Of a stretch of DNA of 64,000 nt, positions 1 to 64,000 are shown in pieces. Source of the DNA: Paraburkholderia sp. (GTDB lineage: Bacteria > Pseudomonadota > Gammaproteobacteria > Burkholderiales > Burkholderiaceae); assembly GCA_004322045.1 (NCBI GenBank), contig SCRN01000040.1, positions 186,001 through 250,000 of the forward strand. Direction: 5' to 3'. Below the pieces are notes generated by a model, which saw nothing but the letters and a program-made list of their open reading frames with translations, was not told the DNA's origin and made no database searches. The translations under genes and the position numbers were made by a program. The first letter of the stretch is position 1. The number at the start of each line of letters is the position of its first letter.

Positions 1-2
1 AG

Positions 3-722
3 CGCGTGGCGCTGGAGTTGGGCGGCAAGTCGGCGTCGGTCGTGCTCGACGATGCCGATTTCGAGGCGGCGGTGAAGGGCACGGTGGCGGCGTGCTATCT
101 CAATTCAGGGCAAACCTGTTCGGCGCACACGCGGCTCATCGTGCCCGCGGCGCGCTACGAACAAGCGCGCGATCTGGCGAAGGCGGCCGCTGAGACCTAC
201 GTGATTGGCGATCCGCGCGATGAAAGCACGCGCTTGGGGCCGCTGGCCTCTGGGGCCCAATTGAAGCGCGTGCGCGATTACATCGAACGCGGCATCGCGG
301 AGGGCGCCGAGCTCGTGACGGGTGGCGCGCAGATGCCGGACGGGTTGTCCAAGGGGTATTTCGTCAGGCCGACCGTGTTGGGTCGTGTGCATCCGAAGGC
401 CACGATTGCGCAGGAGGAAATTTTCGGGCCGGTGCTGTCGATCCTCACATACGCGGACGAGGAAGAAGCGATCCGCATCGCCAACGATACGCCGTATGGC
501 CTCGGCGGCGCGGTATGGGCAGGCAGCGACGAGCGCGCCGAGCGCGTTGCGCGGAGGATTCGCACGGGGCAGGTCGACATCAACGGCGGAGCCTGGAATA
601 TGGAGGCCCCGTTCGGCGGATTCAAACAGTCGGGATACGGGCGTGAAAACGGCGTTTACGGGCTCGAAGAATATCTCGAATACAAGTCGATGCAGTTTCT
701 GGCGGACAAGCGGGCGAAGTAA
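3..722 (+). CDS. Aldehyde dehydrogenase family protein (5'-truncated by window start)
   Basis: This is the C-terminal half of an NAD(P)-dependent aldehyde dehydrogenase, which oxidises an aldehyde to its carboxylic acid. The visible part begins just before the conserved ELGGKS segment that holds the general-base Glu. It then has NSGQTCSA with the catalytic Cys, the EEIFGPVLS motif and the C-terminal [14 protein letters not shown] motif. About 240 of the usual 480-500 residues are present, because the 5' end lies outside the window. The substrate cannot be told from this part, and the upstream context is missing. A short GC-rich hairpin follows the stop codon. Confidence 0.93.
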
Positions 723-749
723 AGAATGCGTTGCGGATGCATTGCGCTT

Positions 750-766
750 AGCCGGGCCCGCCGGCT
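750..766 (+). terminator. Short GC-rich hairpin after the aldehyde dehydrogenase gene
   Basis: AGCCGG and CCGGCT pair around a 5-base loop, 28 bases after the stop codon. No T-tract follows, so it could stabilise the 3' end or act with Rho. It is a weak terminator call. Confidence 0.3.
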
Positions 767-894
767 GATGACCCTATGGGATGCTCCTGCCAGCCTCGCT
801 GGTTAGCGATGCACGCTAAGACGTGACTTGTCATGGGCGAGGAAGGGTCGCATGAGCGTGCGGCCCGCTGCCGCAGGTTAGCGTAAGCCCTCAC

Positions 895-908
895 TTGACT
901 AGGGTCAA
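895..908 (+). promoter_or_regulatory. FNR/Anr-like box upstream of ompW
   Basis: TTGAC-TAGG-GTCAA is a perfect 5-4-5 dyad with the architecture of FNR/Anr sites (consensus TTGAT-N4-ATCAA; the C/G variant is also known). If the start site is near 943, the dyad centre lies at about -41.5, the usual position for FNR-type activation, with AATGAT (931-936) as a possible -10. E. coli ompW is known to be oxygen/FNR-controlled. An inverted repeat AACCCC-N10-GGGGTT (924-945) lies between this box and the ribosome site. Confidence 0.55.
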
Positions 909-964
909 ATTCCCTCAGTGTTTAACCCCAAATGATGTAGGGGTTTAGACGACAGGGAGTCGAT

Positions 965-1660
965 ATGCAAACCGAAGGTTTCACCCTCATCAAGCGTTGT
1001 ACCGTGCTGGCCTGCATGATTGGTGCGTCGCTCGCAGCGACCGACGTTTTCGCCGCGGATGCGACTTCGTCGGCCAACGTGCCGGCCACGGTGGCGTCCG
1101 GCACGAGCAGCGGCGCATTGCACGCCGGCGATTGGCTCGTGCGGCTGCGCGCCATCAGCATCGAGCCGCAGGCCCGCACGAACGAGACGCTTTCGGCGCT
1201 GAACGTCGGGGTGAACAACGCGATCGTGCCTGAGCTCGACTTCACCTACATGATCCGCGACTACCTCGGTGTGGAGCTGATCCTCGCCACTTCGCGCCAT
1301 CAGGTGACGTCCAGCCTCGGCAATCTGGGCGGCGTGGGCGTTCTGCCTCCGACGCTGTTGCTGCAATATCACTTCAATCATCAGGGACGCATCAGACCGT
1401 ACATCGGCGCCGGTATCAACTACACGCTGTTCTACAACAACGGGCTCAACGCCGGCGGCCAATCGATTTCGATCGACAACCACAGCTTCGGACCGGCAGT
1501 GCAAGCGGGCGTCGACGTGCAGATCACGAAGAAGCTTTATGTGAACGCCGATATCAAAAAGATCTGGATGAAGACGGGCGCGTCGCTTGGCGGCACGTCG
1601 CTCGGGACGCTGCATATCGACCCGTTGGTGGTGGGTGTGGGCATCGGCATGAAATTCTGA
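965..1660 (+). CDS. ompW: OmpW family outer membrane protein
   Basis: An eight-stranded beta-barrel porin of the OmpW family, which forms a narrow outer-membrane channel for small hydrophobic molecules. The first about 30 residues are a signal peptide ending VFA-AD. The mature part shows family features: the GDWLVRLRAISIEP start, the LLQYHFNHQGRIRPYIGAGINYT segment described by its GAGINYT core, and a C-terminal Phe (GIGMKF) recognised by the BAM machinery. At 231 residues the length is normal. An AGGGAG ribosome site lies just before the ATG. It stands alone, with an FNR-like box upstream and a terminator downstream, which suggests oxygen-responsive control. Confidence 0.93.
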   Translation: MQTEGFTLIKRCTVLACMIGASLAATDVFAADATSSANVPATVASGTSSGALHAGDWLVRLRAISIEPQARTNETLSALNVGVNNAIVPELDFTYMIRDYLGVELILATSRHQVTSSLGNLGGVGVLPPTLLLQYHFNHQGRIRPYIGAGINYTLFYNNGLNAGGQSISIDNHSFGPAVQAGVDVQITKKLYVNADIKKIWMKTGASLGGTSLGTLHIDPLVVGVGIGMKF

Positions 1661-1687
1661 CCGCTGCGCGAAGCGCCTCGTATTTCC

Positions 1688-1711
1688 AACGCCGGCAAGT
1701 CCGGCGTTTTT
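1688..1711 (+). terminator. Rho-independent terminator of ompW
   Basis: AACGCCGG (1688-1695) and CCGGCGTT (1701-1708) form an 8-bp stem with a 5-base loop, followed by a T-rich run (TTTTTCGTTTTT). It starts 28 bases after the ompW stop and also lies between convergent genes. Confidence 0.85.
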
Positions 1712-1736
1712 CGTTTTTCATTGAGGTAAAGCGCTT

Positions 1737-1940
1737 TTAGCCTTTGTCGTTGCGAAACCGCATCGCGGTGCCTTCGCGCTCGATACGCTCCCACACCGCG
1801 CGTTTTTCGACGTCGCTCATGAAGACCCAATTGGAGACCTCCATGGCCGTGCGTCCGCATCCTTTGCAGATCTCGTCGAACAACGTGGAGCACACTCCGA
1901 TGCAGGGGCTGTCGGGTAGGTCGTGGAGGTTGGAAGCCAT
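1737..1940 (-). CDS. DUF1289 domain-containing small protein
   Basis: A 67-residue cytoplasmic protein of the DUF1289 family. It has the family's cysteine pattern SPCIGVC, then ICKGCGRT, then the conserved EVSNWVFMSDVEKRAVWERI segment, so it may bind a metal or an Fe-S cluster. The biochemical role of the family is not established. I chose the ATG giving MASNLHDLPDSPC because homologues begin shortly before the first Cys pair. The reading frame stays open further upstream without similarity. It is convergent with ompW. Confidence 0.85.
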   Translation of the reverse strand: MASNLHDLPDSPCIGVCSTLFDEICKGCGRTAMEVSNWVFMSDVEKRAVWERIEREGTAMRFRNDKG

Positions 1941-2320
1941 CGCAAGCGGTCTCGAAAACGGAGCTGCCTGTATGGTATCCGAGGGCGAACGCGCTTTGAC
2001 AATCACCCTGCGCGCAACGGGGACGCATAGCTGCAGGCTATCCGAAAGGCCAAGGCAGGTTTTATTCCGGTAGACATGGGGCGATAACCCGATAAAATTG
2101 CGCCCGATTTGTCGTTGCGCGAAAGTCCGCGGCGAGCGTGTGGGCGGGGTTCTCGGTGAGGCTGTGCGGTTTGTGCGACAACCGGTCCGATCCGCTCGCA
2201 TTTTTATGTCGCGCGCCAATGATTGATGGTAGCTTTCGGGTTTTTCACGGGAAGCCGCGCGCATAGCGTGGCGGCATGGCGGGGTTGAGGCCGGCGAACC
2301 GGTCCGCATCGGAGAACGGG
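1941..2320 (+). promoter_or_regulatory. 380-bp intergenic region: promoter and long leader of the polyamine importer
   Basis: This gap separates the divergent DUF1289 gene from the ABC importer. A plausible sigma70 promoter on the plus strand is TAGACA (2071-2076), 16 bp, TAAAAT (2093-2098). That would leave a leader of about 215 bases before the substrate-binding protein gene. No known riboswitch was recognised in the leader, and no further gene is supported. Confidence 0.4.
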
Positions 2321-3418
2321 ATGAAAAAACAGGCAATGGGCGCGCTGGCTGCACTCTTTTTGTGCGCTGCGCCGTGGGCGGCGTCGGCGAAAGATACGCA
2401 ACTGAACGTCTATAACTGGTCCGATTACATCGCCAAGGACACGATCCCCAACTTCGAGAAGCAGACAGGCGTCAAAGTCCGCTACGACAACTACGACAGC
2501 GACGACACGCTGCAAGCCAAGCTTCTGACCGGTAGTTCGGGCTACGACATCGTGGTGCCAACGAGCAATTACGCAGGCAAGCAAATCGCCGCGGGCATCT
2601 TCACTCCGTTGGACAAATCGAAGCTGCCGAATCTCAAATACCTCGACCCGCAACTGATGGCCCTCGTCGCGGGCGCAGACCCGGGCAACAAGTACGTGGT
2701 GCCTTGGGCCTGGGGCACGACGGGCCTCGGCTACAACGTGACGAAGGCCCAGCAAATCCTCGGCAAGAACGTCGCCCTGGACAGCTGGGATGTGCTGTTC
2801 AAGCCCGAGAACATTTCGAAGCTCAAAGCCTGCGGCGTGTCGGTGCTCGATGCGCCCGATCAGGTCTTCGCCGCGGCGCTGCACTACATCGGCAAGGATC
2901 CGGTGAGCACGAATCCGGCCGACTATCAGGCCGCGCTCGCGATGCTGAAAAAAATCCGCCCGTACATCACGCAGTTCAACTCGTCGGGTTACATCAACGA
3001 CATGGTTGGGGGCGACATTTGCTTCGCTTACGGCTGGTCGGGCGACGTCGTGATCGCCAAGCATCGCGCACTCGAAGCGAAGAAACCGTACAAGATCGAG
3101 TACTTCGTGCCGAAGGGCGGTGCGCCCATTTGGTTCGACGTGATGGCGATTCCGAAGGACGCCGCGCACAAGGAAGCGGCCCTCGAGTGGATCAACTATA
3201 TCGAGACGCCCCAGGTTCATGCAGCGATCACGAACGCCGTGTTCTATCCGAGCGCGAACGCGGAAGCGAAGAAGTACGTCGATCCCAAGATTGCCAACGA
3301 TCCAGCCGTCTATCCGCCTGCCGACGTTGTCAAGACGCTCTTTTTGCTCAAGCCGCTGCCGCCGGAAATTCAACGGTTGCAGACGCGGCTTTGGACTGAA
3401 TTCAAGTCGGGCCGATAA
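2321..3418 (+). CDS. potF: Polyamine ABC transporter substrate-binding protein (PotF-like)
   Basis: The periplasmic binding protein of a spermidine/putrescine-type ABC importer. A Sec signal peptide (MKKQ... to AASA, about 23 residues) precedes the family start LNVYNWSDYIAKDT. The body has the usual SGYDIVVPTSNY and GDICFAYGWSGD segments. At 365 residues the length is typical for PotD/PotF. The start follows a GGAGAACGGG ribosome site; an in-frame ATG 45 bases upstream lacks one. It heads a four-gene operon with an ATPase and two permeases. Whether it prefers putrescine, spermidine or another amine cannot be read from sequence alone. Confidence 0.92.
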   Translation: MKKQAMGALAALFLCAAPWAASAKDTQLNVYNWSDYIAKDTIPNFEKQTGVKVRYDNYDSDDTLQAKLLTGSSGYDIVVPTSNYAGKQIAAGIFTPLDKSKLPNLKYLDPQLMALVAGADPGNKYVVPWAWGTTGLGYNVTKAQQILGKNVALDSWDVLFKPENISKLKACGVSVLDAPDQVFAAALHYIGKDPVSTNPADYQAALAMLKKIRPYITQFNSSGYINDMVGGDICFAYGWSGDVVIAKHRALEAKKPYKIEYFVPKGGAPIWFDVMAIPKDAAHKEAALEWINYIETPQVHAAITNAVFYPSANAEAKKYVDPKIANDPAVYPPADVVKTLFLLKPLPPEIQRLQTRLWTEFKSGR

Positions 3419-3449
3419 CCTCATCGCCGCACGCGGCATGCAGTCATCA

Positions 3450-3478
3450 AGCCCCCGGAGACGTTGCCGGGGGCTTTG
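3450..3478 (+). terminator. Intercistronic hairpin between potF and potG
   Basis: AGCCCCCGG (3450-3458) and CCGGGGGCT (3467-3475) form a 9-bp stem with an 8-base loop, followed by TTTGT. It sits in the gap after the binding-protein gene. Such partial terminators often lower expression of the ATPase and permeases relative to the binding protein; that role is inferred here. Confidence 0.65.
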
Positions 3479-3511
3479 TACATCAAAACGAGTGGAGTCA
3501 AGCAGGACATC

Positions 3512-4675
3512 ATGAGCGATCAGTCGAGCTCACAGCCGCCCGCCGGCGCGCGACCCGCAACTGCAAAGCCGGCCGGCGAGGCATCGGTCGATAACTTCGT
3601 GCAGATCGTCGACGTCGTCAAGAACTTTGGGGAAACCGCGGCGGTCAAGAATGTCGATCTGTCGGTAGCGAAAGGCGAACTGTTCGCATTGCTCGGCAGC
3701 TCGGGTTGCGGCAAGTCCACGCTGCTGCGAATGCTCGCAGGGCTGGAGTCGGTCACCTCGGGCAAGATTTTGATCGAGGGAGAGGACTTGGCGCTCATGC
3801 CGCCGTACCGCCGGCCGGTCAACATGATGTTCCAGTCGTACGCGCTGTTTCCGCACATGAGCGTCGAGTCGAATGTCGCATTCGGGCTCAAGCAAGAAGG
3901 CGTGGCGAAGGCCGAATTGAAGGCGCGGGTGGCCGATACGCTCGACCTCGTGCAGATGGGGCGGTTCGCCAAACGTAAGCCGCACCAGCTCTCCGGCGGT
4001 CAGCAACAACGCGTGGCGCTCGCGCGCTCGCTCGTGAAGCGGCCGAAGCTGCTGCTGCTCGACGAGCCCATGTCGGCGCTCGATAAGCAGATTCGCCAGC
4101 GCACGCAGATCGAGCTCGTGAACATTCTCGATCGGGTGGGCGTGACGTGCATCATGGTGACGCACGATCAGGAGGAGGCGATGACGATGGCCGACCGCCT
4201 GGCGGTGATGAGCGAAGGCCAGATCGTGCAGCTGGGCACGCCGCATGAAGTCTATGAATATCCGAACTCGCGTTTCTCGGCCGAGTTCATCGGCTCCACC
4301 AATTTGTTCGACGGGCACGTCGTAGAAGACGAACCCGACCATGTCTTCGTCGAGACGGTGGAGTTGCCTTGCCGCCTGTACGTCAATCACGGCATCACCG
4401 GGCCGCTCGGCATGCCCGTGACGATTTCAGTTCGGCCCGAGCGCATCGCGCTGACGCGAAAGCCGCCCGAAGGCGCATTCAACTGGGGGCACGGCACTGT
4501 TTCCAACATTGCGTACATGGGCGGGTACTCGCTTTATCACGTGGAGCTCGACTCGGGCAAGACGGTCATCGCCAACGTGTCGAGCCTTGCCTTGACGGAA
4601 ATCGATTCGCCCACGTGGGGCGATGAGATCTATGTGCGCTGGAGCGCATCGGCCGGCGTGGTGCTGACGGCATGA
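3512..4675 (+). CDS. potG: Polyamine ABC transporter ATP-binding protein (PotG/PotA-like)
   Basis: The cytoplasmic ATPase that powers the importer. Walker A is GSSGCGKST (residues 62-70), the ABC signature is LSGGQQQR, Walker B is LLLLDEP and the switch His lies in THDQEEAM. The C-terminal third (SVRPERIAL and after) matches the TOBE regulatory domain. Its 387 residues fit the PotA/PotG family, with a 25-residue Ala/Pro-rich N-terminal extension. The ATG is preceded by AGCAGGA; an in-frame start 48 bases upstream would sit in the hairpin. The stop overlaps the next start (ATGA). Confidence 0.94.
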   Translation: MSDQSSSQPPAGARPATAKPAGEASVDNFVQIVDVVKNFGETAAVKNVDLSVAKGELFALLGSSGCGKSTLLRMLAGLESVTSGKILIEGEDLALMPPYRRPVNMMFQSYALFPHMSVESNVAFGLKQEGVAKAELKARVADTLDLVQMGRFAKRKPHQLSGGQQQRVALARSLVKRPKLLLLDEPMSALDKQIRQRTQIELVNILDRVGVTCIMVTHDQEEAMTMADRLAVMSEGQIVQLGTPHEVYEYPNSRFSAEFIGSTNLFDGHVVEDEPDHVFVETVELPCRLYVNHGITGPLGMPVTISVRPERIALTRKPPEGAFNWGHGTVSNIAYMGGYSLYHVELDSGKTVIANVSSLALTEIDSPTWGDEIYVRWSASAGVVLTA

Positions 4676-5601
4676 AGACGCTTGTGCTCGCGCTCTCGAC
4701 CTGGCCCGCTCGCAAGCTGAAATTGACGGGCGGCACGGCCGTCGTCGCGGGGCCGTTCCTCTGGTTGCTGATGTTCTTCTTCGTGCCGTTCTTGCTCGTC
4801 GTCAAGATCAGCTTTGCCGAGTTGCAGCTCGGTATCCCGCCGTACACCGAGCTCGTCGCATTCAAAGATGGGGTCGTCCAGATTTCGCTGAACGTGGCGC
4901 ATTATGCGTTCCTCTTCACCGATAGCCTGTACTTCGCCACTTACGTCAATTCGGTCGTCGTCGCGGTCGTCACGACGCTGATCTGCCTGCTGCTCGGCTA
5001 TCCGATGGCGTACTACATCGCGCGCTCGGACCCGCATTCGCGCAACCTCCTGATGATGGCGGTGATGCTGCCGTTCTGGACGTCGTTCTTGATTCGCGTC
5101 TATGCATGGATCGGCATCCTCAAGAACAACGGCTTGCTCAACAATTTCCTCATGACGATCGGGTTGATTCATACGCCCATCGAGTTGTATAGGACGAACG
5201 CGGCCGTTTATATCGGGATGGTCTATTCGTACCTGCCGTTTCTCGTGATGCCGCTTTACGCGCACCTCGTGAAGATGGATTTGACGCTGCTCGAAGCGGC
5301 CTACGATCTCGGCGCCAAGCCGTGGAAAGCCTTCGTGCAAATCACATTGCCGCTATCGAAGAACGGCATTATTGCCGGGTGTCTGCTCGTCTTCATTCCT
5401 GCGGTGGGCGAGTACGTTATCCCCGAACTGCTCGGGGGCGCGAATACGTTGATGATCGGCCGCGTCATGTGGAACGAGTTCTTCAACAATGCCGACTGGC
5501 CGATGGCGTCTGCCGTCACCTGTGCGATGGTCTTGCTGTTGCTCGTGCCGATGGCCATGTTCCAGCACTTTCAGGCCAAACAACTGGAAGCGCGGCGATG
5601 A
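4672..5601 (+). CDS. potH: Polyamine ABC transporter permease 1 (PotH/PotB-like)
   Basis: One of the two inner-membrane permeases forming the translocation pore. Six hydrophobic segments are visible, starting with VVAGPFLWLLMFFFVPFLLV. The cytoplasmic EAA loop (LLEAAYDLGAKPWKAF), which docks on the ATPase, precedes the last segments. It has 309 residues, normal for the family. Start and stop overlap both neighbours by ATGA, so it is translationally coupled in the operon. Confidence 0.93.
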   Translation: MKTLVLALSTWPARKLKLTGGTAVVAGPFLWLLMFFFVPFLLVVKISFAELQLGIPPYTELVAFKDGVVQISLNVAHYAFLFTDSLYFATYVNSVVVAVVTTLICLLLGYPMAYYIARSDPHSRNLLMMAVMLPFWTSFLIRVYAWIGILKNNGLLNNFLMTIGLIHTPIELYRTNAAVYIGMVYSYLPFLVMPLYAHLVKMDLTLLEAAYDLGAKPWKAFVQITLPLSKNGIIAGCLLVFIPAVGEYVIPELLGGANTLMIGRVMWNEFFNNADWPMASAVTCAMVLLLLVPMAMFQHFQAKQLEARR

Positions 5602-6416
5602 TCAAACCGAACCGCACTTTGCAACTGACCGCGCTCGGGATCGGTTTTGCGTTTCTGTATATCCCGATCCTGAGTTTGATCGTCTATTCGTTCAACGAAT
5701 CGCAACTCGTGACGGTCTGGACGCATTTTTCGCTGCGCTGGTACGCGGCGCTCGCGCAAGATGACGAACTCATCGCCGCGTTCTGGCTTTCGCTGCGCAT
5801 CGCGCTGTTGACGGCGTTCGCATCGGTATTCATCGGCACGTGGGCGGGCTTCGTGCTCGCACGGATGGGTCGTTTTCGCGGTTTCACGCTGTTTTCGGGG
5901 ATGATCAACGCGCCGCTCGTCATCCCCGAAGTCATCCAAGGCATTTCGCTGCTGTTGCTTTTCATCGAAATGGGCAAGTGGCTTGGATGGCCTCAGGGGC
6001 GTGGGCTCGTGACGATTTGGATCGGTCACGTTATGCTGTGCATGTCGTATGTCGCGATCATCGTGCAGTCGCGCGTGCGCGAATTGAATCCGTCGCTCGA
6101 AGAGGCCGCGCTCGACCTGGGTGCGACGCCGTTCAAGGTGTTCTTCGCCATCACGCTGCCGTTGATTTCGCAAGCGCTGATGGCTGGGTGGTTGCTGTCT
6201 TTTACGCTGTCGATCGACGATCTCGTGCTCTCGGCGTTTTTGTCCGGGCCGGGTTCGACCACGCTGCCCCTCGTTGTCTTCTCGCGCGTACGGCTTGGGC
6301 TCAATCCCGAGATGAATGCGCTGGCGACGTTGTTTATCGGGGTGGTTACGACGGGCGTCATCGGAATCAACTACATCATGTTGAGGTCGCGCAGAAGGAT
6401 AGAGCAGGCCATTTAA
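5598..6416 (+). CDS. potI: Polyamine ABC transporter permease 2 (PotI/PotC-like)
   Basis: The second permease of the importer, 272 residues, with about six membrane segments beginning LGIGFAFLYIPILSLIVYSF. The EAA motif is LEEAALDLGATPFKVF. The start at MIKPNRTLQ overlaps the previous stop by ATGA; a longer in-frame reading runs back inside potH and is not credible. It is the last gene of the operon, and only 14 bases separate its stop from that of the convergent gene at 6431. Confidence 0.93.
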   Translation: MIKPNRTLQLTALGIGFAFLYIPILSLIVYSFNESQLVTVWTHFSLRWYAALAQDDELIAAFWLSLRIALLTAFASVFIGTWAGFVLARMGRFRGFTLFSGMINAPLVIPEVIQGISLLLLFIEMGKWLGWPQGRGLVTIWIGHVMLCMSYVAIIVQSRVRELNPSLEEAALDLGATPFKVFFAITLPLISQALMAGWLLSFTLSIDDLVLSAFLSGPGSTTLPLVVFSRVRLGLNPEMNALATLFIGVVTTGVIGINYIMLRSRRRIEQAI

Positions 6417-6430
6417 GCTTAAGGTGGGAA

Positions 6431-7981
6431 TTAAAAGTCGTCGAAGCCGTACGGTGGTGAGCCGAAGCGGTACAGTTGTCCCAACCCGTCGAACCATGCT
6501 TGTTGTTGTTCCCCCACGGGTTGCTGGTTCGCCGCCGGCGGCGGTTGCTCGGCCGCCGGTTGTTGCCCCGCCGGCGCTTGCTGGCCGTCCACCGCTTGCG
6601 GCACCGCTTGCAGCGCTTCATAGACAGCCTGCGCTCGCTCCTCTTCCTGTGTGACGGCCTGATCGACAGGATATGTGACGATCGTCGACTGGTCCGCCGG
6701 GGTTGGATACAAGCAGTTATGGAAGCGATCGCCCGTCCAGTACCAGTCGCTTGGATTCAAAGACGCCCACGTCTTCGTTTCGTAATCGGAGAACGCGAAC
6801 CGCATGCTGTCGCGGAATCTTGCGTAGCGCGCTTGTTTCTGACTGGTCAGGGGCGCGCCTAGGGCCGGTTTGCTGCGATAAAGACTCATCTTGTTGCCGT
6901 ATCCCAAATGGTGCCCGGCAAGGATGGCATAGGCCGTACGAGGCCAAGGGTCGATCACCACGTAGTATTGGTCCTGCCAGTGCCGTTTGCCGACGCGGCA
7001 AAACGTATGACCCGGGACGCCGATCAACTGCACGACATAGTCGGACGGGTATCGTTCGCGTGCAAACATGAACGTGAGTGCGGCCATTTGGTCGCAGTTT
7101 CCCGCTTCGACCGTCAGGGCTGCCTGAGCGCGCAGCCTTGGTTTGTCGTTCATCACTTGGCTTCGGAGGTCGTCCATTGCCGATTTGACGTCCTTGTTCG
7201 AAGCCTCTGCCGCGCTCGCTTCGCTCCCCGTCGGTTCCAGCGCTGCCATCAACGCACGCTGAAATGCCTGTTTCAAGGAATCTGCTTGGGGCTCCCTTTT
7301 GTCGTCGAACTGCTGGGCATAGGCCGCGAGCCGCGCGTCGACCCAGGCGGTTCGCTGTGCCGGCTCCCATCGAGCGATATAGCGCCGCAGTTCCTCTTCC
7401 AGGTAGAGACTGGCACGCTGATACAGAAACTGCACTCTTTTAGTTACCTCGTCTCGCTGGTGCTGGGAGTAGGAGACGTTCCAGGCTTGATTTGCGCTTC
7501 CGAAACGAAGCGCTCTCTTTACATCCGAGATGATCTCGTTCGCAATTCCCATTGCCCTGTCGTGTTCGGCTGAGACCGGGGCGTAGGTATAGATCGGCTG
7601 CACGTCCTGGTGCCGAATGGCGGGAGGCGACGTGGGGGTGGCGGTGGCCGTGGATGTTTGTCCCAATGCCGAGGTCGATGCCGCCTCGGCGGCCGGCGCC
7701 TGCTGGGCGTTGGCGGCCGCGGCGACATCGGTAGCTTGTTGCTCCGCTACCGATGACAACCGAGATGGCGTTGGGCTCGGTCGCCTATGCCTATTGCTGA
7801 TGTTGACATACCGACCTTGCCACTCCGCCCGCAGCGCCGGCACCGAGCCAGGTGGACTCCCGTTGACACCGGGCGCAGCGGGCATTTGACGAGGCTCGAG
7901 CACAAGGGGCTCGGACGCGGCCCGCTTTCGTCGGCGCGCGAGGAGCGCTTGCTGCGTAAAACACGACTGTGGGCCTGGCAT
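6431..7981 (-). CDS. Unrecognised protein with transglutaminase-like Cys-His-Asp core
   Basis: A 516-residue protein I cannot assign to a named family. Residues about 290-350 look like a transglutaminase/papain-like catalytic core: GNCDQMAALTF (Cys296), GHTFCRV (His325) and VVIDPWPR (Asp344), in the order and rough spacing of that superfamily. The N-terminal 120 and C-terminal 60 residues are Ala/Gln/Pro-rich and probably disordered. Residues 130-285 are helical and charged. There is no signal peptide or membrane segment. An ATG with GAGGT six bases upstream supports the start. The architecture resembles secreted effectors or processing proteases, but no secretion signal or effector promoter was seen. 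It lies alone between two transport loci. Confidence 0.7.
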   Translation of the reverse strand: MPGPQSCFTQQALLARRRKRAASEPLVLEPRQMPAAPGVNGSPPGSVPALRAEWQGRYVNISNRHRRPSPTPSRLSSVAEQQATDVAAAANAQQAPAAEAASTSALGQTSTATATPTSPPAIRHQDVQPIYTYAPVSAEHDRAMGIANEIISDVKRALRFGSANQAWNVSYSQHQRDEVTKRVQFLYQRASLYLEEELRRYIARWEPAQRTAWVDARLAAYAQQFDDKREPQADSLKQAFQRALMAALEPTGSEASAAEASNKDVKSAMDDLRSQVMNDKPRLRAQAALTVEAGNCDQMAALTFMFARERYPSDYVVQLIGVPGHTFCRVGKRHWQDQYYVVIDPWPRTAYAILAGHHLGYGNKMSLYRSKPALGAPLTSQKQARYARFRDSMRFAFSDYETKTWASLNPSDWYWTGDRFHNCLYPTPADQSTIVTYPVDQAVTQEEERAQAVYEALQAVPQAVDGQQAPAGQQPAAEQPPPAANQQPVGEQQQAWFDGLGQLYRFGSPPYGFDDF

Positions 7982-8210
7982 TCGCTACCTCGACTGAGGC
8001 CACCGATGGCGTGGTGGGAGCGGGGACACCGGTCGTATGCTGCCGTCGAGCTTCCGTACTCGATCAAAGCCCCGTAAGTTGGTTTTTTCACACCGGGGAT
8101 GTATTCGGGCATGAAACCGACGCATCGTCGGCGCAAGACTTTGCGTCAGTTTAGCGTGCCGTTCGCCAGCGCTGCCGAGCCAATGCGCCGAAGCACGCGT
8201 TCATTTCCCA
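7982..8210. other. Gap between two leftward genes, no gene seen
   Basis: This 229-base stretch lies upstream of the transglutaminase-like gene and downstream of the RND outer membrane component. Several frames are open, but none gives a recognisable protein. No hrpII-type effector box (TTCG-N16-TTCG on the minus strand) was found. It presumably holds the promoter of the gene at 6431-7981. Confidence 0.4.
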
Positions 8211-9683
8211 CTATTGAGGAATGCGCCGCTCAGGCGACTCTCCCATCGCTTGGAACAATGCGGCCGTATCGATCAACCGTTGCCCCGTTGCGCGAATCGC
8301 GCCGAGTTCGGCATTGCGGTATTGCTGCTCGCTCGCTTGCACCGCTGTAGGCGCCACTGCGCCCAAGCGTCCCCGCGCCGCCGTTTCGTCGAACGCTCGT
8401 CGCGCCGCTTGCGTTTGTTGTTCGGTGGCACTCGCCGCTTGGGCATCGTGTTCGAGCGCGGCCAACGTATCGGCCACATTCTGGAATGCCGACAATACCG
8501 TCGCTTTGTACTGATCGGCCGAAGCCTCGTAGAAGTCGATCGCCGCACGTCGTTGCGCCAGCAGCGCTCCGCCATGAAACAGCGGCTGGCTCAGCGATCC
8601 GCCGATGCTCCATAGCGCACCGGCGGCCGAAAGCGCCGTCGGCCAACTGAACCCGCCTTGTCCCATCGATGCCGTCAGCGACAGGCTCGGGAACAACTGC
8701 GCCGTCGCAACGCCGACTTCGGCCGCCGCCGCTTTGAGCGACGCTTCGGCCGCGGAAATGTCGGGGCGCGCATGCAAAAGCTGCGACGGCACGACGACCG
8801 GCACGCGCTCGGGCAATGCGATGCTCGAGAGCGAGGGAACGCTCGGCGCCGCGTCGGGCGTGCGGCCGATCAGCACCGCCAATGCGTGCAACGCGGCTTG
8901 CCGCTGTTGCAGCAGCGCGGGCAAGCCGGCCGCGAGTGCGGCCGCATTTTGCTCGGAGGTCAACGCTTGCACGTGGGGCGCCGCACCCAAGGCATAGCGC
9001 CGCGCATCCTCGCGCGCCGTTTGCTGCGCGAGCGCAATCAGCCGCTGCGTGGCGTCGATCTGATCGCTCAGCGCTGCCGCAGTGATCGCCGTCGTGACGA
9101 TGTTGGCGGCCAGCGCCCGCCGCGCCGCATCGAGCTCGAACGCTTGGACGTCGACGCGCGCATGAAGCGCCGCATTGGCATAGCGAACGGCGCCGAACAG
9201 ATCGAACGTGTAATGTGCTTGGATCTGACCGACGAACACGTTATAGCGCACCGTCGGCGGGCCGGCTTCGGGAATGCCGAGCGCGCGTTCGCGTGTCGCT
9301 TGCGCACCCGCATCGATGGTCGGCAGCAGCGACGAGCCGATTTGCGCACGCAACTGCTCGTGCGCGCCCGCAAGGGTTCGCTCGGTCGCCGCCAGCGTCG
9401 GGCTGTGCTTCAAGCCTTCATCGACGAGGGCATCCAATTGCGGCGAGCGGTACAGGCGCCACCACTGCGGCACGGGTTGCGCGTCGGCCTCGAACTGCTG
9501 TGCGACGCCACCGGCAACGGCCGTTTGCGCGGGAAGCGCGGTTTGCCCGTAGTGCGCCGGCGAGGGCATGGCGGGCGGCTCGCCCGTCGGCCCCAAGGAA
9601 CAGGCCGCCAAAGCGAGGGTGGTCGCGAGCGCAAGCCCGGGGCCGAGCGCTTGGCGTTCATGAACGATGCGCAAGATGCTCAT
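8211..9683 (-). CDS. RND efflux outer membrane lipoprotein (NodT/OprM-like)
   Basis: The outer-membrane channel of a tripartite drug or solvent efflux pump. The N-terminus is a lipoprotein signal with lipobox LAAC (lipidated Cys28). The body shows two TolC/NodT-type repeats of long helices, including LLHARPDISAAEASLKAAAAEVG, identified by its ARPDI core. The start chosen gives MSILRIVHERQ; it begins three bases after the pump gene stop. At 490 residues the length is typical. It is the third gene of a leftward adaptor-pump-channel operon. Confidence 0.9.
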   Translation of the reverse strand: MSILRIVHERQALGPGLALATTLALAACSLGPTGEPPAMPSPAHYGQTALPAQTAVAGGVAQQFEADAQPVPQWWRLYRSPQLDALVDEGLKHSPTLAATERTLAGAHEQLRAQIGSSLLPTIDAGAQATRERALGIPEAGPPTVRYNVFVGQIQAHYTFDLFGAVRYANAALHARVDVQAFELDAARRALAANIVTTAITAAALSDQIDATQRLIALAQQTAREDARRYALGAAPHVQALTSEQNAAALAAGLPALLQQRQAALHALAVLIGRTPDAAPSVPSLSSIALPERVPVVVPSQLLHARPDISAAEASLKAAAAEVGVATAQLFPSLSLTASMGQGGFSWPTALSAAGALWSIGGSLSQPLFHGGALLAQRRAAIDFYEASADQYKATVLSAFQNVADTLAALEHDAQAASATEQQTQAARRAFDETAARGRLGAVAPTAVQASEQQYRNAELGAIRATGQRLIDTAALFQAMGESPERRIPQ

Positions 9684-9685
9684 GG

Positions 9686-12600
9686 TCAATTTCCCGTATG
9701 CGCTTGCGCGTCCGGCGATGGATCGCGTTCGTCGAGCCGCACTCTGAACCACATGGCGTAGAGTGCGGGCAAATAAAAGAGCGTCAGCACGGTGGCGCTC
9801 GTGATGCCGCCCATGAGGGCGGTGGCCATCGGCCCGAAGAAGTTCGAGCGCAACAGCGGAATGAGCGCGAGCACCGCCGCGGCCGCGGTGAGCGTGATCG
9901 GCCTGAACCGGCGCACGGTCGCACCGACGATGGCATCGAAGCGCTTGTGTCCGGCCCCGATGTCCTGCTCGATCTGATCGACGAGAATCACCGAGTTGCG
10001 CATGATGATGCCCAACATGGCGATCACCCCAAGCATCGCCACGAAGCCGAACGGCTTGCCGAAGACGAGCAGCGTCGTGACGACGCCGATCAGCCCGAGC
10101 GGCGCGGTTAGCACCACCATCAGCACGCGCGCGAAGCTCTGCAGTTGAATCATCAAAAGCACCAAGACGGCAATCGCCATGAGCGGCATTTGCGCGTTGA
10201 TCGAGTTCTGCCCCTTGGCGCTTTCTTCCACGGAGCCGCCCACATCGATTCGATAGCCGAGCGGCAGCGAGGCACGGATCGGCGCGAGCGCACGGTCCAC
10301 GTCATGCGTCACGTCGATGCCTTGTGCATTGCCGCGTACATCGGCCTGGACCGTGATCGTCGGTTGGCGATCGCGTTCCCAGATGACGCCGTATTCGAGC
10401 GTGTTGCGCATGTGTCCGAGCGAGGCGAGCGGCACGGGGCCGTTGGGCGTGGGCATCGCCAAGCCCAGCAAGCGGGCGGGATCGACGCGCTCGCGCTTGG
10501 GCGCGCGCAGGTCCACGCTAATCAGTTTGTCGCGCTCGCGAAGCTGCGTGACCGTATAGCCCGAGAGCGTCATCGCGAGGAAGTTCGACACGTCTTGCGA
10601 AGTCACGCCGAGTTGACGCGCTTTGTTCTGGTCGATTTCGAATGTCATCGAGCGCTCGGCCGGCTCGTCCCAATCGAATTGCACGCCGCGCGTACGCGTG
10701 TCGGCGCGCATCGTCGAGGCCACTTTTTCGGAAATGGCGCGCACCTTCGCGATGTCGTCGCCGCTCACGCGGAACTGGACCGGATAGCCGACGGGCGGCC
10801 CGTTTTCGAGGCGCGATAGGCGCGTGCGCACGCCCGAGAAGTCGTTTTCGAGCCGCGTGTCGAGCCAGCGCGCGAGCTGTTCGCGCGCTTCGACCGATTT
10901 GGCCGTGACCACGAACTGCGCGAAGTTCGGTTGTTGCAGTTGTTGATCGAGCGGCAGGTAGAAGCGCGGCGCACCCGTGCCGACGAAATCGACGAAATGA
11001 TCGATCTCGGGGCGGCCGTCGAGCGTTTTCTCGAGCCGTTCGGCTTGTCTGAGCGTCGCGTCGAACGATGCGCCTTCGGGCAGGCGCATATCGACCAGCA
11101 ATTCGGGGCGATCCGAACTCGGGAAGAACTGCTGCGGCACAAGCGAGAAGGCCGCGAGCGAGAGCACGAAGAGCACGACGGTGATCCCGAGCACGACGTA
11201 GCGGCGTTTGACGCACCACTCGATCCAAGTGGCGAGCCGCCGATAAAAGCGCGTGTCGTAGATCTCGTGTTCGTGGTCGTGCGCTTCTCCATGGGCGCGC
11301 TTGCGCTCGGGCAGCAGGTGGTAGCCGAGCAGCGGGATCAGCACCACCGCGGCGAACCACGATGCGATGAGGGCGATGGCCGACACTTCGAAGATCGAGC
11401 GCGTGTACTCGCCGGTGCTCGATTTGGCGAGCGCGATCGGCAAGAAGCCCGATACGGTGACGAGCGTGCCGGTCAGCATGGGAAAGGCCGTGCTCGTGTA
11501 GGCGAAGGCGGCGGCACGCGTGCGCTTCCAGCCTTGCTCGAGCTTCACGGCCATCATTTCGACGGCGATGATGGCGTCGTCGACGAGCAGGCCGAGGGCG
11601 AGCACGAGAGTGCCCAGCGATACCTTGTGCAGGCCGATGTCGAACATCGACATGACGAGCGCGGTGACGGCCAGCACGATCGGGATCGAAATCACGACGA
11701 CCATCCCCGTGCGAAACCCGAGCGACACCAGGCTGACGATGAGCACGATCGCCACGGCTTCGCCGACCGCTTCGAGGAAGTCGTCGACCGAATGCGCGAC
11801 CGCCTTGGGCATGCTCGAGACTTGCTCGAGCTTCAAGCCGGCGGGTAGATGCGCGCGCAGTTGCCCGCTCGTGGCATCGAGCGCTTTGCCCAGGCGAATC
11901 ACGTCGCTGCCCGGCTGCATCGTCACGCCGATGCCGAGCACGGCATGTCCGTGACTGCGCATTTGCGTGACGGGTGGGTCGTCGTAGCCGCGCTTGATCG
12001 TGGCGATGTCGCCTAGTCGCACGTTGCGATGGCCGATCGCGATCAAGGTATCGGCTAGCGCTCGCACGTCGTTGAACTGACCGTCGGGGCGCACGAACAC
12101 ACGGTCGTCGGCGGTCGTGACGGTGCCGGGCGAGGCGACGGCATTTTGCGACGCGATCGCCTGCGCGAGTTGCTGCGGCGAGATGTTCAGGCGCGTGAGC
12201 TCGGCGTTGGCGATCTCGACGTACACGTGCTGATCGGGATCGCCGAAGTAATCGACCTTCGCGACGCCGGGCACGCGCAGCAGCACCGTGCGCAGCTCGT
12301 CGGCGTAGTCGTGAAGCTGCGCCGCGGAGAAGCCGTCGCCTTCGAGCGTGTAGACGTTGGTGTAGACGTCGCCGAATTCATCGTTGAAGAACGGGCCGAT
12401 GACGCCGGGCGGCAATGTCGCCGCAATGTCGCCGATCTTCTTGCGCACTTGATACCAAGTCGGCTGCACTTCCTTGACGGGCGCGGAGTCCTTCATCGAG
12501 AAGAAGATCATCGATTCGCCGGGGCGCGAGTAGCTGCGCTGGAAGTCGATGTACGGCGTCTCTTGGAGCTTGCGCGCGATTCGGTCGGTCACCTGTTCTT

Positions 12601-12898
12601 GGACTTGGCGCGCCGTTGCGCCCGGCCAAAGCGTGCGGACCACCATCACGCGGAACGTGAACGGGGGATCTTCCGATTGCGCGAGGCGCGTATAGGCGAG
12701 GATACCCGCGAGGGTCGCGAGCGTGATCAGAAAGATGACGAGCGCTTGATGCCGCAGCGCCCACGCCGAAAGGTTGAAGCGGCCTTCGTCGTGGACGCTC
12801 GTTTGCGGATCCGCATGCAAGGCCGGCGCGCCGGTGGCGGCGGGCGATGCGGACGAAGCGGGCGGGGTGGCCGAGTCACGGCGATCGGAACCGCTCAT
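9686..12898 (-). CDS. RND efflux pump, inner membrane transporter (AcrB/MexB-type)
   Basis: The proton-driven antiporter of the tripartite pump, 1070 residues. It has the RND layout: a first membrane helix (ALRHQALVIFLITLATLAGILA), porter domain, helices 2-6 with LVLALGLLVDDAIIAVE containing the paired Asp residues of the proton relay, a second porter half and helices 8-12 (FGFVAMLGVIAMLGIIMRNSVILVD region). The start MSGSDRRD overlaps the adaptor stop by ATGA; the frame stays open far upstream but only as antisense to the adaptor gene. The cytoplasmic N-terminus carries about 45 extra Ala/Pro-rich residues. Substrates are unknown. Confidence 0.93.
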   Translation of the reverse strand: MSGSDRRDSATPPASSASPAATGAPALHADPQTSVHDEGRFNLSAWALRHQALVIFLITLATLAGILAYTRLAQSEDPPFTFRVMVVRTLWPGATARQVQEQVTDRIARKLQETPYIDFQRSYSRPGESMIFFSMKDSAPVKEVQPTWYQVRKKIGDIAATLPPGVIGPFFNDEFGDVYTNVYTLEGDGFSAAQLHDYADELRTVLLRVPGVAKVDYFGDPDQHVYVEIANAELTRLNISPQQLAQAIASQNAVASPGTVTTADDRVFVRPDGQFNDVRALADTLIAIGHRNVRLGDIATIKRGYDDPPVTQMRSHGHAVLGIGVTMQPGSDVIRLGKALDATSGQLRAHLPAGLKLEQVSSMPKAVAHSVDDFLEAVGEAVAIVLIVSLVSLGFRTGMVVVISIPIVLAVTALVMSMFDIGLHKVSLGTLVLALGLLVDDAIIAVEMMAVKLEQGWKRTRAAAFAYTSTAFPMLTGTLVTVSGFLPIALAKSSTGEYTRSIFEVSAIALIASWFAAVVLIPLLGYHLLPERKRAHGEAHDHEHEIYDTRFYRRLATWIEWCVKRRYVVLGITVVLFVLSLAAFSLVPQQFFPSSDRPELLVDMRLPEGASFDATLRQAERLEKTLDGRPEIDHFVDFVGTGAPRFYLPLDQQLQQPNFAQFVVTAKSVEAREQLARWLDTRLENDFSGVRTRLSRLENGPPVGYPVQFRVSGDDIAKVRAISEKVASTMRADTRTRGVQFDWDEPAERSMTFEIDQNKARQLGVTSQDVSNFLAMTLSGYTVTQLRERDKLISVDLRAPKRERVDPARLLGLAMPTPNGPVPLASLGHMRNTLEYGVIWERDRQPTITVQADVRGNAQGIDVTHDVDRALAPIRASLPLGYRIDVGGSVEESAKGQNSINAQMPLMAIAVLVLLMIQLQSFARVLMVVLTAPLGLIGVVTTLLVFGKPFGFVAMLGVIAMLGIIMRNSVILVDQIEQDIGAGHKRFDAIVGATVRRFRPITLTAAAAVLALIPLLRSNFFGPMATALMGGITSATVLTLFYLPALYAMWFRVRLDERDPSPDAQAHTGN

Positions 12899-14079
12899 GA
12901 TGCGAAGTCCTCGGGATGCAGCGGCGCGACGACGCGCACGTGCTCGCCCGCGCTCACGGTATGAACGCCTTGGTAGACGACACGGTCGCCGTCGCTCAAG
13001 CCTTGCGTGACCGAGAATGTGCGCTCGTCGTAGCGCCCGACGGCGACACGCCGCAACTCGAGCGTGTCGGCGCCCGAGCGAACGACCCAGACCGCGGGAT
13101 CGGAGCCCTGGTGGAACAATGCGGTGACGGGCAGCGTGAACGGATGCGCACCGGGTTGCGCTTGCGCTTGAGCGAAGGCGATTTGCGCGGTCATGCCGAG
13201 CCGCACGAGCGCGTCGGGCGCGGCCAGCGTGAGTTTGACGCGATAGGTGCGGCTTTGCGGATCGGCGGCGGGGGCGACTTCGCGCACGCGCGCGGCGAAG
13301 CGCTGACCGGGGAGGGCCGGCAGGCTCACTTGCGCCGCACTGCCGACGTGCAGGTACGACAGCGCGCTTTCCGGTGCGTCGCACACGACGTCGACTTCGC
13401 CCGTCCACGCGAGACCGTAGACGGCTTGGCCCGCGGTGACGTTTTGCCCGGTATCGGCCTGCTCGGCCGTGATCACGCCTGCGTGATCGACGATCAGCGC
13501 CGCATAGGCGAGCTGATTGCGCGCGAGCGACAGTTGCGCCTGGGCGGCATCGCGCTGTGCCGCGGCCGCGGCGTACGCGTCTTGCGTCTGCTCCAATTGC
13601 GCCGGTGCGATCAGGTTTTCGTGCGCTTGGGCGCTGTCGCGCTCGAGTTGCTGCTTGGCGTAGACGAATCGATGCTGGGCTGCATCCGACTGTGCTTGCG
13701 CGTTGGCCAGATTCTTTTGCAGATCGGCGGGATCGAGCCGTGCGACTACCTGGCCTGCCTTGACGGTATCGCCCAGCCGCACGTCGCGCTCGATGATCTT
13801 GCCGGCCACGCGGAATGAAAGCGGCGTGCTGTAGCGTGCTTGGACGTCGCCGGGCAGGGTGGCCTCGGGAGGCGCGCCATCGGGATGGACGGCGACGGCG
13901 ACGACGGGCCGCGGCGGTATCGCAACAGTGGGGCGCTCGTGGCAAGCGGTCAGAACGAGCGCGCCGCCGACGGCAAGGGTGGCCCCGCAGCGGCGGATCG
14001 TGGCGTGCCAGCGGGTGAAGGGAGAATCGTCGAATTGCACCCGCGCCGTGCTAGGCGCGTCAACACCGGGACGTGTCAC
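12895..14079 (-). CDS. RND efflux periplasmic adaptor lipoprotein (HlyD/AcrA family)
   Basis: The membrane-fusion subunit that joins the inner-membrane pump to the outer channel. A signal with lipobox LTAC is followed by a split biotinyl-lipoyl domain (LSFRVAGKIIERDVRLGDTVKAG core), an alpha hairpin of about 100 residues and beta-barrel and proximal domains. The exact start is uncertain: I place it at a GTG (MTRPGVDAP), but a GTG at 14040 and a TTG at 14118 are also in frame. It is first in the operon, downstream of the palindromic operator at 14164-14195 that it shares with the divergent tetR gene. Confidence 0.88.
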   Translation of the reverse strand: MTRPGVDAPSTARVQFDDSPFTRWHATIRRCGATLAVGGALVLTACHERPTVAIPPRPVVAVAVHPDGAPPEATLPGDVQARYSTPLSFRVAGKIIERDVRLGDTVKAGQVVARLDPADLQKNLANAQAQSDAAQHRFVYAKQQLERDSAQAHENLIAPAQLEQTQDAYAAAAAQRDAAQAQLSLARNQLAYAALIVDHAGVITAEQADTGQNVTAGQAVYGLAWTGEVDVVCDAPESALSYLHVGSAAQVSLPALPGQRFAARVREVAPAADPQSRTYRVKLTLAAPDALVRLGMTAQIAFAQAQAQPGAHPFTLPVTALFHQGSDPAVWVVRSGADTLELRRVAVGRYDERTFSVTQGLSDGDRVVYQGVHTVSAGEHVRVVAPLHPEDFAS

Positions 14080-14163
14080 GATAACCCCAGAGAGAAGAGC
14101 TACATCGAATCGGGACAAGCTGCATCGCTTGCAAGAGGAGGCGCCGCCATCGGACTGCAGCGC

Positions 14164-14195
14164 TGCATTCTAATACAACTGTGTATTTGAATGCA
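14164..14195. promoter_or_regulatory. 32-bp palindromic operator between the RND operon and tetR
   Basis: Left arm TGCATTCTAATACA and right arm TGTATTTGAATGCA match over 13 of 14 pairs, around the spacer ACTG. It lies between the two divergent genes, 41 bases before the tetR ATG. A dyad of this length, with AATACA-N4-TGTATT at its core, is what TetR-type repressors of efflux pumps bind. The regulator assignment is inferred from position. Confidence 0.75.
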
Positions 14196-14235
14196 AAGAT
14201 GAATTAAATGAAACAGAGGTGCTAAACTTCGCTCC

Positions 14236-14868
14236 ATGAAACGAAAACGTTTGACCCGCGAAGAAAGCAAGGAGCAGACGCGCTTGCGTCTGCTCGATGC
14301 TGCGCAAACCATTTTCATGAAGAAAGGCTACGTCGCGGCCAGCGTCGAAGACATCGCCGACGCGGCCGGCTACACGCGCGGCGCGTTCTATTCGAACTTT
14401 CGTGGAAAGGGCGAGATCTTGATGGAGCTGTTGTTGCGCGACCACGAGCGCATGCAGTCGGATTTGCATTCGATCATCGACGACACGGCCACCCGTGAGG
14501 AGATGGAAGCGCGCGCGCTCACGCTGTACAGCCAATTTTTTCGCGAAGACGATTGTTTTTTGCTGTGGGCCGAAGCGAAGCTGCTGGCCACGCGCGACGC
14601 GAAGTTTCGTGCGCGCTTCAATGCGTTTTCTCACGAGAAGCGCGAGTTTCTGACCGGCTATATCTGCATGTTTTCCGAGCGCGTCGGCACGCCGTTGCCG
14701 TTGCCTGCCGAGGTCCTCGCACTCGGGTTGATCGGCTTGTGCGAAGGCGTGCACGCGTTTCGCATGTGCGACCCGCAGCACGTGACGGACGACCTCACCG
14801 AAGCCGTGCTGGCCGGGTTTTTTTCGAAGGTCATGTTCGGCGGCGATAGCGGGCCGCAGCGCACGTGA
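14236..14868 (+). CDS. TetR family transcriptional regulator of the RND operon
   Basis: A 210-residue repressor. The N-terminal helix-turn-helix (about residues 12-60) has the TetR signature LDAAQTIFMKKGYVAASVEDIADAAGYTRGAFY, recognised by its GYTRGAFYSNF end. The remainder is an all-helical ligand-binding and dimerisation domain. It is transcribed away from the efflux operon, and the shared gap holds a long palindrome, so it probably represses both itself and the pump until a pump substrate binds. The inducer is unknown. Confidence 0.93.
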   Translation: MKRKRLTREESKEQTRLRLLDAAQTIFMKKGYVAASVEDIADAAGYTRGAFYSNFRGKGEILMELLLRDHERMQSDLHSIIDDTATREEMEARALTLYSQFFREDDCFLLWAEAKLLATRDAKFRARFNAFSHEKREFLTGYICMFSERVGTPLPLPAEVLALGLIGLCEGVHAFRMCDPQHVTDDLTEAVLAGFFSKVMFGGDSGPQRT

Positions 14869-14880
14869 GCCGCGACGCGG

Positions 14881-14898
14881 CGGTTCGCACCCGAACCG
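14881..14898. terminator. Hairpin between convergent tetR and DUF2795 genes
   Basis: CGGTTCG (14881-14887), loop CACC, CGAACCG (14892-14898): a 7-bp stem in the 48-base gap between two convergent stops. No clear T-tract follows on either strand; a bidirectional transcription block is the likely role. Confidence 0.45.
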
Positions 14899-14916
14899 AG
14901 CTGCATGAGCAAGCCG

Positions 14917-15228
14917 TCAGCACCCGAGGCCCGGCCCGTAGTTGCTGGTGATCAGCCGCGCGACTGCGTCCACATCGGTGTAATCCTGCTCGGGCAGACC
15001 GTCGAGGATCGCGAGCAACTCGTTGCTCGCGCCGGCTTGCCGCGCCGCATCGACGATATGGTCCTTGTTGGCCGGGTACGGCACCGCGTGAAGCACATCG
15101 GCGATCTGCAGTTCGATCGACTCGGTGGGCACGGACGCGGTGCTCCACTCGGCTTGCTTGTCGGGGCGGGTCGAGTTGCCATCGGGCGTGCCGGACGCCG
15201 GATGCAAGGGTTTTTCGCGAGCGCTCAT
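14917..15228 (-). CDS. DUF2795 domain-containing protein
   Basis: A 103-residue cytoplasmic protein. The first 45 residues are polar and probably flexible. Residues about 45-100 match DUF2795: the LQIADVLHAVPYPANKDHIV stretch, then ARQAGASNELLAILDGLPEQDYTDVDAVARLI (recognised by the PANKDHI and GLPEQDY cores). The family folds like small stress-linked helical domains; its function is not established. The start overlaps the stop of the small exported protein gene by ATGA, so the two are co-translated. Confidence 0.82.
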   Translation of the reverse strand: MSAREKPLHPASGTPDGNSTRPDKQAEWSTASVPTESIELQIADVLHAVPYPANKDHIVDAARQAGASNELLAILDGLPEQDYTDVDAVARLITSNYGPGLGC

Positions 15229-15488
15229 GTGCGGGCCTGCCGCTCGTGGGCGGCGAAATGATTGGCGAGTTCGTGTTGCTTCGGTAGCGTGATGCGCGTC
15301 CAATGCCCGCGCTTGTTCGCCATGTCCGGCTTGACGTCGGGGGCGGGCGGCGCGACGGGGGCGGCGTTCGCCCGCGCCGCCGCCAAAGCCGCGCGCGCGG
15401 TGACGCTGTCGAGCGCCGTGGTATGTATCGGTGCCGCGAAGCACGAAGCCGAGAGCAATGCCATAGTTGCCAGTGTCGAGACTTTCAT
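15225..15488 (-). CDS. Small predicted exported protein
   Basis: An 87-residue protein with a signal peptide (MKVSTLATMALLSASCFA-AP). The mature part is Ala/Pro-rich and then basic, ending HELANHFAAHERQART. A strong GGAAGGAGG ribosome site precedes the ATG, and the stop overlaps the DUF2795 start, both of which support a real gene. No family was recognised. A Cys at position 16 is in the signal but lacks a proper lipobox, so it is probably periplasmic rather than lipidated. Confidence 0.75.
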   Translation of the reverse strand: MKVSTLATMALLSASCFAAPIHTTALDSVTARAALAAARANAAPVAPPAPDVKPDMANKRGHWTRITLPKQHELANHFAAHERQART

Positions 15489-15595
15489 GGCTCGACCTCC
15501 TTCCTCGAAAGAGCGTGCATCCCGCCGATGCGGCCGGACCGTCGGTCCGATCGATATCGGCTTGCACCGAGTGTCGGTGCAGCACGCCTCGTGCC

Positions 15596-15625
15596 TAAGC
15601 CCCTATCTGCCCAGATGGGGGCTTA
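15596..15625 (-). terminator. Hairpin overlapping the stop of the phospholipase B-like gene
   Basis: TAAGCCCC...GGGGCTTA (outer 8 bp) and ATCT...AGAT (inner 4 bp), separated by one mismatch, enclose a 4-base loop. The outer stem includes the TAA stop codon of the leftward hydrolase gene. No T-tract follows on the minus strand. Confidence 0.5.
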
Positions 15626-16960
15626 CCGCAGCACCTCGAAGCGCGTCCACGGCCAGGAAGGCCGGTCGCGCATATAACCGTTGAGCCAATTCCATTGCGG
15701 ATGGCGCTTCATGAACGCTTGCGCGTCGAATGGCCTGCCGCACGGGTGCCCCCAGCGCGCCCAAAATGCCAGGTCGCGCGCCATTTCGCTGTCCACCACC
15801 TTGCCGTCGTTCGCGCCCCATGGGTTGAACGGGCCGTGATCGGATACGCCAAAGCGGGCATCGTCGAGTTCCAAATGACCGCAGATGGTGCGCGAGCACG
15901 GGTTGTCGTCCCGGTTTAGATAGACATCATGGTGATCCGCTAGCATTTGCTTGGCGAGCTCGAGGTCGATCTTGCCGTGGTGCAACTCGGCCAACTGCAT
16001 GAACCGCAACCGGCGCGCCCCGTTCTTGCGCACGTCGGTGTAGTCCTCGCCTTCGCCGATGCATTCCTGGTTGCGAATCTTCAAATCCGTGGCGGTGTTG
16101 TCGCCGCTGTAAAACCCGTCCTTCGTGCTCTCGAAGCCGGAATAGCGCAAGCCGAGCTCGTAACGGGCGATCTCGCCTGTTTTCGTGTCGCCGAGCAACC
16201 AGCTGTTCGCGTAGCCGCCGTTGTTCGACAACGAGAACATTTCGCACCAATCGCCGATGCTGTTGGCGTACTGGGTGGCGCGGCGCGATCGATAGAACTC
16301 GGGGGCGCAGGCGCTGTTGTAGCCGGCGAAGTTCGAAATCGTCGTTTCGGTGATCATGAGCCCGGCCGAGGTGACCCAAAAATCGGTCAGGCTCGAAATG
16401 CAGCCCGGCAGCCCTTGCATGAGCATCCGATGCCCGGAGTCCGGGACGATATCAAAGACGACATTGAACGCATCGCCGGCCGCATAGCGGTCCCACGAAT
16501 TGTGCGCCATGACGATGCGGCCGTCGCGCGTGGCGCTGCCGGTGGCGATGAAAGCGCTGCAGTGATGCCCGCGCCGCCCGCGCCAGGGCTTGGCGCCCAA
16601 GTGCGGGTCGCGCGCGGCCACTTGCGCCGGCCACCAGCTCTGCAGCAGGTCCATGTAGCCGTTCCACGCCAGCACTTCCTCGAACGGCAGCTTCGCGCCG
16701 TCGGCGATGCCCTGGATCTCGTCGGCGAATTCGGTGTCGAGCTTCGACGAAAACTGCGCGAGCGCCGCTTTGGTGAAGGTTTCGAAATCTTCCCCCGTGT
16801 CCCAGCGAGCCAAATACTTGGCCGTGCGGATCGCGTTCTTGATCTCGGCCGCCAGCAATTGCCCGTGCTGCTCGCCCCGATCGTAGGGCTCGCCTTCGAT
16901 ATGCACGAAAATCCAACCCGCTTGGTCGCGGCGCACGGCATCGAGGGACGGTTCGCTCAT
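15623..16960 (-). CDS. Phospholipase B-like / C45-type Ntn hydrolase
   Basis: A 445-residue protein of the phospholipase B (PLBD, lamina ancestor) and C45 acyltransferase-like group. It has the early YDRGEQHG motif, then GHHCSAFIATGSATRDGR with a likely nucleophile Cys134, followed by VMAHNSWDRY. Members cleave themselves before the Cys and hydrolyse amide or ester bonds of lipids or peptides. No signal peptide is present, unlike the eukaryotic lysosomal enzymes, so it probably acts in the cytoplasm. It stands alone. The substrate is unknown. Confidence 0.82.
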   Translation of the reverse strand: MSEPSLDAVRRDQAGWIFVHIEGEPYDRGEQHGQLLAAEIKNAIRTAKYLARWDTGEDFETFTKAALAQFSSKLDTEFADEIQGIADGAKLPFEEVLAWNGYMDLLQSWWPAQVAARDPHLGAKPWRGRRGHHCSAFIATGSATRDGRIVMAHNSWDRYAAGDAFNVVFDIVPDSGHRMLMQGLPGCISSLTDFWVTSAGLMITETTISNFAGYNSACAPEFYRSRRATQYANSIGDWCEMFSLSNNGGYANSWLLGDTKTGEIARYELGLRYSGFESTKDGFYSGDNTATDLKIRNQECIGEGEDYTDVRKNGARRLRFMQLAELHHGKIDLELAKQMLADHHDVYLNRDDNPCSRTICGHLELDDARFGVSDHGPFNPWGANDGKVVDSEMARDLAFWARWGHPCGRPFDAQAFMKRHPQWNWLNGYMRDRPSWPWTRFEVLR

Positions 16961-17118
16961 CTTCGCTCCGAATCGACTAATCGATCGAAAGGGCTGCGCT
17001 CAGGCGCCATTGGGTGCGGCGCGCGGCAGGCTCGGCGGCCTGCTTTCATTGTAGAAAATATGTGGCGCTTTGCCATCGGCTCGTGCGCGCGTTGCGCGCC
17101 GAGCGCGGGGGGCGGCGG

Positions 17119-18999
17119 TCAGATAGAGGGATTCATCCGACGGTAGGCATCGAGCAGCGACGTTTTGTAGACGGCGCCGACGAGCGTGGGCTCGTGCGTG
17201 CTCGCGACGACAGGCAAGCGCTCTCCTTGGAATGCGAGGAAGCGTTGCAACGCCGTGGCAATCGGCATATCGGGCGTGAGGACGGCGAATTCAGGCTGCA
17301 GATAATCGGAGGCAGTGCGCGCGGATGTGTCGCGCTTCTCGAGCAGATCGGAGGTGATGTCCTTCAGGGCAACGACGCCGCGGAAATGCCCGGCATCGTC
17401 GGTGACGTAAAGGTACTTCACCGGGTATTCGAGGAACACGCGCGCCATGTCCTGCACGCTTGCGCCAAGCGGCACCACGGTATTGGCCGGTTTGACGAAC
17501 TCGCGCACCTGAGCCGCGCGCAGCCGCATCCGTTCCTGCTCGTCGGCATGGCGACGCAGCGTGATTTCGTACATCGACGTCTTGTTGATCGCACGGGCGA
17601 CGAAATACGCGACGACGCATGACAGCATCAGCGGCAGCACCACCTGATAGCTGAGCGTCATCTCGAAGATCATGAGAATCGCCATCAACGGGGCTTGCGT
17701 CGCTCCGGCCAGGAACGCGCCCATGCCCACCATCGCATAGGCGAACGCGCCCGAGGTTCCATGCGGCCAAAAGCCGTGGATCAGCAAGCCGAACAATGAG
17801 CCGAGTGTCGCACCGACGAACAGCGTCGGCGTGAAGACGCCGCCCACGGCGCCCGAGCCTACCGTAGCCGCCGTCGCAAGGATCTTGCAGCCGAGCACGA
17901 CGACGAGCGCCGTCCAGGTCCACGGCGAATGCAGGATCGAATTGACGACGCTGTAACCGTTGCCCCACACCTCCGGTGTCCAGACCGAGACGATGCCCAC
18001 GATGAGACCGCCGAGCGCCAGGCGCAGTGGCAGGGGCAGGGGCAGGCGCTTAAAGCGCGCCCGCGATGCCTCGATCAGATGCAGGAACTGCGGCGCGACG
18101 AAGCCGCACAGAAAACCGAGCGCGACGAAGAGCATGACTTCGGGGCCGGCGACTGCAGGGAACTCGGGCATCTCGTACGGCGGCTTATAGCCCGAGAACT
18201 CCCGCATGACGATATTGGCCACGACGGACGAAACGACGACGGGACCGAAGTTTTCCATCGCGATCGAGCCGAGCACGATTTCCGTGACGAAGAACGCTCC
18301 GGCGATGGGGGCGCTGTAAGCCGACGTGATCCCCGCGGCGGCGCCGCAGGCAACGAGCAAGCGCAGACGCGGCGGATCGAAATGGACCCAGCGGCCGACG
18401 ACCGAGCCGGCCAGGGCGGCCAACTGCACCATGGGCCCCTCGCGCCCGATCGAGCCGCCGCAACCGATCGTGAACAGCGACGACACGCTGCGCCAGACGC
18501 TTTGCCAGACGGGCACGACGCCATCGCCGATCGAGATCGCCTCCATGTAATCGGAGTTCGCGTGCTTGTCCGCGCTGCGGCGCGCGATGACGAGAAAGCC
18601 GCCCGCGACGAGCCCGCCGGCCGCGGGCAACCAGATTCGAATCGTCCAGGGCAGCGCACGCGCCATTGCGACGAAGCTGCCCGTGTGGCGCGTGAAGGCC
18701 CATTGGAAGGCATCGATCCCATGCCGGAACGCGACCGTCGCAAAGGCGCCGAGCACGCCGACGACCACGGCCCACACGAGCATGGTGTGAGCCTCCGAGA
18801 GGCGAAACAGCGATTGCGCGCGGGTGCGCAGGCGAAGCAGGAATGAAAGCACGGAAAAAGCGGGGGCGTGTGGTTCTAGGGCGTCAGGACGAGCGCAAGG
18901 ATAGCATCGGCTCGACTCGCTCGACGCGCCCGGTTCGCTCGATGCACTCGCCGCGCCTTGGGCCGTTGGGGTGACACCCGGTTCGCTCTGCTGCGCCAT
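17119..18999 (-). CDS. clcB: ClC-type chloride channel/antiporter with C-terminal CBS domains
   Basis: An inner-membrane ClC protein of 626 residues. GREGP (185-189) and the later GAVGGVFTP segment are two of the three anion-selectivity motifs. The first motif (GSGIP in E. coli ClcA) is not conserved; GDGVVPV stands in that area, as in ClcB-type relatives. About 10-12 hydrophobic segments end near residue 470, followed by a cytoplasmic pair of CBS domains (about 490-620). The first 60 residues are Ser/Ala-rich. It starts three bases after the GST gene stop, so the two are cotranscribed. Confidence 0.9.
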   Translation of the reverse strand: MAQQSEPGVTPTAQGAASASSEPGASSESSRCYPCARPDALEPHAPAFSVLSFLLRLRTRAQSLFRLSEAHTMLVWAVVVGVLGAFATVAFRHGIDAFQWAFTRHTGSFVAMARALPWTIRIWLPAAGGLVAGGFLVIARRSADKHANSDYMEAISIGDGVVPVWQSVWRSVSSLFTIGCGGSIGREGPMVQLAALAGSVVGRWVHFDPPRLRLLVACGAAAGITSAYSAPIAGAFFVTEIVLGSIAMENFGPVVVSSVVANIVMREFSGYKPPYEMPEFPAVAGPEVMLFVALGFLCGFVAPQFLHLIEASRARFKRLPLPLPLRLALGGLIVGIVSVWTPEVWGNGYSVVNSILHSPWTWTALVVVLGCKILATAATVGSGAVGGVFTPTLFVGATLGSLFGLLIHGFWPHGTSGAFAYAMVGMGAFLAGATQAPLMAILMIFEMTLSYQVVLPLMLSCVVAYFVARAINKTSMYEITLRRHADEQERMRLRAAQVREFVKPANTVVPLGASVQDMARVFLEYPVKYLYVTDDAGHFRGVVALKDITSDLLEKRDTSARTASDYLQPEFAVLTPDMPIATALQRFLAFQGERLPVVASTHEPTLVGAVYKTSLLDAYRRMNPSI

Positions 19000-19002
19000 G
19001 CA

Positions 19003-19737
19003 TTAGTGCGCCGGGGCGTCCAGTTCGGGGTAATGCCTGAAGATGCCGGTTTCGTTGAACGGCAGCCGGCGCTCGGAAGCCAAGTAGGCAGCGATGTTCG
19101 GGCGTGCCGCGACCGCCTTGCGCAGCGCGGCCAGCCGCGGATAGTGCGAGGCGAAGCGGGAGTTCGCGCGCGGAAACGCGTAATGGAGCCCCTCTATCAC
19201 TTGAAACATCGACAAGTCGGCGTACGTGAGCGCGGCGCCGACGAGGTGGCGATCGCCCTGCGGGTTGTGCGCGAGCGTGCGCTCGAAATAGCGCAGGTAC
19301 TTCGGCAGGCGATGGGCCAGAAAATCGGCGGCACGCGCTTTGGCCGGCGCTTTTTGCTCCTCGTAGTACTGGCCGCTCGCGATCGGATGATGGGTGTCGT
19401 GCACCTCCGTGACGAGATCGGCGATCGTCAACTGCAGTCCATGCACCGCGTAGCGCAAGTCGTTTTCCGGCGAAAGGCCCAGCTTCGGGCCGAGGTAGAG
19501 CAAGATGTTGGCCGTCTGCGAGACGATGAGATCGCCGTCCTTCAAGAAAGGCGGCGCGAACGGCACGTAAGGTTCGGTCTTGCTGTTCAACACCGCGACG
19601 AGCGCCGACTCGCCTTGCCCCGGCGCATCGGCGCCGCGCGCAACGTCGACGTATGGCGCTTGCGCCTCTTCCAGCGCAAGCCGAACGAATTCGCCGCGAC
19701 CTTGCAATCCGTCCCAGTAGTAGAGTTCGTAAGGCAT
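19003..19737 (-). CDS. Glutathione S-transferase
   Basis: A cytosolic GST of 244 residues. The thioredoxin-like N-terminal domain begins YELYYWDGLQGRGEFVRLAL, with Tyr6 or Tyr7 placed where alpha/mu/sigma-type GSTs carry the catalytic Tyr, and has SQTANILLYL (the glutathione-binding QT/S motif). The helical C-terminal domain has LTYADLSMFQVIEG, the conserved N-capping Asp segment. It conjugates glutathione to electrophiles; the substrate is unknown. It is upstream of clcB in a two-gene unit. Confidence 0.9.
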   Translation of the reverse strand: MPYELYYWDGLQGRGEFVRLALEEAQAPYVDVARGADAPGQGESALVAVLNSKTEPYVPFAPPFLKDGDLIVSQTANILLYLGPKLGLSPENDLRYAVHGLQLTIADLVTEVHDTHHPIASGQYYEEQKAPAKARAADFLAHRLPKYLRYFERTLAHNPQGDRHLVGAALTYADLSMFQVIEGLHYAFPRANSRFASHYPRLAALRKAVAARPNIAAYLASERRLPFNETGIFRHYPELDAPAH

Positions 19738-19827
19738 TTTCGTCCTTTCTAAAAAGCGGCGGCGCGTCGAGCGCCCATGGCCGCTCGACGCGCTCGTAGT
19801 CCGCTCGCTAGATCCAAAACGTTACGA

Positions 19828-20916
19828 TTACGAGAACAGGCGCTCGACGCCCCACGTGAGGGCGAGGCCGCCGACCATGAGCCAAAGATAAAGGATAAAG
19901 CCCGTTGCCAATGCGCGGGGGCCGGCTTTGCGCACGTGCGCCACTTGCGTCTCGATCCCGAGCGCCGTCATCGCCATCGTGAGTGCGAACGTGTCGAGCG
20001 CATTGACCGCTTGCGTCGCGGCATGCGGCAGCACCTGCAGCGAGTTGACGAGCACGCAGGCGAGAAAGCCCAGCGCGAACCAGGGCACGGCGAGCTTGCG
20101 GGCCGCAGGCGAGCGGCCGTGCTTGCCGCCCGCCGCTGCCGGCGCGGCGCTGCGCGGGGTCCGGGCGAGCCACACGCCGAGCACGAGCAAAACGGGCACG
20201 AGCAGCATCACGCGGGTCATTTTGACGATGGTGGCGATGTGCGTCGCTTCGGGGCTGACGTTGCTTGCGGCCCCGACCACTTGCGCGACCTCATGGATCG
20301 TGCCGCCGAAAAAGAGCCCCACGCCGAGCGTGTCCAGATGCAGCCAACCGGCGCGGTACATCAGCGGGTAAAGGAACATGGACAGGGTGCCGAACAATAC
20401 GACGCTGCCCACCGCGACCGCGCTTTTTTCCGGCTTCGATTGCAGCGTCGATTCGAACGCCAGCACGGCAGCCGCGCCGCAGATCGCGCTGCCGGCTGCG
20501 TTGAGAATGGCCGTGTCGCGGTCGAGCTTCATGAGTTTCATGCCGAGCCAGGTGCCGAAGATCAGCGTGCTCACGACGACACCGACCGACACGGTCAGCC
20601 CGGCAAGCCCTACTTGCGCAATTTCCTGCAAGCTCACGCGAAGGCCGAAGAACGCGACGGCGATGCGCAGCAGCTTGCGCGCGGAGAAGTTGACGCCGGC
20701 CGCCCAGTGGGCGGGCATGCCGGCGCGCAGCGTATTGCCGTAGACGGCACCGGCGGCGATCCCGACGATGAGCGGGCTGATGCCGAGCGCGGCGATGGCG
20801 GGCAATGCCGCAAGCCGCGTAACCGCCGCGGCGAACAGCGCGACGAACAGAATGCCGTTGAGTTGGCCGTGCGGTTCGATCCGCGCCGGCGCCGATAGCG
20901 TGGGAGAGCTGGACAT
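19828..20916 (-). CDS. YeiH/UPF0324 family inner-membrane protein (putative sulfate exporter)
   Basis: A membrane protein of 362 residues with about ten hydrophobic segments. Family signatures are LLRIAVAFFGLRVSLQEIAQVG, the glycine-rich AICGAAAVLAFES region and GVGLFFGGTIHEVAQVVGAA, recognised by its GTIHEVAQV core. The family is annotated as putative sulfate exporters, though transport has rarely been shown. It is divergent from a LysR-type regulator, the usual arrangement of YeiH with YeiE or CysB-like proteins, which suggests control by that regulator. Confidence 0.88.
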   Translation of the reverse strand: MSSSPTLSAPARIEPHGQLNGILFVALFAAAVTRLAALPAIAALGISPLIVGIAAGAVYGNTLRAGMPAHWAAGVNFSARKLLRIAVAFFGLRVSLQEIAQVGLAGLTVSVGVVVSTLIFGTWLGMKLMKLDRDTAILNAAGSAICGAAAVLAFESTLQSKPEKSAVAVGSVVLFGTLSMFLYPLMYRAGWLHLDTLGVGLFFGGTIHEVAQVVGAASNVSPEATHIATIVKMTRVMLLVPVLLVLGVWLARTPRSAAPAAAGGKHGRSPAARKLAVPWFALGFLACVLVNSLQVLPHAATQAVNALDTFALTMAMTALGIETQVAHVRKAGPRALATGFILYLWLMVGGLALTWGVERLFS

Positions 20917-20964
20917 CGTCTTGCCTCGTTGGGGCGTTTTTGATGGGCTAATCCTATCTGGGAG

Positions 20965-21017
20965 ATAAGCTTATGAAAAATCGTCATTTGTGACGTAACA
21001 TATCGGCGTAACCGATA
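20965..21017. promoter_or_regulatory. Candidate LysR regulator sites between yeiH-like and lysR
   Basis: ATAAGCTTAT (20965-20974) is a perfect 10-bp palindrome, and TATCGG-CGTAA-CCGATA (21001-21017) is a 6-5-6 dyad that ends 11 bases before the lysR ATG. LysR proteins bind dyads of this size with a T-N11-A core in such divergent gaps. Which of the two is used is not known. Confidence 0.45.
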
Positions 21018-21028
21018 CATTTCGCGCC

Positions 21029-21937
21029 ATGACCCCTGATCAACTGATAACGTTCGCCGCCGTCGCCGAACAGCTGAACATCAGCCGCGCCGCGCTCGCC
21101 TTGCATCTGTCGCAACCGGCTGTCTCGGGCCAGCTCCGACAACTGCAGGACGAATTCGGGGAGCCGCTGTATCGGCGCGACGGTCGAGGCGTGCAGCTCA
21201 CGCCGAGCGGCGCGCAGCTCGCCGACTACGCCGCGAAGCTGCGCGACACGTTCCGCCAAGCCCAGGCTTATCGCGACGCGCTTCGCGGCGTGGCGAAAGG
21301 CACTTTGCGCATCGCCGCCAGCACGACCATCGCGAGCTATGTGCTGCCGTATCTGATCGCCGAATTTCAACGCCGCTTTCCGCAAGTGGAAGTTCAGACG
21401 GCAGGGGGCAACACCGGCGAGATCGTGGCCTCGCTTGCATCACTGGACGTGGCGATGATCGAGGGACCCGTGGGCTCGGGCTTGCCCGAAGGAACGGGCG
21501 TGCGGAGCTGGCGCGAAGATGAAATCGTTGCGATCGTGCCGCGGGGCCATGCGCTGGCGGTCGAAGCGGCGCAGCGCGGGACGACTCCGACGCTCGCGCA
21601 GGTGGGCGCCTATCCGCTCGTCATGCGCGAGGAGGGGTCGGGCGTGCGGCAGTTCGTCGAGCAGTCGTTCGAGGCCGCGGGCGTTGCGCCGCGCGTGGCG
21701 CTCGCGGTGGCCGGCGTGGAAGGGGTGAAGGAAGCCGTGCGCGCCGGGATGGGGGTGGGCTTCATCTCGGCGATGGCGATGCGGCACGAAGATGGCGCGC
21801 TTGCTGCGCTTTCGCTTGGCCCCGCTCCTTTGACGCGCCATTTTTCCATTTTGGTTCCACACGAAGGCGCTCCCTCGCGGGTCGCGACCGGGTTCCTAGC
21901 ATTGTGCGAAAGCGAGCCTGCGGTCGGAGCGCGGTAA
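21029..21937 (+). CDS. LysR family transcriptional regulator
   Basis: A 302-residue LysR-type regulator. The winged helix-turn-helix (residues 1-60) shows LNISRAALALHLSQPAVSGQLRQLQ, recognised by its LSQPAVSGQL core. The rest is the two-lobed co-inducer domain (LRIAASTTIASYVLPYLIAEF, later EEGSGVRQFVEQ). The final sequence with EEGSGVR is typical of the CysB/CbbR/YeiE subgroup, which sense small anions or sulfur compounds. It is divergent from the YeiH-like gene, its probable target. Confidence 0.92.
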   Translation: MTPDQLITFAAVAEQLNISRAALALHLSQPAVSGQLRQLQDEFGEPLYRRDGRGVQLTPSGAQLADYAAKLRDTFRQAQAYRDALRGVAKGTLRIAASTTIASYVLPYLIAEFQRRFPQVEVQTAGGNTGEIVASLASLDVAMIEGPVGSGLPEGTGVRSWREDEIVAIVPRGHALAVEAAQRGTTPTLAQVGAYPLVMREEGSGVRQFVEQSFEAAGVAPRVALAVAGVEGVKEAVRAGMGVGFISAMAMRHEDGALAALSLGPAPLTRHFSILVPHEGAPSRVATGFLALCESEPAVGAR

Positions 21938-22089
21938 GAGGGCTTAAGGGCCACGAGACCAGCGCGACGTCAATGCAAAGCGCGCCGCAAGCGTAGCCGC
22001 TACAGGCCGTGCGTAGGGATTTCCATGATGGCGCGGTCACGGGCCGGCAGTGCAAGATCGAGGCTGATCGGGCGGTTCGCTCGTTTTTT

Positions 22090-22119
22090 TTGAAATTTAT
22101 TTGGAACCGGTTCCATTTA
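22090..22119 (+). promoter_or_regulatory. Promoter and PtxS-type operator of the kgu operon
   Basis: TGGAACCGGTTCCA (22102-22115) is a perfect 14-bp palindrome of LacI-family type. It differs by one symmetric pair from the PtxS site described in Pseudomonas (TGAAACCGGTTTCA). It sits between a possible -35 TTGAAA (22090-22095) and -10 CATTTA (22114-22119), so bound repressor would cover the polymerase site. The LacI gene at 26518 in the same locus is the obvious regulator. Confidence 0.75.
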
Positions 22120-22154
22120 ACTTTTCACCTTTCCAGACGGACGACACGCTGACT

Positions 22155-22919
22155 ATGACTGAAGTTGCAATCGTGGCGAACGCGTTTGGCACGCAGGCTG
22201 TGCGTCTTCGAGGCCACGACGCGTGGCTCGATCTCGCCGCGCGCTCGGGAGCGACCGGCTTCGAGGTGCGACGCGAGCTGTTCTCCCATGAAGCCGATGC
22301 GTCGCCGGAAGCGTTGCGCGCGCTGGGGGCCGCCATTGCCGCCCATGGGTTGTGGGCGGTTTATTCGACGCCCTGCGAACTGTATGGCGACAGTGGCGTG
22401 CTCGACGCGGATGCGTTGTCCGAGGCTCATGCGCAGGCGGATGCACTGGGCGCACGCTGGCTGAAGCTGCAATTGGGCGCCTTTCGCGGCCACGCGCATG
22501 CGGAAGCGATCGCTGGCGTGACCGCTGGACGCCGGGCGCGGCTCGTCATCGAGAACGGACAAAGCGAGCGCAGCGGTGCGATTGCTCAGTTCGTCGATCT
22601 GTTCGCGGCGCTCGAGCGCGAAGGCGCCCCCCGGCTGCTGGGGATGACGTTCGACATCGGCAATTGGGCGTGGGCCGGTCAAGCGCCGCTCGATGCGGCC
22701 CGCACGCTGGCGAGCCACGTCGAGTACGTCCATTGCAAATCGTCGCAAGGCGAGGGCGCGAGGCGCTTTCCGATGGCTCCCGCGATCGACGATCCGGTGT
22801 TTGCCGCCGTCTTCGGGGTGCTGCCTCGCACTGCGCCGCGCGCGATCGAGTTTCCGCTCGACCCGGGCCGTCCAGCCGGCGACGCACAGAACTGGGTTGC
22901 ATGGCTTGCGGCGGCATGA
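22155..22919 (+). CDS. kguE: KguE-like sugar phosphate isomerase/epimerase family protein
   Basis: A 254-residue TIM-barrel protein of the xylose-isomerase-like AP endonuclease 2 superfamily. Visible features are VRRELFSHEAD, ARLVIENGQSERSG (metal-ligand Glu in IENGQ) and MTFDIGNWAW with a conserved Asp. In Pseudomonas, kguE is the first gene of the 2-ketogluconate operon and its exact reaction is unsettled. The start at MTEVAIVANAF was chosen from family alignments; an earlier in-frame ATG overlaps the operator. Four genes follow in the order kguK, kguT, kguD, ptxS. Confidence 0.82.
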   Translation: MTEVAIVANAFGTQAVRLRGHDAWLDLAARSGATGFEVRRELFSHEADASPEALRALGAAIAAHGLWAVYSTPCELYGDSGVLDADALSEAHAQADALGARWLKLQLGAFRGHAHAEAIAGVTAGRRARLVIENGQSERSGAIAQFVDLFAALEREGAPRLLGMTFDIGNWAWAGQAPLDAARTLASHVEYVHCKSSQGEGARRFPMAPAIDDPVFAAVFGVLPRTAPRAIEFPLDPGRPAGDAQNWVAWLAAA

Positions 22920-22986
22920 GACGCGGCCCGCGTAGTAACTTGGCAAGCGGCCGGTTGAGCCGCTTTATCGACACTGGGAGGCATCG

Positions 22987-23946
22987 ATGTCTATTTCGCT
23001 CGACGTATTGACCTACGGGGAGGCCATGGCGCTTTTCGTCGCCGACGAAACGGGGCCGCTCGAGTCCGTTGGGCATTTTACGAAGCGGATCGCGGGCGCC
23101 GATCTGAACGTCGCCATCGGCTTGTCGCGGCTCGGCTTTGGCGTGGGCTACGTGAGCCGCGTCGGCGCGGACGCATTCGGGCGTTATGTGCTCGCCACGC
23201 TCGCGAGCGAGGGCATCGACGCCAGTCACGTGAGCGTCGACCCGCGCTATCCGACCGGGTTCCAGATGAAAGGCAAGCAAACCGATGGGGGCGACCCGGC
23301 CGTCGAGTACTTCCGCAAGGGATCCGCCGCGAGTCATCTGTCGCACGACGATTTCGACGCCGCTTACGTGGGCGCCGCACGCCATCTGCACCTGACCGGC
23401 GTCGCGCCCGCGATCTCGGCCACGTCGCGCGAATTGGCGTTTCGCCTCGCCGAATCGATGCGCGCGCAGGGCAAGACCATCTCGTTCGATCCCAACTTGC
23501 GCCCGACGCTGTGGCCGTCGCGCGAGACGATGACCGTCACGCTCAATGCGCTGGCGGCGCTCTCGGACTGGGTGTTGCCCGGGCTTGGAGAAGGCGTCGC
23601 GCTCACCGGCTACGACACGCCCGAAGACATCGCGCGGTTCTACCTCGACCAGGGATCGCGCGGCGTGATCGTCAAGCTCGGCGCCCAGGGCGCTTATTTC
23701 CGCACGGCGGACGAGTCCGGTTACGTCGCCGCGCAGCCTGTCGGGAACGTCGTCGATACGGTGGGCGCCGGCGATGGCTTCGCCGTGGGAGTCGTCAGCG
23801 CCTTGCTGGAAGGCCGCGATTGGCTAACGGCCGTGACCCGCGGCAATCGCATCGGCGCACTCGCCATCCAGGTGATCGGCGATTCCGAGGGCCTGCCCAC
23901 GTGCGCCGAGCTCGAGCGCATCGAAACTTCCGCTGCATCCGTCTAA
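22987..23946 (+). CDS. kguK: 2-ketogluconate kinase (PfkB family)
   Basis: A ribokinase/PfkB-type sugar kinase of 319 residues, predicted to phosphorylate 2-ketogluconate (or 2-keto-3-deoxygluconate) at O6 using ATP. N-terminal ADLNVAIGLSRLG and RVGADAFGRYV are the sugar-binding PfkB signature, and VDTVGAGDGFAVGVVSALL holds the anion hole and catalytic Asp. The start follows GGGAGGCATCG. The substrate assignment rests on the operon: epimerase, kinase, transporter and reductase are in the order of the kgu operon. KdgK activity is the alternative. Confidence 0.85.
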   Translation: MSISLDVLTYGEAMALFVADETGPLESVGHFTKRIAGADLNVAIGLSRLGFGVGYVSRVGADAFGRYVLATLASEGIDASHVSVDPRYPTGFQMKGKQTDGGDPAVEYFRKGSAASHLSHDDFDAAYVGAARHLHLTGVAPAISATSRELAFRLAESMRAQGKTISFDPNLRPTLWPSRETMTVTLNALAALSDWVLPGLGEGVALTGYDTPEDIARFYLDQGSRGVIVKLGAQGAYFRTADESGYVAAQPVGNVVDTVGAGDGFAVGVVSALLEGRDWLTAVTRGNRIGALAIQVIGDSEGLPTCAELERIETSAASV

Positions 23947-23980
23947 CCCCTTTCCAACGCGGCCCATGGAGGAGACAACC

Positions 23981-25276
23981 ATGCCCACGACCACGACGCT
24001 TTCACCGCGACGCTGGTGGACGATCATGCCGATCGTTTTCATCACTTACAGTCTTGCCTATCTCGACCGCGCGAATTACGGATTCGCATCGGCGGCCGGC
24101 ATCAACAAAGATCTTGGCATCAGCCCCGCTTTATCGTCGCTGATCGGCGCGCTGTTCTTTCTCGGCTACTTCTTCTTTCAGATCCCCGGGGCCATCTACG
24201 CGGAGCGGCGCAGCGTGCGCCGGCTCGTCTTCGCGAGCCTCGTGCTCTGGGGCGGCTGCGCCGCGCTCACCGGGATCGTCAGCAACGTCGCCTCGCTGAT
24301 CGTCATCCGGTTTCTGCTAGGGGTGGTCGAAGCCGCCGTCATGCCGGCCATGCTGATCTTCATCAGCAATTGGTTCACCAAGCGGGAACGCTCGCGCGCC
24401 AATACGTTCTTGATCCTGGGCAATCCCGTCACGGTGCTGTGGATGTCGGTCATCTCCGGCTACCTCGTGCATTCGTTCGGCTGGCGCCAAATGTTCATCG
24501 CGGAAGGCGTGCCGGCGATCATCTGGGCCGTTTGCTGGTGGTTCGTCGCGCGCGACAAGCCGCGTGACGTCGGCTGGCTCGACCAAGCCGAGAAGCAAGC
24601 GCTGGCGGATACGCTCGCCGCCGAGCAGGCGGCGATCAAACCCGTGCGCAACTATGCCGAAGCGTTTCGTTCGCCCGCCGTCGTCATGCTGTGCGGACAA
24701 TATTTCTGTTGGAGCATCGGCGTGTATGGCTTCGTGCTTTGGCTGCCCTCGATCCTCAAGAATGGTTCGACGCTCGGCATGGTCGCTACCGGGTGGTTGT
24801 CGGCGTTGCCTTATCTCATGGCGACCATCGCGATGCTCGCCGCTTCGTGGGCGTCCGATAAGCTCAGCGCGCGCAAAGCGTTCGTGTGGCCTTTCCTGCT
24901 CGTGGGAGCGGTGGCGTTCGCCGTCTCGTACGCGCTGGGCTCGACACATTTCTGGTGGTCCTATGCGTTGCTCGTCGTGGCAGGCGCCGCGATGTATGCG
25001 CCTTACGGGCCGTTTTTCGCCATCGTGCCGGAGTTGCTGCCGAAGAACGTCGCGGGCGGCGCGATGGCGCTCATCAACAGCATGGGCGCGCTCGGCTCGT
25101 TCGTCGGCTCTTACGTCGTCGGCTATCTGAACGGCACGACCGGCTCCCCGGCCGCCTCGTACGCCTTCATGAGCGCGGCGCTCGTGGCCGCCGTCTTGCT
25201 GACCCTGGCCGTCAAGGCGCAGGGCGCGAGCGACGTGCTGCTCGCGGGCACGCGAGCCCATGCGCACGGAAAGTGA
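23981..25276 (+). CDS. kguT: MFS transporter, 2-ketogluconate uptake (KguT-like)
   Basis: An anion:cation symporter-type MFS protein of 431 residues with twelve hydrophobic segments. Typical ACS features are YLDRANYGFASAAGINKDLG near the first helix and FFQIPGAIYAERRSVRRL in loop 2-3. It is expected to bring 2-ketogluconate in across the inner membrane. The ATG at 23981 follows GGAGGAGACAACC and is preferred to an ATG 15 bases upstream that lies inside that ribosome site. The next gene starts six bases after its stop. Confidence 0.87.
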   Translation: MPTTTTLSPRRWWTIMPIVFITYSLAYLDRANYGFASAAGINKDLGISPALSSLIGALFFLGYFFFQIPGAIYAERRSVRRLVFASLVLWGGCAALTGIVSNVASLIVIRFLLGVVEAAVMPAMLIFISNWFTKRERSRANTFLILGNPVTVLWMSVISGYLVHSFGWRQMFIAEGVPAIIWAVCWWFVARDKPRDVGWLDQAEKQALADTLAAEQAAIKPVRNYAEAFRSPAVVMLCGQYFCWSIGVYGFVLWLPSILKNGSTLGMVATGWLSALPYLMATIAMLAASWASDKLSARKAFVWPFLLVGAVAFAVSYALGSTHFWWSYALLVVAGAAMYAPYGPFFAIVPELLPKNVAGGAMALINSMGALGSFVGSYVVGYLNGTTGSPAASYAFMSAALVAAVLLTLAVKAQGASDVLLAGTRAHAHGK

Positions 25277-25281
25277 AGTCG

Positions 25282-26271
25282 ATGACGCCTAAAATCGTCG
25301 TTTATAAAACCTTGCCCGAAGATGTGCTCGATTATTTGCGCGAGCACGCGCAGGTCTTCGTCGTGGACCGTGCGCGCGGCGCTTCCCAGCAAGCGCTGGC
25401 CGGGGTGCTCGGCGAAGCGCTCGTCGATGCGGACGGCGCGATCGGCGCGAGCGTCAAGGTCACCCCGGCCATGATCGCGCGCGCAACGCGGCTCAAGGCA
25501 ATTTCGACGATCTCGGTGGGGGTCGACAATTTCGACCTCGACGATCTGACGCGCCGCGGCATCGTGCTCGCCCACACGCCGGACGTGCTGACGGAATCGA
25601 CCGCCGATACGGTGTTCGCGCTGGTGCTATCGACGGCGCGGCGCGTGGTCGAGCTGGCCGAGTGGGTGCGGGCAGGGCATTGGCACGGGAGTATCGGGCC
25701 CGCTCAATATGGCGTTGATGTCCACGGCAAGACGATCGGGATCGTCGGGCTCGGCCGTATCGGCGGCGCACTTGCCCGCCGCGCCGCCCTCGGCTTCGGC
25801 ATGCGCGTCATCTATACGAATCGGCATATCAACGAGGCGGCCGAGCGCGCGTACGGCGCGCGACGGGTCGAATTGGACGAGTTGCTCGCACAAGCGGATT
25901 TCGTTTGCCTGCAGGTGCCGTTCACGCCGCAAACGCACCATTTGATCGGGGCAGCGCAGTTGCGCGCGATGAAACGCAGCGCGATTCTGATCAATGCGTC
26001 GCGCGGTGCCATCGTCGACGAAGCGGCGCTGATCGAAGCACTCGCGAACGGCGCGATCGCCGGGGCCGGCCTTGACGTCTTCGAGCGTGAACCGCTTGCC
26101 GCCGATTCGCCGCTGCTCGCGATGCGCAACGTCGTGGCGCTGCCGCATATCGGTTCGGCCACTCACGAGACGCGTCATGCCATGGCGCGCTGCGCGGCCG
26201 AAAACCTCGTAGCCGCTTTGGCGGGAAGGCTCCGTCTCAACGTTGCCAACCCCGAGGTTTTGGCGCGCTAG
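25282..26271 (+). CDS. kguD: 2-ketogluconate-6-phosphate reductase (D-2-hydroxyacid dehydrogenase family)
   Basis: A 329-residue NAD(P)H-dependent D-2-hydroxyacid dehydrogenase. The Rossmann motif is GLGRIGGALARRA, and the catalytic Arg-Glu-His set lies in SVGVDNFDLDDL region/INASRGAIVDE, the following FEREPL segment and ALPHIGSATHETR. In this operon it should reduce 2-keto-6-phosphogluconate to 6-phosphogluconate, feeding the Entner-Doudoroff or pentose phosphate routes. Relatives act on glyoxylate or hydroxypyruvate (GhrB), so the call leans on context. Confidence 0.85.
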   Translation: MTPKIVVYKTLPEDVLDYLREHAQVFVVDRARGASQQALAGVLGEALVDADGAIGASVKVTPAMIARATRLKAISTISVGVDNFDLDDLTRRGIVLAHTPDVLTESTADTVFALVLSTARRVVELAEWVRAGHWHGSIGPAQYGVDVHGKTIGIVGLGRIGGALARRAALGFGMRVIYTNRHINEAAERAYGARRVELDELLAQADFVCLQVPFTPQTHHLIGAAQLRAMKRSAILINASRGAIVDEAALIEALANGAIAGAGLDVFEREPLAADSPLLAMRNVVALPHIGSATHETRHAMARCAAENLVAALAGRLRLNVANPEVLAR

Positions 26272-26387
26272 GGTGCGCGGCGCCGCGTAAAATCGAGCGC
26301 ATGCAGCCCCCGTACCGGCCCCGCAGCGTCGACACGAGTGGCCGGGCTCATCGCCGTGCGCTATGATGCCGCCACTGGAAGTTTCGC

Positions 26388-26410
26388 AAAGCGCGCCCCG
26401 GCGCGCTTTT
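26388..26410 (+). terminator. Rho-independent terminator of the kgu operon
   Basis: AAAGCGCGC and GCGCGCTTT pair around a small CG-rich loop and end in TTTT. It lies between the reductase gene and ptxS, so ptxS is probably transcribed from its own promoter in the next 100 bases. Confidence 0.7.
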
Positions 26411-26517
26411 GTCTATGCGCCCGCGTGCGGCGCGGGGCGCGGACCTTCGCCTTCGAACAGGAGATCGTTCTTGACTCACGCCATTGATGGCGCGCGCTCG
26501 GCGCGCGCCGCCACCCG

Positions 26518-27585
26518 ATGAGCATCGGCCCTCCGGGCGCGGTGCGCCGTGCGACGATCAGCGATGTCGCGCGCGAAGCCGGTACCGGCAAGACGAGCGT
26601 GTCGCGCTATCTGAACGGGGAAACGAACGTTCTCTCGTCGGATTTGCGCGCGCGCATCGAAGCGGCGATCAAACGGCTCGACTATCGCCCGAACCAAATG
26701 GCCCGCGGGCTGAAGCGAGGCCGCAACCGGCTGATCGGATTGCTCGTGGCCGATCTGACGAACCCGTACACCGTTGGCGTGGCGCGCGGCGTCGAGGCCG
26801 CTTGCCACGCACTCGGCCTCATGCCGCTCGTTTGCAATGCCGCCAACGAAGTCGAGATGGAACGGCGCTATTTGCAGTTGATGACGACCTATCGCGTCGA
26901 AGGCGTGATCGTCAATGCGCTTGGCGTCAAGGAAGAGGGCCTGCGCCCGCTCGGCGAGGGCGGCACCCCGGCGGTGCTCGTCGACCGCACGATCGACGGG
27001 CTCGCGGCGGATATGGTGGGACTCGACAACGGCGAGGCCGTTCGGCTCGGCATGCGTCATTTGCTCGAGCAGGGCTTCGGCGACATCCGCTTCGTCGTGC
27101 AGCCTTTCGAGCATGTGAGTTCGCGGCGCTTGCGCGAGGCCGCGTTTAGAGCGGCGCTCGAACAGGCGCGCGGCGCGGCCTCGCTGCGCGGCGAGACGAT
27201 CGTGCTCGATTTGAACGATGCGCACGCGCTTGCGCGCACACACGAGACGCTCGATCGGCACTTGGAGGAAGCGTCCAAGGCTGGCGGCCGCCGCGTGGCG
27301 TACTTCGCCGCCAACGGCCCGGTCGCGCTTTCGCTCGCGTTGCATCTGCATGCCCGCTATGGTTCGCATTGGCAGGAACGCGTGGCGCTCTTGTCGATCG
27401 ATGATTCCGAATGGGCGGAGCTCATTGGTGTGAGCGCCATTCGGCAACCCACTTACGACATCGGTTATCGCGCCGTGGAGTTTCTGCACGAACGCATCGA
27501 GGGCGCCGCGCTACCTGCCCGCGAAGCGATGTTGCAGGGTGAACTCGTCGCGCGCCGCTCGACCGTGTGGCGCGACGGCGATTGA
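26518..27585 (+). CDS. ptxS: LacI family repressor, PtxS-like
   Basis: A 355-residue LacI/GalR regulator. The N-terminal helix-turn-helix and hinge read ATISDVAREAGTGKTSVSRY and IKRLDYRPNQMARGLK. The periplasmic-binding-protein-like sensor follows from RLIGLLVADLTNPYT. PtxS represses its own gene and the kgu operon and is released by 2-ketogluconate. Here it follows the operon and the PtxS-type palindrome is at 22102-22115. No second copy of the palindrome was seen before ptxS itself. Confidence 0.88.
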   Translation: MSIGPPGAVRRATISDVAREAGTGKTSVSRYLNGETNVLSSDLRARIEAAIKRLDYRPNQMARGLKRGRNRLIGLLVADLTNPYTVGVARGVEAACHALGLMPLVCNAANEVEMERRYLQLMTTYRVEGVIVNALGVKEEGLRPLGEGGTPAVLVDRTIDGLAADMVGLDNGEAVRLGMRHLLEQGFGDIRFVVQPFEHVSSRRLREAAFRAALEQARGAASLRGETIVLDLNDAHALARTHETLDRHLEEASKAGGRRVAYFAANGPVALSLALHLHARYGSHWQERVALLSIDDSEWAELIGVSAIRQPTYDIGYRAVEFLHERIEGAALPAREAMLQGELVARRSTVWRDGD

Positions 27586-27671
27586 CGGCACATGTTCGTG
27601 CCTGAGCCGCGCTCGCTTGCCGCCGGCGCACCACCGACCCGGCCCGCTCGACTTACGTATTGAGCCTCACG

Positions 27672-28037
27672 ATGGAACCTTACCGATTCGAATGCACTAG
27701 TGGGGACGTGGAGGCGCTAGCCCGAGTGGTCAGCGATCTGTTTCCCGAGCAGACGGTATTCGCCGAGCGCGTGGACGATGCCGGGACGCCTTCTTTAGCG
27801 ATCCAGTGGGTGGCGATGCGCTTCGGGGCAACGGCGCGTCGCATGACGCTGGCGATCACCTTCGCCGCCGCGGCGTTCGCTCGCTATCGCGCGTTGCCGC
27901 CGCGCGCGCAAGCGCGCAGCTTTGCCGTGTTGCGTGCCTACGTGGAAGCGGCGCTCGGTTCGCTCGAGGAGCAATACGCCGCAGGCGAGACTGTTGCGCG
28001 CGAAGTGACGATCGAGCTAGGCGACGAGTTCGCGTAA
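27672..28037 (+). CDS. DUF3022 domain-containing protein
   Basis: A 121-residue protein matching the DUF3022 family, which is found mainly in Burkholderia relatives and has no known function. It begins MEPYRFECTSGDVEALARVV, has one amphipathic segment (RMTLAITFAAAAFARYRALP) and ends in a charged tail (TIELGDEFA). No signal peptide or clear membrane helix is present. The ATG is preferred over an in-frame TTG 12 bases upstream. It is convergent with the PGDYG gene. Confidence 0.75.
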   Translation: MEPYRFECTSGDVEALARVVSDLFPEQTVFAERVDDAGTPSLAIQWVAMRFGATARRMTLAITFAAAAFARYRALPPRAQARSFAVLRAYVEAALGSLEEQYAAGETVAREVTIELGDEFA

Positions 28038-28081
28038 GGGCGCGGGCTGTACCGAATGCAGGATGCTCCCGCGCGCGGCCG

Positions 28082-28522
28082 TCAATTGGGCTCGGCGGCG
28101 CGATAGACCTGCGCGAACCGATCGGCGCGCACGACACCGTAGTCGCCCGGCGCATACTGCAAGACCCAATCGCCGGCCGCGCCGCTCAGCACGTCCCCGG
28201 CGGCACGGCGAGGGATCGAGAACGGCGCGCTCATGCGCTTGGCGAGCACGACGGCGGGGCGATTGCGGTACTGCCCCGGCGCACCATGGGCCCAAGCGGA
28301 TTCGGCTGGGACGTATTTCGCGTCGAATCGGCTGCGTTCGACGACCCATCGCGCACCGCCCGTGCCCGTGATCAGCGCGTCGCCGGGCTCGTATCGGTTC
28401 GCACCTTCGAGGCTCATCAGTTCGCCGGGCTCGGACGCGAATTCCACTGCAACGACTTCGTCTTTCACATATCGCCCTGCGGCGGGATCGTCGCGCAAGT
28501 CGATGTCATTCAATTCGATCAT
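28082..28522 (-). CDS. PGDYG domain protein
   Basis: A 146-residue protein with the C-terminal signature QYAPGDYGVVRADRFAQVY that names the PGDYG family. The rest is a small beta-rich fold with YEPGDALITGTGG repeating the PGD element. The function is unknown; it resembles the cytosolic domains that bind small acidic ligands, but that is only an impression. It is divergent from nothing obvious and convergent with the DUF3022 gene. Confidence 0.8.
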   Translation of the reverse strand: MIELNDIDLRDDPAAGRYVKDEVVAVEFASEPGELMSLEGANRYEPGDALITGTGGARWVVERSRFDAKYVPAESAWAHGAPGQYRNRPAVVLAKRMSAPFSIPRRAAGDVLSGAAGDWVLQYAPGDYGVVRADRFAQVYRAAEPN

Positions 28523-28605
28523 GGGAAATGAGCCAAATGCCGAGAAGGCGTGAGCGTAGCGGGAAACCGCGTAGCGCGCACGCCTTTCGTTCGGCTAACG
28601 GCCCA

Positions 28606-29139
28606 TCAGGGTTTGGCGGGCGCGCCCGATTTGCCGCCGCGCGCATCGCGGTTGCGGCCGCGCTCGTGCTCGTGCTGACGGAAGGTCGTATCGGCAAGCT
28701 TCTTCTGCTCGGGCGACATGCTGTCGTAAAGCGGCCCGAAGGCGTCGACGAGCTGTTTCATGTCGTCAGCGTGCGCTTGAGCGAGCAAGGCATATTGCTT
28801 CATGTTGTCGAGCGCGGATTGGGTTGCCTCGGCCTGCATGCGCTGACGGTACAGCCGGCCCATGTTTTGGCCGTTCGCGCGCATGACATCTGCGAAAGCC
28901 TTCCACTGCGTCTCTTGCGCCGCGGTGATCTTGAGCTGAGTGTGCAGATACGCGATGCGTTCTTCGACATGGGCCTCGCGTTTGGCCGCACGGGCATCGG
29001 CTGCCGGACCGCTGGACGCGCTCGGCTGCGCGGCGGAAGCGGCCGCCGGTACCGAAGCTTGAGCAAATACGCTGCTCGATCCGAGCCCTAGGCCGGTGGC
29101 GAGGGCGCAAGTGAGAATGGCGATCGTTGTTCGTTTCAT
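28606..29139 (-). CDS. Spy/CpxP-like periplasmic LTxxQ motif protein
   Basis: A 177-residue periplasmic protein of the Spy/CpxP family. A signal peptide (MKRTTIAILTCALATGLG... ending VFAQA) precedes an Ala/Ser-rich linker. The helical core has two copies of the LTxxQ-type motif (LKITAAQETQWKAF and MSPEQKKLADTTF). Spy is an ATP-independent chaperone and CpxP an envelope-stress sensor. A basic tail RNRDARGGKSG follows. The ribosome site CAGGAGG precedes the ATG; the frame stays open upstream without similarity. Confidence 0.85.
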   Translation of the reverse strand: MKRTTIAILTCALATGLGLGSSSVFAQASVPAAASAAQPSASSGPAADARAAKREAHVEERIAYLHTQLKITAAQETQWKAFADVMRANGQNMGRLYRQRMQAEATQSALDNMKQYALLAQAHADDMKQLVDAFGPLYDSMSPEQKKLADTTFRQHEHERGRNRDARGGKSGAPAKP

Positions 29140-29435
29140 CGAACCTCCTGCAGTCGTGTGGATGTAGCCGGAACCGGCCATGCTTGCTGCATGTGCACGG
29201 ATCTGGCGGCAGTTGTACCACCGCTCGAAGCGTCTTATCGAACCATGAGACAGACGCTTACATTTGAAACGTATTAGCCGTATAGAACGGCCCGTGCGCA
29301 AAAACGTCAGATCGATCCGCGCCGGCCCTCGCAGGTGCGCGCTTGTGCCGCGCTCCAGCGCGCGAACCGAGGCTGTATTACAGTGGCGCTCTTGCGCGCA
29401 TCGAGGTGACGATGACGGGCGATTATCGAGGAGCA
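29140..29435. other. Divergent gap between the spy-like gene and panE
   Basis: This 296-base stretch must hold both promoters. A somewhat AT-rich patch lies at about 29250-29285. I see no clear operator dyad or extra gene. Confidence 0.35.
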
Positions 29436-30377
29436 ATGATGCGGATTCTGGTCGTGGGTGCCGGTGCGGTGGGCGGATATTTCGGCGGGCGCATGGCGTT
29501 GGCCGGTCAAGACGTGACCTTCCTCGTGCGTGAGGCACGCGCCAAGGAGCTCGCGGCGAACGGGCTCGTCATCAAGAGCCCGCGCGGCGAGGCGAAGCTC
29601 GCCATCGTGAAGACGGTGCTCAGTTCGGACATCGATGCGCCATACGATCTCGTGCTGCTCAGTTGCAAAGCTTACGACCTCGCCAGTGCAATGGATTCGT
29701 TCGCGCCGGCCGTCGGCCCTGCGACGGCGATTTTGCCGTTGCTCAACGGCATGCGGCACCTCGACGTGCTCGGCGAGCGCTTCGGCGCCGCGAGCGTCTT
29801 GGGCGGCGTGTGCTTGATTGCGGCGACGCTCGACGCCTCTCGGGCGGTCGTTCAGATGACCGACATGCACGCGATCGTTTTCGGCGAGTTGGACGGCGCA
29901 CAGCGCGCACGCACCGCCGCCATCGCGGCAGCGCTGAGCGCCGGCGGTTTCGACGTCGATCTGACCGATGCGATCGTCCAGCAGATGTGGGAGAAGTGGG
30001 TTTTCCTCGCGACGCTCGCGGCCAGCACGTGCTTGTTCCGAGCGAGCGTCGGCACCATCTTGAGTGCGCCCGGCGGCGAAGCGGCGATGCGCGCGCTATT
30101 CGAGGAATGCGGTGGCATTGCCGCCACCCATGGGCATCCGATGCGGGCGCCGTTTGCCGAACGCTCGCGCGCCATGTTGTTCGCGCCGGGCTCGTCGCTG
30201 ACCGCATCGATGCTGCGCGATATCGAAAACGGCTCGCGCACGGAGGGCGATCATGTCCTCGGCGATATGCTGGCCAGACGCAAAGCGCCGGCAATGAACA
30301 CGAACGATGGGCGGCCTTCGCTGCTCGAGCTGGCTTACACGCACGTGAAAGCCTATGAAGCGCGGCATGGGCGATAA
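29436..30377 (+). CDS. panE: 2-dehydropantoate 2-reductase (ketopantoate reductase)
   Basis: A 313-residue NADPH-dependent reductase of the ApbA/PanE family, which makes pantoate for coenzyme A. It starts MMRILVVGAGAVGGYFGGRMA with the GxGxxG Rossmann motif, has the family LSCKAYDL element and a conserved catalytic Lys in QMWEKWVFLA. The C-terminal helical domain contains the ENGSRTEGDHVLGDML substrate segment. CGAGGAG precedes the chosen ATG; two further upstream in-frame ATGs are less likely. Some PanE paralogues act on other 2-oxo acids, and no other CoA gene is nearby. Confidence 0.88.
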   Translation: MMRILVVGAGAVGGYFGGRMALAGQDVTFLVREARAKELAANGLVIKSPRGEAKLAIVKTVLSSDIDAPYDLVLLSCKAYDLASAMDSFAPAVGPATAILPLLNGMRHLDVLGERFGAASVLGGVCLIAATLDASRAVVQMTDMHAIVFGELDGAQRARTAAIAAALSAGGFDVDLTDAIVQQMWEKWVFLATLAASTCLFRASVGTILSAPGGEAAMRALFEECGGIAATHGHPMRAPFAERSRAMLFAPGSSLTASMLRDIENGSRTEGDHVLGDMLARRKAPAMNTNDGRPSLLELAYTHVKAYEARHGR

Positions 30378-30413
30378 TTCGACCCTTCTTGTCCCACTTG
30401 CCGCCGCCACCCG

Positions 30414-30878
30414 ATGAGACCTCCGCGCCTGGACCAGCTCGATGAGCTCGACCGCAATCTCGTGACTCTGTTGCAGGCCAACGCGCGCGAGAGCGTGGCG
30501 AATCTGGCGCGGCACCTTGGTGTGGCGCGCACGACCGTGCTGGCGCGCATCGAGCGCCTCGAGCGCATGCAGGTGATCGCCGGTTACGGCGTGCGGCTAG
30601 GGCAGGACGTGCTCGACGCTAGCATCAACGCATACGTCGGCATCATCCTCGCGCCCAAATTCGGCCCAAGCACGCTCAAGCGGCTCGAAAAAATACCCGA
30701 AGTCCAACTGCTGTGCGCGGTGAGCGGCGAATACGACTACGTCGCTTGGCTGCGCGCCCCCTCGCCGGACCGTCTCAACGAACTGCTCGATCAGATCGGC
30801 GCACTCGAGGGTGTCGAACGTACGACGACCTCGATCATCCTCGCACGCAAGATCGACCGCACCTCGTTCGGCGGCTGA
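30414..30878 (+). CDS. Lrp/AsnC family transcriptional regulator
   Basis: A 154-residue Lrp/AsnC regulator. The N-terminal helix-turn-helix is LDQLDELDRNLVTLLQANAR to LGVARTTVLARIERL, and the C-terminal RAM domain (about 70-150) has the effector-binding beta-alpha sandwich (LLCAVSGEYDYVAWLRAP). These proteins usually sense amino acids. The next gene in the same direction encodes a lysine/saccharopine dehydrogenase-like enzyme, so a lysine-related effector and that gene as target are plausible. Confidence 0.9.
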   Translation: MRPPRLDQLDELDRNLVTLLQANARESVANLARHLGVARTTVLARIERLERMQVIAGYGVRLGQDVLDASINAYVGIILAPKFGPSTLKRLEKIPEVQLLCAVSGEYDYVAWLRAPSPDRLNELLDQIGALEGVERTTTSIILARKIDRTSFGG

Positions 30879-30957
30879 TCGGCGCGCGTCTCGCAGGGGC
30901 GATGCGACACGCCTTTGCGCTTCGTTCGTAGCCAAAACGGACGAAATGTCGTGCGCC

Positions 30958-30974
30958 TTCGACTTTTCGTCGAA
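30958..30974. promoter_or_regulatory. Dyad upstream of the saccharopine dehydrogenase-like gene
   Basis: TTCGAC-TTTTC-GTCGAA is a perfect 6-5-6 dyad in the 241-base gap between the Lrp-type gene and its downstream neighbour. Its size suits an Lrp/AsnC site. The assignment is positional only. Confidence 0.4.
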
Positions 30975-31119
30975 AACTCGCACGCGCGCGCAGCACTTTG
31001 CACCTATTTTCCGTGTCCGCGGCTCTCTACACTGTTTCGAACGCAGCAGCGCCTGTACGGCGCGCCGGCCGCAAGGCCTCTGCCACGACAACTCGAAACA
31101 TCAAACGAAGGAGAACCGC

Positions 31120-32217
31120 ATGAAAGTCGCTATCGTCGGTGCTGGGCTGATCGGCCACACTATCGCCCATATGCTGCGTGAAACCGGCGACTACGAGGTC
31201 GTGGCGTTCGATCGCGATCCGCAGGCGCTCGAGAAGCTGGCGCGCGAGGGGATCGCGACCGAACGCGTCGATTCCGCCGATTCGAACGCGATCCGAGCCG
31301 CCGTCCAAGGCTTCGACGCGTTGGTCAACGCGCTGCCGTATTACCTGGCCGTGAACGTCGCGGCCGCGGCGAAAGCGGCGGGCGTGCATTATTTCGATCT
31401 GACCGAGGACGTGCGCGCCACGCATGCGATTCGCTCGCTCGCCGAAGGCGCACCGCAGGCCTTCATGCCGCAATGCGGTCTCGCGCCGGGCTTTATCGGC
31501 ATTGCCGCGCACGAATTGGCCAAGCGGTTTTCGGAAATGCGCGAGGTGAAGATGCGCGTCGGCGCCTTGCCCGAGTTTCCGACGAACGCGCTCAAGTACA
31601 ACTTGACGTGGAGCGTGGACGGCCTCATCAACGAGTACTGCCAGCCGTGCGAGGCGATTCGCGATGCACGCACGCAATGGGTTCAGCCGCTCGAAGGGCT
31701 CGAGCACTTTTCGCTCGATGGCACCGAGTATGAAGCGTTCAACACCTCCGGCGGCCTCGGCACGCTGTGCGAGACGCTGGCGGGCCGAGTCGAATCGCTC
31801 GATTACAAGTCGGTGCGCTACCCGGGGCATCGCGACCTCGTGAAGTTCTTGCTGGAAGACCTGCGTTTATCGAGCGACCGCGACACGCTCAAGACGATCA
31901 TGCGTCAAGCCGTGCCGTCCACGTCGCAGGACGTCGTGCTGATCTTCGTCACGGTGACAGGCATGCGCGACGGTCAGCTCATTCAGGACGTGTTCACGCG
32001 CAAGATCTTCGCCAAGACCGTCTGCGGCATGCCGATGAGTGCGATCCAAATCACCACGGCCGGTGCGATGTGCGCGGTGCTCGATTTGTTCCGCGAAGGC
32101 AAGCTGCCGCAAAGCGGGTTCGTGCGGCAGGAGCAGGTTTCGCTGCGCGATTTCCTCGCGAATCGGTTCGGCCGACTGTACGAAGGCGCAGCGCTGGAGG
32201 CAATGGCGACCGCCTAA
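31120..32217 (+). CDS. Saccharopine dehydrogenase family protein (lysine 6-dehydrogenase-like)
   Basis: A 365-residue oxidoreductase. The N-terminal Rossmann fold is MKVAIVGAGLIGHTIAHML, and VVAFDRDPQALEKLA gives the acidic residue typical of NAD preference. The FDLTEDV and MPQCGLAPGFIGIAAHEL segments are characteristic of the lysine 6-dehydrogenase / saccharopine dehydrogenase-like group. A GAAGGAG ribosome site precedes the ATG. It probably oxidises lysine or handles 2-aminoadipate semialdehyde, but the substrate is not certain. The upstream Lrp-type gene is likely its regulator. Confidence 0.82.
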   Translation: MKVAIVGAGLIGHTIAHMLRETGDYEVVAFDRDPQALEKLAREGIATERVDSADSNAIRAAVQGFDALVNALPYYLAVNVAAAAKAAGVHYFDLTEDVRATHAIRSLAEGAPQAFMPQCGLAPGFIGIAAHELAKRFSEMREVKMRVGALPEFPTNALKYNLTWSVDGLINEYCQPCEAIRDARTQWVQPLEGLEHFSLDGTEYEAFNTSGGLGTLCETLAGRVESLDYKSVRYPGHRDLVKFLLEDLRLSSDRDTLKTIMRQAVPSTSQDVVLIFVTVTGMRDGQLIQDVFTRKIFAKTVCGMPMSAIQITTAGAMCAVLDLFREGKLPQSGFVRQEQVSLRDFLANRFGRLYEGAALEAMATA

Positions 32218-32399
32218 CCGCGCTGTTCAACGAACGTGCGCTAGCAACATCCTCGCCGCTGCGATCGCGGCGAAGGCGCATAGGTCCTCCGGCGCAACGC
32301 CGGGACGAGGGCAGCCTGAGAGAAGCGGCGCAGCCGTGCGCGCCGCACCGAAAAAGCGGCACTGAGCATGGCCTCGAGAGAGCCGCTTCAGAAGAGGCA

Positions 32400-32427
32400 G
32401 CCACGCATGCATCGGTGCATGCGTGGC
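32400..32427. repeat. Perfect 12-bp inverted repeat between convergent genes
   Basis: GCCACGCATGCA (32400-32411), loop TCGG, TGCATGCGTGGC (32416-32427). The stem is perfect and the loop is a stable UUCG-like tetraloop. It lies between the stop codons of the dehydrogenase-like gene (plus) and the ATPase gene (minus). No T-tract follows, so it may be an mRNA 3'-end protector or bidirectional terminator. Confidence 0.7.
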
Positions 32428-32456
32428 GAGCCTCCCGGCCCGGCTCCGGTAGCCCT

Positions 32457-33047
32457 TTATTCCCCCGAATCCGCGACGATCTGGCGCAGCAACGCGTCGA
32501 ACTCGGCTGTCGTCGGCGCCGTATTGTCGAACATGATGAGGCCTTCGCGCGCCGCGCCGCTCGGCACGAAGCGCCGCTGCCTGTATTCGTCCCAGTGTGC
32601 GAGCTTGTAGGCGTCGTTGGGATTGTGGCGCGCGATGATGCGCGCGCGCGCCGTCGCCTCCGAGGTATGGACCCAAACGATGCGCAGCGTCACGTCCTCG
32701 CCGACGCCGAGCCAACCGCGATCGAACAGCTTGCGCTCGCGGACCTCACGCGAGAGCGGGCCGACGACGAGCGCACTCACGCCCAATTCGAGGTTTTCGC
32801 GCGCGGTGTCGAGCAGCCCCTGATACTCGGGTTCGCGCAGGTGCTGCAAGTAGAGCGGGCTGTCGCGATCGTTGGGGTCGCCCGTCAGCGCACCCATCGC
32901 CGCGGCGCTGTAGCGGCCATAGAGCGTGTCCTTGTCGAGCAGGCAAAAGGCTTCGCCGGTTTCCCGCATGAGCGGGCCGGCGAGGCGCTTGGCGAGTGTC
33001 GTTTTGCCTGTGCCGGCATGGCCGCAGAAGAATACGAGGTGAGTCAC
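32457..33047 (-). CDS. AAA-type ATP-binding protein / small-molecule kinase-like
   Basis: A 196-residue P-loop protein. Walker A is GHAGTGKTTLAKRLA near the N-terminus, followed by a LLDKDTLYG segment like that of nucleoside or chloramphenicol-type kinases, and IVWVHTSEATARARI with a lid Arg pair. It probably phosphorylates a small molecule; the substrate is unknown. Translation starts at a GTG with AAGGA upstream. It is divergent from the SnoaL-like gene. Confidence 0.78.
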   Translation of the reverse strand: MTHLVFFCGHAGTGKTTLAKRLAGPLMRETGEAFCLLDKDTLYGRYSAAAMGALTGDPNDRDSPLYLQHLREPEYQGLLDTARENLELGVSALVVGPLSREVRERKLFDRGWLGVGEDVTLRIVWVHTSEATARARIIARHNPNDAYKLAHWDEYRQRRFVPSGAAREGLIMFDNTAPTTAEFDALLRQIVADSGE

Positions 33048-33430
33048 GAATCAGGTTCCTTGCCAAGAGCGTGCCGCGAACACGTGCCGTGAAGCGCGCG
33101 GCCGTCGCGGTGCGGCCTATCGCGCATTGCATGACGAGCGGGGCACAATCGACATGCGTATAGGTTCACGCATCTTAGCAGTCCGGCCACGGGGCGCTGC
33201 GCTCGCTGCGACGGGCGCCTCGCGCCCCGGTGACACGACCATCCGTTCCGATTGCCCAAACGTCGGGGTCGCGACCCGCGGCACGCATCTTCGCGCGCGC
33301 ACCGGTGCGGCCGGCATCGGTCCGCAATGCTTCGATACGCGTCGAAACAAGCTGCGCTCGCTCACGGCTATAGTCTGCGTTCCTGTCGTGCGGCCCCGAA
33401 TGGAGGCTGGCGACGCCTCGGAGACACTCG
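33048..33430. other. 383-bp divergent intergenic region
   Basis: Between the ATPase gene (minus) and the SnoaL-like gene (plus). It holds the dyad-controlled promoter at 33331-33374 described separately. The remainder, 33048-33330, is GC-rich, has open frames but no recognisable protein, and presumably contains the ATPase promoter. No repeat or mobile element was seen. Confidence 0.45.
33331..33374 (+). promoter_or_regulatory. Dyad-controlled promoter of the SnoaL-FAD-GST operon
   Basis: The dyad TTCGATACGCGTCGAA (33331-33346) is followed after 22 bases by TATAGT (33369-33374), a near-consensus -10. No good -35 is seen at the normal spacing; the dyad centre lies at about -42.5 from the expected start near 33381. 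That is the place for an activator that replaces the -35 contact. The same arrangement with 15 of 16 identical dyad bases and the same 22-base spacing occurs at 36985-37028. Confidence 0.7.
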
Positions 33431-33880
33431 ATGAATCACACCGCCGACGCCAAATTGATGCTGCACGTTTTCGAGACTTGGCACGATACGGTTCGCAAAC
33501 GCGATCTGAAGTCTACCGCCGCGCTATACGCGGAGGATGCGATTCTCGAAACGCCGTTGGCGCTCGCCGTCTACCCGGAGCGGCAGTCGGGCGTCCTCAT
33601 CGGCCGCTCGACGATCCTCACGTTCTTCGAAGACAGCATCCGCAAGTTCCCGAGCGATCTTTCGCAGTGGTACCGAACCGGTGTCTTTTTCGTCAACGGC
33701 AGGCAACTGACCTGGGAATACCCGCGCGTCGCGCCGGCCGGCGATCAGGTCGATCTCATGGAGATGATGGACATCGGCGAGCACGGCCTCATTGCGCAAC
33801 ACCGCGTGTACTGGGGCTGGAACGGCGTGAAGTTACTGGCTCGCGCGCTGAACGGCGTCGGCGAGCGCGCCGCTCGCTAA
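33431..33880 (+). CDS. SnoaL-like / NTF2-fold protein
   Basis: A 149-residue protein of the NTF2-like superfamily. The start MNHTADAKLMLHVFETWHDTV and the AALYAEDAILETPLALA and FFVNGRQLTWEYPR segments are typical of SnoaL-type domains, which form a conical pocket and act as isomerases, cyclases or ligand-binding proteins. A GGAG ribosome site precedes the ATG. It is the first gene of a three-gene unit (SnoaL, FAD/NAD(P)-binding, GST), behind a promoter shared in form with the N-N-bond-type cluster at 37060. Its reaction is unknown. Confidence 0.8.
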   Translation: MNHTADAKLMLHVFETWHDTVRKRDLKSTAALYAEDAILETPLALAVYPERQSGVLIGRSTILTFFEDSIRKFPSDLSQWYRTGVFFVNGRQLTWEYPRVAPAGDQVDLMEMMDIGEHGLIAQHRVYWGWNGVKLLARALNGVGERAAR

Positions 33881-33972
33881 CAGTGGAGCCGGTTCCGATA
33901 CGGCTAGCGAGCGCGGCGGCGATAAAAGGCGCGACGGTGGCTTTGAATCGCACTTCGATTCTCAGGAGCGTT

Positions 33973-35463
33973 ATGGCAGCAAGGCGAGGTGAGCGCCGGC
34001 TGGTGATCGTGGGCGGCGGCGCGAGCGGCGTCGCCGCATTCGTTGCAGCGGTGCGATACGGCGTTGCGCGGTCGATCGAGCTTGTCGATCCGAGAGGCAT
34101 CGGGCGCAGCACCGCGTTCGCGGCAAAGCATCCGGCGCTGCTTTGCAATACGTCGGTCGAGACGATGTCGATCGTCGACGACGATCCCGATGACTTCCTC
34201 GCGTACTTGCAATTGATCGGCGTGATGGCGACGCGCGACGGGTTCGTTCCGCGTGCATACGTGTCCGGATACCTCGCGTCGCGATATGACCGATACGCCG
34301 CGCTCGCGCGCGCTTCCGGCATCGAACATCGACTCGTGACCGCCGCCGCGCTTCGCATCGAACGCATGTCGGCCAGCGAGTACCGGGTCGTGCTCGAGAA
34401 CGGCGTGACATTGCCTGCGACCGATGTCCTCATCTGCACGGGGCATGGGGCGCCGTACGTTCCGGACGCCGTCAGGCCGCATCTGGGAAAGCCGCTGTTG
34501 TTCGAGAGCCTCTACCCGGAAGCGCACGTTCTGGCTGAACTCGAGGCGCGCTCGCGCGTGCTGGTTCTGGGCAGCCGGTTGTCTGCGCTCGATTCCGCGT
34601 TACTGCTGTGCGCGGCCGGGCATTCGATCGACATCGTCTCGCCATCCGGGCGTTTGCCCGCGGTCCGCACGGCTACGCCGCGTGCGTGCCCGGTGCCGGT
34701 CGATGCGGCAGCGCTCGCACGGTTGGACTTGGATTGCGCCGCCGCCACGCTGTCGTGGCGGCTCTTGCGAATCGTCGCACGCGCGGCGCGCGCGGTGCAT
34801 AAACGTCCGTTGAGCGCTCAGGTCGAGCGCGCCCGCGAGCCGATCGAGCGCATGCGGCGCGAGGCCGAGCTCGCGCGGCGCGGCGCGACCGATTGGCAGG
34901 AGATTCTCGTCGCGCACATGGACGCTGCACAGATACGCTTGCACGATGAGCCCGTCGAACGCCAGCGTCATGCGCTGGCCGAATGTTCGCGCGTCGTCGG
35001 ACGTTACTTGTTCGCCTGTCCGCTGCAAAGCGCCGACGCGCTGATCGAATACGCGCAAGCGCAGCGCTTGACGGTCAGCGCGGCGACGCCGGCTGCACTC
35101 CATCGCGGCGCTCGGTGGACCGTGCGCTGGGACGACGGCGGACTGGACGAGTACGATGCGATCGTCTGCGCGACCGGTTTTTGCAAAGCGCCGCTCTATG
35201 CAAGTGCACACGCAGTCGCGCTAGGCGAGCAAGCGGTAGGTGCCGGCGAGAGCTTGCGCGTGGGCCCCGACTTGCGCGTGTCGCTGCCAGGGCTCGCCCA
35301 CCCAGAACGCATATGGACGCTCGGCCTCGCGTCGCAATCGGGCGCACCAATCGTCAACGCGGTCTACCAAGCCGTGCGTCAGGCGCACGAGCTTTGCCGG
35401 TCGTGGCAAGCGGCCGACGCCGCGGACGCGTTGCCGAGATTCGTAGCCGAGGAGGCGGAATGA
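33973..35463 (+). CDS. FAD/NAD(P)-binding oxidoreductase
   Basis: A 496-residue flavoprotein of the FAD-NAD(P)-binding family. The first Rossmann motif is RLVIVGGGASGVAAFVAAVR; LPATDVLICTGHGAPYVP marks the FAD-domain strand and VLVLGSRLSALDSALLL the second dinucleotide fold. A late ATG motif (AIVCATGFCKAPLY) is also present. Members hydroxylate or oxidise small substrates, often in biosynthetic clusters. A CAGGAG site precedes the ATG; the frame is open far upstream through the SnoaL gene but without similarity. Its stop overlaps the GST start (ATGA). Confidence 0.85.
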   Translation: MAARRGERRLVIVGGGASGVAAFVAAVRYGVARSIELVDPRGIGRSTAFAAKHPALLCNTSVETMSIVDDDPDDFLAYLQLIGVMATRDGFVPRAYVSGYLASRYDRYAALARASGIEHRLVTAAALRIERMSASEYRVVLENGVTLPATDVLICTGHGAPYVPDAVRPHLGKPLLFESLYPEAHVLAELEARSRVLVLGSRLSALDSALLLCAAGHSIDIVSPSGRLPAVRTATPRACPVPVDAAALARLDLDCAAATLSWRLLRIVARAARAVHKRPLSAQVERAREPIERMRREAELARRGATDWQEILVAHMDAAQIRLHDEPVERQRHALAECSRVVGRYLFACPLQSADALIEYAQAQRLTVSAATPAALHRGARWTVRWDDGGLDEYDAIVCATGFCKAPLYASAHAVALGEQAVGAGESLRVGPDLRVSLPGLAHPERIWTLGLASQSGAPIVNAVYQAVRQAHELCRSWQAADAADALPRFVAEEAE

Positions 35464-36161
35464 AGCTTTACGGAGATCGCGGATCGAGCAATACGCGCCG
35501 CGTACTGACGGTTATCGCTCACCTGAATTTGCAGGTCGAATTCGAATTCGTGAACCTGTTCGTCGGAGAAAATCGCAAGCCCGCGTATCTCGCGCTCAGT
35601 CCGAGCGGTACGATACCGGCCTTCGTCGACGGCGACATCGCGTTGTTCGAAGCGTCCGCCATCATGATCTACTTGGCGGAGCGAGCCGGCTCTACGCTTT
35701 GGCCGGCGGGCGCTGCGCGCTTCGAGGTGCTCAAGTGGATGTTCTGGGCCGCCGAGCATTTCCGGCGGGGGCCGGCGGTGCTCATCGACGAGCGCTTCAT
35801 TCATCGGCTCAGGGGGCAACCCGAGCGCCCGGCATTGGTTGCCGATGCGTTGAACTCGATTCATCGCTACGCGGCCGTGCTCGACCGGCATGTGCGCGAT
35901 CGCGCATTTGTGGCCGGCGAGACGCCGACGCTGGCCGATATCGATCTCGCTTCGCCGTTCAGCCACGTGCCGCGCACCCGTGCGCCGTTCGATGCGTATC
36001 CCAACCTGTGTGCATGGCATGCGAGGCTGGCCGATGCGATACCGGCCTGGCGCGCGACCGGAGACGATTTGGAGCGGCGGATCGCCGAGATCGAAGCGTC
36101 GTTCGCCTATGGCGACGCCTCACGCCTTGGCTTGCCTGCCCCCGCCGTCACACCCGGCTGA
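35460..36161 (+). CDS. Glutathione S-transferase
   Basis: A 233-residue GST. The N-terminal thioredoxin-like domain starts MKLYGDRGSSNTRRVLTVIA, with Ser9 or Ser10 as likely catalytic residue, and has GTIPAFVDGDIALFEASAIM with the glutathione-binding Glu-Ala/Ser pair. The C-terminal helices carry GETPTLADIDLASPF, the conserved Asp motif. It is coupled by ATGA to the FAD-binding oxidoreductase gene. In this context it may add or remove a thiol during biosynthesis, or protect against an electrophilic product; both are inference. Confidence 0.9.
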   Translation: MKLYGDRGSSNTRRVLTVIAHLNLQVEFEFVNLFVGENRKPAYLALSPSGTIPAFVDGDIALFEASAIMIYLAERAGSTLWPAGAARFEVLKWMFWAAEHFRRGPAVLIDERFIHRLRGQPERPALVADALNSIHRYAAVLDRHVRDRAFVAGETPTLADIDLASPFSHVPRTRAPFDAYPNLCAWHARLADAIPAWRATGDDLERRIAEIEASFAYGDASRLGLPAPAVTPG

Positions 36162-36179
36162 GATCCAAGAGCGCGCGGG

Positions 36180-36917
36180 TCAAGCGCTTTCCCGATACTC
36201 GTTAAAGCCTGTTGCCGCGTTTCGCAGCGCATCGAGTTCGATGCCGAAATGTTCGCGCAGCGCTTCCGAGCCGGCTGGCGTAATCGCGACCGCACGCGTT
36301 TCCTGTCCGCGCTTGAGCCACGCCCAGGCGCAGAAAGCGTTCATCAGATGGGCGCCGAGCGGCCCGGCGATATGGTATTGCCGCTCCGTCCAATCGAGGC
36401 AGCGGTGGGCGTGGCCGGTTTGGTTCGGGAACGGGCCGCCGACATCCAGCCCAAGGCGTTGCAGCAGCGCATGTCCAGCCGGTGTGAGTTCGTATTCATA
36501 GTCGCTGCGCTCGGCGAGATACCCGCGGCCGATCATCGCTTGCGTGACGGCCACGCCGACTTGGCCCGCCAGATGGTCGTAGCAGCAGCGCGCAAAGCGC
36601 AATTCGCGTGCGCAGCGATTGGGCGTCGAACGCCATTCGGGCGTGACCGGGCCGACCGAGGCCAGGCTTTCGAGCACGCGCGGCACATGCGGGCCCGCCA
36701 GGCTGTAATAGCGGTGCCGCCCCTTGCTCTCGACGCGCAGCAAGCCGCCATCCAGCAGCTTCGACAAGTGCGAACTCGCCGTTTGCGCGGTCACGCCGGC
36801 TGCATCGGCGAGCGCACCTGCGGACCGGGCGAAGCCGTCTGCGAGCGTAATGAGGATGATCGCGCGCACCGGCTCTGCGATCAAATGCGCGACGGTGGAA
36901 ATATTGTGCTGACTCAC
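36180..36917 (-). CDS. ArsR-type winged-helix transcriptional regulator
   Basis: A 245-residue regulator. Residues 1-80 form an ArsR-type winged helix: VRAIILITLADGFARSAGAL, the recognition helix TAQTASSHLSKLLDGGLL and the wing VESKGRHRYYSLAG. The remaining 160 residues form a C-terminal domain without the Cys metal sites of ArsR proper. Translation begins at GTG behind GAGGG. It lies between the two arms of the putative biosynthetic locus and is divergent from the MFS exporter gene, so it may control the cluster. Whether it also binds the 16-bp dyads is not known. Confidence 0.87.
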   Translation of the reverse strand: MSQHNISTVAHLIAEPVRAIILITLADGFARSAGALADAAGVTAQTASSHLSKLLDGGLLRVESKGRHRYYSLAGPHVPRVLESLASVGPVTPEWRSTPNRCARELRFARCCYDHLAGQVGVAVTQAMIGRGYLAERSDYEYELTPAGHALLQRLGLDVGGPFPNQTGHAHRCLDWTERQYHIAGPLGAHLMNAFCAWAWLKRGQETRAVAITPAGSEALREHFGIELDALRNAATGFNEYRESA

Positions 36918-36957
36918 TGTTGCCCTCAGGTTCGAACAATCTATTTATCGTTTTTTG

Positions 36958-36973
36958 TAGTTTTTTAAAACTA
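36958..36973. promoter_or_regulatory. AT-rich palindrome in the regulator-exporter gap
   Basis: TAGTTTT (36958-36964), TT, AAAACTA (36967-36973): a perfect dyad 41 bases upstream of the regulator GTG on the minus strand. It is a second candidate operator in this gap, with different sequence from the 16-bp dyad, and suits autoregulation by the ArsR-type protein. Confidence 0.45.
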
Positions 36974-36984
36974 TCGCGAAATAC

Positions 36985-37028
36985 TTCGATACGCTTCGAA
37001 GCATTCTCGATGAGTACGAGATTATAGT
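36985..37028 (+). promoter_or_regulatory. Dyad-controlled promoter of the exporter/N-N-bond gene cluster
   Basis: TTCGATACGCTTCGAA (36985-37000), 22 bases, TATAGT (37023-37028). Dyad and spacing copy those at 33331-33374 with a single base change. The expected start is near 37035, giving a short leader of about 25 bases before the GTG of the exporter gene. No -35 consensus is visible, so an activator binding the dyad at about -42.5 is likely. Confidence 0.7.
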
Positions 37029-37059
37029 CAACAGACCATTCCGAACCGGACTCATTGCT

Positions 37060-38430
37060 GTGAATGAAACGAGCGAATATAAAAAAAGGGTATTACTGGC
37101 GACGAGTTTGAGCTATGTCGTAGTCATTCTCGATACGACAATCGTCAATATCGCGCTCGCCAAAATCGCCGCCTCGCTGGGCGCCGACGTGGCCGGGCTG
37201 CAGTGGGTCGTCAATGCCTATACGCTGACCTTCGCAAGCCTGTTGCTGACGGGCGGGCTGCTCGGCGACCGGCTCGGCGCCCGCAACGTCTACTTGACGG
37301 GACTGCTCGTCTTCGCGGCGGCTTCCGCGCTGTGCGGCTTCGCACCGAATCTGCAGGTCCTCGTCCTCGCGCGCGTGATGCAAGGCATCGGCGCCGCGCT
37401 GCTCGTGCCTTGTTCGCTGACGCTGATCAGTGCGGCGTATACCGACGCGCAGCAACGTGCGGGAGCCATCAGCGTTTGGGCAGGGTGCGGCGGCATTGCA
37501 ATGGCGGCCGGTCCGCTCGTCGGCGGCTTGCTCGTCCACTGGCTCGGATGGCGCAGCATTTTCGTCGTCAACGTGCCGATCGCCGCGTGCGGCGCCTGGC
37601 TTACGCTGCGCATCCCGGCCACGCGCCGCGCTCGCGTCGAACACATGGACTTCGCGGGCCAAGCCGCGGCCATCGTCGCGCTTGCCTGTTCGGTGGCCGT
37701 GTTGATCGAGGGCGCGAAGCTCGGCTGGCGCTCCGCGCCTATCGTGACCGGCATCGTGGCGGCCGTCGCGGGCTGGATCGCGTTCGTCCTGATCGAACGC
37801 AGGCGCGCGCGGCCGATGCTTCCGCTCGCGCTCTTTCGTCATCCGGTGTTCTCGGCCTCCGTGTTCGTCTCGCTGATCTCCGCGCTCGTCTTTTACGGTC
37901 TGCTGTTTTTGCTGAGTTTGTACTTTCAGGAAGGCCGCGGCTGGCAATCGTTGCAGACCGGTCTCGCGTTTCTACCGCTCACGGTGATGGTGACGGCGGG
38001 CAGCTTTTCGGCAGGCCGGCTCGGTGCGGCTTACGGCACCGGTCGCGTCGTGATCGGTGGCTTCTTGCTCTATGCAATCGGGTTCGCGGGGTTGCTGGCG
38101 CTCGCGCACGATGCGCCGTATTGGCGTATCGCCTTGTGCTTCCCGGCCGTGGGCTTCGGCTCCGGGGTCATCACGCCGGCCGCCACGGCAACGCTGCTCG
38201 GCGCCGTCGACAAGACGCGCGCCGGTGTCGCCGCCGGCGTGCTCAACGCGAGCCGGCAGACCGGTTCCGCATTCGGCGTCGCGATCTTCGGCTTGCTGCT
38301 CGGCGCGTCGCAACCGGCAGGCGGCGTGCATGCCGCCGTGAGCCTTGCGATCGTGCTGTCGCTGCTCGCGGCCTTCTCTTGGCGCATCACGTTGTTGCTT
38401 GCCGCACGAGCGCGGGGCGCCGTCGCCTGA
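37060..38430 (+). CDS. MFS drug exporter (DHA2, EmrB/QacA type)
   Basis: A 456-residue major facilitator with about 14 hydrophobic segments. It has the DHA2 signatures LDTTIVNIALAKIA in helix 1, LLGDRLGARNVYLTG in loop 2-3, LARVMQGIGAALLVP (motif B) and GPLVGGLLVHWLGWRSIF (motif C of antiporters). It starts with GTG. As first gene of the cluster with an N-hydroxylase, cupin and MetRS-like ligase, it most likely exports the product or confers self-resistance. The direction and product are inferred. Confidence 0.88.
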   Translation: MNETSEYKKRVLLATSLSYVVVILDTTIVNIALAKIAASLGADVAGLQWVVNAYTLTFASLLLTGGLLGDRLGARNVYLTGLLVFAAASALCGFAPNLQVLVLARVMQGIGAALLVPCSLTLISAAYTDAQQRAGAISVWAGCGGIAMAAGPLVGGLLVHWLGWRSIFVVNVPIAACGAWLTLRIPATRRARVEHMDFAGQAAAIVALACSVAVLIEGAKLGWRSAPIVTGIVAAVAGWIAFVLIERRRARPMLPLALFRHPVFSASVFVSLISALVFYGLLFLLSLYFQEGRGWQSLQTGLAFLPLTVMVTAGSFSAGRLGAAYGTGRVVIGGFLLYAIGFAGLLALAHDAPYWRIALCFPAVGFGSGVITPAATATLLGAVDKTRAGVAAGVLNASRQTGSAFGVAIFGLLLGASQPAGGVHAAVSLAIVLSLLAAFSWRITLLLAARARGAVA

Positions 38431-38450
38431 TTCTCGCTGCGTTTTATCGC

Positions 38451-38473
38451 GTCCGGGCGCGCCGCGCCCGGAC
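38451..38473 (+). repeat. Strong hairpin between exporter and N-hydroxylase genes
   Basis: GTCCGGGCG (38451-38459), loop CGCCG, CGCCCGGAC (38465-38473): a 9-bp perfect GC-rich stem in the 93-base gap. No T-tract follows. It may act as an attenuator or mRNA processing site that sets different levels for transporter and enzymes. Confidence 0.6.
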
Positions 38474-38523
38474 ATTTGCATGCCCGCTGTTTCACTGTCG
38501 CGTCGCCCATACAAGGACTTGAA

Positions 38524-39852
38524 ATGCGCTATTCATCAACCAACGGCCCGATCGACCTGGTGGGAATCGGGATCGGGCCGGCCAACTTGAGCCTTGCAGC
38601 ACTGCTCAAGCGCCATCCCCGCGTGCGCGCCCGCTTCTTCGAGCGCCGCGCGCAATTTCAATGGCACGCCGGCTTAATGCTGCCCAACGCGTCGTTGCAA
38701 GTCCCTTTTCTAAAGGACTTGGTCAGTCTCGTCGATCCGACGAGCGAACTGTCGTTTCTGCAATTCTTGGCCACGCATAAGCGCCTGTTGTGCTTCATCA
38801 ATGCCAATTTTCCGCAAGTGCTCAGACGCGAATTCAACCAATACTACCGGTGGGCGTGCGAGCAATTGGACAGCCTCGAGTTCGGTCGCGAAGTGGATGC
38901 GGTCGAACTCGACGGCGAGACCTTGATCGTGCGCGGCAACGGCTGGAGCCAGCCGACCCGCAGCGTGGTGCTCGGCACCGGGCTGCAAGCGGCCGTCCCC
39001 GACTGCGCGAAACCGTGGCTCAGCACCACCTTGCTCCATGCGTCGCAGTACTTGATCAACAACAATGCGGTGGAAGGCAAGCGCGTCGTCGTGATCGGCG
39101 GCGGGCAAACCGGCGCGGAAGTGTTTCATCATTTGCTGTCCGATTCGGGCGCGATGCCGGCCAGCGTGACTTGGGCGTCGCGTCGATGGAATTTCGCGCC
39201 GCTCGACGAATCGTCGTTTACGAACGAGCTCTACACGCCCGGCTATAGCAATTACTTCTACGACTTGCCCGAGACGCTGCGCGCCACGCTGTTGGCCGAA
39301 CAAAAGCTTGCGAGCGACGGCGTGTCCTCCGCGCTGCTCGAAGCGATTTATCGCCGGGTCTACGAACTGCGTTACGTCACCGGCATGTCGTGCAATTTGC
39401 AATTGCGGCCGGCGCGCGAATTGATCGCCGTCTCGCGGCGGGGCGAGGGCTGGTCGCTCACGTTCAGACACCTGCAGCGTCAAACACACGAGACCATCGA
39501 TGCCGACATCGTCGTGCTTTGCACGGGCTACGGGTATGGGATGCCCGCGTGCCTGGACGCCATTGCCGATCGGATCGAGCGCAACGGCGACGGCTATGTC
39601 GTCAACCCCGACTACTCGGTTCGATGGGATGGTCCTAAGGGCTGCCGGCTCTATGTGCAGAACGCGGCGAAGCATCAACGCGGCATCGCCGATCCGAACT
39701 TGGGCCTGATCCCGTGGCGGTCTGCGCAGATCATCAACAGCGTGGCGGGATGTCAACTGTATGACGTCGACGAAGCGGCGCCGTTCGTCCATTGGGAGGC
39801 GCAGCCGATGGCCGTGCAAAGCGGGACCCCGGACTTGGAGATGATGTCGTGA
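38524..39852 (+). CDS. L-lysine/L-ornithine N-hydroxylase-like flavin monooxygenase
   Basis: A 442-residue class B N-hydroxylating monooxygenase like IucD. It has the FAD motif VGIGIGPANLSLAALL (residues 13-28), the NADPH motif VVVIGGGQTGAEVFHHLL, the substrate-region FTNELYTPGYSNYFYDLPE and the late ATGY-type motif VVLCTGYGYG. It is predicted to hydroxylate the side-chain amine of lysine (or ornithine) using NADPH and O2. The next four genes are not siderophore genes but a cupin, two amine oxidase-like flavoproteins and a MetRS-like protein. In N-N-bond pathways N-hydroxylysine is the first intermediate. An AAGGAC site precedes the ATG. Confidence 0.9.
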   Translation: MRYSSTNGPIDLVGIGIGPANLSLAALLKRHPRVRARFFERRAQFQWHAGLMLPNASLQVPFLKDLVSLVDPTSELSFLQFLATHKRLLCFINANFPQVLRREFNQYYRWACEQLDSLEFGREVDAVELDGETLIVRGNGWSQPTRSVVLGTGLQAAVPDCAKPWLSTTLLHASQYLINNNAVEGKRVVVIGGGQTGAEVFHHLLSDSGAMPASVTWASRRWNFAPLDESSFTNELYTPGYSNYFYDLPETLRATLLAEQKLASDGVSSALLEAIYRRVYELRYVTGMSCNLQLRPARELIAVSRRGEGWSLTFRHLQRQTHETIDADIVVLCTGYGYGMPACLDAIADRIERNGDGYVVNPDYSVRWDGPKGCRLYVQNAAKHQRGIADPNLGLIPWRSAQIINSVAGCQLYDVDEAAPFVHWEAQPMAVQSGTPDLEMMS

Positions 39853-40271
39853 GCGCCGCATCGAATGAAGCGACGGCCGCAGTGAACGAGCGCCAATTGC
39901 CGGTTGGCCACGGCGAGGGGCGTGCGCAATCGGTCTTGGCTGTGCCGAGGGCGCCTGCGATCGAGGAGGCGGAGGAAACGGTCGACCTGCCGGGCGTGCG
40001 GCTGTTCATGCATGCATTCGTCGATCGGTTAGGCAACGCGCCGCTGCGCAGCTCGCGCTTCACGATCGAGCCCGGCTGCGGCACGGGGGAAGACCGGCAC
40101 GCCGTGCATGAGATTTGGTTCGTGGCGAAAGGCCAACTCGATGTCTGTTACGACGGCGAGTGGTATCGCGTGGAAGCCGGACAGGCGCTGTTCTTCGAAC
40201 CGTGGCGGCCGCACTTCACGCGCAACGCTGGTGACGAAAGCGCGCAGATCTTTTCGGTATGGTGGGCGTGA
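39849..40271 (+). CDS. Stand-alone cupin domain protein (N-N bond formation candidate)
   Basis: A 140-residue single-domain cupin. The first 45 residues are polar; the barrel spans about 47-140. Metal-ligand candidates are His84, His87 and Glu88 in EDRHAVHEIWFVAKG, and His122 in FFEPWRPHF. It starts with GTG, and the stop of the hydroxylase overlaps this start (GTGA), so the two are coupled. In the known hydrazine-forming enzymes a cupin of this size is fused to a MetRS-like domain and carries out the rearrangement that makes the N-N bond. Here it is a separate polypeptide, with the ligase 1.2 kb downstream. Confidence 0.82.
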   Translation: MSAASNEATAAVNERQLPVGHGEGRAQSVLAVPRAPAIEEAEETVDLPGVRLFMHAFVDRLGNAPLRSSRFTIEPGCGTGEDRHAVHEIWFVAKGQLDVCYDGEWYRVEAGQALFFEPWRPHFTRNAGDESAQIFSVWWA

Positions 40272-40272
40272 C

Positions 40273-41346
40273 ATGAAGCGCGATTACGATCTGGTGATCG
40301 TCGGCGGCGGCATCGTCGGTGCGTGGACCTTGTGGCTGGCGCAGCGGCGCTTTCCGCAATGGCGAATTTTGCTCATCGAGCGCTTTCGCAATAGCGAGGG
40401 TGCGACGGCGCATTCGGCGGGGGTGCTGCTCGCCACGGGGCGCACGCCGCGCGAACGACACCTCGCCGCGCTAGGGGCGCAACTGTACAGTGAAATCCGC
40501 GCCTCGTTGAACTTGCGCACGAGCGCGGCGGACGTGTTTTGGGTCACGGCCGCCGCGAACGCACCGGCGTTGCGCGAGGTCGCGGTCGATTTCGCGATCG
40601 ACGAGACCCCAGTATCGCCGCGGGCATTGCAGGGCCGCTTGCCGGCGCCGCTCGAGCTAGCCGCGAACGAGGTGTTGCTGCGCGGCGGGCAAGCCGTGAG
40701 CCACGATCCGGCGTCGATCGCGCGCGCGCTGATCGAGGCGACCTTGCGTGCGCCGCAAGTGTTCTGCGTCGAAGGCGCGGGCGTGCGCGCGCTCGCGCGT
40801 CACAAAGTAGGCGTCGAAGTGCGGCTCGATGACGGCTGCGCCGTCTATGCAGCGCGAGCGGTGGTGGCCGTGGGGCCGTGGCTCGTCGGCGAGCCGTTCG
40901 CCCAAATGTTCGGCGCACTTTCGCCGGTGCGCGCGGTGCGGATCAAGAAGGTCGTCGCGCTGCACGTCGACCGTGTGCCACCGCCCGATGCCGCTGCCGT
41001 ATTCCTGCCGCAGGCAGACGCGTATTTGATGCCCTTGCCGCTGCGCAAACAGTGGTTGTTCAGCTTCCGCGCAGACGAATGGGACTGCCGGCCGCTGAAG
41101 CACGCGCTCGAAATCTCCGCTCAGGACCGTGAAGCCGCGCTGCGTATCGTCGATCGCTATGGGCTTGGCCCGCGCGACGCGTACCGCGGTGGCCGCGTGT
41201 TCTGCGACGCCTATACGCCTACGGGCGAGCCGCTCGTCGAGCGGGTGCCGGAAGCCCCGATCGTCCTCGCAGGTGCCGGTAGCGGTGCGGGGTTTCGGCT
41301 ATCACCGGGGCTTGCGCACGAAGCATTGCGTCTTCTGACCGATTGA
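40273..41346 (+). CDS. FAD-dependent amino acid oxidase-like protein 1
   Basis: A 357-residue flavoprotein of the D-amino-acid oxidase / glycine oxidase superfamily. The N-terminal FAD motif is YDLVIVGGGIVGAWTLWLAQ, the ATAHSAGVLLATG stretch follows, and AARAVVAVGPWLV is the strand before the substrate domain. The C-terminus AGAGSGAGFRLSPGLAHEAL contacts the flavin. In hydrazine pathways such an enzyme oxidatively cleaves the hydrazine-linked lysine, releasing hydrazinoacetate and 2-aminoadipate semialdehyde. It begins one base after the cupin stop. A second, distinct paralogue is at 43083. Confidence 0.85.
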   Translation: MKRDYDLVIVGGGIVGAWTLWLAQRRFPQWRILLIERFRNSEGATAHSAGVLLATGRTPRERHLAALGAQLYSEIRASLNLRTSAADVFWVTAAANAPALREVAVDFAIDETPVSPRALQGRLPAPLELAANEVLLRGGQAVSHDPASIARALIEATLRAPQVFCVEGAGVRALARHKVGVEVRLDDGCAVYAARAVVAVGPWLVGEPFAQMFGALSPVRAVRIKKVVALHVDRVPPPDAAAVFLPQADAYLMPLPLRKQWLFSFRADEWDCRPLKHALEISAQDREAALRIVDRYGLGPRDAYRGGRVFCDAYTPTGEPLVERVPEAPIVLAGAGSGAGFRLSPGLAHEALRLLTD

Positions 41347-41358
41347 CGGTTCGGCCGT

Positions 41359-41370
41359 TCGAACGTTCGA
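41359..41370. repeat. 12-bp palindrome between the oxidase-like and MetRS-like genes
   Basis: TCGAACGTTCGA is a perfect 12-bp palindrome in the gap of about 100 bases, the largest in the enzyme part of the cluster. It shares TTCGA half-elements with the cluster dyads but lacks a clear -10 downstream. A minor internal promoter or operator is possible. Confidence 0.4.
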
Positions 41371-41449
41371 CGGTTCTACGGCTAGGCGGCCGCCCGTGTC
41401 ACGCGTGCGCCGCTATTTCCGCCGGCTCTTTTCCTTCTTCTGGATCGCT

Positions 41450-43090
41450 ATGGACGCCACCTCTCGCAGATTCTTCTTGATGCCGATTCCACCGACGCCG
41501 AACGGGCGCTTGCATCTCGGCCATATCGCCGGTCCCTATTTGCGTATGGACATGCTGGGCCGTCACCTGCGCATGCTCGGCCATCGCGTCGATGTCGTCT
41601 CGGCCGTCGACGGCTTCGACTCTTACGTGTTGTGGAAGGCGCTGCAGGAAAACCGCACGCCGCAGGAGGTGTGCCGTGACTATCACGCTCGCATCGCACG
41701 CGACCTCTCGGCGCTCGATATCGTCGTCGATGATTTTCTCGACCTGGTGCAAGGTCCTTACGCGAACCGGCATGCCGAGAATGCGCGGCGTGCGCTCGCG
41801 CGTTTGGTGGAGCAGGGACTGACAGAGACGATCGTCGAAAAAGTCTTGTATAGCCGCGCAACGGGCCGTTATCTCGCGGGCGCTTGGCTCGTCGGACGGT
41901 GCCCGCAATGCGATGCGGACGCGGCCGGTTACTTCTGCGAAGCGTGCGGCGCGCATTTTCGGCCCGAGTCGATGGTCGAGCCGAGAGCGCGCGTGGGCGA
42001 CGAGGCGCTCGAATGGCGCGAAGTCGAGAGCCTGTTTCTGCGTATCGACGATCAAGCGGCCCTGTTGCGCATGATCGCTGCAAGCGGTGCGCCACCGCGG
42101 TTCGTCGAGGTGGTTCGCCGCTTTCTCGAGCAGGAGGCGAGGCGCGTGCGGCTGACCGCACCGGGGGAATGGGGTGTCGCGTGGAGCGCGGACCGGTTCG
42201 GCAATCCGCGCGTGTTGTTCGAGGCCGGTTGGGAATATGCGTTGACGTGCGGCGATCGCTGTGCGGAGCGGGTGAGCGAAGCCGACGACGCGGACGGCAC
42301 GCACCCCATGGCGCGCGGCAGCGAGACGACCACACTCGTGAGTTTTGGCATCGACAACGCCGTCCTTCTGCTAGCGGGTAGCGCGGCGGTGATGGGGGCG
42401 TTGCCGGAGTGCAAGCCGTTCGACTATGCGCTGACCAACTACTTCTACAACCTGCAAGGCGCCAAGTTTTCGACTAGCCGGTTGCATGTCGTGTGGGCGG
42501 CCGATATCGTTGAGGCCACGCCTGCGACCAGCGATGCGGTTCGCTATTTTCTCGCGCGAGAAAGCCCGGAAGAGGGGACGACGAACTTCGACGTCGATGC
42601 GTTTATCGCTTTTGTGAACGATGAGCTGGCTGGCACCCTGCAGGCTCGCATTCATGAGGCCAGGGCGGCGCTCGAGCGCGTGATTGGCCACTCGATGCGC
42701 GTCGGGGTTGCTTGGCAAGCGCAGATCGCCGCCGCGCTCGAAACACTGGACGCATCGTTCCGGCTGCATGCCGTCACTGTCCGCGGCGCATGTGCGGTGC
42801 TACGGGCGTGGTCCGTGCGGGCGGTGACCGATCTAAGCGATCCGGAGCAAGCGTATGGTTGGCTCGCCGGGCTCGCCTGTGTCGCGTTCCCTGTGATGCC
42901 TCGCCTCGCGTCCGACATATGGCATGCCCTTGGCCACGAGGGCGCACCGATGCGATCGGAATTGCCAAGCACGACGCAGCCTCGCGGTGGATTATCCGGG
43001 CGCGTGTGGTTCGCGCCGCTCATGCGCGATTCGCTCGATGCGTGCCTGCCGCCTGCGCTGGTTGCGGACAGAAGTGCAGCACATGCGTGA
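41450..43090 (+). CDS. Methionyl-tRNA synthetase-like ligase (N-N bond pathway type)
   Basis: A 546-residue class I synthetase-like protein related to MetRS. It keeps the HIGH-type motif (LHLGH, His22 to His25), a zinc knuckle with Cys151/Cys154 and Cys163/Cys166, and a KMSKS-like loop changed to KFSTS (Lys339 to Ser343). The C-terminal anticodon-type helical region is divergent. The context of N-hydroxylase, cupin and oxidases matches hydrazine synthetases, where this domain activates an amino acid (glycine in the studied case) with ATP for transfer to N-hydroxylysine. The ATG is chosen from MetRS alignment; an upstream GTG at 41396 with AGGCGG is possible. A housekeeping role in translation is unlikely. 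Confidence 0.82.
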   Translation: MDATSRRFFLMPIPPTPNGRLHLGHIAGPYLRMDMLGRHLRMLGHRVDVVSAVDGFDSYVLWKALQENRTPQEVCRDYHARIARDLSALDIVVDDFLDLVQGPYANRHAENARRALARLVEQGLTETIVEKVLYSRATGRYLAGAWLVGRCPQCDADAAGYFCEACGAHFRPESMVEPRARVGDEALEWREVESLFLRIDDQAALLRMIAASGAPPRFVEVVRRFLEQEARRVRLTAPGEWGVAWSADRFGNPRVLFEAGWEYALTCGDRCAERVSEADDADGTHPMARGSETTTLVSFGIDNAVLLLAGSAAVMGALPECKPFDYALTNYFYNLQGAKFSTSRLHVVWAADIVEATPATSDAVRYFLARESPEEGTTNFDVDAFIAFVNDELAGTLQARIHEARAALERVIGHSMRVGVAWQAQIAAALETLDASFRLHAVTVRGACAVLRAWSVRAVTDLSDPEQAYGWLAGLACVAFPVMPRLASDIWHALGHEGAPMRSELPSTTQPRGGLSGRVWFAPLMRDSLDACLPPALVADRSAAHA

Positions 43091-44213
43091 GACCGCCGAC
43101 ATCGTCGTGATCGGCGGCGGGACGACCGGCTGCGCGATCGCATGGCACCTTGCGCGCGGTGGGCTGCGCGTGCGACTCGTGGAGCGCACGCGGATCGGCG
43201 CGGGATCGTCGGGGGCCTCGCCCGGAATCGTTCGGCAGTATTACTCGGACTCGGCGCTCGCAACGCTCGCTTGCGAGGGGCTCAATGTCTACCGGCATTG
43301 GCGAGAGGTTGTCGGCGGAGATTGCGGTTATCGGCGCACCGGTTTTTTGACGGCTGTGCCGATTTCCGAGGAGCAAGCAACACGCGCGCATGTGCGCTCG
43401 CTGCAAGCGATGGGTATCGAACTGCAATGGATACCCGCCGAGACGATGCGAAGCCGGTATCTGGATCTTGCGCTCGACGATCTCGCAGGCGCTGTGTTCG
43501 AGCCCGATGCCGGGTACTGCGACGCGCGAGCGACGGCGGCGAGCTATGCCGCTGGCGCGCGCTCGCGCGGTGCGGCCATCGACATCGGCCGCGCCGTCCG
43601 GCGCATCGTCACCGAAGGCGGACGTGTCGCCGGGGTCGAGACCGATCGCGGGCGCATCGATTGCAGCATCGTCGTCAACGCGGCTGGGCCTTGGGCTGCG
43701 GCGCTGGGCAAGGGGTGTGGGGCGGCGTTGCCAATCACCGCATCGCGCCAATGCGTGGCGATCGTGCAGGTAGAGGAAGACGATGCGAGCGAAGCGTTGC
43801 CCGGCATGTCGGACCGGTGCGCAGGCTTTTATTTGCGCCCGGACGTGCCTGGCCATTACTTCATCGGCTCGCTGCGGGCGGACGACTCAGGGCCGGCAGA
43901 GCCGGACCGATTGGATTGCTCGATGAGCGATGTACAGGCTGCGCGCTACCGAAATCGGGCCGCGCGAAGGTTCGCGCGGCTGACCGATGCCGTTCCTGTC
44001 GGCAGCCGCGTGTCGTTCTTCGACGATACCCCTGATGGAAATCCGTTGTTTGGGCCTGACCCGCGCGTGCAGGGCCTGTTCGTAGCGGCGGGTCTTTCGG
44101 GACACGGCTTTAAATTCGCCCCGCTGTTTGGTCGTGCGGTCGCGGACTGGGTTTCGACCGGTACGGTGTGTCAGCGGATGTCCGCATTCAAAGTGGAGCG
44201 CGTGTTGGCGTAA
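43083..44213 (+). CDS. FAD-dependent amino acid oxidase-like protein 2
   Basis: A 376-residue flavoprotein of the sarcosine oxidase / glycine oxidase group. It starts with the FAD motif ADIVVIGGGTTGCAIAWHLA, has the covalent-flavin-type region GAGSSGASPGIVRQYYSD, and ends GLFVAAGLSGHGFKFAPLFG, as in monomeric sarcosine oxidases. It overlaps the MetRS-like gene by eight bases, so it belongs to the cluster. It may perform the C-N cleavage proposed for the other oxidase, or a further oxidation of the hydrazine. The two paralogues share the fold but little sequence. Confidence 0.85.
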   Translation: MRETADIVVIGGGTTGCAIAWHLARGGLRVRLVERTRIGAGSSGASPGIVRQYYSDSALATLACEGLNVYRHWREVVGGDCGYRRTGFLTAVPISEEQATRAHVRSLQAMGIELQWIPAETMRSRYLDLALDDLAGAVFEPDAGYCDARATAASYAAGARSRGAAIDIGRAVRRIVTEGGRVAGVETDRGRIDCSIVVNAAGPWAAALGKGCGAALPITASRQCVAIVQVEEDDASEALPGMSDRCAGFYLRPDVPGHYFIGSLRADDSGPAEPDRLDCSMSDVQAARYRNRAARRFARLTDAVPVGSRVSFFDDTPDGNPLFGPDPRVQGLFVAAGLSGHGFKFAPLFGRAVADWVSTGTVCQRMSAFKVERVLA

Positions 44214-44381
44214 GGCGGCGTGAGGGCTTTCTGGCCGCGGTCTAAATCTGGTGCTCGATGAAACCCGCGCCATCGTTGGCGTCGCAAACCCAGGCTCGGC
44301 CGATTCTGGACGGTCGGGGAAAGGCGCACGCGAGGGCGGAAGGGGCAGATGGAGGGCAGATGGACAAATCGCAAAGTTAGA

Positions 44382-44418
44382 TTGTATCAATATCGACATA
44401 GCTGTAGCATATTCTACA
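44382..44418 (+). promoter_or_regulatory. chrB promoter with operator-like dyad over the start codon
   Basis: TTGTAT (44382-44387), 17 bases, TAGCAT (44405-44410) fits a sigma70 promoter whose start would fall at or next to the chrB ATG at 44418. TGTAG-N6-CTACA (44403-44418) is a dyad spanning the -10 and the A of the ATG. No ribosome site precedes the ATG. A leaderless, self-repressed chrB transcript is inferred. Confidence 0.5.
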
Positions 44419-45395
44419 TGAATACATTGTCGACTTGGTCAATGCTCGTGCTGACGCTGCCCACTGAGAATGCGACCGCGCGTATGCGGTTTTATCGGGC
44501 ACTGAAGTCCAAGGGCTGTGCGGTCCTACGGGACGGCGTCTACCTTTTGCCGTACAGCGAGGCGCGCGAAGAGGCGCTGCGCGAGCTCGCCGGTGCGATC
44601 GCGGAAAGCGGCGGCACGGCTCATCTATTTCGAGCGCCGAGCCTCGACGCGTCGCAGGAGGACGAGTTCCGAGCCTCGTTCGACCGGGAAGGTGACTACG
44701 ACGCCTTCATCGGCTCGCTCGCGGAGGCGCGAAAAACGATTTCGGGGCAATCGGCCGCCGAGTTGACCCGGCTGCTACGCCGCCTGCGCAAGGATTACGA
44801 ACTCATCCAGACAATCGACTATTTTCCTGACGATGCCGCCACCCGGGCAGAGGTGGCCTGGCAGGACTTCGTCGAGCTTGTCGATACAGTGCTTTCGCCC
44901 GGCGAGCCGCATCCTGCGGAACGCGCCATTCGTCTGCTTTCACGCGATGACTACCAGGGCCGCACTTGGGCCACGCGTCAACGGATGTGGGTCGATCGCG
45001 TAGCGAGTGCCTGGCTCATCCGGCGCTTCATCGATCCGGACGCGCATTTTCTCTGGCTGCCGTCGCCGGATGCCTGCCCGGCAGATGCCATCGGTTTCGA
45101 CTTCGACGGCGCGGCGTTCACCCATGTAGGCGAGCGCGTGACCTTTGAGGTGCTGATTGCCAGCTTCGGCCTCGACACGGACCCGGCGCTGCTGAGACTG
45201 GGCGAAATCGTCCATGCGCTCGACGTAGGCGGGCCGGCTGCTCCCGAGACAGTCGGCTTCGAAGCAGTGATGGCAGGCACACGCCGACGTGTCGACAACG
45301 ACGATCAATTGCTCGAGCAGATGAGTCCGGTAATGGACGCGCTTCATACGCATTTCGCCGCGAACGCAAAGGAAGAATCAGGGAGACGCTCTTGA
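44418..45395 (+). CDS. chrB: Chromate resistance regulator/sensor ChrB
   Basis: A 325-residue ChrB protein. The N-terminal domain (WSMLVLTLPTENATARMRFYRAL to about 170) and the C-terminal domain with TWATRQRMWVDRVASAWLIRRFIDPDAHFLW are both characteristic. ChrB senses chromate and controls chrA; its C-terminal domain resembles rhodanese-free ChrB-type metal-binding folds. It starts at an ATG without a ribosome site and is coupled to chrA, whose possible TTG start overlaps the chrB stop. Confidence 0.9.
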   Translation: MNTLSTWSMLVLTLPTENATARMRFYRALKSKGCAVLRDGVYLLPYSEAREEALRELAGAIAESGGTAHLFRAPSLDASQEDEFRASFDREGDYDAFIGSLAEARKTISGQSAAELTRLLRRLRKDYELIQTIDYFPDDAATRAEVAWQDFVELVDTVLSPGEPHPAERAIRLLSRDDYQGRTWATRQRMWVDRVASAWLIRRFIDPDAHFLWLPSPDACPADAIGFDFDGAAFTHVGERVTFEVLIASFGLDTDPALLRLGEIVHALDVGGPAAPETVGFEAVMAGTRRRVDNDDQLLEQMSPVMDALHTHFAANAKEESGRRS

Positions 45396-45397
45396 GC

Positions 45398-46576
45398 ATG
45401 GTCACCGCTGCCGCCCCCGCTTATTCATTGGGGCAACTCGCCCGATACATGTTGCGTCTCGGCACATTCGGCTTTGGTGGGCCGGTCGCCCTTGCGGGCT
45501 ATATGCGGCGCGATCTCGTCGAACGTCTGGGCTGGATATCCGAATCGGACTACAAGGAAGGCCTCGCGCTGGCGCAGCTTGCGCCCGGTCCGATGGCTGC
45601 GCAACTCGCGATCTATCTCGGCTTCGTCCACTACCGGATTTTGGGCGCGACGCTCGTCGGGTTCACCTTCGTCTTACCCTCGTTCGTGATGGTCGTGGCG
45701 CTCGGTTGGGCCTATGCCCACTTCGGCGGCCTATCGTGGATGCAGGCGGTGTTCTACGGCGTGGGCGCGGCCGTCGTTGGCATCATTGCCATGAGCGCAT
45801 ATAAGCTCACGACGAAGACTGTCGGCAAAGACAAGCTGCTGTGGACGATCTTTCTCACGCTTGCAGCGGTCACCTTTATGACGGAATCGGAGATTGCATG
45901 GCTATTCATTGCCGGGGGGCTGGTCGGCTGGCTCTGGCGCGCTCCGCCGAAGTGGCTGCATAAGGGGGGCGTGAATGCCCTTGCTGCCGCGAACTTAGCT
46001 GCGGCAAGCGGCATTGCCGCTGGACTCGACTGGCCGCTCCTTGCTCAGATCGGCGCGTTCTTCACGAAGGCCGGCGCGTTCGTGTTCGGCTCGGGGCTTG
46101 CCATTGTCCCCTTCCTTTACGGTGGCGTCGTGACCGAGCATCACTGGCTCAACGATAAGCAGTTCGTCGACGCTGTCGCGGTTGCCATGATCACACCGGG
46201 ACCGGTCGTCATCACCGTCGGCTTTATCGGCTACCTCGTCGCGGGGCTGCCGGGTGCCGTGGTCGCGGCCCTCGGCACTTTCCTGCCGTGCTACCTCTTC
46301 ACGGTGATCCCCGCGCCGTACTTCAAGAAGTACGGTCGCCTACCCGGCGTCAAAGCATTCGTCGACGGTATTACCGCGGCGGCAGTCGGCGCCATTGCGG
46401 GTTCGGTGATCGTGATCGCCAAGCGTTCGATCATCGACGTCCCGACCCTCGCCATCGCCCTCGTGACAATCGCCCTGCTGTGGCGTTTCAAGAAACTTCA
46501 GGAACCGGTCATCGTCACGGCGGCAGCACTCCTCGGGCTCGTTATTTATCCGCTTATCCATTCGCACGCTATCTGA
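45398..46576 (+). CDS. chrA: Chromate transporter ChrA
   Basis: A 392-residue CHR-superfamily transporter that pumps chromate out of the cell. It has two homologous halves, each starting with a GxxxFGGP-type motif: LRLGTFGFGGPVALAGYM and GAFVFGSGLAIVPFLYGGVV. The ELAQLAPGP-type motif is present as LALAQLAPGPMAAQLAIYLG. About ten hydrophobic segments are seen. An in-frame TTG six bases earlier overlaps the chrB stop and sits at better distance from GGGAG, so the true start may be 45392. It forms an operon with chrB. Confidence 0.93.
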   Translation: MVTAAAPAYSLGQLARYMLRLGTFGFGGPVALAGYMRRDLVERLGWISESDYKEGLALAQLAPGPMAAQLAIYLGFVHYRILGATLVGFTFVLPSFVMVVALGWAYAHFGGLSWMQAVFYGVGAAVVGIIAMSAYKLTTKTVGKDKLLWTIFLTLAAVTFMTESEIAWLFIAGGLVGWLWRAPPKWLHKGGVNALAAANLAAASGIAAGLDWPLLAQIGAFFTKAGAFVFGSGLAIVPFLYGGVVTEHHWLNDKQFVDAVAVAMITPGPVVITVGFIGYLVAGLPGAVVAALGTFLPCYLFTVIPAPYFKKYGRLPGVKAFVDGITAAAVGAIAGSVIVIAKRSIIDVPTLAIALVTIALLWRFKKLQEPVIVTAAALLGLVIYPLIHSHAI

Positions 46577-46737
46577 CGGAGCACGTTCGAGCAAGCGAAT
46601 CGGCGGACTCGACACAGGATGACCGACGATGCGGCTTGTCACTCGATGCAGGGTGCTCGAGCTGAAGGACGTCGACGGACGCCCAGTATTGCGTGTCATG
46701 GAGGCACGGTGATCGAACCGTGAACGGCCTTGCGGCT

Positions 46738-47799
46738 CTAGTGCCGATGGCGGTGATGGATATCCGGGAAATGCGCATGCGAGTGCGTAATAGGCAAATG
46801 CACGTGCGCATGGGTATGCGGTTCGTCGCCCTCGTACGGGAAGTCGTGCGTATGCTGATGATGCGCGTCGTGGCGATGCCGGTGCGTGTGCTCGAGCCGG
46901 TCATGCGTATGCGCGTGCTCGTGGCGTTCGCGCACATGCAACCACACGCCGAACGCCATCAATGCCGCTGCGATCCAAAACGTCATCGAAGGCAGCTCCG
47001 GCCAAAGGACGAACGATAGAGCCACGCCGAATAGCGGCGCAACGGAAAAGTAGGCGCCCGTGCGCGCGGTCCCTAGATGCCGCAGCGCGATGACGAAAAG
47101 AACGAGGCTGATGCCATAGCCGGCGAGGCCGGTGAGCATGGCGGCGCCCGCCGCGCCGAGAGAGGGCAATGCCGCCCCCGTTGCGAAGGCAATCGCGAGA
47201 TTGACGGGACCGGCGATCAAGCCTTTCAGGCAAGCGATCACCATGGCATCGTTGGCGGAGACCTTTCGGGTTAGATTGTTGTCGATCGCCCAGCACAGGC
47301 ATGCGCCGAAGATCATCAGGGCGCCGACGGGAATGGCCATCTGACCGGGGCGCCACGATAGCAGGACGCCGCCCGCGACAATGGCGATCATGCCGAGCAG
47401 TAGCTGGCTGTCCACGTTCTCGCGGAAGACGACCCAAGCGATCACCGCGGTCATCACGGCTTCGAGGTTCAAGAGCAACGCGCTGGTGGCCGCGGGCGTG
47501 CTCGTCAAGCCGAGCATGAGCAATGCCGGGCCGGCGACGCCCCCGGCGAGGATCGCGCCGAGCAGCCACGGCCATTCGGCTTTTTGAATGCGATGCTCGT
47601 TTGGCGGCTGTGCGCGGGGGCGCCGCACGCGCCGAGCAGCGATGCCGAGACCCAACCCGAGCCCGCTGCCAAGATAGAAAAGGCCAGCCACGAGGAAGGG
47701 CGACATGGAACCCAACAGCGATTTGGCAAGCGGCGTTGCGGCGCCGAACAAGGCGGCTGCGGCTAGGGCGGTAAGGATCGCGGCGGGGCGTGAATTCAT
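46738..47799 (-). CDS. EamA/DMT family transporter with histidine-rich C-terminal tail
   Basis: A 353-residue inner-membrane protein with two EamA repeats (about 10-140 and 150-285), ten hydrophobic segments in all. The last 66 residues form a cytoplasmic or periplasmic tail with 24 histidines, arranged as HxH pairs (for example HAHTHDRLEHTHRHRHDAHH). Such tails bind Ni, Zn, Co or Cu and are usual in metal transporters and chaperones, not in EamA exporters. The ATG at 47799 is chosen; a GTG four codons upstream is possible. It lies next to the chromate resistance pair and downstream of an MFS exporter gene. Confidence 0.85.
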   Translation of the reverse strand: MNSRPAAILTALAAAALFGAATPLAKSLLGSMSPFLVAGLFYLGSGLGLGLGIAARRVRRPRAQPPNEHRIQKAEWPWLLGAILAGGVAGPALLMLGLTSTPAATSALLLNLEAVMTAVIAWVVFRENVDSQLLLGMIAIVAGGVLLSWRPGQMAIPVGALMIFGACLCWAIDNNLTRKVSANDAMVIACLKGLIAGPVNLAIAFATGAALPSLGAAGAAMLTGLAGYGISLVLFVIALRHLGTARTGAYFSVAPLFGVALSFVLWPELPSMTFWIAAALMAFGVWLHVRERHEHAHTHDRLEHTHRHRHDAHHQHTHDFPYEGDEPHTHAHVHLPITHSHAHFPDIHHRHRH

Positions 47800-47907
47800 G
47801 GGGTGGGGCACGGCAATGAGCGAGCCGAAAACAACCGGGTGGCGAGCGATACGCCAATGATCGCATAGCCGATCGTGCCCGCCGCATTGCGTGGGGCGCA
47901 GTGGCGC

Positions 47908-47934
47908 TCAGGTGGGTCAGGTGAGTCAGGTGAC
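47908..47934. repeat. Three tandem 9-bp units at the end of the MFS gene
   Basis: TCAGGTGGG, TCAGGTGAG and TCAGGTGAC follow each other, the third covering the MFS stop codon. Two are outside the coding sequence. This is a small tandem duplication without an evident role. Confidence 0.6.
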
Positions 47935-49173
47935 GGTGTCGGGAAGCTCGACGAGCCGCGCCGCCGACGATCGTAAGATCACGAGCGCTTGCGCCGCGAA
48001 GGCGAGGGCCGCCACGAACAGGCAAGGCTTGACCCCGGCCGCGCCTGCGAGCATCGCGCCGATCAATGCGCCAAGCGGACGTGCGCCGTAGGTTGCCGTG
48101 CTGATCAACGCGGACACGCGTCCGAGCATTGCCTCCGGCGTGATGGCTTGGCGCAGCGTCGTTGAGCCGATGACCCAGAGTATCGGGCCGACGCCGAGTT
48201 GGAAATAGGCAGCGCCGGCTAGCCACGGCGACGGGACGAACACGGTGGCGCAAAGGGTCAATGATGCGGCCAATCCGCATAGCGGCCCGACTACGATGAC
48301 CTGGCCGAACCGCAAGCGCGCCATCACGCGCGGCGCTACGAGCGCGCCGGCGATCATGCCTGCGCCGTAAGCGGCCAAGGTGGCGCCGACCCAGGCAGGC
48401 GACAGCCCTAACTGATGGCTGGCATAGGGCACGTAGACCGCTTGGATGACGAAGAATCCTAGGTTGAATAACACCGCGGTCAGCGCGATGGCTCGCAGCA
48501 AGGGGTTGCCGGTGACGAAGGCCGCGCCTTCGTGTAGTTCCGATACGAATCTTCGCTGCCGGTTCGGCGCACGCACCGGTTCGGCGATGCCCGCGAGCAG
48601 GAGTGCGGCCGAAGCGGAAAGGCCGGCCGCGACGAGGAAAGCGCAGGAGCCGCCGATCGTACCCACCAGCAAGCCGCCGAGCGCGGGCCCTGCCGAATAC
48701 GCCACGCTGCGCGCCAATTCCGTCCGGCCGTTGGCAGTGGCCCAGGCGCTGCGCTGGACGAGCGCTGTGATCAGCGACGGCGCCGCGACGTTGTAAGCGA
48801 CGGTGCCGCATGCACCGATAAATCCGCACACGGCCAGCAGCGATAAAGAGAGCTTGCCGAAGACGACGCCCGCGAATACGGCAAGTAGGGCCGTGCAACG
48901 CACCGCCTCGGCGCCGGCCATGAGCTTCTTGCGCGATGCTTGATCGGCCCAGACGCCGAGGACGATCGAGAACAGGAGGAACGGCAAGGTTTGTGCGGTT
49001 TGGAGCCAACCGGTCTGACCGGCTCCCGCGCCGAGCACGAACACGGCGACCATGGGCGTTGCGGCGAGGCCGATCTGCTCGGCGGATTGCGCGGCGAGAT
49101 TCGACCAGGCCAATCGATGGAAGGCCGGAGACAAGTCGGTGGCGGGGGATTTGATAGCGCTATGAACCGGCAT
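47926..49173 (-). CDS. MFS transporter (MFS_3, EntS-like exporter)
   Basis: A 415-residue major facilitator with about twelve hydrophobic segments, of the group containing enterobactin exporter EntS and macrolide exporters. It shows TAQTLPFLLFSIVLGVWADQASRKKLM (loop 2-3 motif ADQASRKK) and NGRTELARSVAYSAGPALGG, recognised by its SAGPALGG core (motif C-like). No siderophore biosynthesis gene is adjacent, so the substrate is unknown. It is transcribed towards the EamA gene, which follows after 126 bases. Confidence 0.87.
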   Translation of the reverse strand: MPVHSAIKSPATDLSPAFHRLAWSNLAAQSAEQIGLAATPMVAVFVLGAGAGQTGWLQTAQTLPFLLFSIVLGVWADQASRKKLMAGAEAVRCTALLAVFAGVVFGKLSLSLLAVCGFIGACGTVAYNVAAPSLITALVQRSAWATANGRTELARSVAYSAGPALGGLLVGTIGGSCAFLVAAGLSASAALLLAGIAEPVRAPNRQRRFVSELHEGAAFVTGNPLLRAIALTAVLFNLGFFVIQAVYVPYASHQLGLSPAWVGATLAAYGAGMIAGALVAPRVMARLRFGQVIVVGPLCGLAASLTLCATVFVPSPWLAGAAYFQLGVGPILWVIGSTTLRQAITPEAMLGRVSALISTATYGARPLGALIGAMLAGAAGVKPCLFVAALAFAAQALVILRSSAARLVELPDTVT

Positions 49174-49265
49174 GACGAAAAGCCCGTTGTGGAAAGTTCG
49201 ATCGGGCTATGGTCGTTGCCGCCGGTGTTCAGGGATAGCGGATTCTTGCGGTGTCGTTGCGGGCG

Positions 49266-50021
49266 CTACGCCAACGCGACCAAGGTCGCGTGCTCGGGGT
49301 GCCCGATCCACACGACGACGGCCGAGTAATTGTCGGCGCGCGGCGCGATCCTCGCATGACGCGATGCCTCATGCTCGAGCAACCGAGCCCAGTCGTCGGC
49401 AGAATGCACGATACGCAGCGTGCGTTCGAGCGTGCGCTCCGACACCAGTTGCCAAAAGCCGTCCGTGCAGAGGATGAACGCGTCGCCGTCGACGAGCGGG
49501 AGGATATCGCTGTCGCTTGTCGACAGCGGACCATGCATGCCGAGCGCCCGATGCAGCAGGCTTGGGTTTACACCATCGACGGCCAATCCGGCATCGCGCA
49601 TTCGCTGCGTTACGCTGTGATCGGACGTGCGCTCCGCCAGCGCGCCATGCCTGAACCTGTACAGCCGGCTATCGCCGACATGCAGCCATTGCGCTCGGCC
49701 ATGAAGTCGATCGATGAACAACGCGACGACGGTCGTGCTCATGTTCGCGTGCGTCGGATCGTGCCGCTGCCCCGCGGCGATGGCCTCGCTCGCGGCTTGC
49801 ACGCATGCGCGCGCCGTTTCTCGAGAAAAGGTATCGGCTTCGCTCCAATGCGCGATGATTGCCGCTACCGCGCGCTCGGCGGCGACGCCGCCGCCGGGCA
49901 TGCCGCCGATGCCGTCACTGACGACGAAACAAGCGCGTTCGGCGTCGATTCGATAGCCGACGACATCCTGGTTGCTCCGCCGTGCGCCTGCACACGAGAA
50001 GTGCGCACAGGACACATGCAT
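49266..50021 (-). CDS. pppA: T6SS-associated PP2C-type serine/threonine phosphatase PppA
   Basis: A 251-residue protein phosphatase of the PP2C/PppA type. It has the metal-binding motifs RRSNQDVV (Asp19) and VVSDGIGGMPGG (Asp36), the WLHVGDSRLYRF motif and the C-terminal CTDGFWQLV and DNYSAVVVW motifs. PppA reverses PpkA phosphorylation of the FHA protein and so turns T6SS firing down. The ATG at 50021 begins three bases after the FHA gene stop; a TTG at 50027 would overlap it. It is last in the leftward T6SS unit. Confidence 0.9.
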   Translation of the reverse strand: MHVSCAHFSCAGARRSNQDVVGYRIDAERACFVVSDGIGGMPGGGVAAERAVAAIIAHWSEADTFSRETARACVQAASEAIAAGQRHDPTHANMSTTVVALFIDRLHGRAQWLHVGDSRLYRFRHGALAERTSDHSVTQRMRDAGLAVDGVNPSLLHRALGMHGPLSTSDSDILPLVDGDAFILCTDGFWQLVSERTLERTLRIVHSADDWARLLEHEASRHARIAPRADNYSAVVVWIGHPEHATLVALA

Positions 50022-50023
50022 GC

Positions 50024-51196
50024 TCAACTGGCGCGGGCGTTTTCACGCCTCGCGTGATAGTTCTTTACTTCCTCGTCGTAGGCATTCAAGAAGGCCTTGC
50101 CGAACACGGCGCCGAAATCGTCTTCCACCGCAAGGGTCATCTCGCGGTGCAGCCGCATGTAATTGCGCCATAGCGAGGCTGCGCGCAGCACCGGCAGCGC
50201 GCGTTCGAGCCGGTTCGGCGTCCCCCCGCGCGCGGCCATCCGTTCAGGGGACGATCGGTTCAGTAGATCGATGAGGGCCGCTCGCATGCCGGCCACGATC
50301 GCGATCTGATGTGCGTGCAAGTCGTGGAACGCGTCCTCGACGGCGATGGAGGGCGTCATGAACCCAGGGAACGGCAAACCGAACATTTGCTTGAGCGCCG
50401 CGCTGCCGTCAGGGAGCAATTTGAGCGGGTTGTTTTCGCGATCGAGCAGAATCGTCATGTCGGCCTTGACTTCTCGCTTCAGAATGCTGCGCGAGGAAAG
50501 GAGCTCCACGGTGCCGTTAGCGAACAGCGACAGCAGTTGCCCAGCCGTTTTCAATTGCTCCGTCGACCAATCGCAAGCGACTCTATCAAGCCCAGCGCCA
50601 TGGAGGAACGCGGCAAGCAATGCATCGGCTTCGCGCCGGGTTGCTTGAGCTTGCGGCATCGAGGCATCCGGCGCGGGGGGAGCCGGCACTTGCGTGGTGC
50701 GGTCGAATCGGGCCGGTTCAGGCCCGCGAGCGGGCGCCGAACCGGCACCGTTAGGCATACGTGCATCTTGCGCCGCCGCGGGCATAAACAAGGCGAGCGG
50801 ATCGGTGGGAATCGTGCGCGGCGCATCCTCGTTTGCCGCGCGAGTGCGCGATGCAGGGGCCGCGGGCTCCTCCTCCCGATGGCGCGAATCCCAATCGGCT
50901 CTCAACACGTACGGCCCGATGCGGATCGCGTCTCCGGGACGAACGACATGCTCTTGTGCGCAATCGAGCGAGACGTCGTTGATCTGCACGAGGGCAACGC
51001 TGCTCAAATTCTTCAACTGGCAATGCGTGCCATCCGTTTGGAGCAGGGCTTGCAAGCGCGATATGCGGCGCGTCTCGTCAGGAAGCACGAGCTGATTATC
51101 GGCGTTGCGGCCGATCGTGCCGCCCGGCGGCAGGAACTCGACGGAAGTCTTCGATTCGGCGGGTTTGCCTGCGTATTCGATGACGGTCAGTTGCAT
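50024..51196 (-). CDS. tagH: T6SS FHA domain protein (TagH/Fha/ImpI)
   Basis: A 390-residue cytoplasmic protein. The N-terminal FHA domain (about 25-100) has GGTIGRNADNQLVLPDETRRISRLQALL, with the conserved Gly-Arg and Ser-Arg phosphothreonine contacts in the GRN and ISR parts. A Pro/Ala-rich linker (110-190) precedes a C-terminal TagH/ImpI domain (about 195-380). In the threonine-phosphorylation pathway PpkA phosphorylates this protein and the FHA domain then promotes T6SS assembly. It is followed by pppA. Confidence 0.88.
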   Translation of the reverse strand: MQLTVIEYAGKPAESKTSVEFLPPGGTIGRNADNQLVLPDETRRISRLQALLQTDGTHCQLKNLSSVALVQINDVSLDCAQEHVVRPGDAIRIGPYVLRADWDSRHREEEPAAPASRTRAANEDAPRTIPTDPLALFMPAAAQDARMPNGAGSAPARGPEPARFDRTTQVPAPPAPDASMPQAQATRREADALLAAFLHGAGLDRVACDWSTEQLKTAGQLLSLFANGTVELLSSRSILKREVKADMTILLDRENNPLKLLPDGSAALKQMFGLPFPGFMTPSIAVEDAFHDLHAHQIAIVAGMRAALIDLLNRSSPERMAARGGTPNRLERALPVLRAASLWRNYMRLHREMTLAVEDDFGAVFGKAFLNAYDEEVKNYHARRENARAS

Positions 51197-51244
51197 AAGC
51201 GTCGTCCCAAGAACGAAAGGTTCGGGGTGAGGGCGGCCGTTACT

Positions 51245-51652
51245 TCAGGAGCCGATGTGCTGGCGCGCGGCTTCGAATGCCGGCCCCCAAATCGGGTGTC
51301 CCTTTTCGGCGTTCGATAGGTCGAATGTCGGATCGAGACGAAGGGCCTTCTCGAACTCGGAGCGACACATCGAGACGCGTCCGGTAACGCAGTAGCTAAA
51401 TGCCATCAGCTTGTGCGCCGCGACCTGTGTTTGACGGTCCGAGTCCGTTAGCGCGTCGCTGCGCAGGAGCCGGATCGCGCGCGCGTAGTCGCCCGACGCG
51501 AACGAGGCCTGGGCAGCCTGCAGTGTTTCGTCGGCGGCTCGCTGGGTGGGCGACGGACTCGAGCACGCGGCCATTCCGACGAAAAGGCATGCAACGCCTA
51601 TCAGCGCGAAGAGTCGTCGCCCATTCACTACGAAGTTCGTGTTTCGCTGCAT
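51245..51652 (-). CDS. T6SS-associated lipoprotein with TPR-like repeat (TssQ-like)
   Basis: A 135-residue lipoprotein. The signal ends in the lipobox GMAAC (Cys30). The mature part is helical, resembling tetratricopeptide repeats (ASFASGDYARAIRLLRSDAL and SEFEKALRLDPTFDL). Similar small TPR lipoproteins lie in many Burkholderia T6SS loci and are annotated as TssQ-type. It may anchor the apparatus in the envelope. The ATG is chosen; a GTG six codons upstream is possible. It is first in the leftward T6SS unit. Confidence 0.72.
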   Translation of the reverse strand: MQRNTNFVVNGRRLFALIGVACLFVGMAACSSPSPTQRAADETLQAAQASFASGDYARAIRLLRSDALTDSDRQTQVAAHKLMAFSYCVTGRVSMCRSEFEKALRLDPTFDLSNAEKGHPIWGPAFEAARQHIGS

Positions 51653-51958
51653 GGCTGTATTAATCTTCACCTACCATTTTTGGTTGGTCGTATTTGAGGA
51701 AATTTGTATATCTTCGAGGATTGTCTCGGTTGCTGCTCAATTTCAACTGAACTATAGTCTATTCACTTTTCAATCGAGGAAGTAATCAAACACCAAATGA
51801 TAATGTAAGGGGCGGATCACGCTCTTTTAGCTAAATGCTGAATACTTAATATGTCGGTGCAGGGGATGCCTAAAGCATGGCATCGTCTACGTCGCGGGTG
51901 CGTTCGTGTCTGCGCAAAAGATACTCAATTTTCATCGCGATCGGAGTCGAGAATTGAA
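51653..51958. promoter_or_regulatory. AT-rich divergent promoter region of the T6SS locus
   Basis: This 306-base gap separates the two T6SS units and is the most AT-rich stretch of the window. A good sigma70 promoter on the plus strand is TTGCTG (51730-51735), 17 bases, TATAGT (51753-51758), giving a leader of about 200 bases to tssJ. AT-rich DNA here suits silencing by H-NS-like proteins. No separate gene is supported. Confidence 0.6.
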
Positions 51959-52495
51959 ATGGCTCAATTATTTACTTGGAACGGCAAATGCAGGGTTTTT
52001 GTTGATTCTTTATTTTGCGCTGCATTGCTTCTTTCGAGCGGATGTGCCGAAACGGAAAAATCTCTCCCGGCTCCATATTCGGTGACATTCGAAGCGGCCA
52101 CCGATGTAAATCTCGATAGCCAGAGAAGACCTGCGCCCGTGGCGTTGCAGTTATTTCGGCTCAGGTCCGGGGATGCGTTCGAGCGCGCCGGCTTTTTTTC
52201 GTTGCAGAACAAGCCGGCCGATGCGCTCGGCGGCGACCTCGTCGGCGCCGACAGGTTGATTCTGCGCCCCGGCGAATCGCGCACGCTGCGCTACACGGGG
52301 GACGAATCGGTGCGCGAGCTGGGGGTGGTCGCCGGTTTCCGCAACCTGGAAAAGATGCGCTGGAAGGTTGTCATAGCGCTGCCGTCGCCGCGGCAAACGA
52401 ACCTCTGGAAGTTTTGGCAACTGCCCCCAAGCGAGATGCACCTTGTCGTCGTCCTGCGCAAGGATGGCATCGACACGCAAACCGGGAATCGATAG
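51959..52495 (+). CDS. tssJ: T6SS lipoprotein TssJ
   Basis: The outer-membrane lipoprotein of the T6SS membrane complex, which anchors TssM. A signal peptide ends in LLLSSGC (Cys29). The mature beta-sandwich has the TssJ features PAPVALQLFRLRSGDAFERAGFFSL, and the later IALPSPRQTNLWKFWQLP end. It has 178 residues with the start MAQLFTWNG; a longer reading from 51851 has no ribosome site and would bury the signal peptide. tssK follows directly. Confidence 0.9.
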   Translation: MAQLFTWNGKCRVFVDSLFCAALLLSSGCAETEKSLPAPYSVTFEAATDVNLDSQRRPAPVALQLFRLRSGDAFERAGFFSLQNKPADALGGDLVGADRLILRPGESRTLRYTGDESVRELGVVAGFRNLEKMRWKVVIALPSPRQTNLWKFWQLPPSEMHLVVVLRKDGIDTQTGNR

Positions 52496-53902
52496 ATGCT
52501 GATGAGCCGAATCGCGAATTCTAGTCTGCTTGCCACCGCGGGAGATCGCGTCGTGTGGTCGGAGGGCATGTTCCTGCGCCCGCAGCACTTTCAGCAGTTG
52601 GAGCGTTTCTTCGAGCGTTATGTTCATCTCCGGTGCGCGCAGCGCCAGCCGTTCTATTGGGGGTTCTCTGCGCTCGAGATTGACCGCGAGGCACTGGCGC
52701 ACGGCAAGGTCGCGCTCGAAAGAGCCGTCGGAGTCATGCCTGACGGCACGCCATTCGAGTTCGCGCGTGCGGACGACGCGCCGCAAACGCTGGATGTCGG
52801 TGCACAGGCCAAGGGTGCAACCGTGGTGCTCGCCGTGCCGCTATCGCGCGGCGATGGTGTGCAAATCGCGTTCGATGTCGATGGCGCGCACGCTGGAGCC
52901 CGGTTCGTGGCGCACGAGCACGAGCTTGCCGATATCAACGAGATCGGCCTCGAACCGGCGCTCGTGCAACTCGGGCGGCTGCAATTGCACTTGATGCTCG
53001 ATTCCGACTTGGGCCCCCACTGGCACGCGCTTGGCGTACTTCGCATCATCGAGCGCCGATCCGACCGCCAACTCGTCGTGGACGAGGGCTACATTCCACC
53101 GATGCTCGACGCTCATGCGGATCCGGTGCTGAGCGCCTACATACGAGAGTTGCACCGGCTGCTGCTCGCGCGCAGCGAGGCGCTTTCGAGCCGTCTCGCT
53201 GCGCCGGGCCGAACGGGCGTATCGGAAGTCGCCGATTTCCTGCTGCTGCAACTCGTCAATCGATCGCTCGCTTTCGGCGCCCATGCGGAGAGCATGCCGC
53301 GCATGCATCCCGAGCGGCTATTTAGCGAATGGCTCGAACTTGCCTACGAATTTGCGACCTTCACGAGCGATACGCATCGGCCGCCGGCTTTGCCTGCGTA
53401 CGAGCACGACGATCTGCGCACATGTTTCGGGGAGTTGTTTGCGCAGCTGAGGCGATCGCTTGCGACCGTATTGGAGCAGCAAGCCGTGCAGATCCCGTTG
53501 GACGATCAAGGCAACCGCGTCAGCGTCGCCGTGATCGCCGATGACGCGTTGCGCGAGCACGCCGGGTTCGTGCTGGCGGTGCATGCCGATCTGCGCGCCG
53601 AAGAGATTCGTCTGCGTGTGCCCGCACAAATCAAACTAGGCCCGGTCGAGCGAATCCGCGATCTCGTTCACCTGCAACTGCCCGGCATTGCGGTGCAGCC
53701 GTTGCCGGTGGCGCCGCGCGAGATTCCCTATCACGCGGGCCACGTTTATTTCGAGGTCGACAAGGGCGGGGACCTATGGCGGCAACTCGAACGATCCGGC
53801 GCTTTGGCATTGCATTTGGCGGGAGAATTCCCCGGCCTTGCGATGGAACTTTGGGCCATTAGGGCGCAAGGGAATCAGGGCATGAGGGCAGGCTCGCGAT
53901 GA
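52496..53902 (+). CDS. tssK: T6SS baseplate subunit TssK
   Basis: A 468-residue TssK, the trimeric connector between baseplate and membrane complex. It shows the family start VVWSEGMFLRPQHFQQLERF, the LVDEGYIPPMLD-type motif (VVDEGYIPPMLDAHADP), and the C-terminal GHVYFEVDKGGDLWRQLERSG head domain. It begins one base after the tssJ stop; a second ATG two codons in is equally possible. The end overlaps tssL by ATGA. Confidence 0.95.
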   Translation: MLMSRIANSSLLATAGDRVVWSEGMFLRPQHFQQLERFFERYVHLRCAQRQPFYWGFSALEIDREALAHGKVALERAVGVMPDGTPFEFARADDAPQTLDVGAQAKGATVVLAVPLSRGDGVQIAFDVDGAHAGARFVAHEHELADINEIGLEPALVQLGRLQLHLMLDSDLGPHWHALGVLRIIERRSDRQLVVDEGYIPPMLDAHADPVLSAYIRELHRLLLARSEALSSRLAAPGRTGVSEVADFLLLQLVNRSLAFGAHAESMPRMHPERLFSEWLELAYEFATFTSDTHRPPALPAYEHDDLRTCFGELFAQLRRSLATVLEQQAVQIPLDDQGNRVSVAVIADDALREHAGFVLAVHADLRAEEIRLRVPAQIKLGPVERIRDLVHLQLPGIAVQPLPVAPREIPYHAGHVYFEVDKGGDLWRQLERSGALALHLAGEFPGLAMELWAIRAQGNQGMRAGSR

Positions 53903-55260
53903 ACGAATTGCACCCGTTGAACGATCCGTTTGCGGCCGGCCCCGGAGCCGGTCTTGTCCCGGCGGACGGCGGGGACGAGCGCGAGCGTAGCGCCGATGCG
54001 CGGCTCGGCGCCGGCGGACACGAAGGTGGGCCGGCGCCGACCTCGGCACTGCCCGGATTGGCCGATCCACGCAACCCGCTCGTCGGCGCCGCCGGATCGC
54101 TGCTCAATCTGGTGCCGCAGATTCGCAGCACCGTGCATCATCCGAACCCGCGTTGGCTGCGAGAACATCTCGCCGCGGAGATTCGTGCCTTCGAGATTCG
54201 CGCGCAGGGCGCCGGTATTTTGCCGGAAGAGATCGGCGCCGCTCGCTATTGTCTATGCACGGCGCTCGATGAAGCCGCAGCATCGACTCCTTGGGGCAGC
54301 GCGGCGAATTGGTCGGCCGACAGCCTGCTCGTCGCGTTTCACAATGAGACGTGGGGCGGCGAGAAATTTTTCCAGGTCCTCGAACGCGTATCGAAGCAGC
54401 CCCGCGAGCATCTGCTTCTGCTCGAGTTGCTCTTTTATTGTTTGGCATTGGGTTTCGAAGGGCGTTACCGCGTACTCGAGAACGGTCACACGCAGCTCGA
54501 CGCCTTGCGGCGTCAACTCGCCTCGACCATCAGAAGCATACGGGGAGAGTTCGATCCGTCGCTCTCGCCGCATTGGCACGACGCGCTCGCCAGCCATGAT
54601 CCGCGGCGCGCGATCATCCCGCTCTGGGCGTGCTTGGCCTTGGCCGTATTGCTCGGCTTCGGCGTTTTCGTCGCGCTATCGCTCACGTTGGCGGGCCGCT
54701 CCGACCGTGCGTTCACGATGATTGCCCGGCTGCCGATCCCGAAGGTGCAAGCGGTTGCCGCGCAAGCGCCGGCCGCGATGCCGCCGGTCGCGCCGCGTCT
54801 CGCGGGTTTTCTTGCGCCCGAAGTGCGTGCGGGTCTCGTCGAGGTTCGCGACGAGGCCGATCGCAGCGTCGTCGTTTTGCGCGGCGATGGGTTGTTCGAC
54901 TCGGGCTCGGCAACGATCATCGATCGCTACCAAACCACGCTCGCTCGCATCGCCGATGCTCTGGATCGAAGCCCGGGCGGCATCGTCGTTGCCGGATATA
55001 GCGACAACCAGCCCGTTCGCACGGCGCGATTCCCATCGAACTGGAACTTGTCGCTAGCGCGCGCCCAAGCGGTCGCACGGTTCCTGGCGGACCGCATGCA
55101 CGACACGGGACGTTTGCGCGCGGTAGGGCGAGCCGATGCCGATCCGATCGCACCGAACGACACGCCCGCGGGCCGCGCTAGGAACCGTCGTGTGGAAATC
55201 ACCTTGCTTACGGCGCCGGTATCGGCCGAGCGTGCGGTCTCGCCTGGGGTGTCCCGATGA
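53899..55260 (+). CDS. tssL: T6SS membrane protein TssL with C-terminal OmpA domain
   Basis: A 453-residue inner-membrane protein. A Gly/Ala-rich stretch (10-70) precedes the cytoplasmic DotU domain (about 80-230, with YCLCTALDEAAASTPWG). One membrane helix lies at 239-263. The periplasmic part carries an OmpA-like peptidoglycan-binding domain (DGLFDSGSATI to the NWNLSLARAQAVARFL motif). The fused OmpA domain defines the extended TssL type that anchors itself to the cell wall. It overlaps both neighbours by ATGA. Confidence 0.94.
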   Translation: MNELHPLNDPFAAGPGAGLVPADGGDERERSADARLGAGGHEGGPAPTSALPGLADPRNPLVGAAGSLLNLVPQIRSTVHHPNPRWLREHLAAEIRAFEIRAQGAGILPEEIGAARYCLCTALDEAAASTPWGSAANWSADSLLVAFHNETWGGEKFFQVLERVSKQPREHLLLLELLFYCLALGFEGRYRVLENGHTQLDALRRQLASTIRSIRGEFDPSLSPHWHDALASHDPRRAIIPLWACLALAVLLGFGVFVALSLTLAGRSDRAFTMIARLPIPKVQAVAAQAPAAMPPVAPRLAGFLAPEVRAGLVEVRDEADRSVVVLRGDGLFDSGSATIIDRYQTTLARIADALDRSPGGIVVAGYSDNQPVRTARFPSNWNLSLARAQAVARFLADRMHDTGRLRAVGRADADPIAPNDTPAGRARNRRVEITLLTAPVSAERAVSPGVSR

Positions 55261-58200
55261 GTTCGCTAAAGGGGAGGCTGTCGAGGATGGCTCACGCATT
55301 CGCGAGCCGCCGTATCTGGGTGACGACGGGCCTCGTAGCCGTGGTCGTGGCCCTCTGGCTGGTTGGGCCATTGATCGCGGTCGGCGATTATCGTCCGCTC
55401 GAGACCGTATCCGCTCGTGTTTGGGCGACGGCATCGGTCGTTGCGATATGGGCGGCTCGGCGGGCTTGGCTGCGCTGGCGCGCCGCACACGTGAACGCCG
55501 AGTTGCTGACCCGGCTGCACGAGCAAGGCCCGGGCGCTTCGCTTGGGGGCGAAGCCGAAGCGGCACACGTGCGGGAGTTGCGCAGCCGCTTCGACGAGGC
55601 GGCCGCGCTGTTGAAGTCGGCGCGCTTGGGCGATGGGCAGGTGCGCTCGAGCATGGCGCGCTGGTTCGATTCGATGACGCGTCGCTATCTCTATCAGCTT
55701 CCCTGGTATGTGTTCATCGGCGCCCCCGGATCCGGCAAGACCACTGCGCTCGTGAATTCGGGCTTGACGTTTCCGTTGGCGGAACAGTTCGGCAAAGCGG
55801 CTATCCGCGGCGTAGGGGGAACGCGCCACTGCGATTGGTGGTTTACGAACGAAGCGGTGCTGATCGATACGGCAGGTCGCTACACGACGCACGAGAGCAA
55901 CCGTGCGCTGGACGAGGCCGAATGGGCCGGATTCGTTGGCCTGTTGAAGAAGTACCGTGGGCGGCAACCGCTCAATGGCGCGTTGTTGACGATCAGCGTC
56001 TCGGACTTGCTCGATGCTTCGGAGATGCAACGCACGCAACATGCGATGGCGCTGCGCAAGCGCTTGCAAGAACTGCGTGCGCAACTGGGCATTCAGTTCC
56101 CTGTGTACGTGCTGGTCACCAAGGCGGATTTGCTGGCCGGCTTCTCCGAATATTTCACGGCCTTTGGACGTTCCGAGCGCACGCAAGTCTGGGGATTCAC
56201 CATCGCGCTCGATGAGTCGCCGCATGCTCCGCTCGATTTGAGAGCCGTATTTGAACGCGAGTACGCGATTTTGCATCAGCGGTTGAACGAAGCGTTGCCG
56301 GAGCTGCTGAGCGCCGAGGCCGATCCGTCTCGACGCCACCTGATCTATTCGCTGCCTCAACAGTTTGCGGGGCTGAAGGACGTCCTCGGTCAATTCGTCG
56401 CGCAGGTATTTTCCCATTCGAAATTCGACTCGATGCCGCTATTGCGCGGCATTTACCTGACGAGCGGGACCCAGGAAGGCACGGTGTTCGATCGCGTGAT
56501 GGGGGGGATCAAGCGATTTCTGCGGATCGATCCTGCGCCGCCGGCTGCGCAGGCCGTCGCATCGGGACGCAGCTTTTTTCTGAAGATGCTGCTGCAGGAC
56601 CTGATCTTCAAGGAAGCTTCGCTCGCCGGCACCGATTTGCGTTGGCGCTTGCGTAGAAGAGTGCTGACGCTCGCGGGCTACGCCGCAGTCGCTCTCCTAT
56701 CGTGCGTGTTGCTCGTGGCTTGGCTCGGCAGCTATTGGCGCAATCGTGCTTACGTCGACGAGGTGGCCGCACGGGTGCCCATGATCGAGCGACAACTAAG
56801 GGATGCGCCGATCTCCTCTCCCAACGATACGCGGCATGTGCTTGCGGTTCTGAATATGTTGCGCAACCTCGCGTCGACCGATGAGGTCGATCCCGATCAT
56901 CCGGCAACGCGCTTTCGTTGGGGCCTATTTCAAGGCCGCAAGCTCGAATCGGCCGCCGATGACATTTATCATCGCGCGCTCGACGAGCTTCTGCTGCCGC
57001 TTGCCGTGCGCCGCATGCAAGGCGCGCTGCGCGATGCGCCCGCGAACGATCCGGCCTATGCCTATTCCGCGCTCAAGGCCTACTTGATGCTATACGAGAG
57101 CGATCACTACGATCCCATATTCATGCAGGCGGTGCTGGAGCTCGAGGAAGCGTCCGCTGGCTCGGCGCCGATGAGCCCGCGTGAGCTCGATGCGCTGCGC
57201 CGGCATCTGTCCGCTTTGTTCGACGGCCGCGTCGTGCTGTCGCCCTTGCCGCGCGATGACGCGCTCGTCGCTCAGGCGCGAGACGGTTTGCTGAGGATGA
57301 CGTTTGCCCAGCGCCTGTACGCGCAGCTTGCCCGGATGTTGCGTCCAGCCGCGACCGTCTACGATGTCAATGCGGCGCGCATGGCAGGGCCGTCTGCGGC
57401 GCTCGCGTTTAGGCGGCGAAGCAGCGCGCGCTTGAACGACGGTGTGCCGGGGCTTTACACGTACGGCGGCTATTGGAACGTCTTCGACAAGCGCTTGACC
57501 GATGCCGTGGATAGCTTCGGGCGAGAGGAGACGTGGGTGCTCGGACTTCCGTCGTCCGAGATTGCGACGTCTAGTGCACGCGATACGCAAGCGAGCGAGG
57601 TGCGATCGTTGTACCTCGACGATTTCATCAAGACCTGGGACGACTACCTCGGCGATTTGCGTCTGCAACCGACCGATTCGGTTGCTCAAACCGCGCAAAT
57701 GGCGAGGCTGCTGTCGAAGCCCGATTCGCCGCTCGTACGCATGGCCAACGCCGTTGCAGCCGAGACCGCGCTCTCGCGCAGCGACAATCCGCAGGCAGAT
57801 CTTGCGTCTCGCGCCGAGGACAAGGTCGACGCGGCGCGCCGTTCGCTGTCGCAAATTTTTCAGCCGAAGCCAACGGCTAGCGATCAAGCGCTGGCAAACC
57901 GAGCGGAGCCGGAATCGATCGTCGACGCTCATTTCGCCGATATCCGCGCACTTCGGGGCGGCGCTGCAGGCGCGGCGCAGAGTGCCGCGATGAGCGATAC
58001 GCTGAAATCGATCGACGCGCTTTACGTCTATCTCGTCGGCGCCGATTCGGCCTTGCGTAGCGGCAGCGCGCCGCCGCCTTCGGACGCCTCGGCGCAGCTC
58101 AAGGCGCAAGCGGGGAGACTGCCGACGCCGTTCAGGCAAATGCTAACGGATCTAGGCGATTCGGCCGACGCCAATCTCGTCAAAGTGGCCGATGCCAACG

Positions 58201-58877
58201 TGGCGCGCAGCGCGGCATCGGATGTCGGCGATTTTTGCCGGCAAGCCATTGCAGGGCGCTACCCGCTCGCGCGCGCATCGTCGCGCGACGCGACGCCCGA
58301 CGACTTCGCGCGCCTATTCGCCGCCGGCGGCTTGATGGACGCTTTCTTCCAAAAGAACTTGCAGGCCCGGGTCGACACGAGTTCGCACCCGTGGCGCTTG
58401 AATGGCGCCGCCGGTGCGCCGTTCCTTGCTTCGTTCGAGAACGCCGCCATCATCAGAGATGCGTTCTTCAGCGGCGGCGAACGCACGCCGACGATCAAGC
58501 TGAACATCATGCCGCTAGATTTGGATCCGTCGATCTCGGAGTGGTCGCTCGATGTCGATGGTCAAGTCGTGCGCTACGCGCATGGCCCGCAAGCGCCGAT
58601 GACCGTGCAATGGCCCGGTCCCAACGGCACCAATCAAGTGCGCTTGCAGATCGTCGATCAATCGGGAGCTAGCGACGGCTTTGTCGCCTCGGGCCCGTGG
58701 GCGCTATTGCGATTGTTCGATCACGCGTCGTTGATGCGCACGGGCACGGCCGAAAAAACGCGCGCCCGGTTCAGCGTCGGCGGCAAATCGTTCGCCGTTG
58801 AGGTCACGGCCAGCTCCGTACACAACCCACTCGATCTTCCTCAATTGGAGTCTTTCACGTGCCCTACCCAACGATGA
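55257..58877 (+). CDS. tssM: T6SS membrane protein TssM (IcmF)
   Basis: The largest subunit of the T6SS membrane complex, 1206 residues. Two N-terminal membrane helices (about 20-42 and 52-70) are followed by a cytoplasmic NTPase-like domain with Walker A GAPGSGKT (155-162) and a DTAGR switch. A third helix (about 470-495, AVALLSCVLLVAWLGSYW) leads to the large periplasmic region that binds TssJ, ending in a C-terminal beta domain (MTVQWPGPNGTNQVRLQI). Length and layout are normal. Confidence 0.95.
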   Translation: MSSLKGRLSRMAHAFASRRIWVTTGLVAVVVALWLVGPLIAVGDYRPLETVSARVWATASVVAIWAARRAWLRWRAAHVNAELLTRLHEQGPGASLGGEAEAAHVRELRSRFDEAAALLKSARLGDGQVRSSMARWFDSMTRRYLYQLPWYVFIGAPGSGKTTALVNSGLTFPLAEQFGKAAIRGVGGTRHCDWWFTNEAVLIDTAGRYTTHESNRALDEAEWAGFVGLLKKYRGRQPLNGALLTISVSDLLDASEMQRTQHAMALRKRLQELRAQLGIQFPVYVLVTKADLLAGFSEYFTAFGRSERTQVWGFTIALDESPHAPLDLRAVFEREYAILHQRLNEALPELLSAEADPSRRHLIYSLPQQFAGLKDVLGQFVAQVFSHSKFDSMPLLRGIYLTSGTQEGTVFDRVMGGIKRFLRIDPAPPAAQAVASGRSFFLKMLLQDLIFKEASLAGTDLRWRLRRRVLTLAGYAAVALLSCVLLVAWLGSYWRNRAYVDEVAARVPMIERQLRDAPISSPNDTRHVLAVLNMLRNLASTDEVDPDHPATRFRWGLFQGRKLESAADDIYHRALDELLLPLAVRRMQGALRDAPANDPAYAYSALKAYLMLYESDHYDPIFMQAVLELEEASAGSAPMSPRELDALRRHLSALFDGRVVLSPLPRDDALVAQARDGLLRMTFAQRLYAQLARMLRPAATVYDVNAARMAGPSAALAFRRRSSARLNDGVPGLYTYGGYWNVFDKRLTDAVDSFGREETWVLGLPSSEIATSSARDTQASEVRSLYLDDFIKTWDDYLGDLRLQPTDSVAQTAQMARLLSKPDSPLVRMANAVAAETALSRSDNPQADLASRAEDKVDAARRSLSQIFQPKPTASDQALANRAEPESIVDAHFADIRALRGGAAGAAQSAAMSDTLKSIDALYVYLVGADSALRSGSAPPPSDASAQLKAQAGRLPTPFRQMLTDLGDSADANLVKVADANVARSAASDVGDFCRQAIAGRYPLARASSRDATPDDFARLFAAGGLMDAFFQKNLQARVDTSSHPWRLNGAAGAPFLASFENAAIIRDAFFSGGERTPTIKLNIMPLDLDPSISEWSLDVDGQVVRYAHGPQAPMTVQWPGPNGTNQVRLQIVDQSGASDGFVASGPWALLRLFDHASLMRTGTAEKTRARFSVGGKSFAVEVTASSVHNPLDLPQLESFTCPTQR

Positions 58878-59539
58878 GCGAGGCTTGCTCAAATGCACAG
58901 CACGCGCTGCCGGGCTGGTACGGCAAGCTGCCCGGCGCCGGCGATTTCGCCGATCGCCGCATGCCGAGCGCACTCGCGCAGTCGTGGGAACGATGGTTCG
59001 CGCGCGGGATGGCATCGATGCGGGAAAGCGCAGGGCAGACGTTCTTGAACGGCTATGCCCGTGGGCCGATCTGGCGCTTCGCGATTCCGGCGGGCGTCGG
59101 CGCCGGATGGGTGCAGTTCGGTTGCATCGCGCCAAGTTTCGATCGCGTGGGCCGTCGTTACCCGCTGCTCGTCGCCCATGCGCTCGACTTGGATGGTTTT
59201 TCGCGCGACGCGGCAGCATGGGCGAGCGCGAGTCTTTCGACGATCGGCGAGGTGCTAGCCGAGGCGATTCGGTGCGCTCACGTGCCGGAGGAGTTCGACT
59301 GCGAACTCGCGCAGCGGATGGCCTCGGTGTCGGGCGATGTGCCGGACGAGATGTCGCGAGCGAGTGGCTGGCCGAACTTGCTCGAGTATTTCGACCCCGA
59401 CGGGATGACGAGTTTTTGGTGGACGAGCGCGGACGAGCGCGAATTGCCCGGCCCCGAAGCGCATACCGGGGTGCTCGACAGCGCGTTGTTTGCGAAGTTG
59501 TTCGGCGGTGGCGGGCGCTCGTCATGCGAGAACGGTTGA
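58859..59539 (+). CDS. tagF: T6SS-associated protein TagF
   Basis: A 226-residue cytoplasmic protein of the TagF/DUF2094 family, with GWYGKLPGAGDFADRRMP at the N-terminus and FDPDGMTSFWW near the end. TagF represses T6SS activity at a post-translational level, in parallel to or with PppA. Here I use a GTG start with GGAG eight bases before; the ATG at 58874 overlapping the tssM stop is the alternative. It lies between tssM and the kinase gene, as in other TPP-controlled systems. Confidence 0.9.
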   Translation: MPYPTMSEACSNAQHALPGWYGKLPGAGDFADRRMPSALAQSWERWFARGMASMRESAGQTFLNGYARGPIWRFAIPAGVGAGWVQFGCIAPSFDRVGRRYPLLVAHALDLDGFSRDAAAWASASLSTIGEVLAEAIRCAHVPEEFDCELAQRMASVSGDVPDEMSRASGWPNLLEYFDPDGMTSFWWTSADERELPGPEAHTGVLDSALFAKLFGGGGRSSCENG

Positions 59540-59584
59540 GGCGCTCGGCTTGATAGCCGGACACGGACGTTGAAGGGGAGGTCT

Positions 59585-61522
59585 ATGACGGAATCTCGAT
59601 TCGCTGAAGCCGAGGCGGGCGCCGATCGCGCTGCCGACGCCAAGGTCAAGCCGCTGCCGAGCGGCCACCGGCTTGGCGAGTTCGAACTCGATTCGGTACT
59701 CGGCGTCGGCGGCTTCGGCATCGTCTATCGTGCATTCGACCGCACCCTGCAACGAACCGTGGCGGTCAAGGAGTACATGCCGACGATGCTGGCGCGGCGC
59801 GCAGGCGACTACACGGTAGGCGTGCGCGCATCGCGTTACGCGCACGCATTCGAAGCAGGGCGCACGGCGTTTCTCAACGAGGCGCGATTGCTGGCTCAAT
59901 TCGATCACCCTGGCTTGCTCAAGGTGCTCCACTTCTGGGAGAGCCACGGCACCGCATACATGGTGATGCCGTTTTACGAAGGGCAGACACTCGCGCAGCG
60001 AAAGCGCCGAGTAAAGCACATGAGCGAGCCCGAACTGCTCGATCTCTTTGGGCCTCTGCTCGGTGCGCTTCATACGCTGCACCGCGCGCAGTGCTTTCAT
60101 CGCGACATCTCGCTTGACAATATCCTCGTGCAGCCTGGAGGCCAGCCGGTTCTGCTCGACTTCGGGGCCGCGCGTAAGCTGATCGGCGACCTCGTCGACG
60201 AAACGGCGATGATTTTGAAGCCCGGATATGCACCCATCGAGCAATACACGGATGATCCGGCGTTCAAACAGGGCGCGTGGACCGACCTCTATGCACTCGG
60301 CGCCGTTGCGTATGCGTTGATCACGGGCGACTTGCCGCCGGCTGCGGTCGTGCGCAGCATCCAGGACCAATATCGTCCGCTAGCCGGCCGGCAGTGGGCC
60401 GACGACGGCCCGCATTACAGCGAGCGACTGTTGACGGCGATCGATGCGGCGCTTGCCTTGCGGATCGAGGATCGGCCCGCATCGGTGCCCGCGTTTGCGC
60501 AAAGGCTGGGGTTGCGCGAGACGATGCCCGGCGTATTCGTGACGCTCGATCGCGCGGCTTCGTCGCCTTTTCCCGTCGAGACGGAGCCTGCTTGGGCGGA
60601 CGCCGACGCGAGTGTCGCTGTCGAATCGGAGCCGGGCGCGACGGCACTGGAGCCGGTCCACGATGAGGTGGATGCCGCGTCTCCGACCACATCGACGGGT
60701 GACGTTCACGCCGACGGCACGCAAAATGCGACAGCGCCGACGGAGCTCGACGTGACGGCCGCTACGGATCGCAATGATCGGCGTAGTAGTTCGCTTTGGG
60801 GCGCACTGAGCGTACGGCGATATGCGGTGCGAGCACTTGCCCTACTCGTGATCGCGACGGGCGGCGTGACGCTGCTGCGCTTGGCCATGAGGCCGTCGGG
60901 GCAAACCTTACCGGCGCCCGGTGCGCCAACGACGGCGCAGCTAGCAGTGCCGCAGCCGCTCCCAGCGCCACCCCACGACCCGCCGACGGCGACTGCGCCG
61001 CCACCCGCGGCTGTGCCTGGCGTGCAGCAGAACGTTTCCCGGACGACATCGGCCGCGGTGCAAACGGCGGCTTCCTCGGCAATGGCTGCCCGTGCGCCCG
61101 AGGCAAGCCCCCAGGCATCGGCTGGCGAAATGCCGCGGACGACATCGGCCGCATCGGCCGCCTTGGCTGCATTGGCGAAGGGAGCATCGAATCCGGCATC
61201 CATCGCGATGCAGGCGCCGGCCGCTCACGACGAAGCGACATCCGCGGCCAATGAGCCGAATGCGCCGCAGGCGGCTGGCCCAATCACGGCGGCAAGAAGC
61301 AAGGCGCTTCGGCCGGTTCTCGTGCGGCTGTATGTTTTTCCGTGGGGAGAGGTGTACGTGAATGGGGTGCGGCGAGGCATCAGTCCGCCGTTTCGGGCGA
61401 TGAGCCTCACGCCCGGCACGTACCGCATCGAAGTGCGCAACGGCACCTTGCCGCCGCTGGTGCGCACGGTCACGCTCGACGCCGGCGAATCGCCTGTCGA
61501 GATCCGCTACTCGTTCGAGTGA
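59585..61522 (+). CDS. ppkA: T6SS-associated Ser/Thr protein kinase PpkA with C-terminal PEGA-like domain
   Basis: A 645-residue membrane-spanning Hanks-type kinase. Cytoplasmic kinase domain: Gly loop GVGGFG (40-45), Lys62, Glu99, catalytic HRD (172-174), Asn179 and DFG (192-194). The loop reads HRDISLDN, so the Lys usual two places after the Asp is Ser. After a linker there is one membrane helix (414-435), an Ala/Pro-rich stretch (440-570) and a PEGA-like beta domain (about 581-645, VYVNGVRRGISPPFRAMSL). It probably phosphorylates the FHA protein when an envelope signal is sensed. GAAGGGGAGG precedes the ATG. Confidence 0.9.
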   Translation: MTESRFAEAEAGADRAADAKVKPLPSGHRLGEFELDSVLGVGGFGIVYRAFDRTLQRTVAVKEYMPTMLARRAGDYTVGVRASRYAHAFEAGRTAFLNEARLLAQFDHPGLLKVLHFWESHGTAYMVMPFYEGQTLAQRKRRVKHMSEPELLDLFGPLLGALHTLHRAQCFHRDISLDNILVQPGGQPVLLDFGAARKLIGDLVDETAMILKPGYAPIEQYTDDPAFKQGAWTDLYALGAVAYALITGDLPPAAVVRSIQDQYRPLAGRQWADDGPHYSERLLTAIDAALALRIEDRPASVPAFAQRLGLRETMPGVFVTLDRAASSPFPVETEPAWADADASVAVESEPGATALEPVHDEVDAASPTTSTGDVHADGTQNATAPTELDVTAATDRNDRRSSSLWGALSVRRYAVRALALLVIATGGVTLLRLAMRPSGQTLPAPGAPTTAQLAVPQPLPAPPHDPPTATAPPPAAVPGVQQNVSRTTSAAVQTAASSAMAARAPEASPQASAGEMPRTTSAASAALAALAKGASNPASIAMQAPAAHDEATSAANEPNAPQAAGPITAARSKALRPVLVRLYVFPWGEVYVNGVRRGISPPFRAMSLTPGTYRIEVRNGTLPPLVRTVTLDAGESPVEIRYSFE

Positions 61523-61529
61523 GGCGCCG

Positions 61530-62543
61530 ATGAATGACGTTTTGCTCGCACCGATCGACGCCGACACGCCGTGCGGCCCCAACCTGGAATACGACGCCGA
61601 TTTTTTGTCGCTGCAAGAGTATGCGAGCGGCAAGTCCGAGCAGCAATACGGCGACACATTGATCGCTGCGCAGCCGCCCGATTGGTCTCGCATCGAGCAA
61701 CTTGCCGCGTCGCTGCTCGCCCGTACGAAGGACCTGCGCGTGCTCGTGCATCTGACGCGCGCCTGGATGCAGGCGGACGGTCTCGCGGGGCTGGCTCGCG
61801 CTCTGCACATGGCGTCGGCGCTGCTCGACAGGTATTGGGATGCTGTACATCCCGCGCTGACGGTCGATGGTCAGTGCGATCCGCTGCCGCGCGTCAATGT
61901 TCTGCGCGAAATGGCAGGTGCCGGCGGCTGCCTGCACGTCATGCGCGATTGGCCGTTGTTCGGACCGATGAATGTGCGATCGCTCGCAAGTGCGCTTGCA
62001 AGCCACGGCATCGGCGCCCGCGCAGGTTCCGGCGACGGGGAGCGGATCGCAGACGATCTACGTGCCGCGCATGGAAGAGGCGACCCTGCGCTTGCCACCG
62101 CGCTCGATGTCCTCGATGCCTTGCGCGCTCTGCGCGCGACTGTGCATATGAGGCTCGGCCATGAATGGGCGCTCGATGAAAGTGCGCTAGAGCATGATCT
62201 GTCGGTCATCGCGCAATGCTTGCGCGCGGCGAAAGGCGAGGCGCTCGAGCAGGAGCCCAGCGCAGGGCAAGCGCCGCGTGAGGCCGAATCGCCACCATTG
62301 TCGGCGATGACGATCGATACGCGCGCAGACGCCAATCTGTGCTTGAACGCTCTGTGCAGCTATTTCGAGCGATATGAGCCGAGTCATCCGGCTCCGTTGC
62401 TGCTACGTCGAGTGCAGCGCCTGCTCTCCCTGAACTTCTACGAAATCATGCGGGACATTGCGCCCGAGGGATTAAGCAAGCTCGAGTTGCTGAGCGGGGG
62501 CGGCGCCGATAGCCGCGCGGACGGCGACAGCTCGAGAACGTAA
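61530..62543 (+). CDS. tssA: T6SS protein TssA
   Basis: A 337-residue TssA, which primes and caps tail-sheath polymerisation. The N-terminal ImpA domain reads LLAPIDADTPCGPNLEYDADF and continues to about residue 180. The C-terminal end (SHPAPLLLRRVQRLLSLNFYEIMRDIAPEGL) is the conserved C-terminal region of short TssA proteins. It begins seven bases after ppkA. A hexanucleotide array follows the stop before tssB. Confidence 0.92.
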   Translation: MNDVLLAPIDADTPCGPNLEYDADFLSLQEYASGKSEQQYGDTLIAAQPPDWSRIEQLAASLLARTKDLRVLVHLTRAWMQADGLAGLARALHMASALLDRYWDAVHPALTVDGQCDPLPRVNVLREMAGAGGCLHVMRDWPLFGPMNVRSLASALASHGIGARAGSGDGERIADDLRAAHGRGDPALATALDVLDALRALRATVHMRLGHEWALDESALEHDLSVIAQCLRAAKGEALEQEPSAGQAPREAESPPLSAMTIDTRADANLCLNALCSYFERYEPSHPAPLLLRRVQRLLSLNFYEIMRDIAPEGLSKLELLSGGGADSRADGDSSRT

Positions 62544-62544
62544 C

Positions 62545-62586
62545 CGCAATCGCAATCGCAGTCGCAGTCGCGGTCGCAGTCGCATT
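62545..62586 (+). repeat. Seven-unit hexanucleotide array between tssA and tssB
   Basis: CGCAAT, CGCAAT, CGCAGT, CGCAGT, CGCGGT, CGCAGT, CGCATT in direct succession. It starts one base after the tssA stop and ends 24 bases before the tssB ATG. Units of six in a non-coding gap do not change frame but could change spacing by slippage. Confidence 0.85.
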
Positions 62587-62610
62587 GAACTTCCGAGGAG
62601 AGACACTGCC

Positions 62611-63171
62611 ATGCCAGCTTTCAAATCGTCGACGAGCGGACAGAAATTCATTGCTCGCAACCGTGCGCCGCGCGTGCATATCGAATACGACGTCGAGCTG
62701 TACGGCGCCGAGCGCAAGGTGGAACTGCCGTTCGTGATGGGCGTGCTTGCCGACCTGGCCGGCAAGCACGCGGACGAACTGCCGGATCTTAGCGAACGCA
62801 ATTTCGTCGACGTCGATATCGATTCCTTCGACGAGCGCATGAAGGCGATCGGGCCGACGTTGTCGCTTGATGTCGCGAACACTTTGACCGGCGAAGGAAA
62901 ACTGCACGTCGAAATGGCGCTGCAAAGTTTGGACGATTTTTCGCCGGGTGCCATCGCGCAAAACGTCGAACCCTTGAGGCGACTTCTTCAAGCGCGCACG
63001 CAGCTATCGAATCTGCTTTCGTATATCGATGGCAAACGCGGCGCGGAGATGCTGGTTGCTCACGCGCTGGCAGATCCCAAGCTGCTGGCTCAGTTGTCTT
63101 CACCCGCCACAACAGAACCGTCGCACGGCGACGGCCTCGACGACGCCGCACCGGGAGCCGATCATGCCTAG
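62611..63171 (+). CDS. tssB: T6SS contractile sheath small subunit TssB
   Basis: A 186-residue sheath protein (VipA type). The family features are SSTSGQKFIARNRAPRVHIEYDV at the N-terminus, the LPFVMGVLADLAGK segment, LPDLSERNFVDVDIDSFDERM, and the helical LQSLDDFSPGAIAQNVEPLRRLLQAR. GAGGAGAGA precedes the ATG. The C-terminus extends about 15 residues (TEPSHGDGLDDAAPGADHA). It overlaps tssC by eight bases, so the two sheath subunits are coupled. Confidence 0.95.
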   Translation: MPAFKSSTSGQKFIARNRAPRVHIEYDVELYGAERKVELPFVMGVLADLAGKHADELPDLSERNFVDVDIDSFDERMKAIGPTLSLDVANTLTGEGKLHVEMALQSLDDFSPGAIAQNVEPLRRLLQARTQLSNLLSYIDGKRGAEMLVAHALADPKLLAQLSSPATTEPSHGDGLDDAAPGADHA

Positions 63172-64000
63172 AGTCGATACACAAGCGCAACAGGAGCCGC
63201 GCCCCCCGCTGGCCGTCATCGAAAGAAGCCAATTCACCGCGCTGCTCGACAAGGAGATCAACCCAAAAACGGAGCAAGCCCGTATTGCCGTGCAAAACGC
63301 GATGCGCACGCTCGCTCATCAGGCGCTCGAGCATTCACTGACTGTCTCGGACGATGCCTACGACACGATCAGGCACCTGATCGCGCAACTCGACGCCAAG
63401 CTGACGGGCCAAATCAACGAGATCTTGCACCACCCCGACTTTCAACGCCTCGAATCGGCGTGGCGAGGCTTGCACTACCTCGTCAGCAATACCGAAAGCG
63501 ACGAATTGCTCAAGATCCGAGTGCTACCCGCAACGAAGAGCGAGCTTGCGCGAATGCTCAAGCGCCACAAAGGCGTCGGCTGGGATCAAAGCCCGCTGTT
63601 CAAGAAAGTGTACGAGCAGGAGTATGGGCAGTTGGGGGGCGAGCCATTCGGCTGTCTCGTGGCCGACTATTACTTCGACCATAGCCCGCCCGACGTGGAA
63701 ATGTTGCGCGAGATATCGAAGATCTCCGCAGCCGCGCACGCGCCGTTCATTGCCGGCGTGTCGTCTTCGTTGATGCAGATGGACTCGTGGCAAGAGCTAT
63801 CGAATCCGCGCGATCTCACGAAGATCTTTCAAAACACCGAGTACGCCGCGTGGCGAAGCCTGCGGCAATCGGAGGACTCGCGCTATATCGGGCTCGCGAT
63901 GCCGCGTTTTCTCGGTCGGGTGCCTTATGGTGCGCGCACGAACCCCGTCGAAGCATTCGACTTCGAAGAAGACATCGATTCGGCGCGGCACGATCGCTAC
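63164..64000 (+). CDS. tssC: T6SS contractile sheath large subunit TssC (3'-truncated by window end)
   Basis: The start of the large sheath subunit (VipB type); 279 codons are in the window of a usual about 490. It begins MPRVDTQAQQEPRPPLAVIE, and has the conserved HPDFQRLESAWRGLHYLV, LRISKISAAAHAPFIAGV-type (REISKISAAAHAPF) and FLGRVPYGARTNPVEAFDF segments. The ATG lies inside the end of tssB. No stop is reached before position 64000. Confidence 0.95.
   Translation, partial: MPRVDTQAQQEPRPPLAVIERSQFTALLDKEINPKTEQARIAVQNAMRTLAHQALEHSLTVSDDAYDTIRHLIAQLDAKLTGQINEILHHPDFQRLESAWRGLHYLVSNTESDELLKIRVLPATKSELARMLKRHKGVGWDQSPLFKKVYEQEYGQLGGEPFGCLVADYYFDHSPPDVEMLREISKISAAAHAPFIAGVSSSLMQMDSWQELSNPRDLTKIFQNTEYAAWRSLRQSEDSRYIGLAMPRFLGRVPYGARTNPVEAFDFEEDIDSARHDRY

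Follow-up and report, generated by a model that had tools for sequence, protein, structure and literature searches.

The 64,000-nucleotide stretch of Paraburkholderia sp. DNA analysed here (the window), placed by this analysis in the genus Trinickia, carries ten genes at positions 33431-44213 (10.8 kb) that very probably form a biosynthetic cluster with a stand-alone cupin/MetRS hydrazine synthetase at its core. Judging by homology, the cluster would join two amino acids through an N-N bond, which is a rare linkage, and then oxidise the product to a small, probably exported compound. An earlier note on this DNA had proposed N-N bond formation, and that reading holds at the level of homology: the cupin resembles the RHS1 cupin, the MetRS-like protein falls outside the housekeeping clade, and the N-hydroxylase is of the amino-acid type. 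The hydrazine-type chemistry of the locus is supported by comparison with homologues. What appears to be new, relative to the known clusters, is a ten-gene, carrier-free-looking form of known hydrazine-synthetase chemistry, by which, as a hypothesis, an N-oxidised compound or hydrazine might be made without a carrier protein.

Gene content and conservation of the cluster

Nine of the genes lie on the forward strand and the regulator gene lies on the reverse strand. The six adjacent open genes on the forward strand at 37060-44213, from which the earlier note had started, are all present, and their families were borne out by Pfam and NCBIfam. The unit is longer than had been described, however, as four more conserved genes, one of them on the reverse strand, are located at 33431-36917. 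Trinickia, Paraburkholderia and Pseudomonas all have the six-gene block with its order unchanged, which is far beyond chance, and the linkage to the cupin and the N-hydroxylase is kept in these genomes. In eight genomes of the three genera all ten genes are arranged as in the window, and T. fusca has the same ten in a rearranged order. Nine full clusters were found in a scan for relatives limited to the best 80 of at least 562 matches.

Among the loci listed in the comparison, in which the window's genes were listed in full, the cluster flanks are shared by no genome outside Trinickia. The downstream ChrB/ChrA genes (44349-46576) were rejected as cluster members, being common only to Trinickia sp. 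Y13 among these loci. In 76 plasmid records, searched for the block, nothing matched the MetRS-like protein at more than 60% identity, no relative was confirmed among viral contigs, and no RNA family reached its gathering threshold within 33000-45000. In P. tuberum, the contig starts within flavoenzyme 1. In its draft assembly the nearest N-hydroxylase reaches only 39% and the nearest GST 36%, the FAD protein is absent at 1e-10 and the SnoaL-like protein has no match, and the locus represents either a truncated cluster or an assembly gap. A survey of titles and the opening lines of abstracts gave no description of the ten-gene set among the papers listed (15 of 37 in one case); a phylogeny paper (10.1002/cbic.202300838) might mention these enzymes.

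The zinc cupin and comparison with known hydrazine clusters

The stand-alone zinc cupin (39849..40271, 140 aa) has as its best PDB match 5UQP, the RHS1 cupin, with 39% identity over 76 aa. According to the available part of the RHS1 report, that cupin was shown by experiment to form the N-N bond. The four zinc ligands coincide, D82, H84, E88 and H122 corresponding to D63, H65, E69 and H103 of RHS1, with the catalytic Glu included. Across the cupins compared (that of the window plus those from 20 of the 59 matching loci), the two His and the Glu are present in 21/21, while the Asp is found in 19 and is replaced by Glu in the other two. The cupin and the MetRS-like protein together carry the sequence features of a stand-alone hydrazine synthetase, for which ATP-dependent N-N bond formation is predicted.

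The RHS1 cluster of Rhodococcus likewise has separate cupin and MetRS-like proteins together with a lysine N-hydroxylase, and its zinc ligands are identical. It was represented by a Rhodococcus sp. DK176 plasmid bearing the RHS1 accession (L031) and by an unannotated record of R. jostii RHA1 (L032). Unlike the window, L031 has saccharopine dehydrogenase-like, lysine 2,3-aminomutase, AMP-binding and phosphopantetheine-binding genes nearby and no flavoenzyme-1 homologue by tblastn. The hydrazinoacetate-type systems (s56-p1, triacsin, azaserine and dob), as far as the available portions of their descriptions extend, share a lysine N-hydroxylase, a DAO-family oxidase, and cupin and MetRS parts, although these parts are fused in one protein there and separate here; loci with that arrangement were among those compared. 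In azaserine and dob, hydrazinoacetate is processed by an acyltransferase, an adenylating enzyme, a carrier protein and a dehydrogenase, families that were unmatched in the ten genes. Neither NRPS nor NIS synthetase families were matched in them either, in agreement with the earlier note, according to which both of these and a carrier protein are absent.

Actinopyridazinone (Apy9-11) and por of Pseudomonas orientalis were compared by description only. In the parts available, both combine a hydrazine synthetase with an N-hydroxylase, N4-hydroxy-DABA and alanine are the substrates of Apy9, and a second flavoenzyme or N-oxygenase, as encoded here, is not mentioned. The albofungin cluster (afn) is described, in the text available, with separate genes for a MetRS-like enzyme, a cupin and a lysine hydroxylase (Afn8, Afn9, Afn18), and its Afn14 puts hydrazine on a polyketide precursor, whereas no polyketide synthase family was matched in the ten genes. 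Relative to the hydrazine clusters compared from the literature, the additional components here are the sarcosine-oxidase-like flavoenzyme 2 and a flavoprotein with a modelled N-hydroxylase-like fold.

The upstream genes and the exporter

This flavoprotein, an FAD/NAD(P)-binding protein of 496 aa (33973..35463, PF13454), is a candidate second N-oxygenase on the basis of a structural model with an apparent FzmM/SidA/PvdA-like fold. The modelled N-hydroxylase (NMO) fold has two dinucleotide-binding domains, both of which are shared by disulfide reductases, and it resembles FzmM and other N-hydroxylases as well as those reductases. Identity to FzmM, CreE and PcxL is 14-16%, and the Z scores to other N-hydroxylases and to reductases are at least as high as those to these three enzymes. 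The model further contains a helical insert, with helices within 245-362. FzmM and CreE have a nitrite-releasing lyase as companion; no lyase family was matched in the ten genes. The protein was rejected as a marker of hydrazine clusters, as homologues occur among other genes on Pantoea and Burkholderia ubonensis plasmids and in a Pseudomonas genome (L122). The Pantoea homologue lies less than 5 kb from a siderophore-type N-hydroxylase gene.

The SnoaL-like protein (NTF2 fold family; 33431..33880, 149 aa) scored 22.1 bits against a Pfam cut-off of 27, while its T. fusca orthologue lies above it at 37.4. No homologue at 1e-5 was detected outside the block genomes in the 94 loci searched, and a Hyphomicrobiales MAG has a homologue of 56% identity elsewhere in its genome. 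The glutathione S-transferase gene (35460..36161, 233 aa, Pfam) overlaps the FAD/NAD(P) gene by 4 bp, and its product is 57-94% identical among the block genomes. The ArsR-type (HTH_20) transcriptional regulator (36180..36917, reverse strand, 245 aa, Pfam), 50-96% identical among the same genomes, is divergent from the gene of the DHA2-type MFS exporter (37060..38430, 456 aa), which was assigned by Pfam and NCBIfam.

The two flavoenzymes and the proposed pathway

DAO-family flavoenzyme 1 (40273..41346, 357 aa) has a sarcosine-oxidase fold and was identified as a homologue of the oxidase found in hydrazine clusters of actinobacteria; aligned with ten sequences from outside the block, it is 28-35% identical to them. 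Its homologues adjoin the N-hydroxylase in many actinobacterial clusters, for example in Nocardia ninae (L083). It is a homologue of the hydrazinoacetate-pathway oxidase in a like gene neighbourhood, with a putative role in conjugate cleavage. DAO-family flavoenzyme 2 (43083..44213, 376 aa) was classed as sarcosine-oxidase-like by Pfam and PDB alignment: its K344 aligns with Lys348 of MSOX (1zov), a position occupied by Met in its best PDB match, 1y56_B. R51 and Y54, which by motif may correspond to MSOX Arg52 and Tyr55 (a fragment search gave no match), are invariant in 9/9 sequences; in MSOX, Arg52, Tyr55 and Lys348 bind the carboxylate. Ser311 aligns with Cys315 of 1zov, the residue of covalent FAD attachment in MSOX.

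In the proposed pathway, the N-hydroxylase would place a hydroxyl group on the side-chain nitrogen of an α,ω-diamino acid, most likely lysine, with ornithine or DABA as possible substrates. The MetRS-like enzyme would adenylate a second amino acid, for which glycine is the simplest guess, and esterify it to that hydroxyl, after which the zinc cupin would convert the ester to an N-N bond by rearrangement. Flavoenzyme 1 would then oxidise a C-N bond and release a small hydrazino acid. These four steps are modelled on homologues whose activity has been demonstrated in other systems. From family or fold, four proteins are placed after N-N formation: flavoenzyme 2, the N-oxygenase-like flavoprotein, the GST and the SnoaL-like protein. 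Flavoenzyme 2 probably oxidises the N-Cα bond of the hydrazino acid, a sarcosine-like molecule; the N-oxygenase-like protein probably performs nitrogen oxidation, and the GST probably deals with an electrophile or has a protective function in the cell. Export by the MFS protein and regulation by the ArsR-type protein are presumed.

The small hydrazine product put forward in the earlier note agrees with the hydrazine chemistry suggested by homology, but given the second N-oxygenase-like gene the pathway may end in an N-oxidised compound and not in a simple hydrazine. We tentatively suggest, as a possibility well short of the probable, a carrier-free path in which the free hydrazino acid would be turned into a hydrazone by the sarcosine-oxidase-like enzyme and its nitrogen oxidised by the FzmM-fold N-oxygenase. 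Such a path would yield a small acid of the diazo, nitrosamine, nitramine or azoxy type, or a GST-handled derivative. If true, flavoenzymes would here perform a step that is carried out on carrier-bound or dipeptide substrates in azaserine, dob and N-nitroglycine; N-oxidation by metalloenzymes has been shown for dob and proposed for azaserine and N-nitroglycine.

It is also conceivable, though rather unlikely, that the two flavoenzymes attack the N-N conjugate from opposite sides and set free hydrazine (or its glyoxylate hydrazone), which would serve as a reagent or a toxin, with the N-oxygenase-like protein acting on something else. The available descriptions place Apy10 in the oxidase family of Spb39 and have the two enzymes cleave opposite C-N bonds, two DAO-family enzymes are encoded in each of the nine full clusters, and free hydrazine has been hypothesised for albofungin in the text at hand. 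Against this, the family of the asparagine-synthase-like hydrazine transferase (Afn14-like) was unmatched in the ten genes.

The known hydrazine-synthetase pathways are mostly actinomycete, and the present cluster extends over beta- and gammaproteobacteria. With ten genes in 10.8 kb, no megasynthase family matched and a host range of this kind, reconstruction of the entire pathway in E. coli, starting from amino acids, appears feasible. Through its two conserved flavoenzymes outside the known core, further oxidation of a free hydrazine becomes directly testable, and for azaserine and N-nitroglycine the oxidation step is called unresolved in the literature. The compound may be a reactive antimetabolite, given that the cluster retains a GST and an exporter across genomes.

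The N-hydroxylase

The flavin-dependent N-hydroxylase (38524..39852, 442 aa) matched PF13434 with 351.9 bits and carries K64 and N234, the residue pair of amino-acid-type enzymes. The same pair is present in both Nocardia ninae loci (L083 and L104) and in L031; the residue count included one siderophore-type row, from a Pantoea plasmid. Since KtzI has both residues, the pair does not separate lysine from ornithine enzymes. The NMO tree comprised the window and 32 of the 32 loci named, and the DAO1 tree the window and 22 of 32 (limit 70 bits), with SH-aLRT as the sole support measure.

The N-hydroxylase belongs to the siderophore enzyme family, and it would be very improbable, yet conceivable, that it feeds a small hydroxamate siderophore to which the other genes are incidental. 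Its best PDB scores were to DfoA of desferrioxamine biosynthesis, SsDesB (6xbb) and a putrescine hydroxylase, and among enzymes of known structure the diamine hydroxylases are nearer to it in sequence than the lysine or ornithine hydroxylases. However, DfoA, 6xbb and 7us3 have A or S at the K64 position and L at the N234 position, which makes a diamine hydroxylase unlikely. The acyltransferase, NRPS and NIS synthetase families of a siderophore pathway were all unmatched in the ten genes, and the cupin and MetRS-like genes are conserved with the N-hydroxylase.

The MetRS-like protein

The MetRS-like protein (41450..43090, 546 aa) is, by Pfam, motifs and tree, the putative amino-acid-activating half of the hydrazine synthetase. 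Its ATP-binding motifs are kept (HLGH at 22-25 and KFSTSR at 339-344), with K339 invariant in 11/11. The rooted tree was built from the window, 38 of 98 loci with a match (duplicates among them) and nine housekeeping rows. These nine rows, from eight genomes and including the genome's own MetRS, form one side (support 100/99) with the MetRS-like protein outside; grouping with housekeeping MetRS was one part of the outcome that the earlier note had named as fatal to its reading. That the gene instead encodes an additional methionyl-tRNA synthetase, perhaps resistant to an inhibitor and protecting its own producer, is scarcely credible: NCBIfam NF008863 (methionine--tRNA ligase) does match it with 677 bits against a cut-off of 551, but beyond its place in the tree it has no anticodon or tRNA_bind domain by Pfam, both of which the genome's own housekeeping MetRS possesses, and Thr16 replaces a Tyr found in 9/9 housekeeping rows and in 0/19 hydrazine-synthetase-type rows. 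The siderophore and second-synthetase readings were both rejected on domain, residue, tree and gene-content evidence. A tRNA-ligase name of this kind may hide clusters similar to the present one.

Over 387 aa, the MetRS-like protein shares 30% of its residues with that of L031. Its sub-clade of 25 rows (100/100) lies away from L031, L083 and L104, and L031 was flagged as a long branch of unsure place; the substrate amino acid is therefore not readable from the tree. It is only suggestive that the T. fusca MetRS-like gene was swapped (p-AU 0.0493); it grouped with Robbsia at 96/94 in one tree and 91/92 in another.

Gene content and extent of the cluster

An ORF reading of the window showed that the six genes interpreted in the earlier note as a putative N–N bond (hydrazine) cluster are real, open and adjacent, all on the + strand, and Pfam and NCBIfam concurred with the assignments. 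With corrected starts, they encode an MFS exporter (37060–38430), an N-hydroxylase (38524–39852), a cupin (39849–40271), the DAO-family flavoenzyme 1 (40273–41346), a MetRS-like protein (41450–43090) and a second DAO-family protein, flavoenzyme 2 (43083–44213), with spacing from an 8-base overlap to a 103-base gap. The cluster limits given in that note stood for these six genes but not for the full extent. An ORF comparison of ten loci, the window among them, revealed four further conserved genes upstream (33431–36917), encoding a SnoaL-like protein (33431–33880, +), an FAD/NAD(P)-binding protein (33973–35463, +), a GST (35460–36161, +) and an ArsR-type regulator (36180–36917, −). For this ten-gene cluster, the genes, their conservation and, among the genomes compared, its limits are observed, whereas we infer all reactions, the substrates and product, and the roles in export, regulation and protection. 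Inverted repeats, including a short palindrome (36993–37002), were observed at 36980–37005, in the stretch that separates the ArsR-type gene from the divergently oriented exporter gene; they are a candidate operator, or may have arisen by chance.

Cupin and MetRS-like proteins

The top match of the window cupin in a PDB sequence search was 5UQP (1.8e-13), the stand-alone zinc cupin RHS1 of Rhodococcus jostii, which was shown to form an N–N bond from an O-acyl-hydroxylamine ester and to have the zinc ligands Asp63, His65, Glu69 and His103 (Zhao et al., 2021, PMC8664883). The same source describes the cupin and MetRS-like parts as separate proteins in some cases. When aligned with RHS1, taken from the Rhodococcus locus record carrying WP_007299751 (39% identity, 76 residues), D82, H84, E88 and H122 of the window cupin coincided exactly with positions 63, 65, 69 and 103. 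Across the 21 cupins compared, H, E and H were present in every one and D in 19, the remaining two having Glu.

The MetRS-like protein retained the HLGH and KFSTSR motifs, and its Pfam match covered the catalytic domain only; the housekeeping MetRS of the same 6.0 Mb genome carries Anticodon_3 and tRNA_bind in addition. A rooted 48-row tree put all nine housekeeping sequences, among them that of the genome itself, on one side (100/99) and the window protein on the other, so its separation from housekeeping MetRS held. Residues and tree together placed the synthetase (cupin and MetRS-like) in the hydrazine synthetase family. Also on the window protein's side of the tree were the Rhodococcus protein, on a long branch and of unsure placement, and both Nocardia ninae proteins, one of which presumably belongs to dob. 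The window protein fell in a 25-row sub-clade (100/100) that excludes all three, and the tree therefore gives no reading of the amino acid substrate. NCBIfam NF008863 labels 41450–43090 as methionine--tRNA ligase, above cut-off, possibly a systematic misnaming of a hydrazine-synthetase family.

Oxidative enzymes

The highest PDB scores for the N-hydroxylase were DfoA, 6xbb (SsDesB) and a putrescine hydroxylase, which carry A/S and L at two aligned positions. The window protein (K64 and N234), KtzI and 9nns (MbtG by search name, ornithine monooxygenase EtcB by entry title) carry K and N. Among 81 aligned rows, K occurred in 73 (otherwise four A, three R and one gap) and N in 77 (otherwise four L), and both were found in the two Nocardia ninae loci and the Rhodococcus locus. 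From work on SidA, we take these positions to bind the substrate carboxylate and alpha-amine, and an amino acid substrate is predicted from the sequence. DobG of Nocardia ninae is described as acting on L-lysine (PMC13061610). The K/N pair fits lysine and ornithine alike; by precedent, lysine would be the likeliest substrate.

The FAD/NAD(P) protein had no real PDB relative by sequence search. Foldseek with its model (pLDDT 82) gave FzmM as first match (8.1e-16). The VIA-align Z score was highest for YpdA, a bacillithiol disulfide reductase (23.4 over 304 residues), followed by 22.4 over 365 for PvdA and 21.0 over 457 for FzmM, which gave the longest alignments among the matches shown. FzmM is reported to perform three oxidations of the aspartate amine (PMC10404684), and the model makes a second N-oxygenase plausible here.

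Flavoenzyme 1 had no close PDB relative by sequence search, and its confident model (pLDDT 92) displayed a sarcosine/glycine oxidase fold. In many hydrazine clusters, actinobacterial as well as proteobacterial, its homologues (28–35% identity in ten aligned non-block sequences) adjoin the N-hydroxylase. Spb39 and Apy10 of this family are described as cleaving opposite C–N bonds of the conjugate (PMC11705231), so family membership does not fix the cleavage side.

For flavoenzyme 2, the best PDB match was 1y56_B (sarcosine oxidase by search name, L-proline dehydrogenase by entry title), accompanied by dimethylglycine/sarcosine oxidoreductases and glycine oxidases. Hydrazinoacetate (N-aminoglycine) is nearly isosteric with sarcosine. 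R51 and Y54 were invariant (9/9) and, by motif, presumably equal Arg52 and Tyr55 of the sarcosine oxidase family; a fragment search to match this region found nothing. K344 aligned with Lys348 of 1zov, where 1y56_B has Met, and Ser311 occupied the position of Cys315 in 1zov. Arg52, Tyr55 and Lys348 are reported to hold the substrate carboxylate in this family (PMC12582975), and hydrazinoacetate is a putative substrate of flavoenzyme 2. A flavoenzyme-2-like protein (25%) was also observed in Cytobacillus horneckiae (Bacillota; L092:5534-6697), where a MetRS-like gene of hydrazine-synthetase type and a distant homologue of the N-hydroxylase lie nearby.

Distribution and exchange of parts

The linkage of the six genes, cupin and N-hydroxylase included, recurred in other Trinickia, Paraburkholderia and Pseudomonas genomes. 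All ten genes were found in identical order and strand in eight genomes: that of the window, Trinickia sp. Y13, T. soli, Paraburkholderia sejongensis, Pseudomonas lactucae, P. veronii, P. trivialis and a further Pseudomonas-sample genome (L124). T. fusca has all ten in a different order. The SnoaL-like, GST and ArsR genes were absent at 1e-5 from the non-block loci (94 loci searched); a 56% SnoaL-like homologue occurs elsewhere in the genome of a Hyphomicrobiales MAG.

The cluster is rare and patchy. A MetRS-like match at ≤1e-60 was present in 10 of 299 family genomes, the window's included, four of them with the block type and all four from its genus (11 genomes listed, own included). A phylum sample of 398 genomes gave a match in the window's own genome only. 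The FAD/NAD(P) protein was detected at ≤1e-30 in 5 of 398 Pseudomonas-sample genomes, three at 47–51% identity and two at 35–37%.

In the ten-locus comparison, window ORFs upstream of the block were matched by Trinickia sp. Y13 only. Nothing in place was common to the window and the flanks compared from Pseudomonas (L124 and L125 on both sides; Pseudomonas lactucae, P. veronii and P. trivialis on the downstream side), Paraburkholderia sejongensis (downstream) or T. fusca; scattered matches linked L124, Pseudomonas lactucae, P. veronii and T. fusca to distant window genes. The downstream flank is common to T. soli. The chromate genes ChrB and ChrA (44349–46576), directly behind the cluster, were common only to Trinickia sp. 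Y13 among the loci compared; the difference from T. soli, where counterparts of window 46738–49173 directly follow the cluster, is an insertion or a loss.

Two T. fusca proteins, its N-hydroxylase and its flavoenzyme 1, grouped with the block (SH-aLRT 95 and 98), whereas its MetRS-like protein fell outside the block clade, beside Robbsia (96/94; second tree 91/92, p-AU 0.0493). Its MetRS-like protein (L057:9884-11482) and cupin (L057:13004-13369) were 34–37% identical to those of the window, the other eight genes 40–57%. The Hyphomicrobiales MAG presented the reverse case, a block-type MetRS with unlike partners. The sequences suggest exchange of the MetRS-like part or of the synthetase pair (cupin and MetRS-like), and a MetRS-like exchange would fit the amino acid gatekeeper role described for this part (PMC8664883).

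Comparison with known pathways and related loci

In the azaserine, dob and N-nitroglycine pathways, as described, hydrazinoacetate is processed carrier-bound or as a dipeptide, with an acyltransferase, an adenylating enzyme and others; the last N-oxidation is performed by metalloenzymes in dob and proposed to be so in azaserine and N-nitroglycine (PMC13061610, PMC13274452). The Pfam search detected none of those families in the ten genes. The genome-mining filter described in the dob paper demanded such Pfam families (PMC13061610), and the window cluster would therefore probably escape it. In our judgement, the core is as already known, while the tailoring set is without description in the literature searched.

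A second, different hydrazine-synthetase-type cluster was observed in the same genome (L028, G000:C36:49000-68999; L028:6255-14818), with an N-hydroxylase, cupin, DAO oxidase and MetRS-like protein, and MFS, hydrolase and PreATP-grasp genes nearby; its N-hydroxylase and oxidase pair with those of Actinomadura spongiicola (L107; SH-aLRT 99 each). On plasmid p1 of Robbsia andropogonis (L029:3328-11832), MetRS-like and cupin genes adjoin an N-hydroxylase of the diamine type, which carries A and L at the K/N positions, along with three aminotransferase-family genes and a GNAT; this locus may encode a hydrazine synthetase using an amine, not an amino acid. In hydrazine-type clusters at L022:12092-14302 and its relatives in Burkholderia (L023, L024, L025, L030), the N-hydroxylase homologue ends an open frame of 736–884 aa, possibly a fusion or a long false start.
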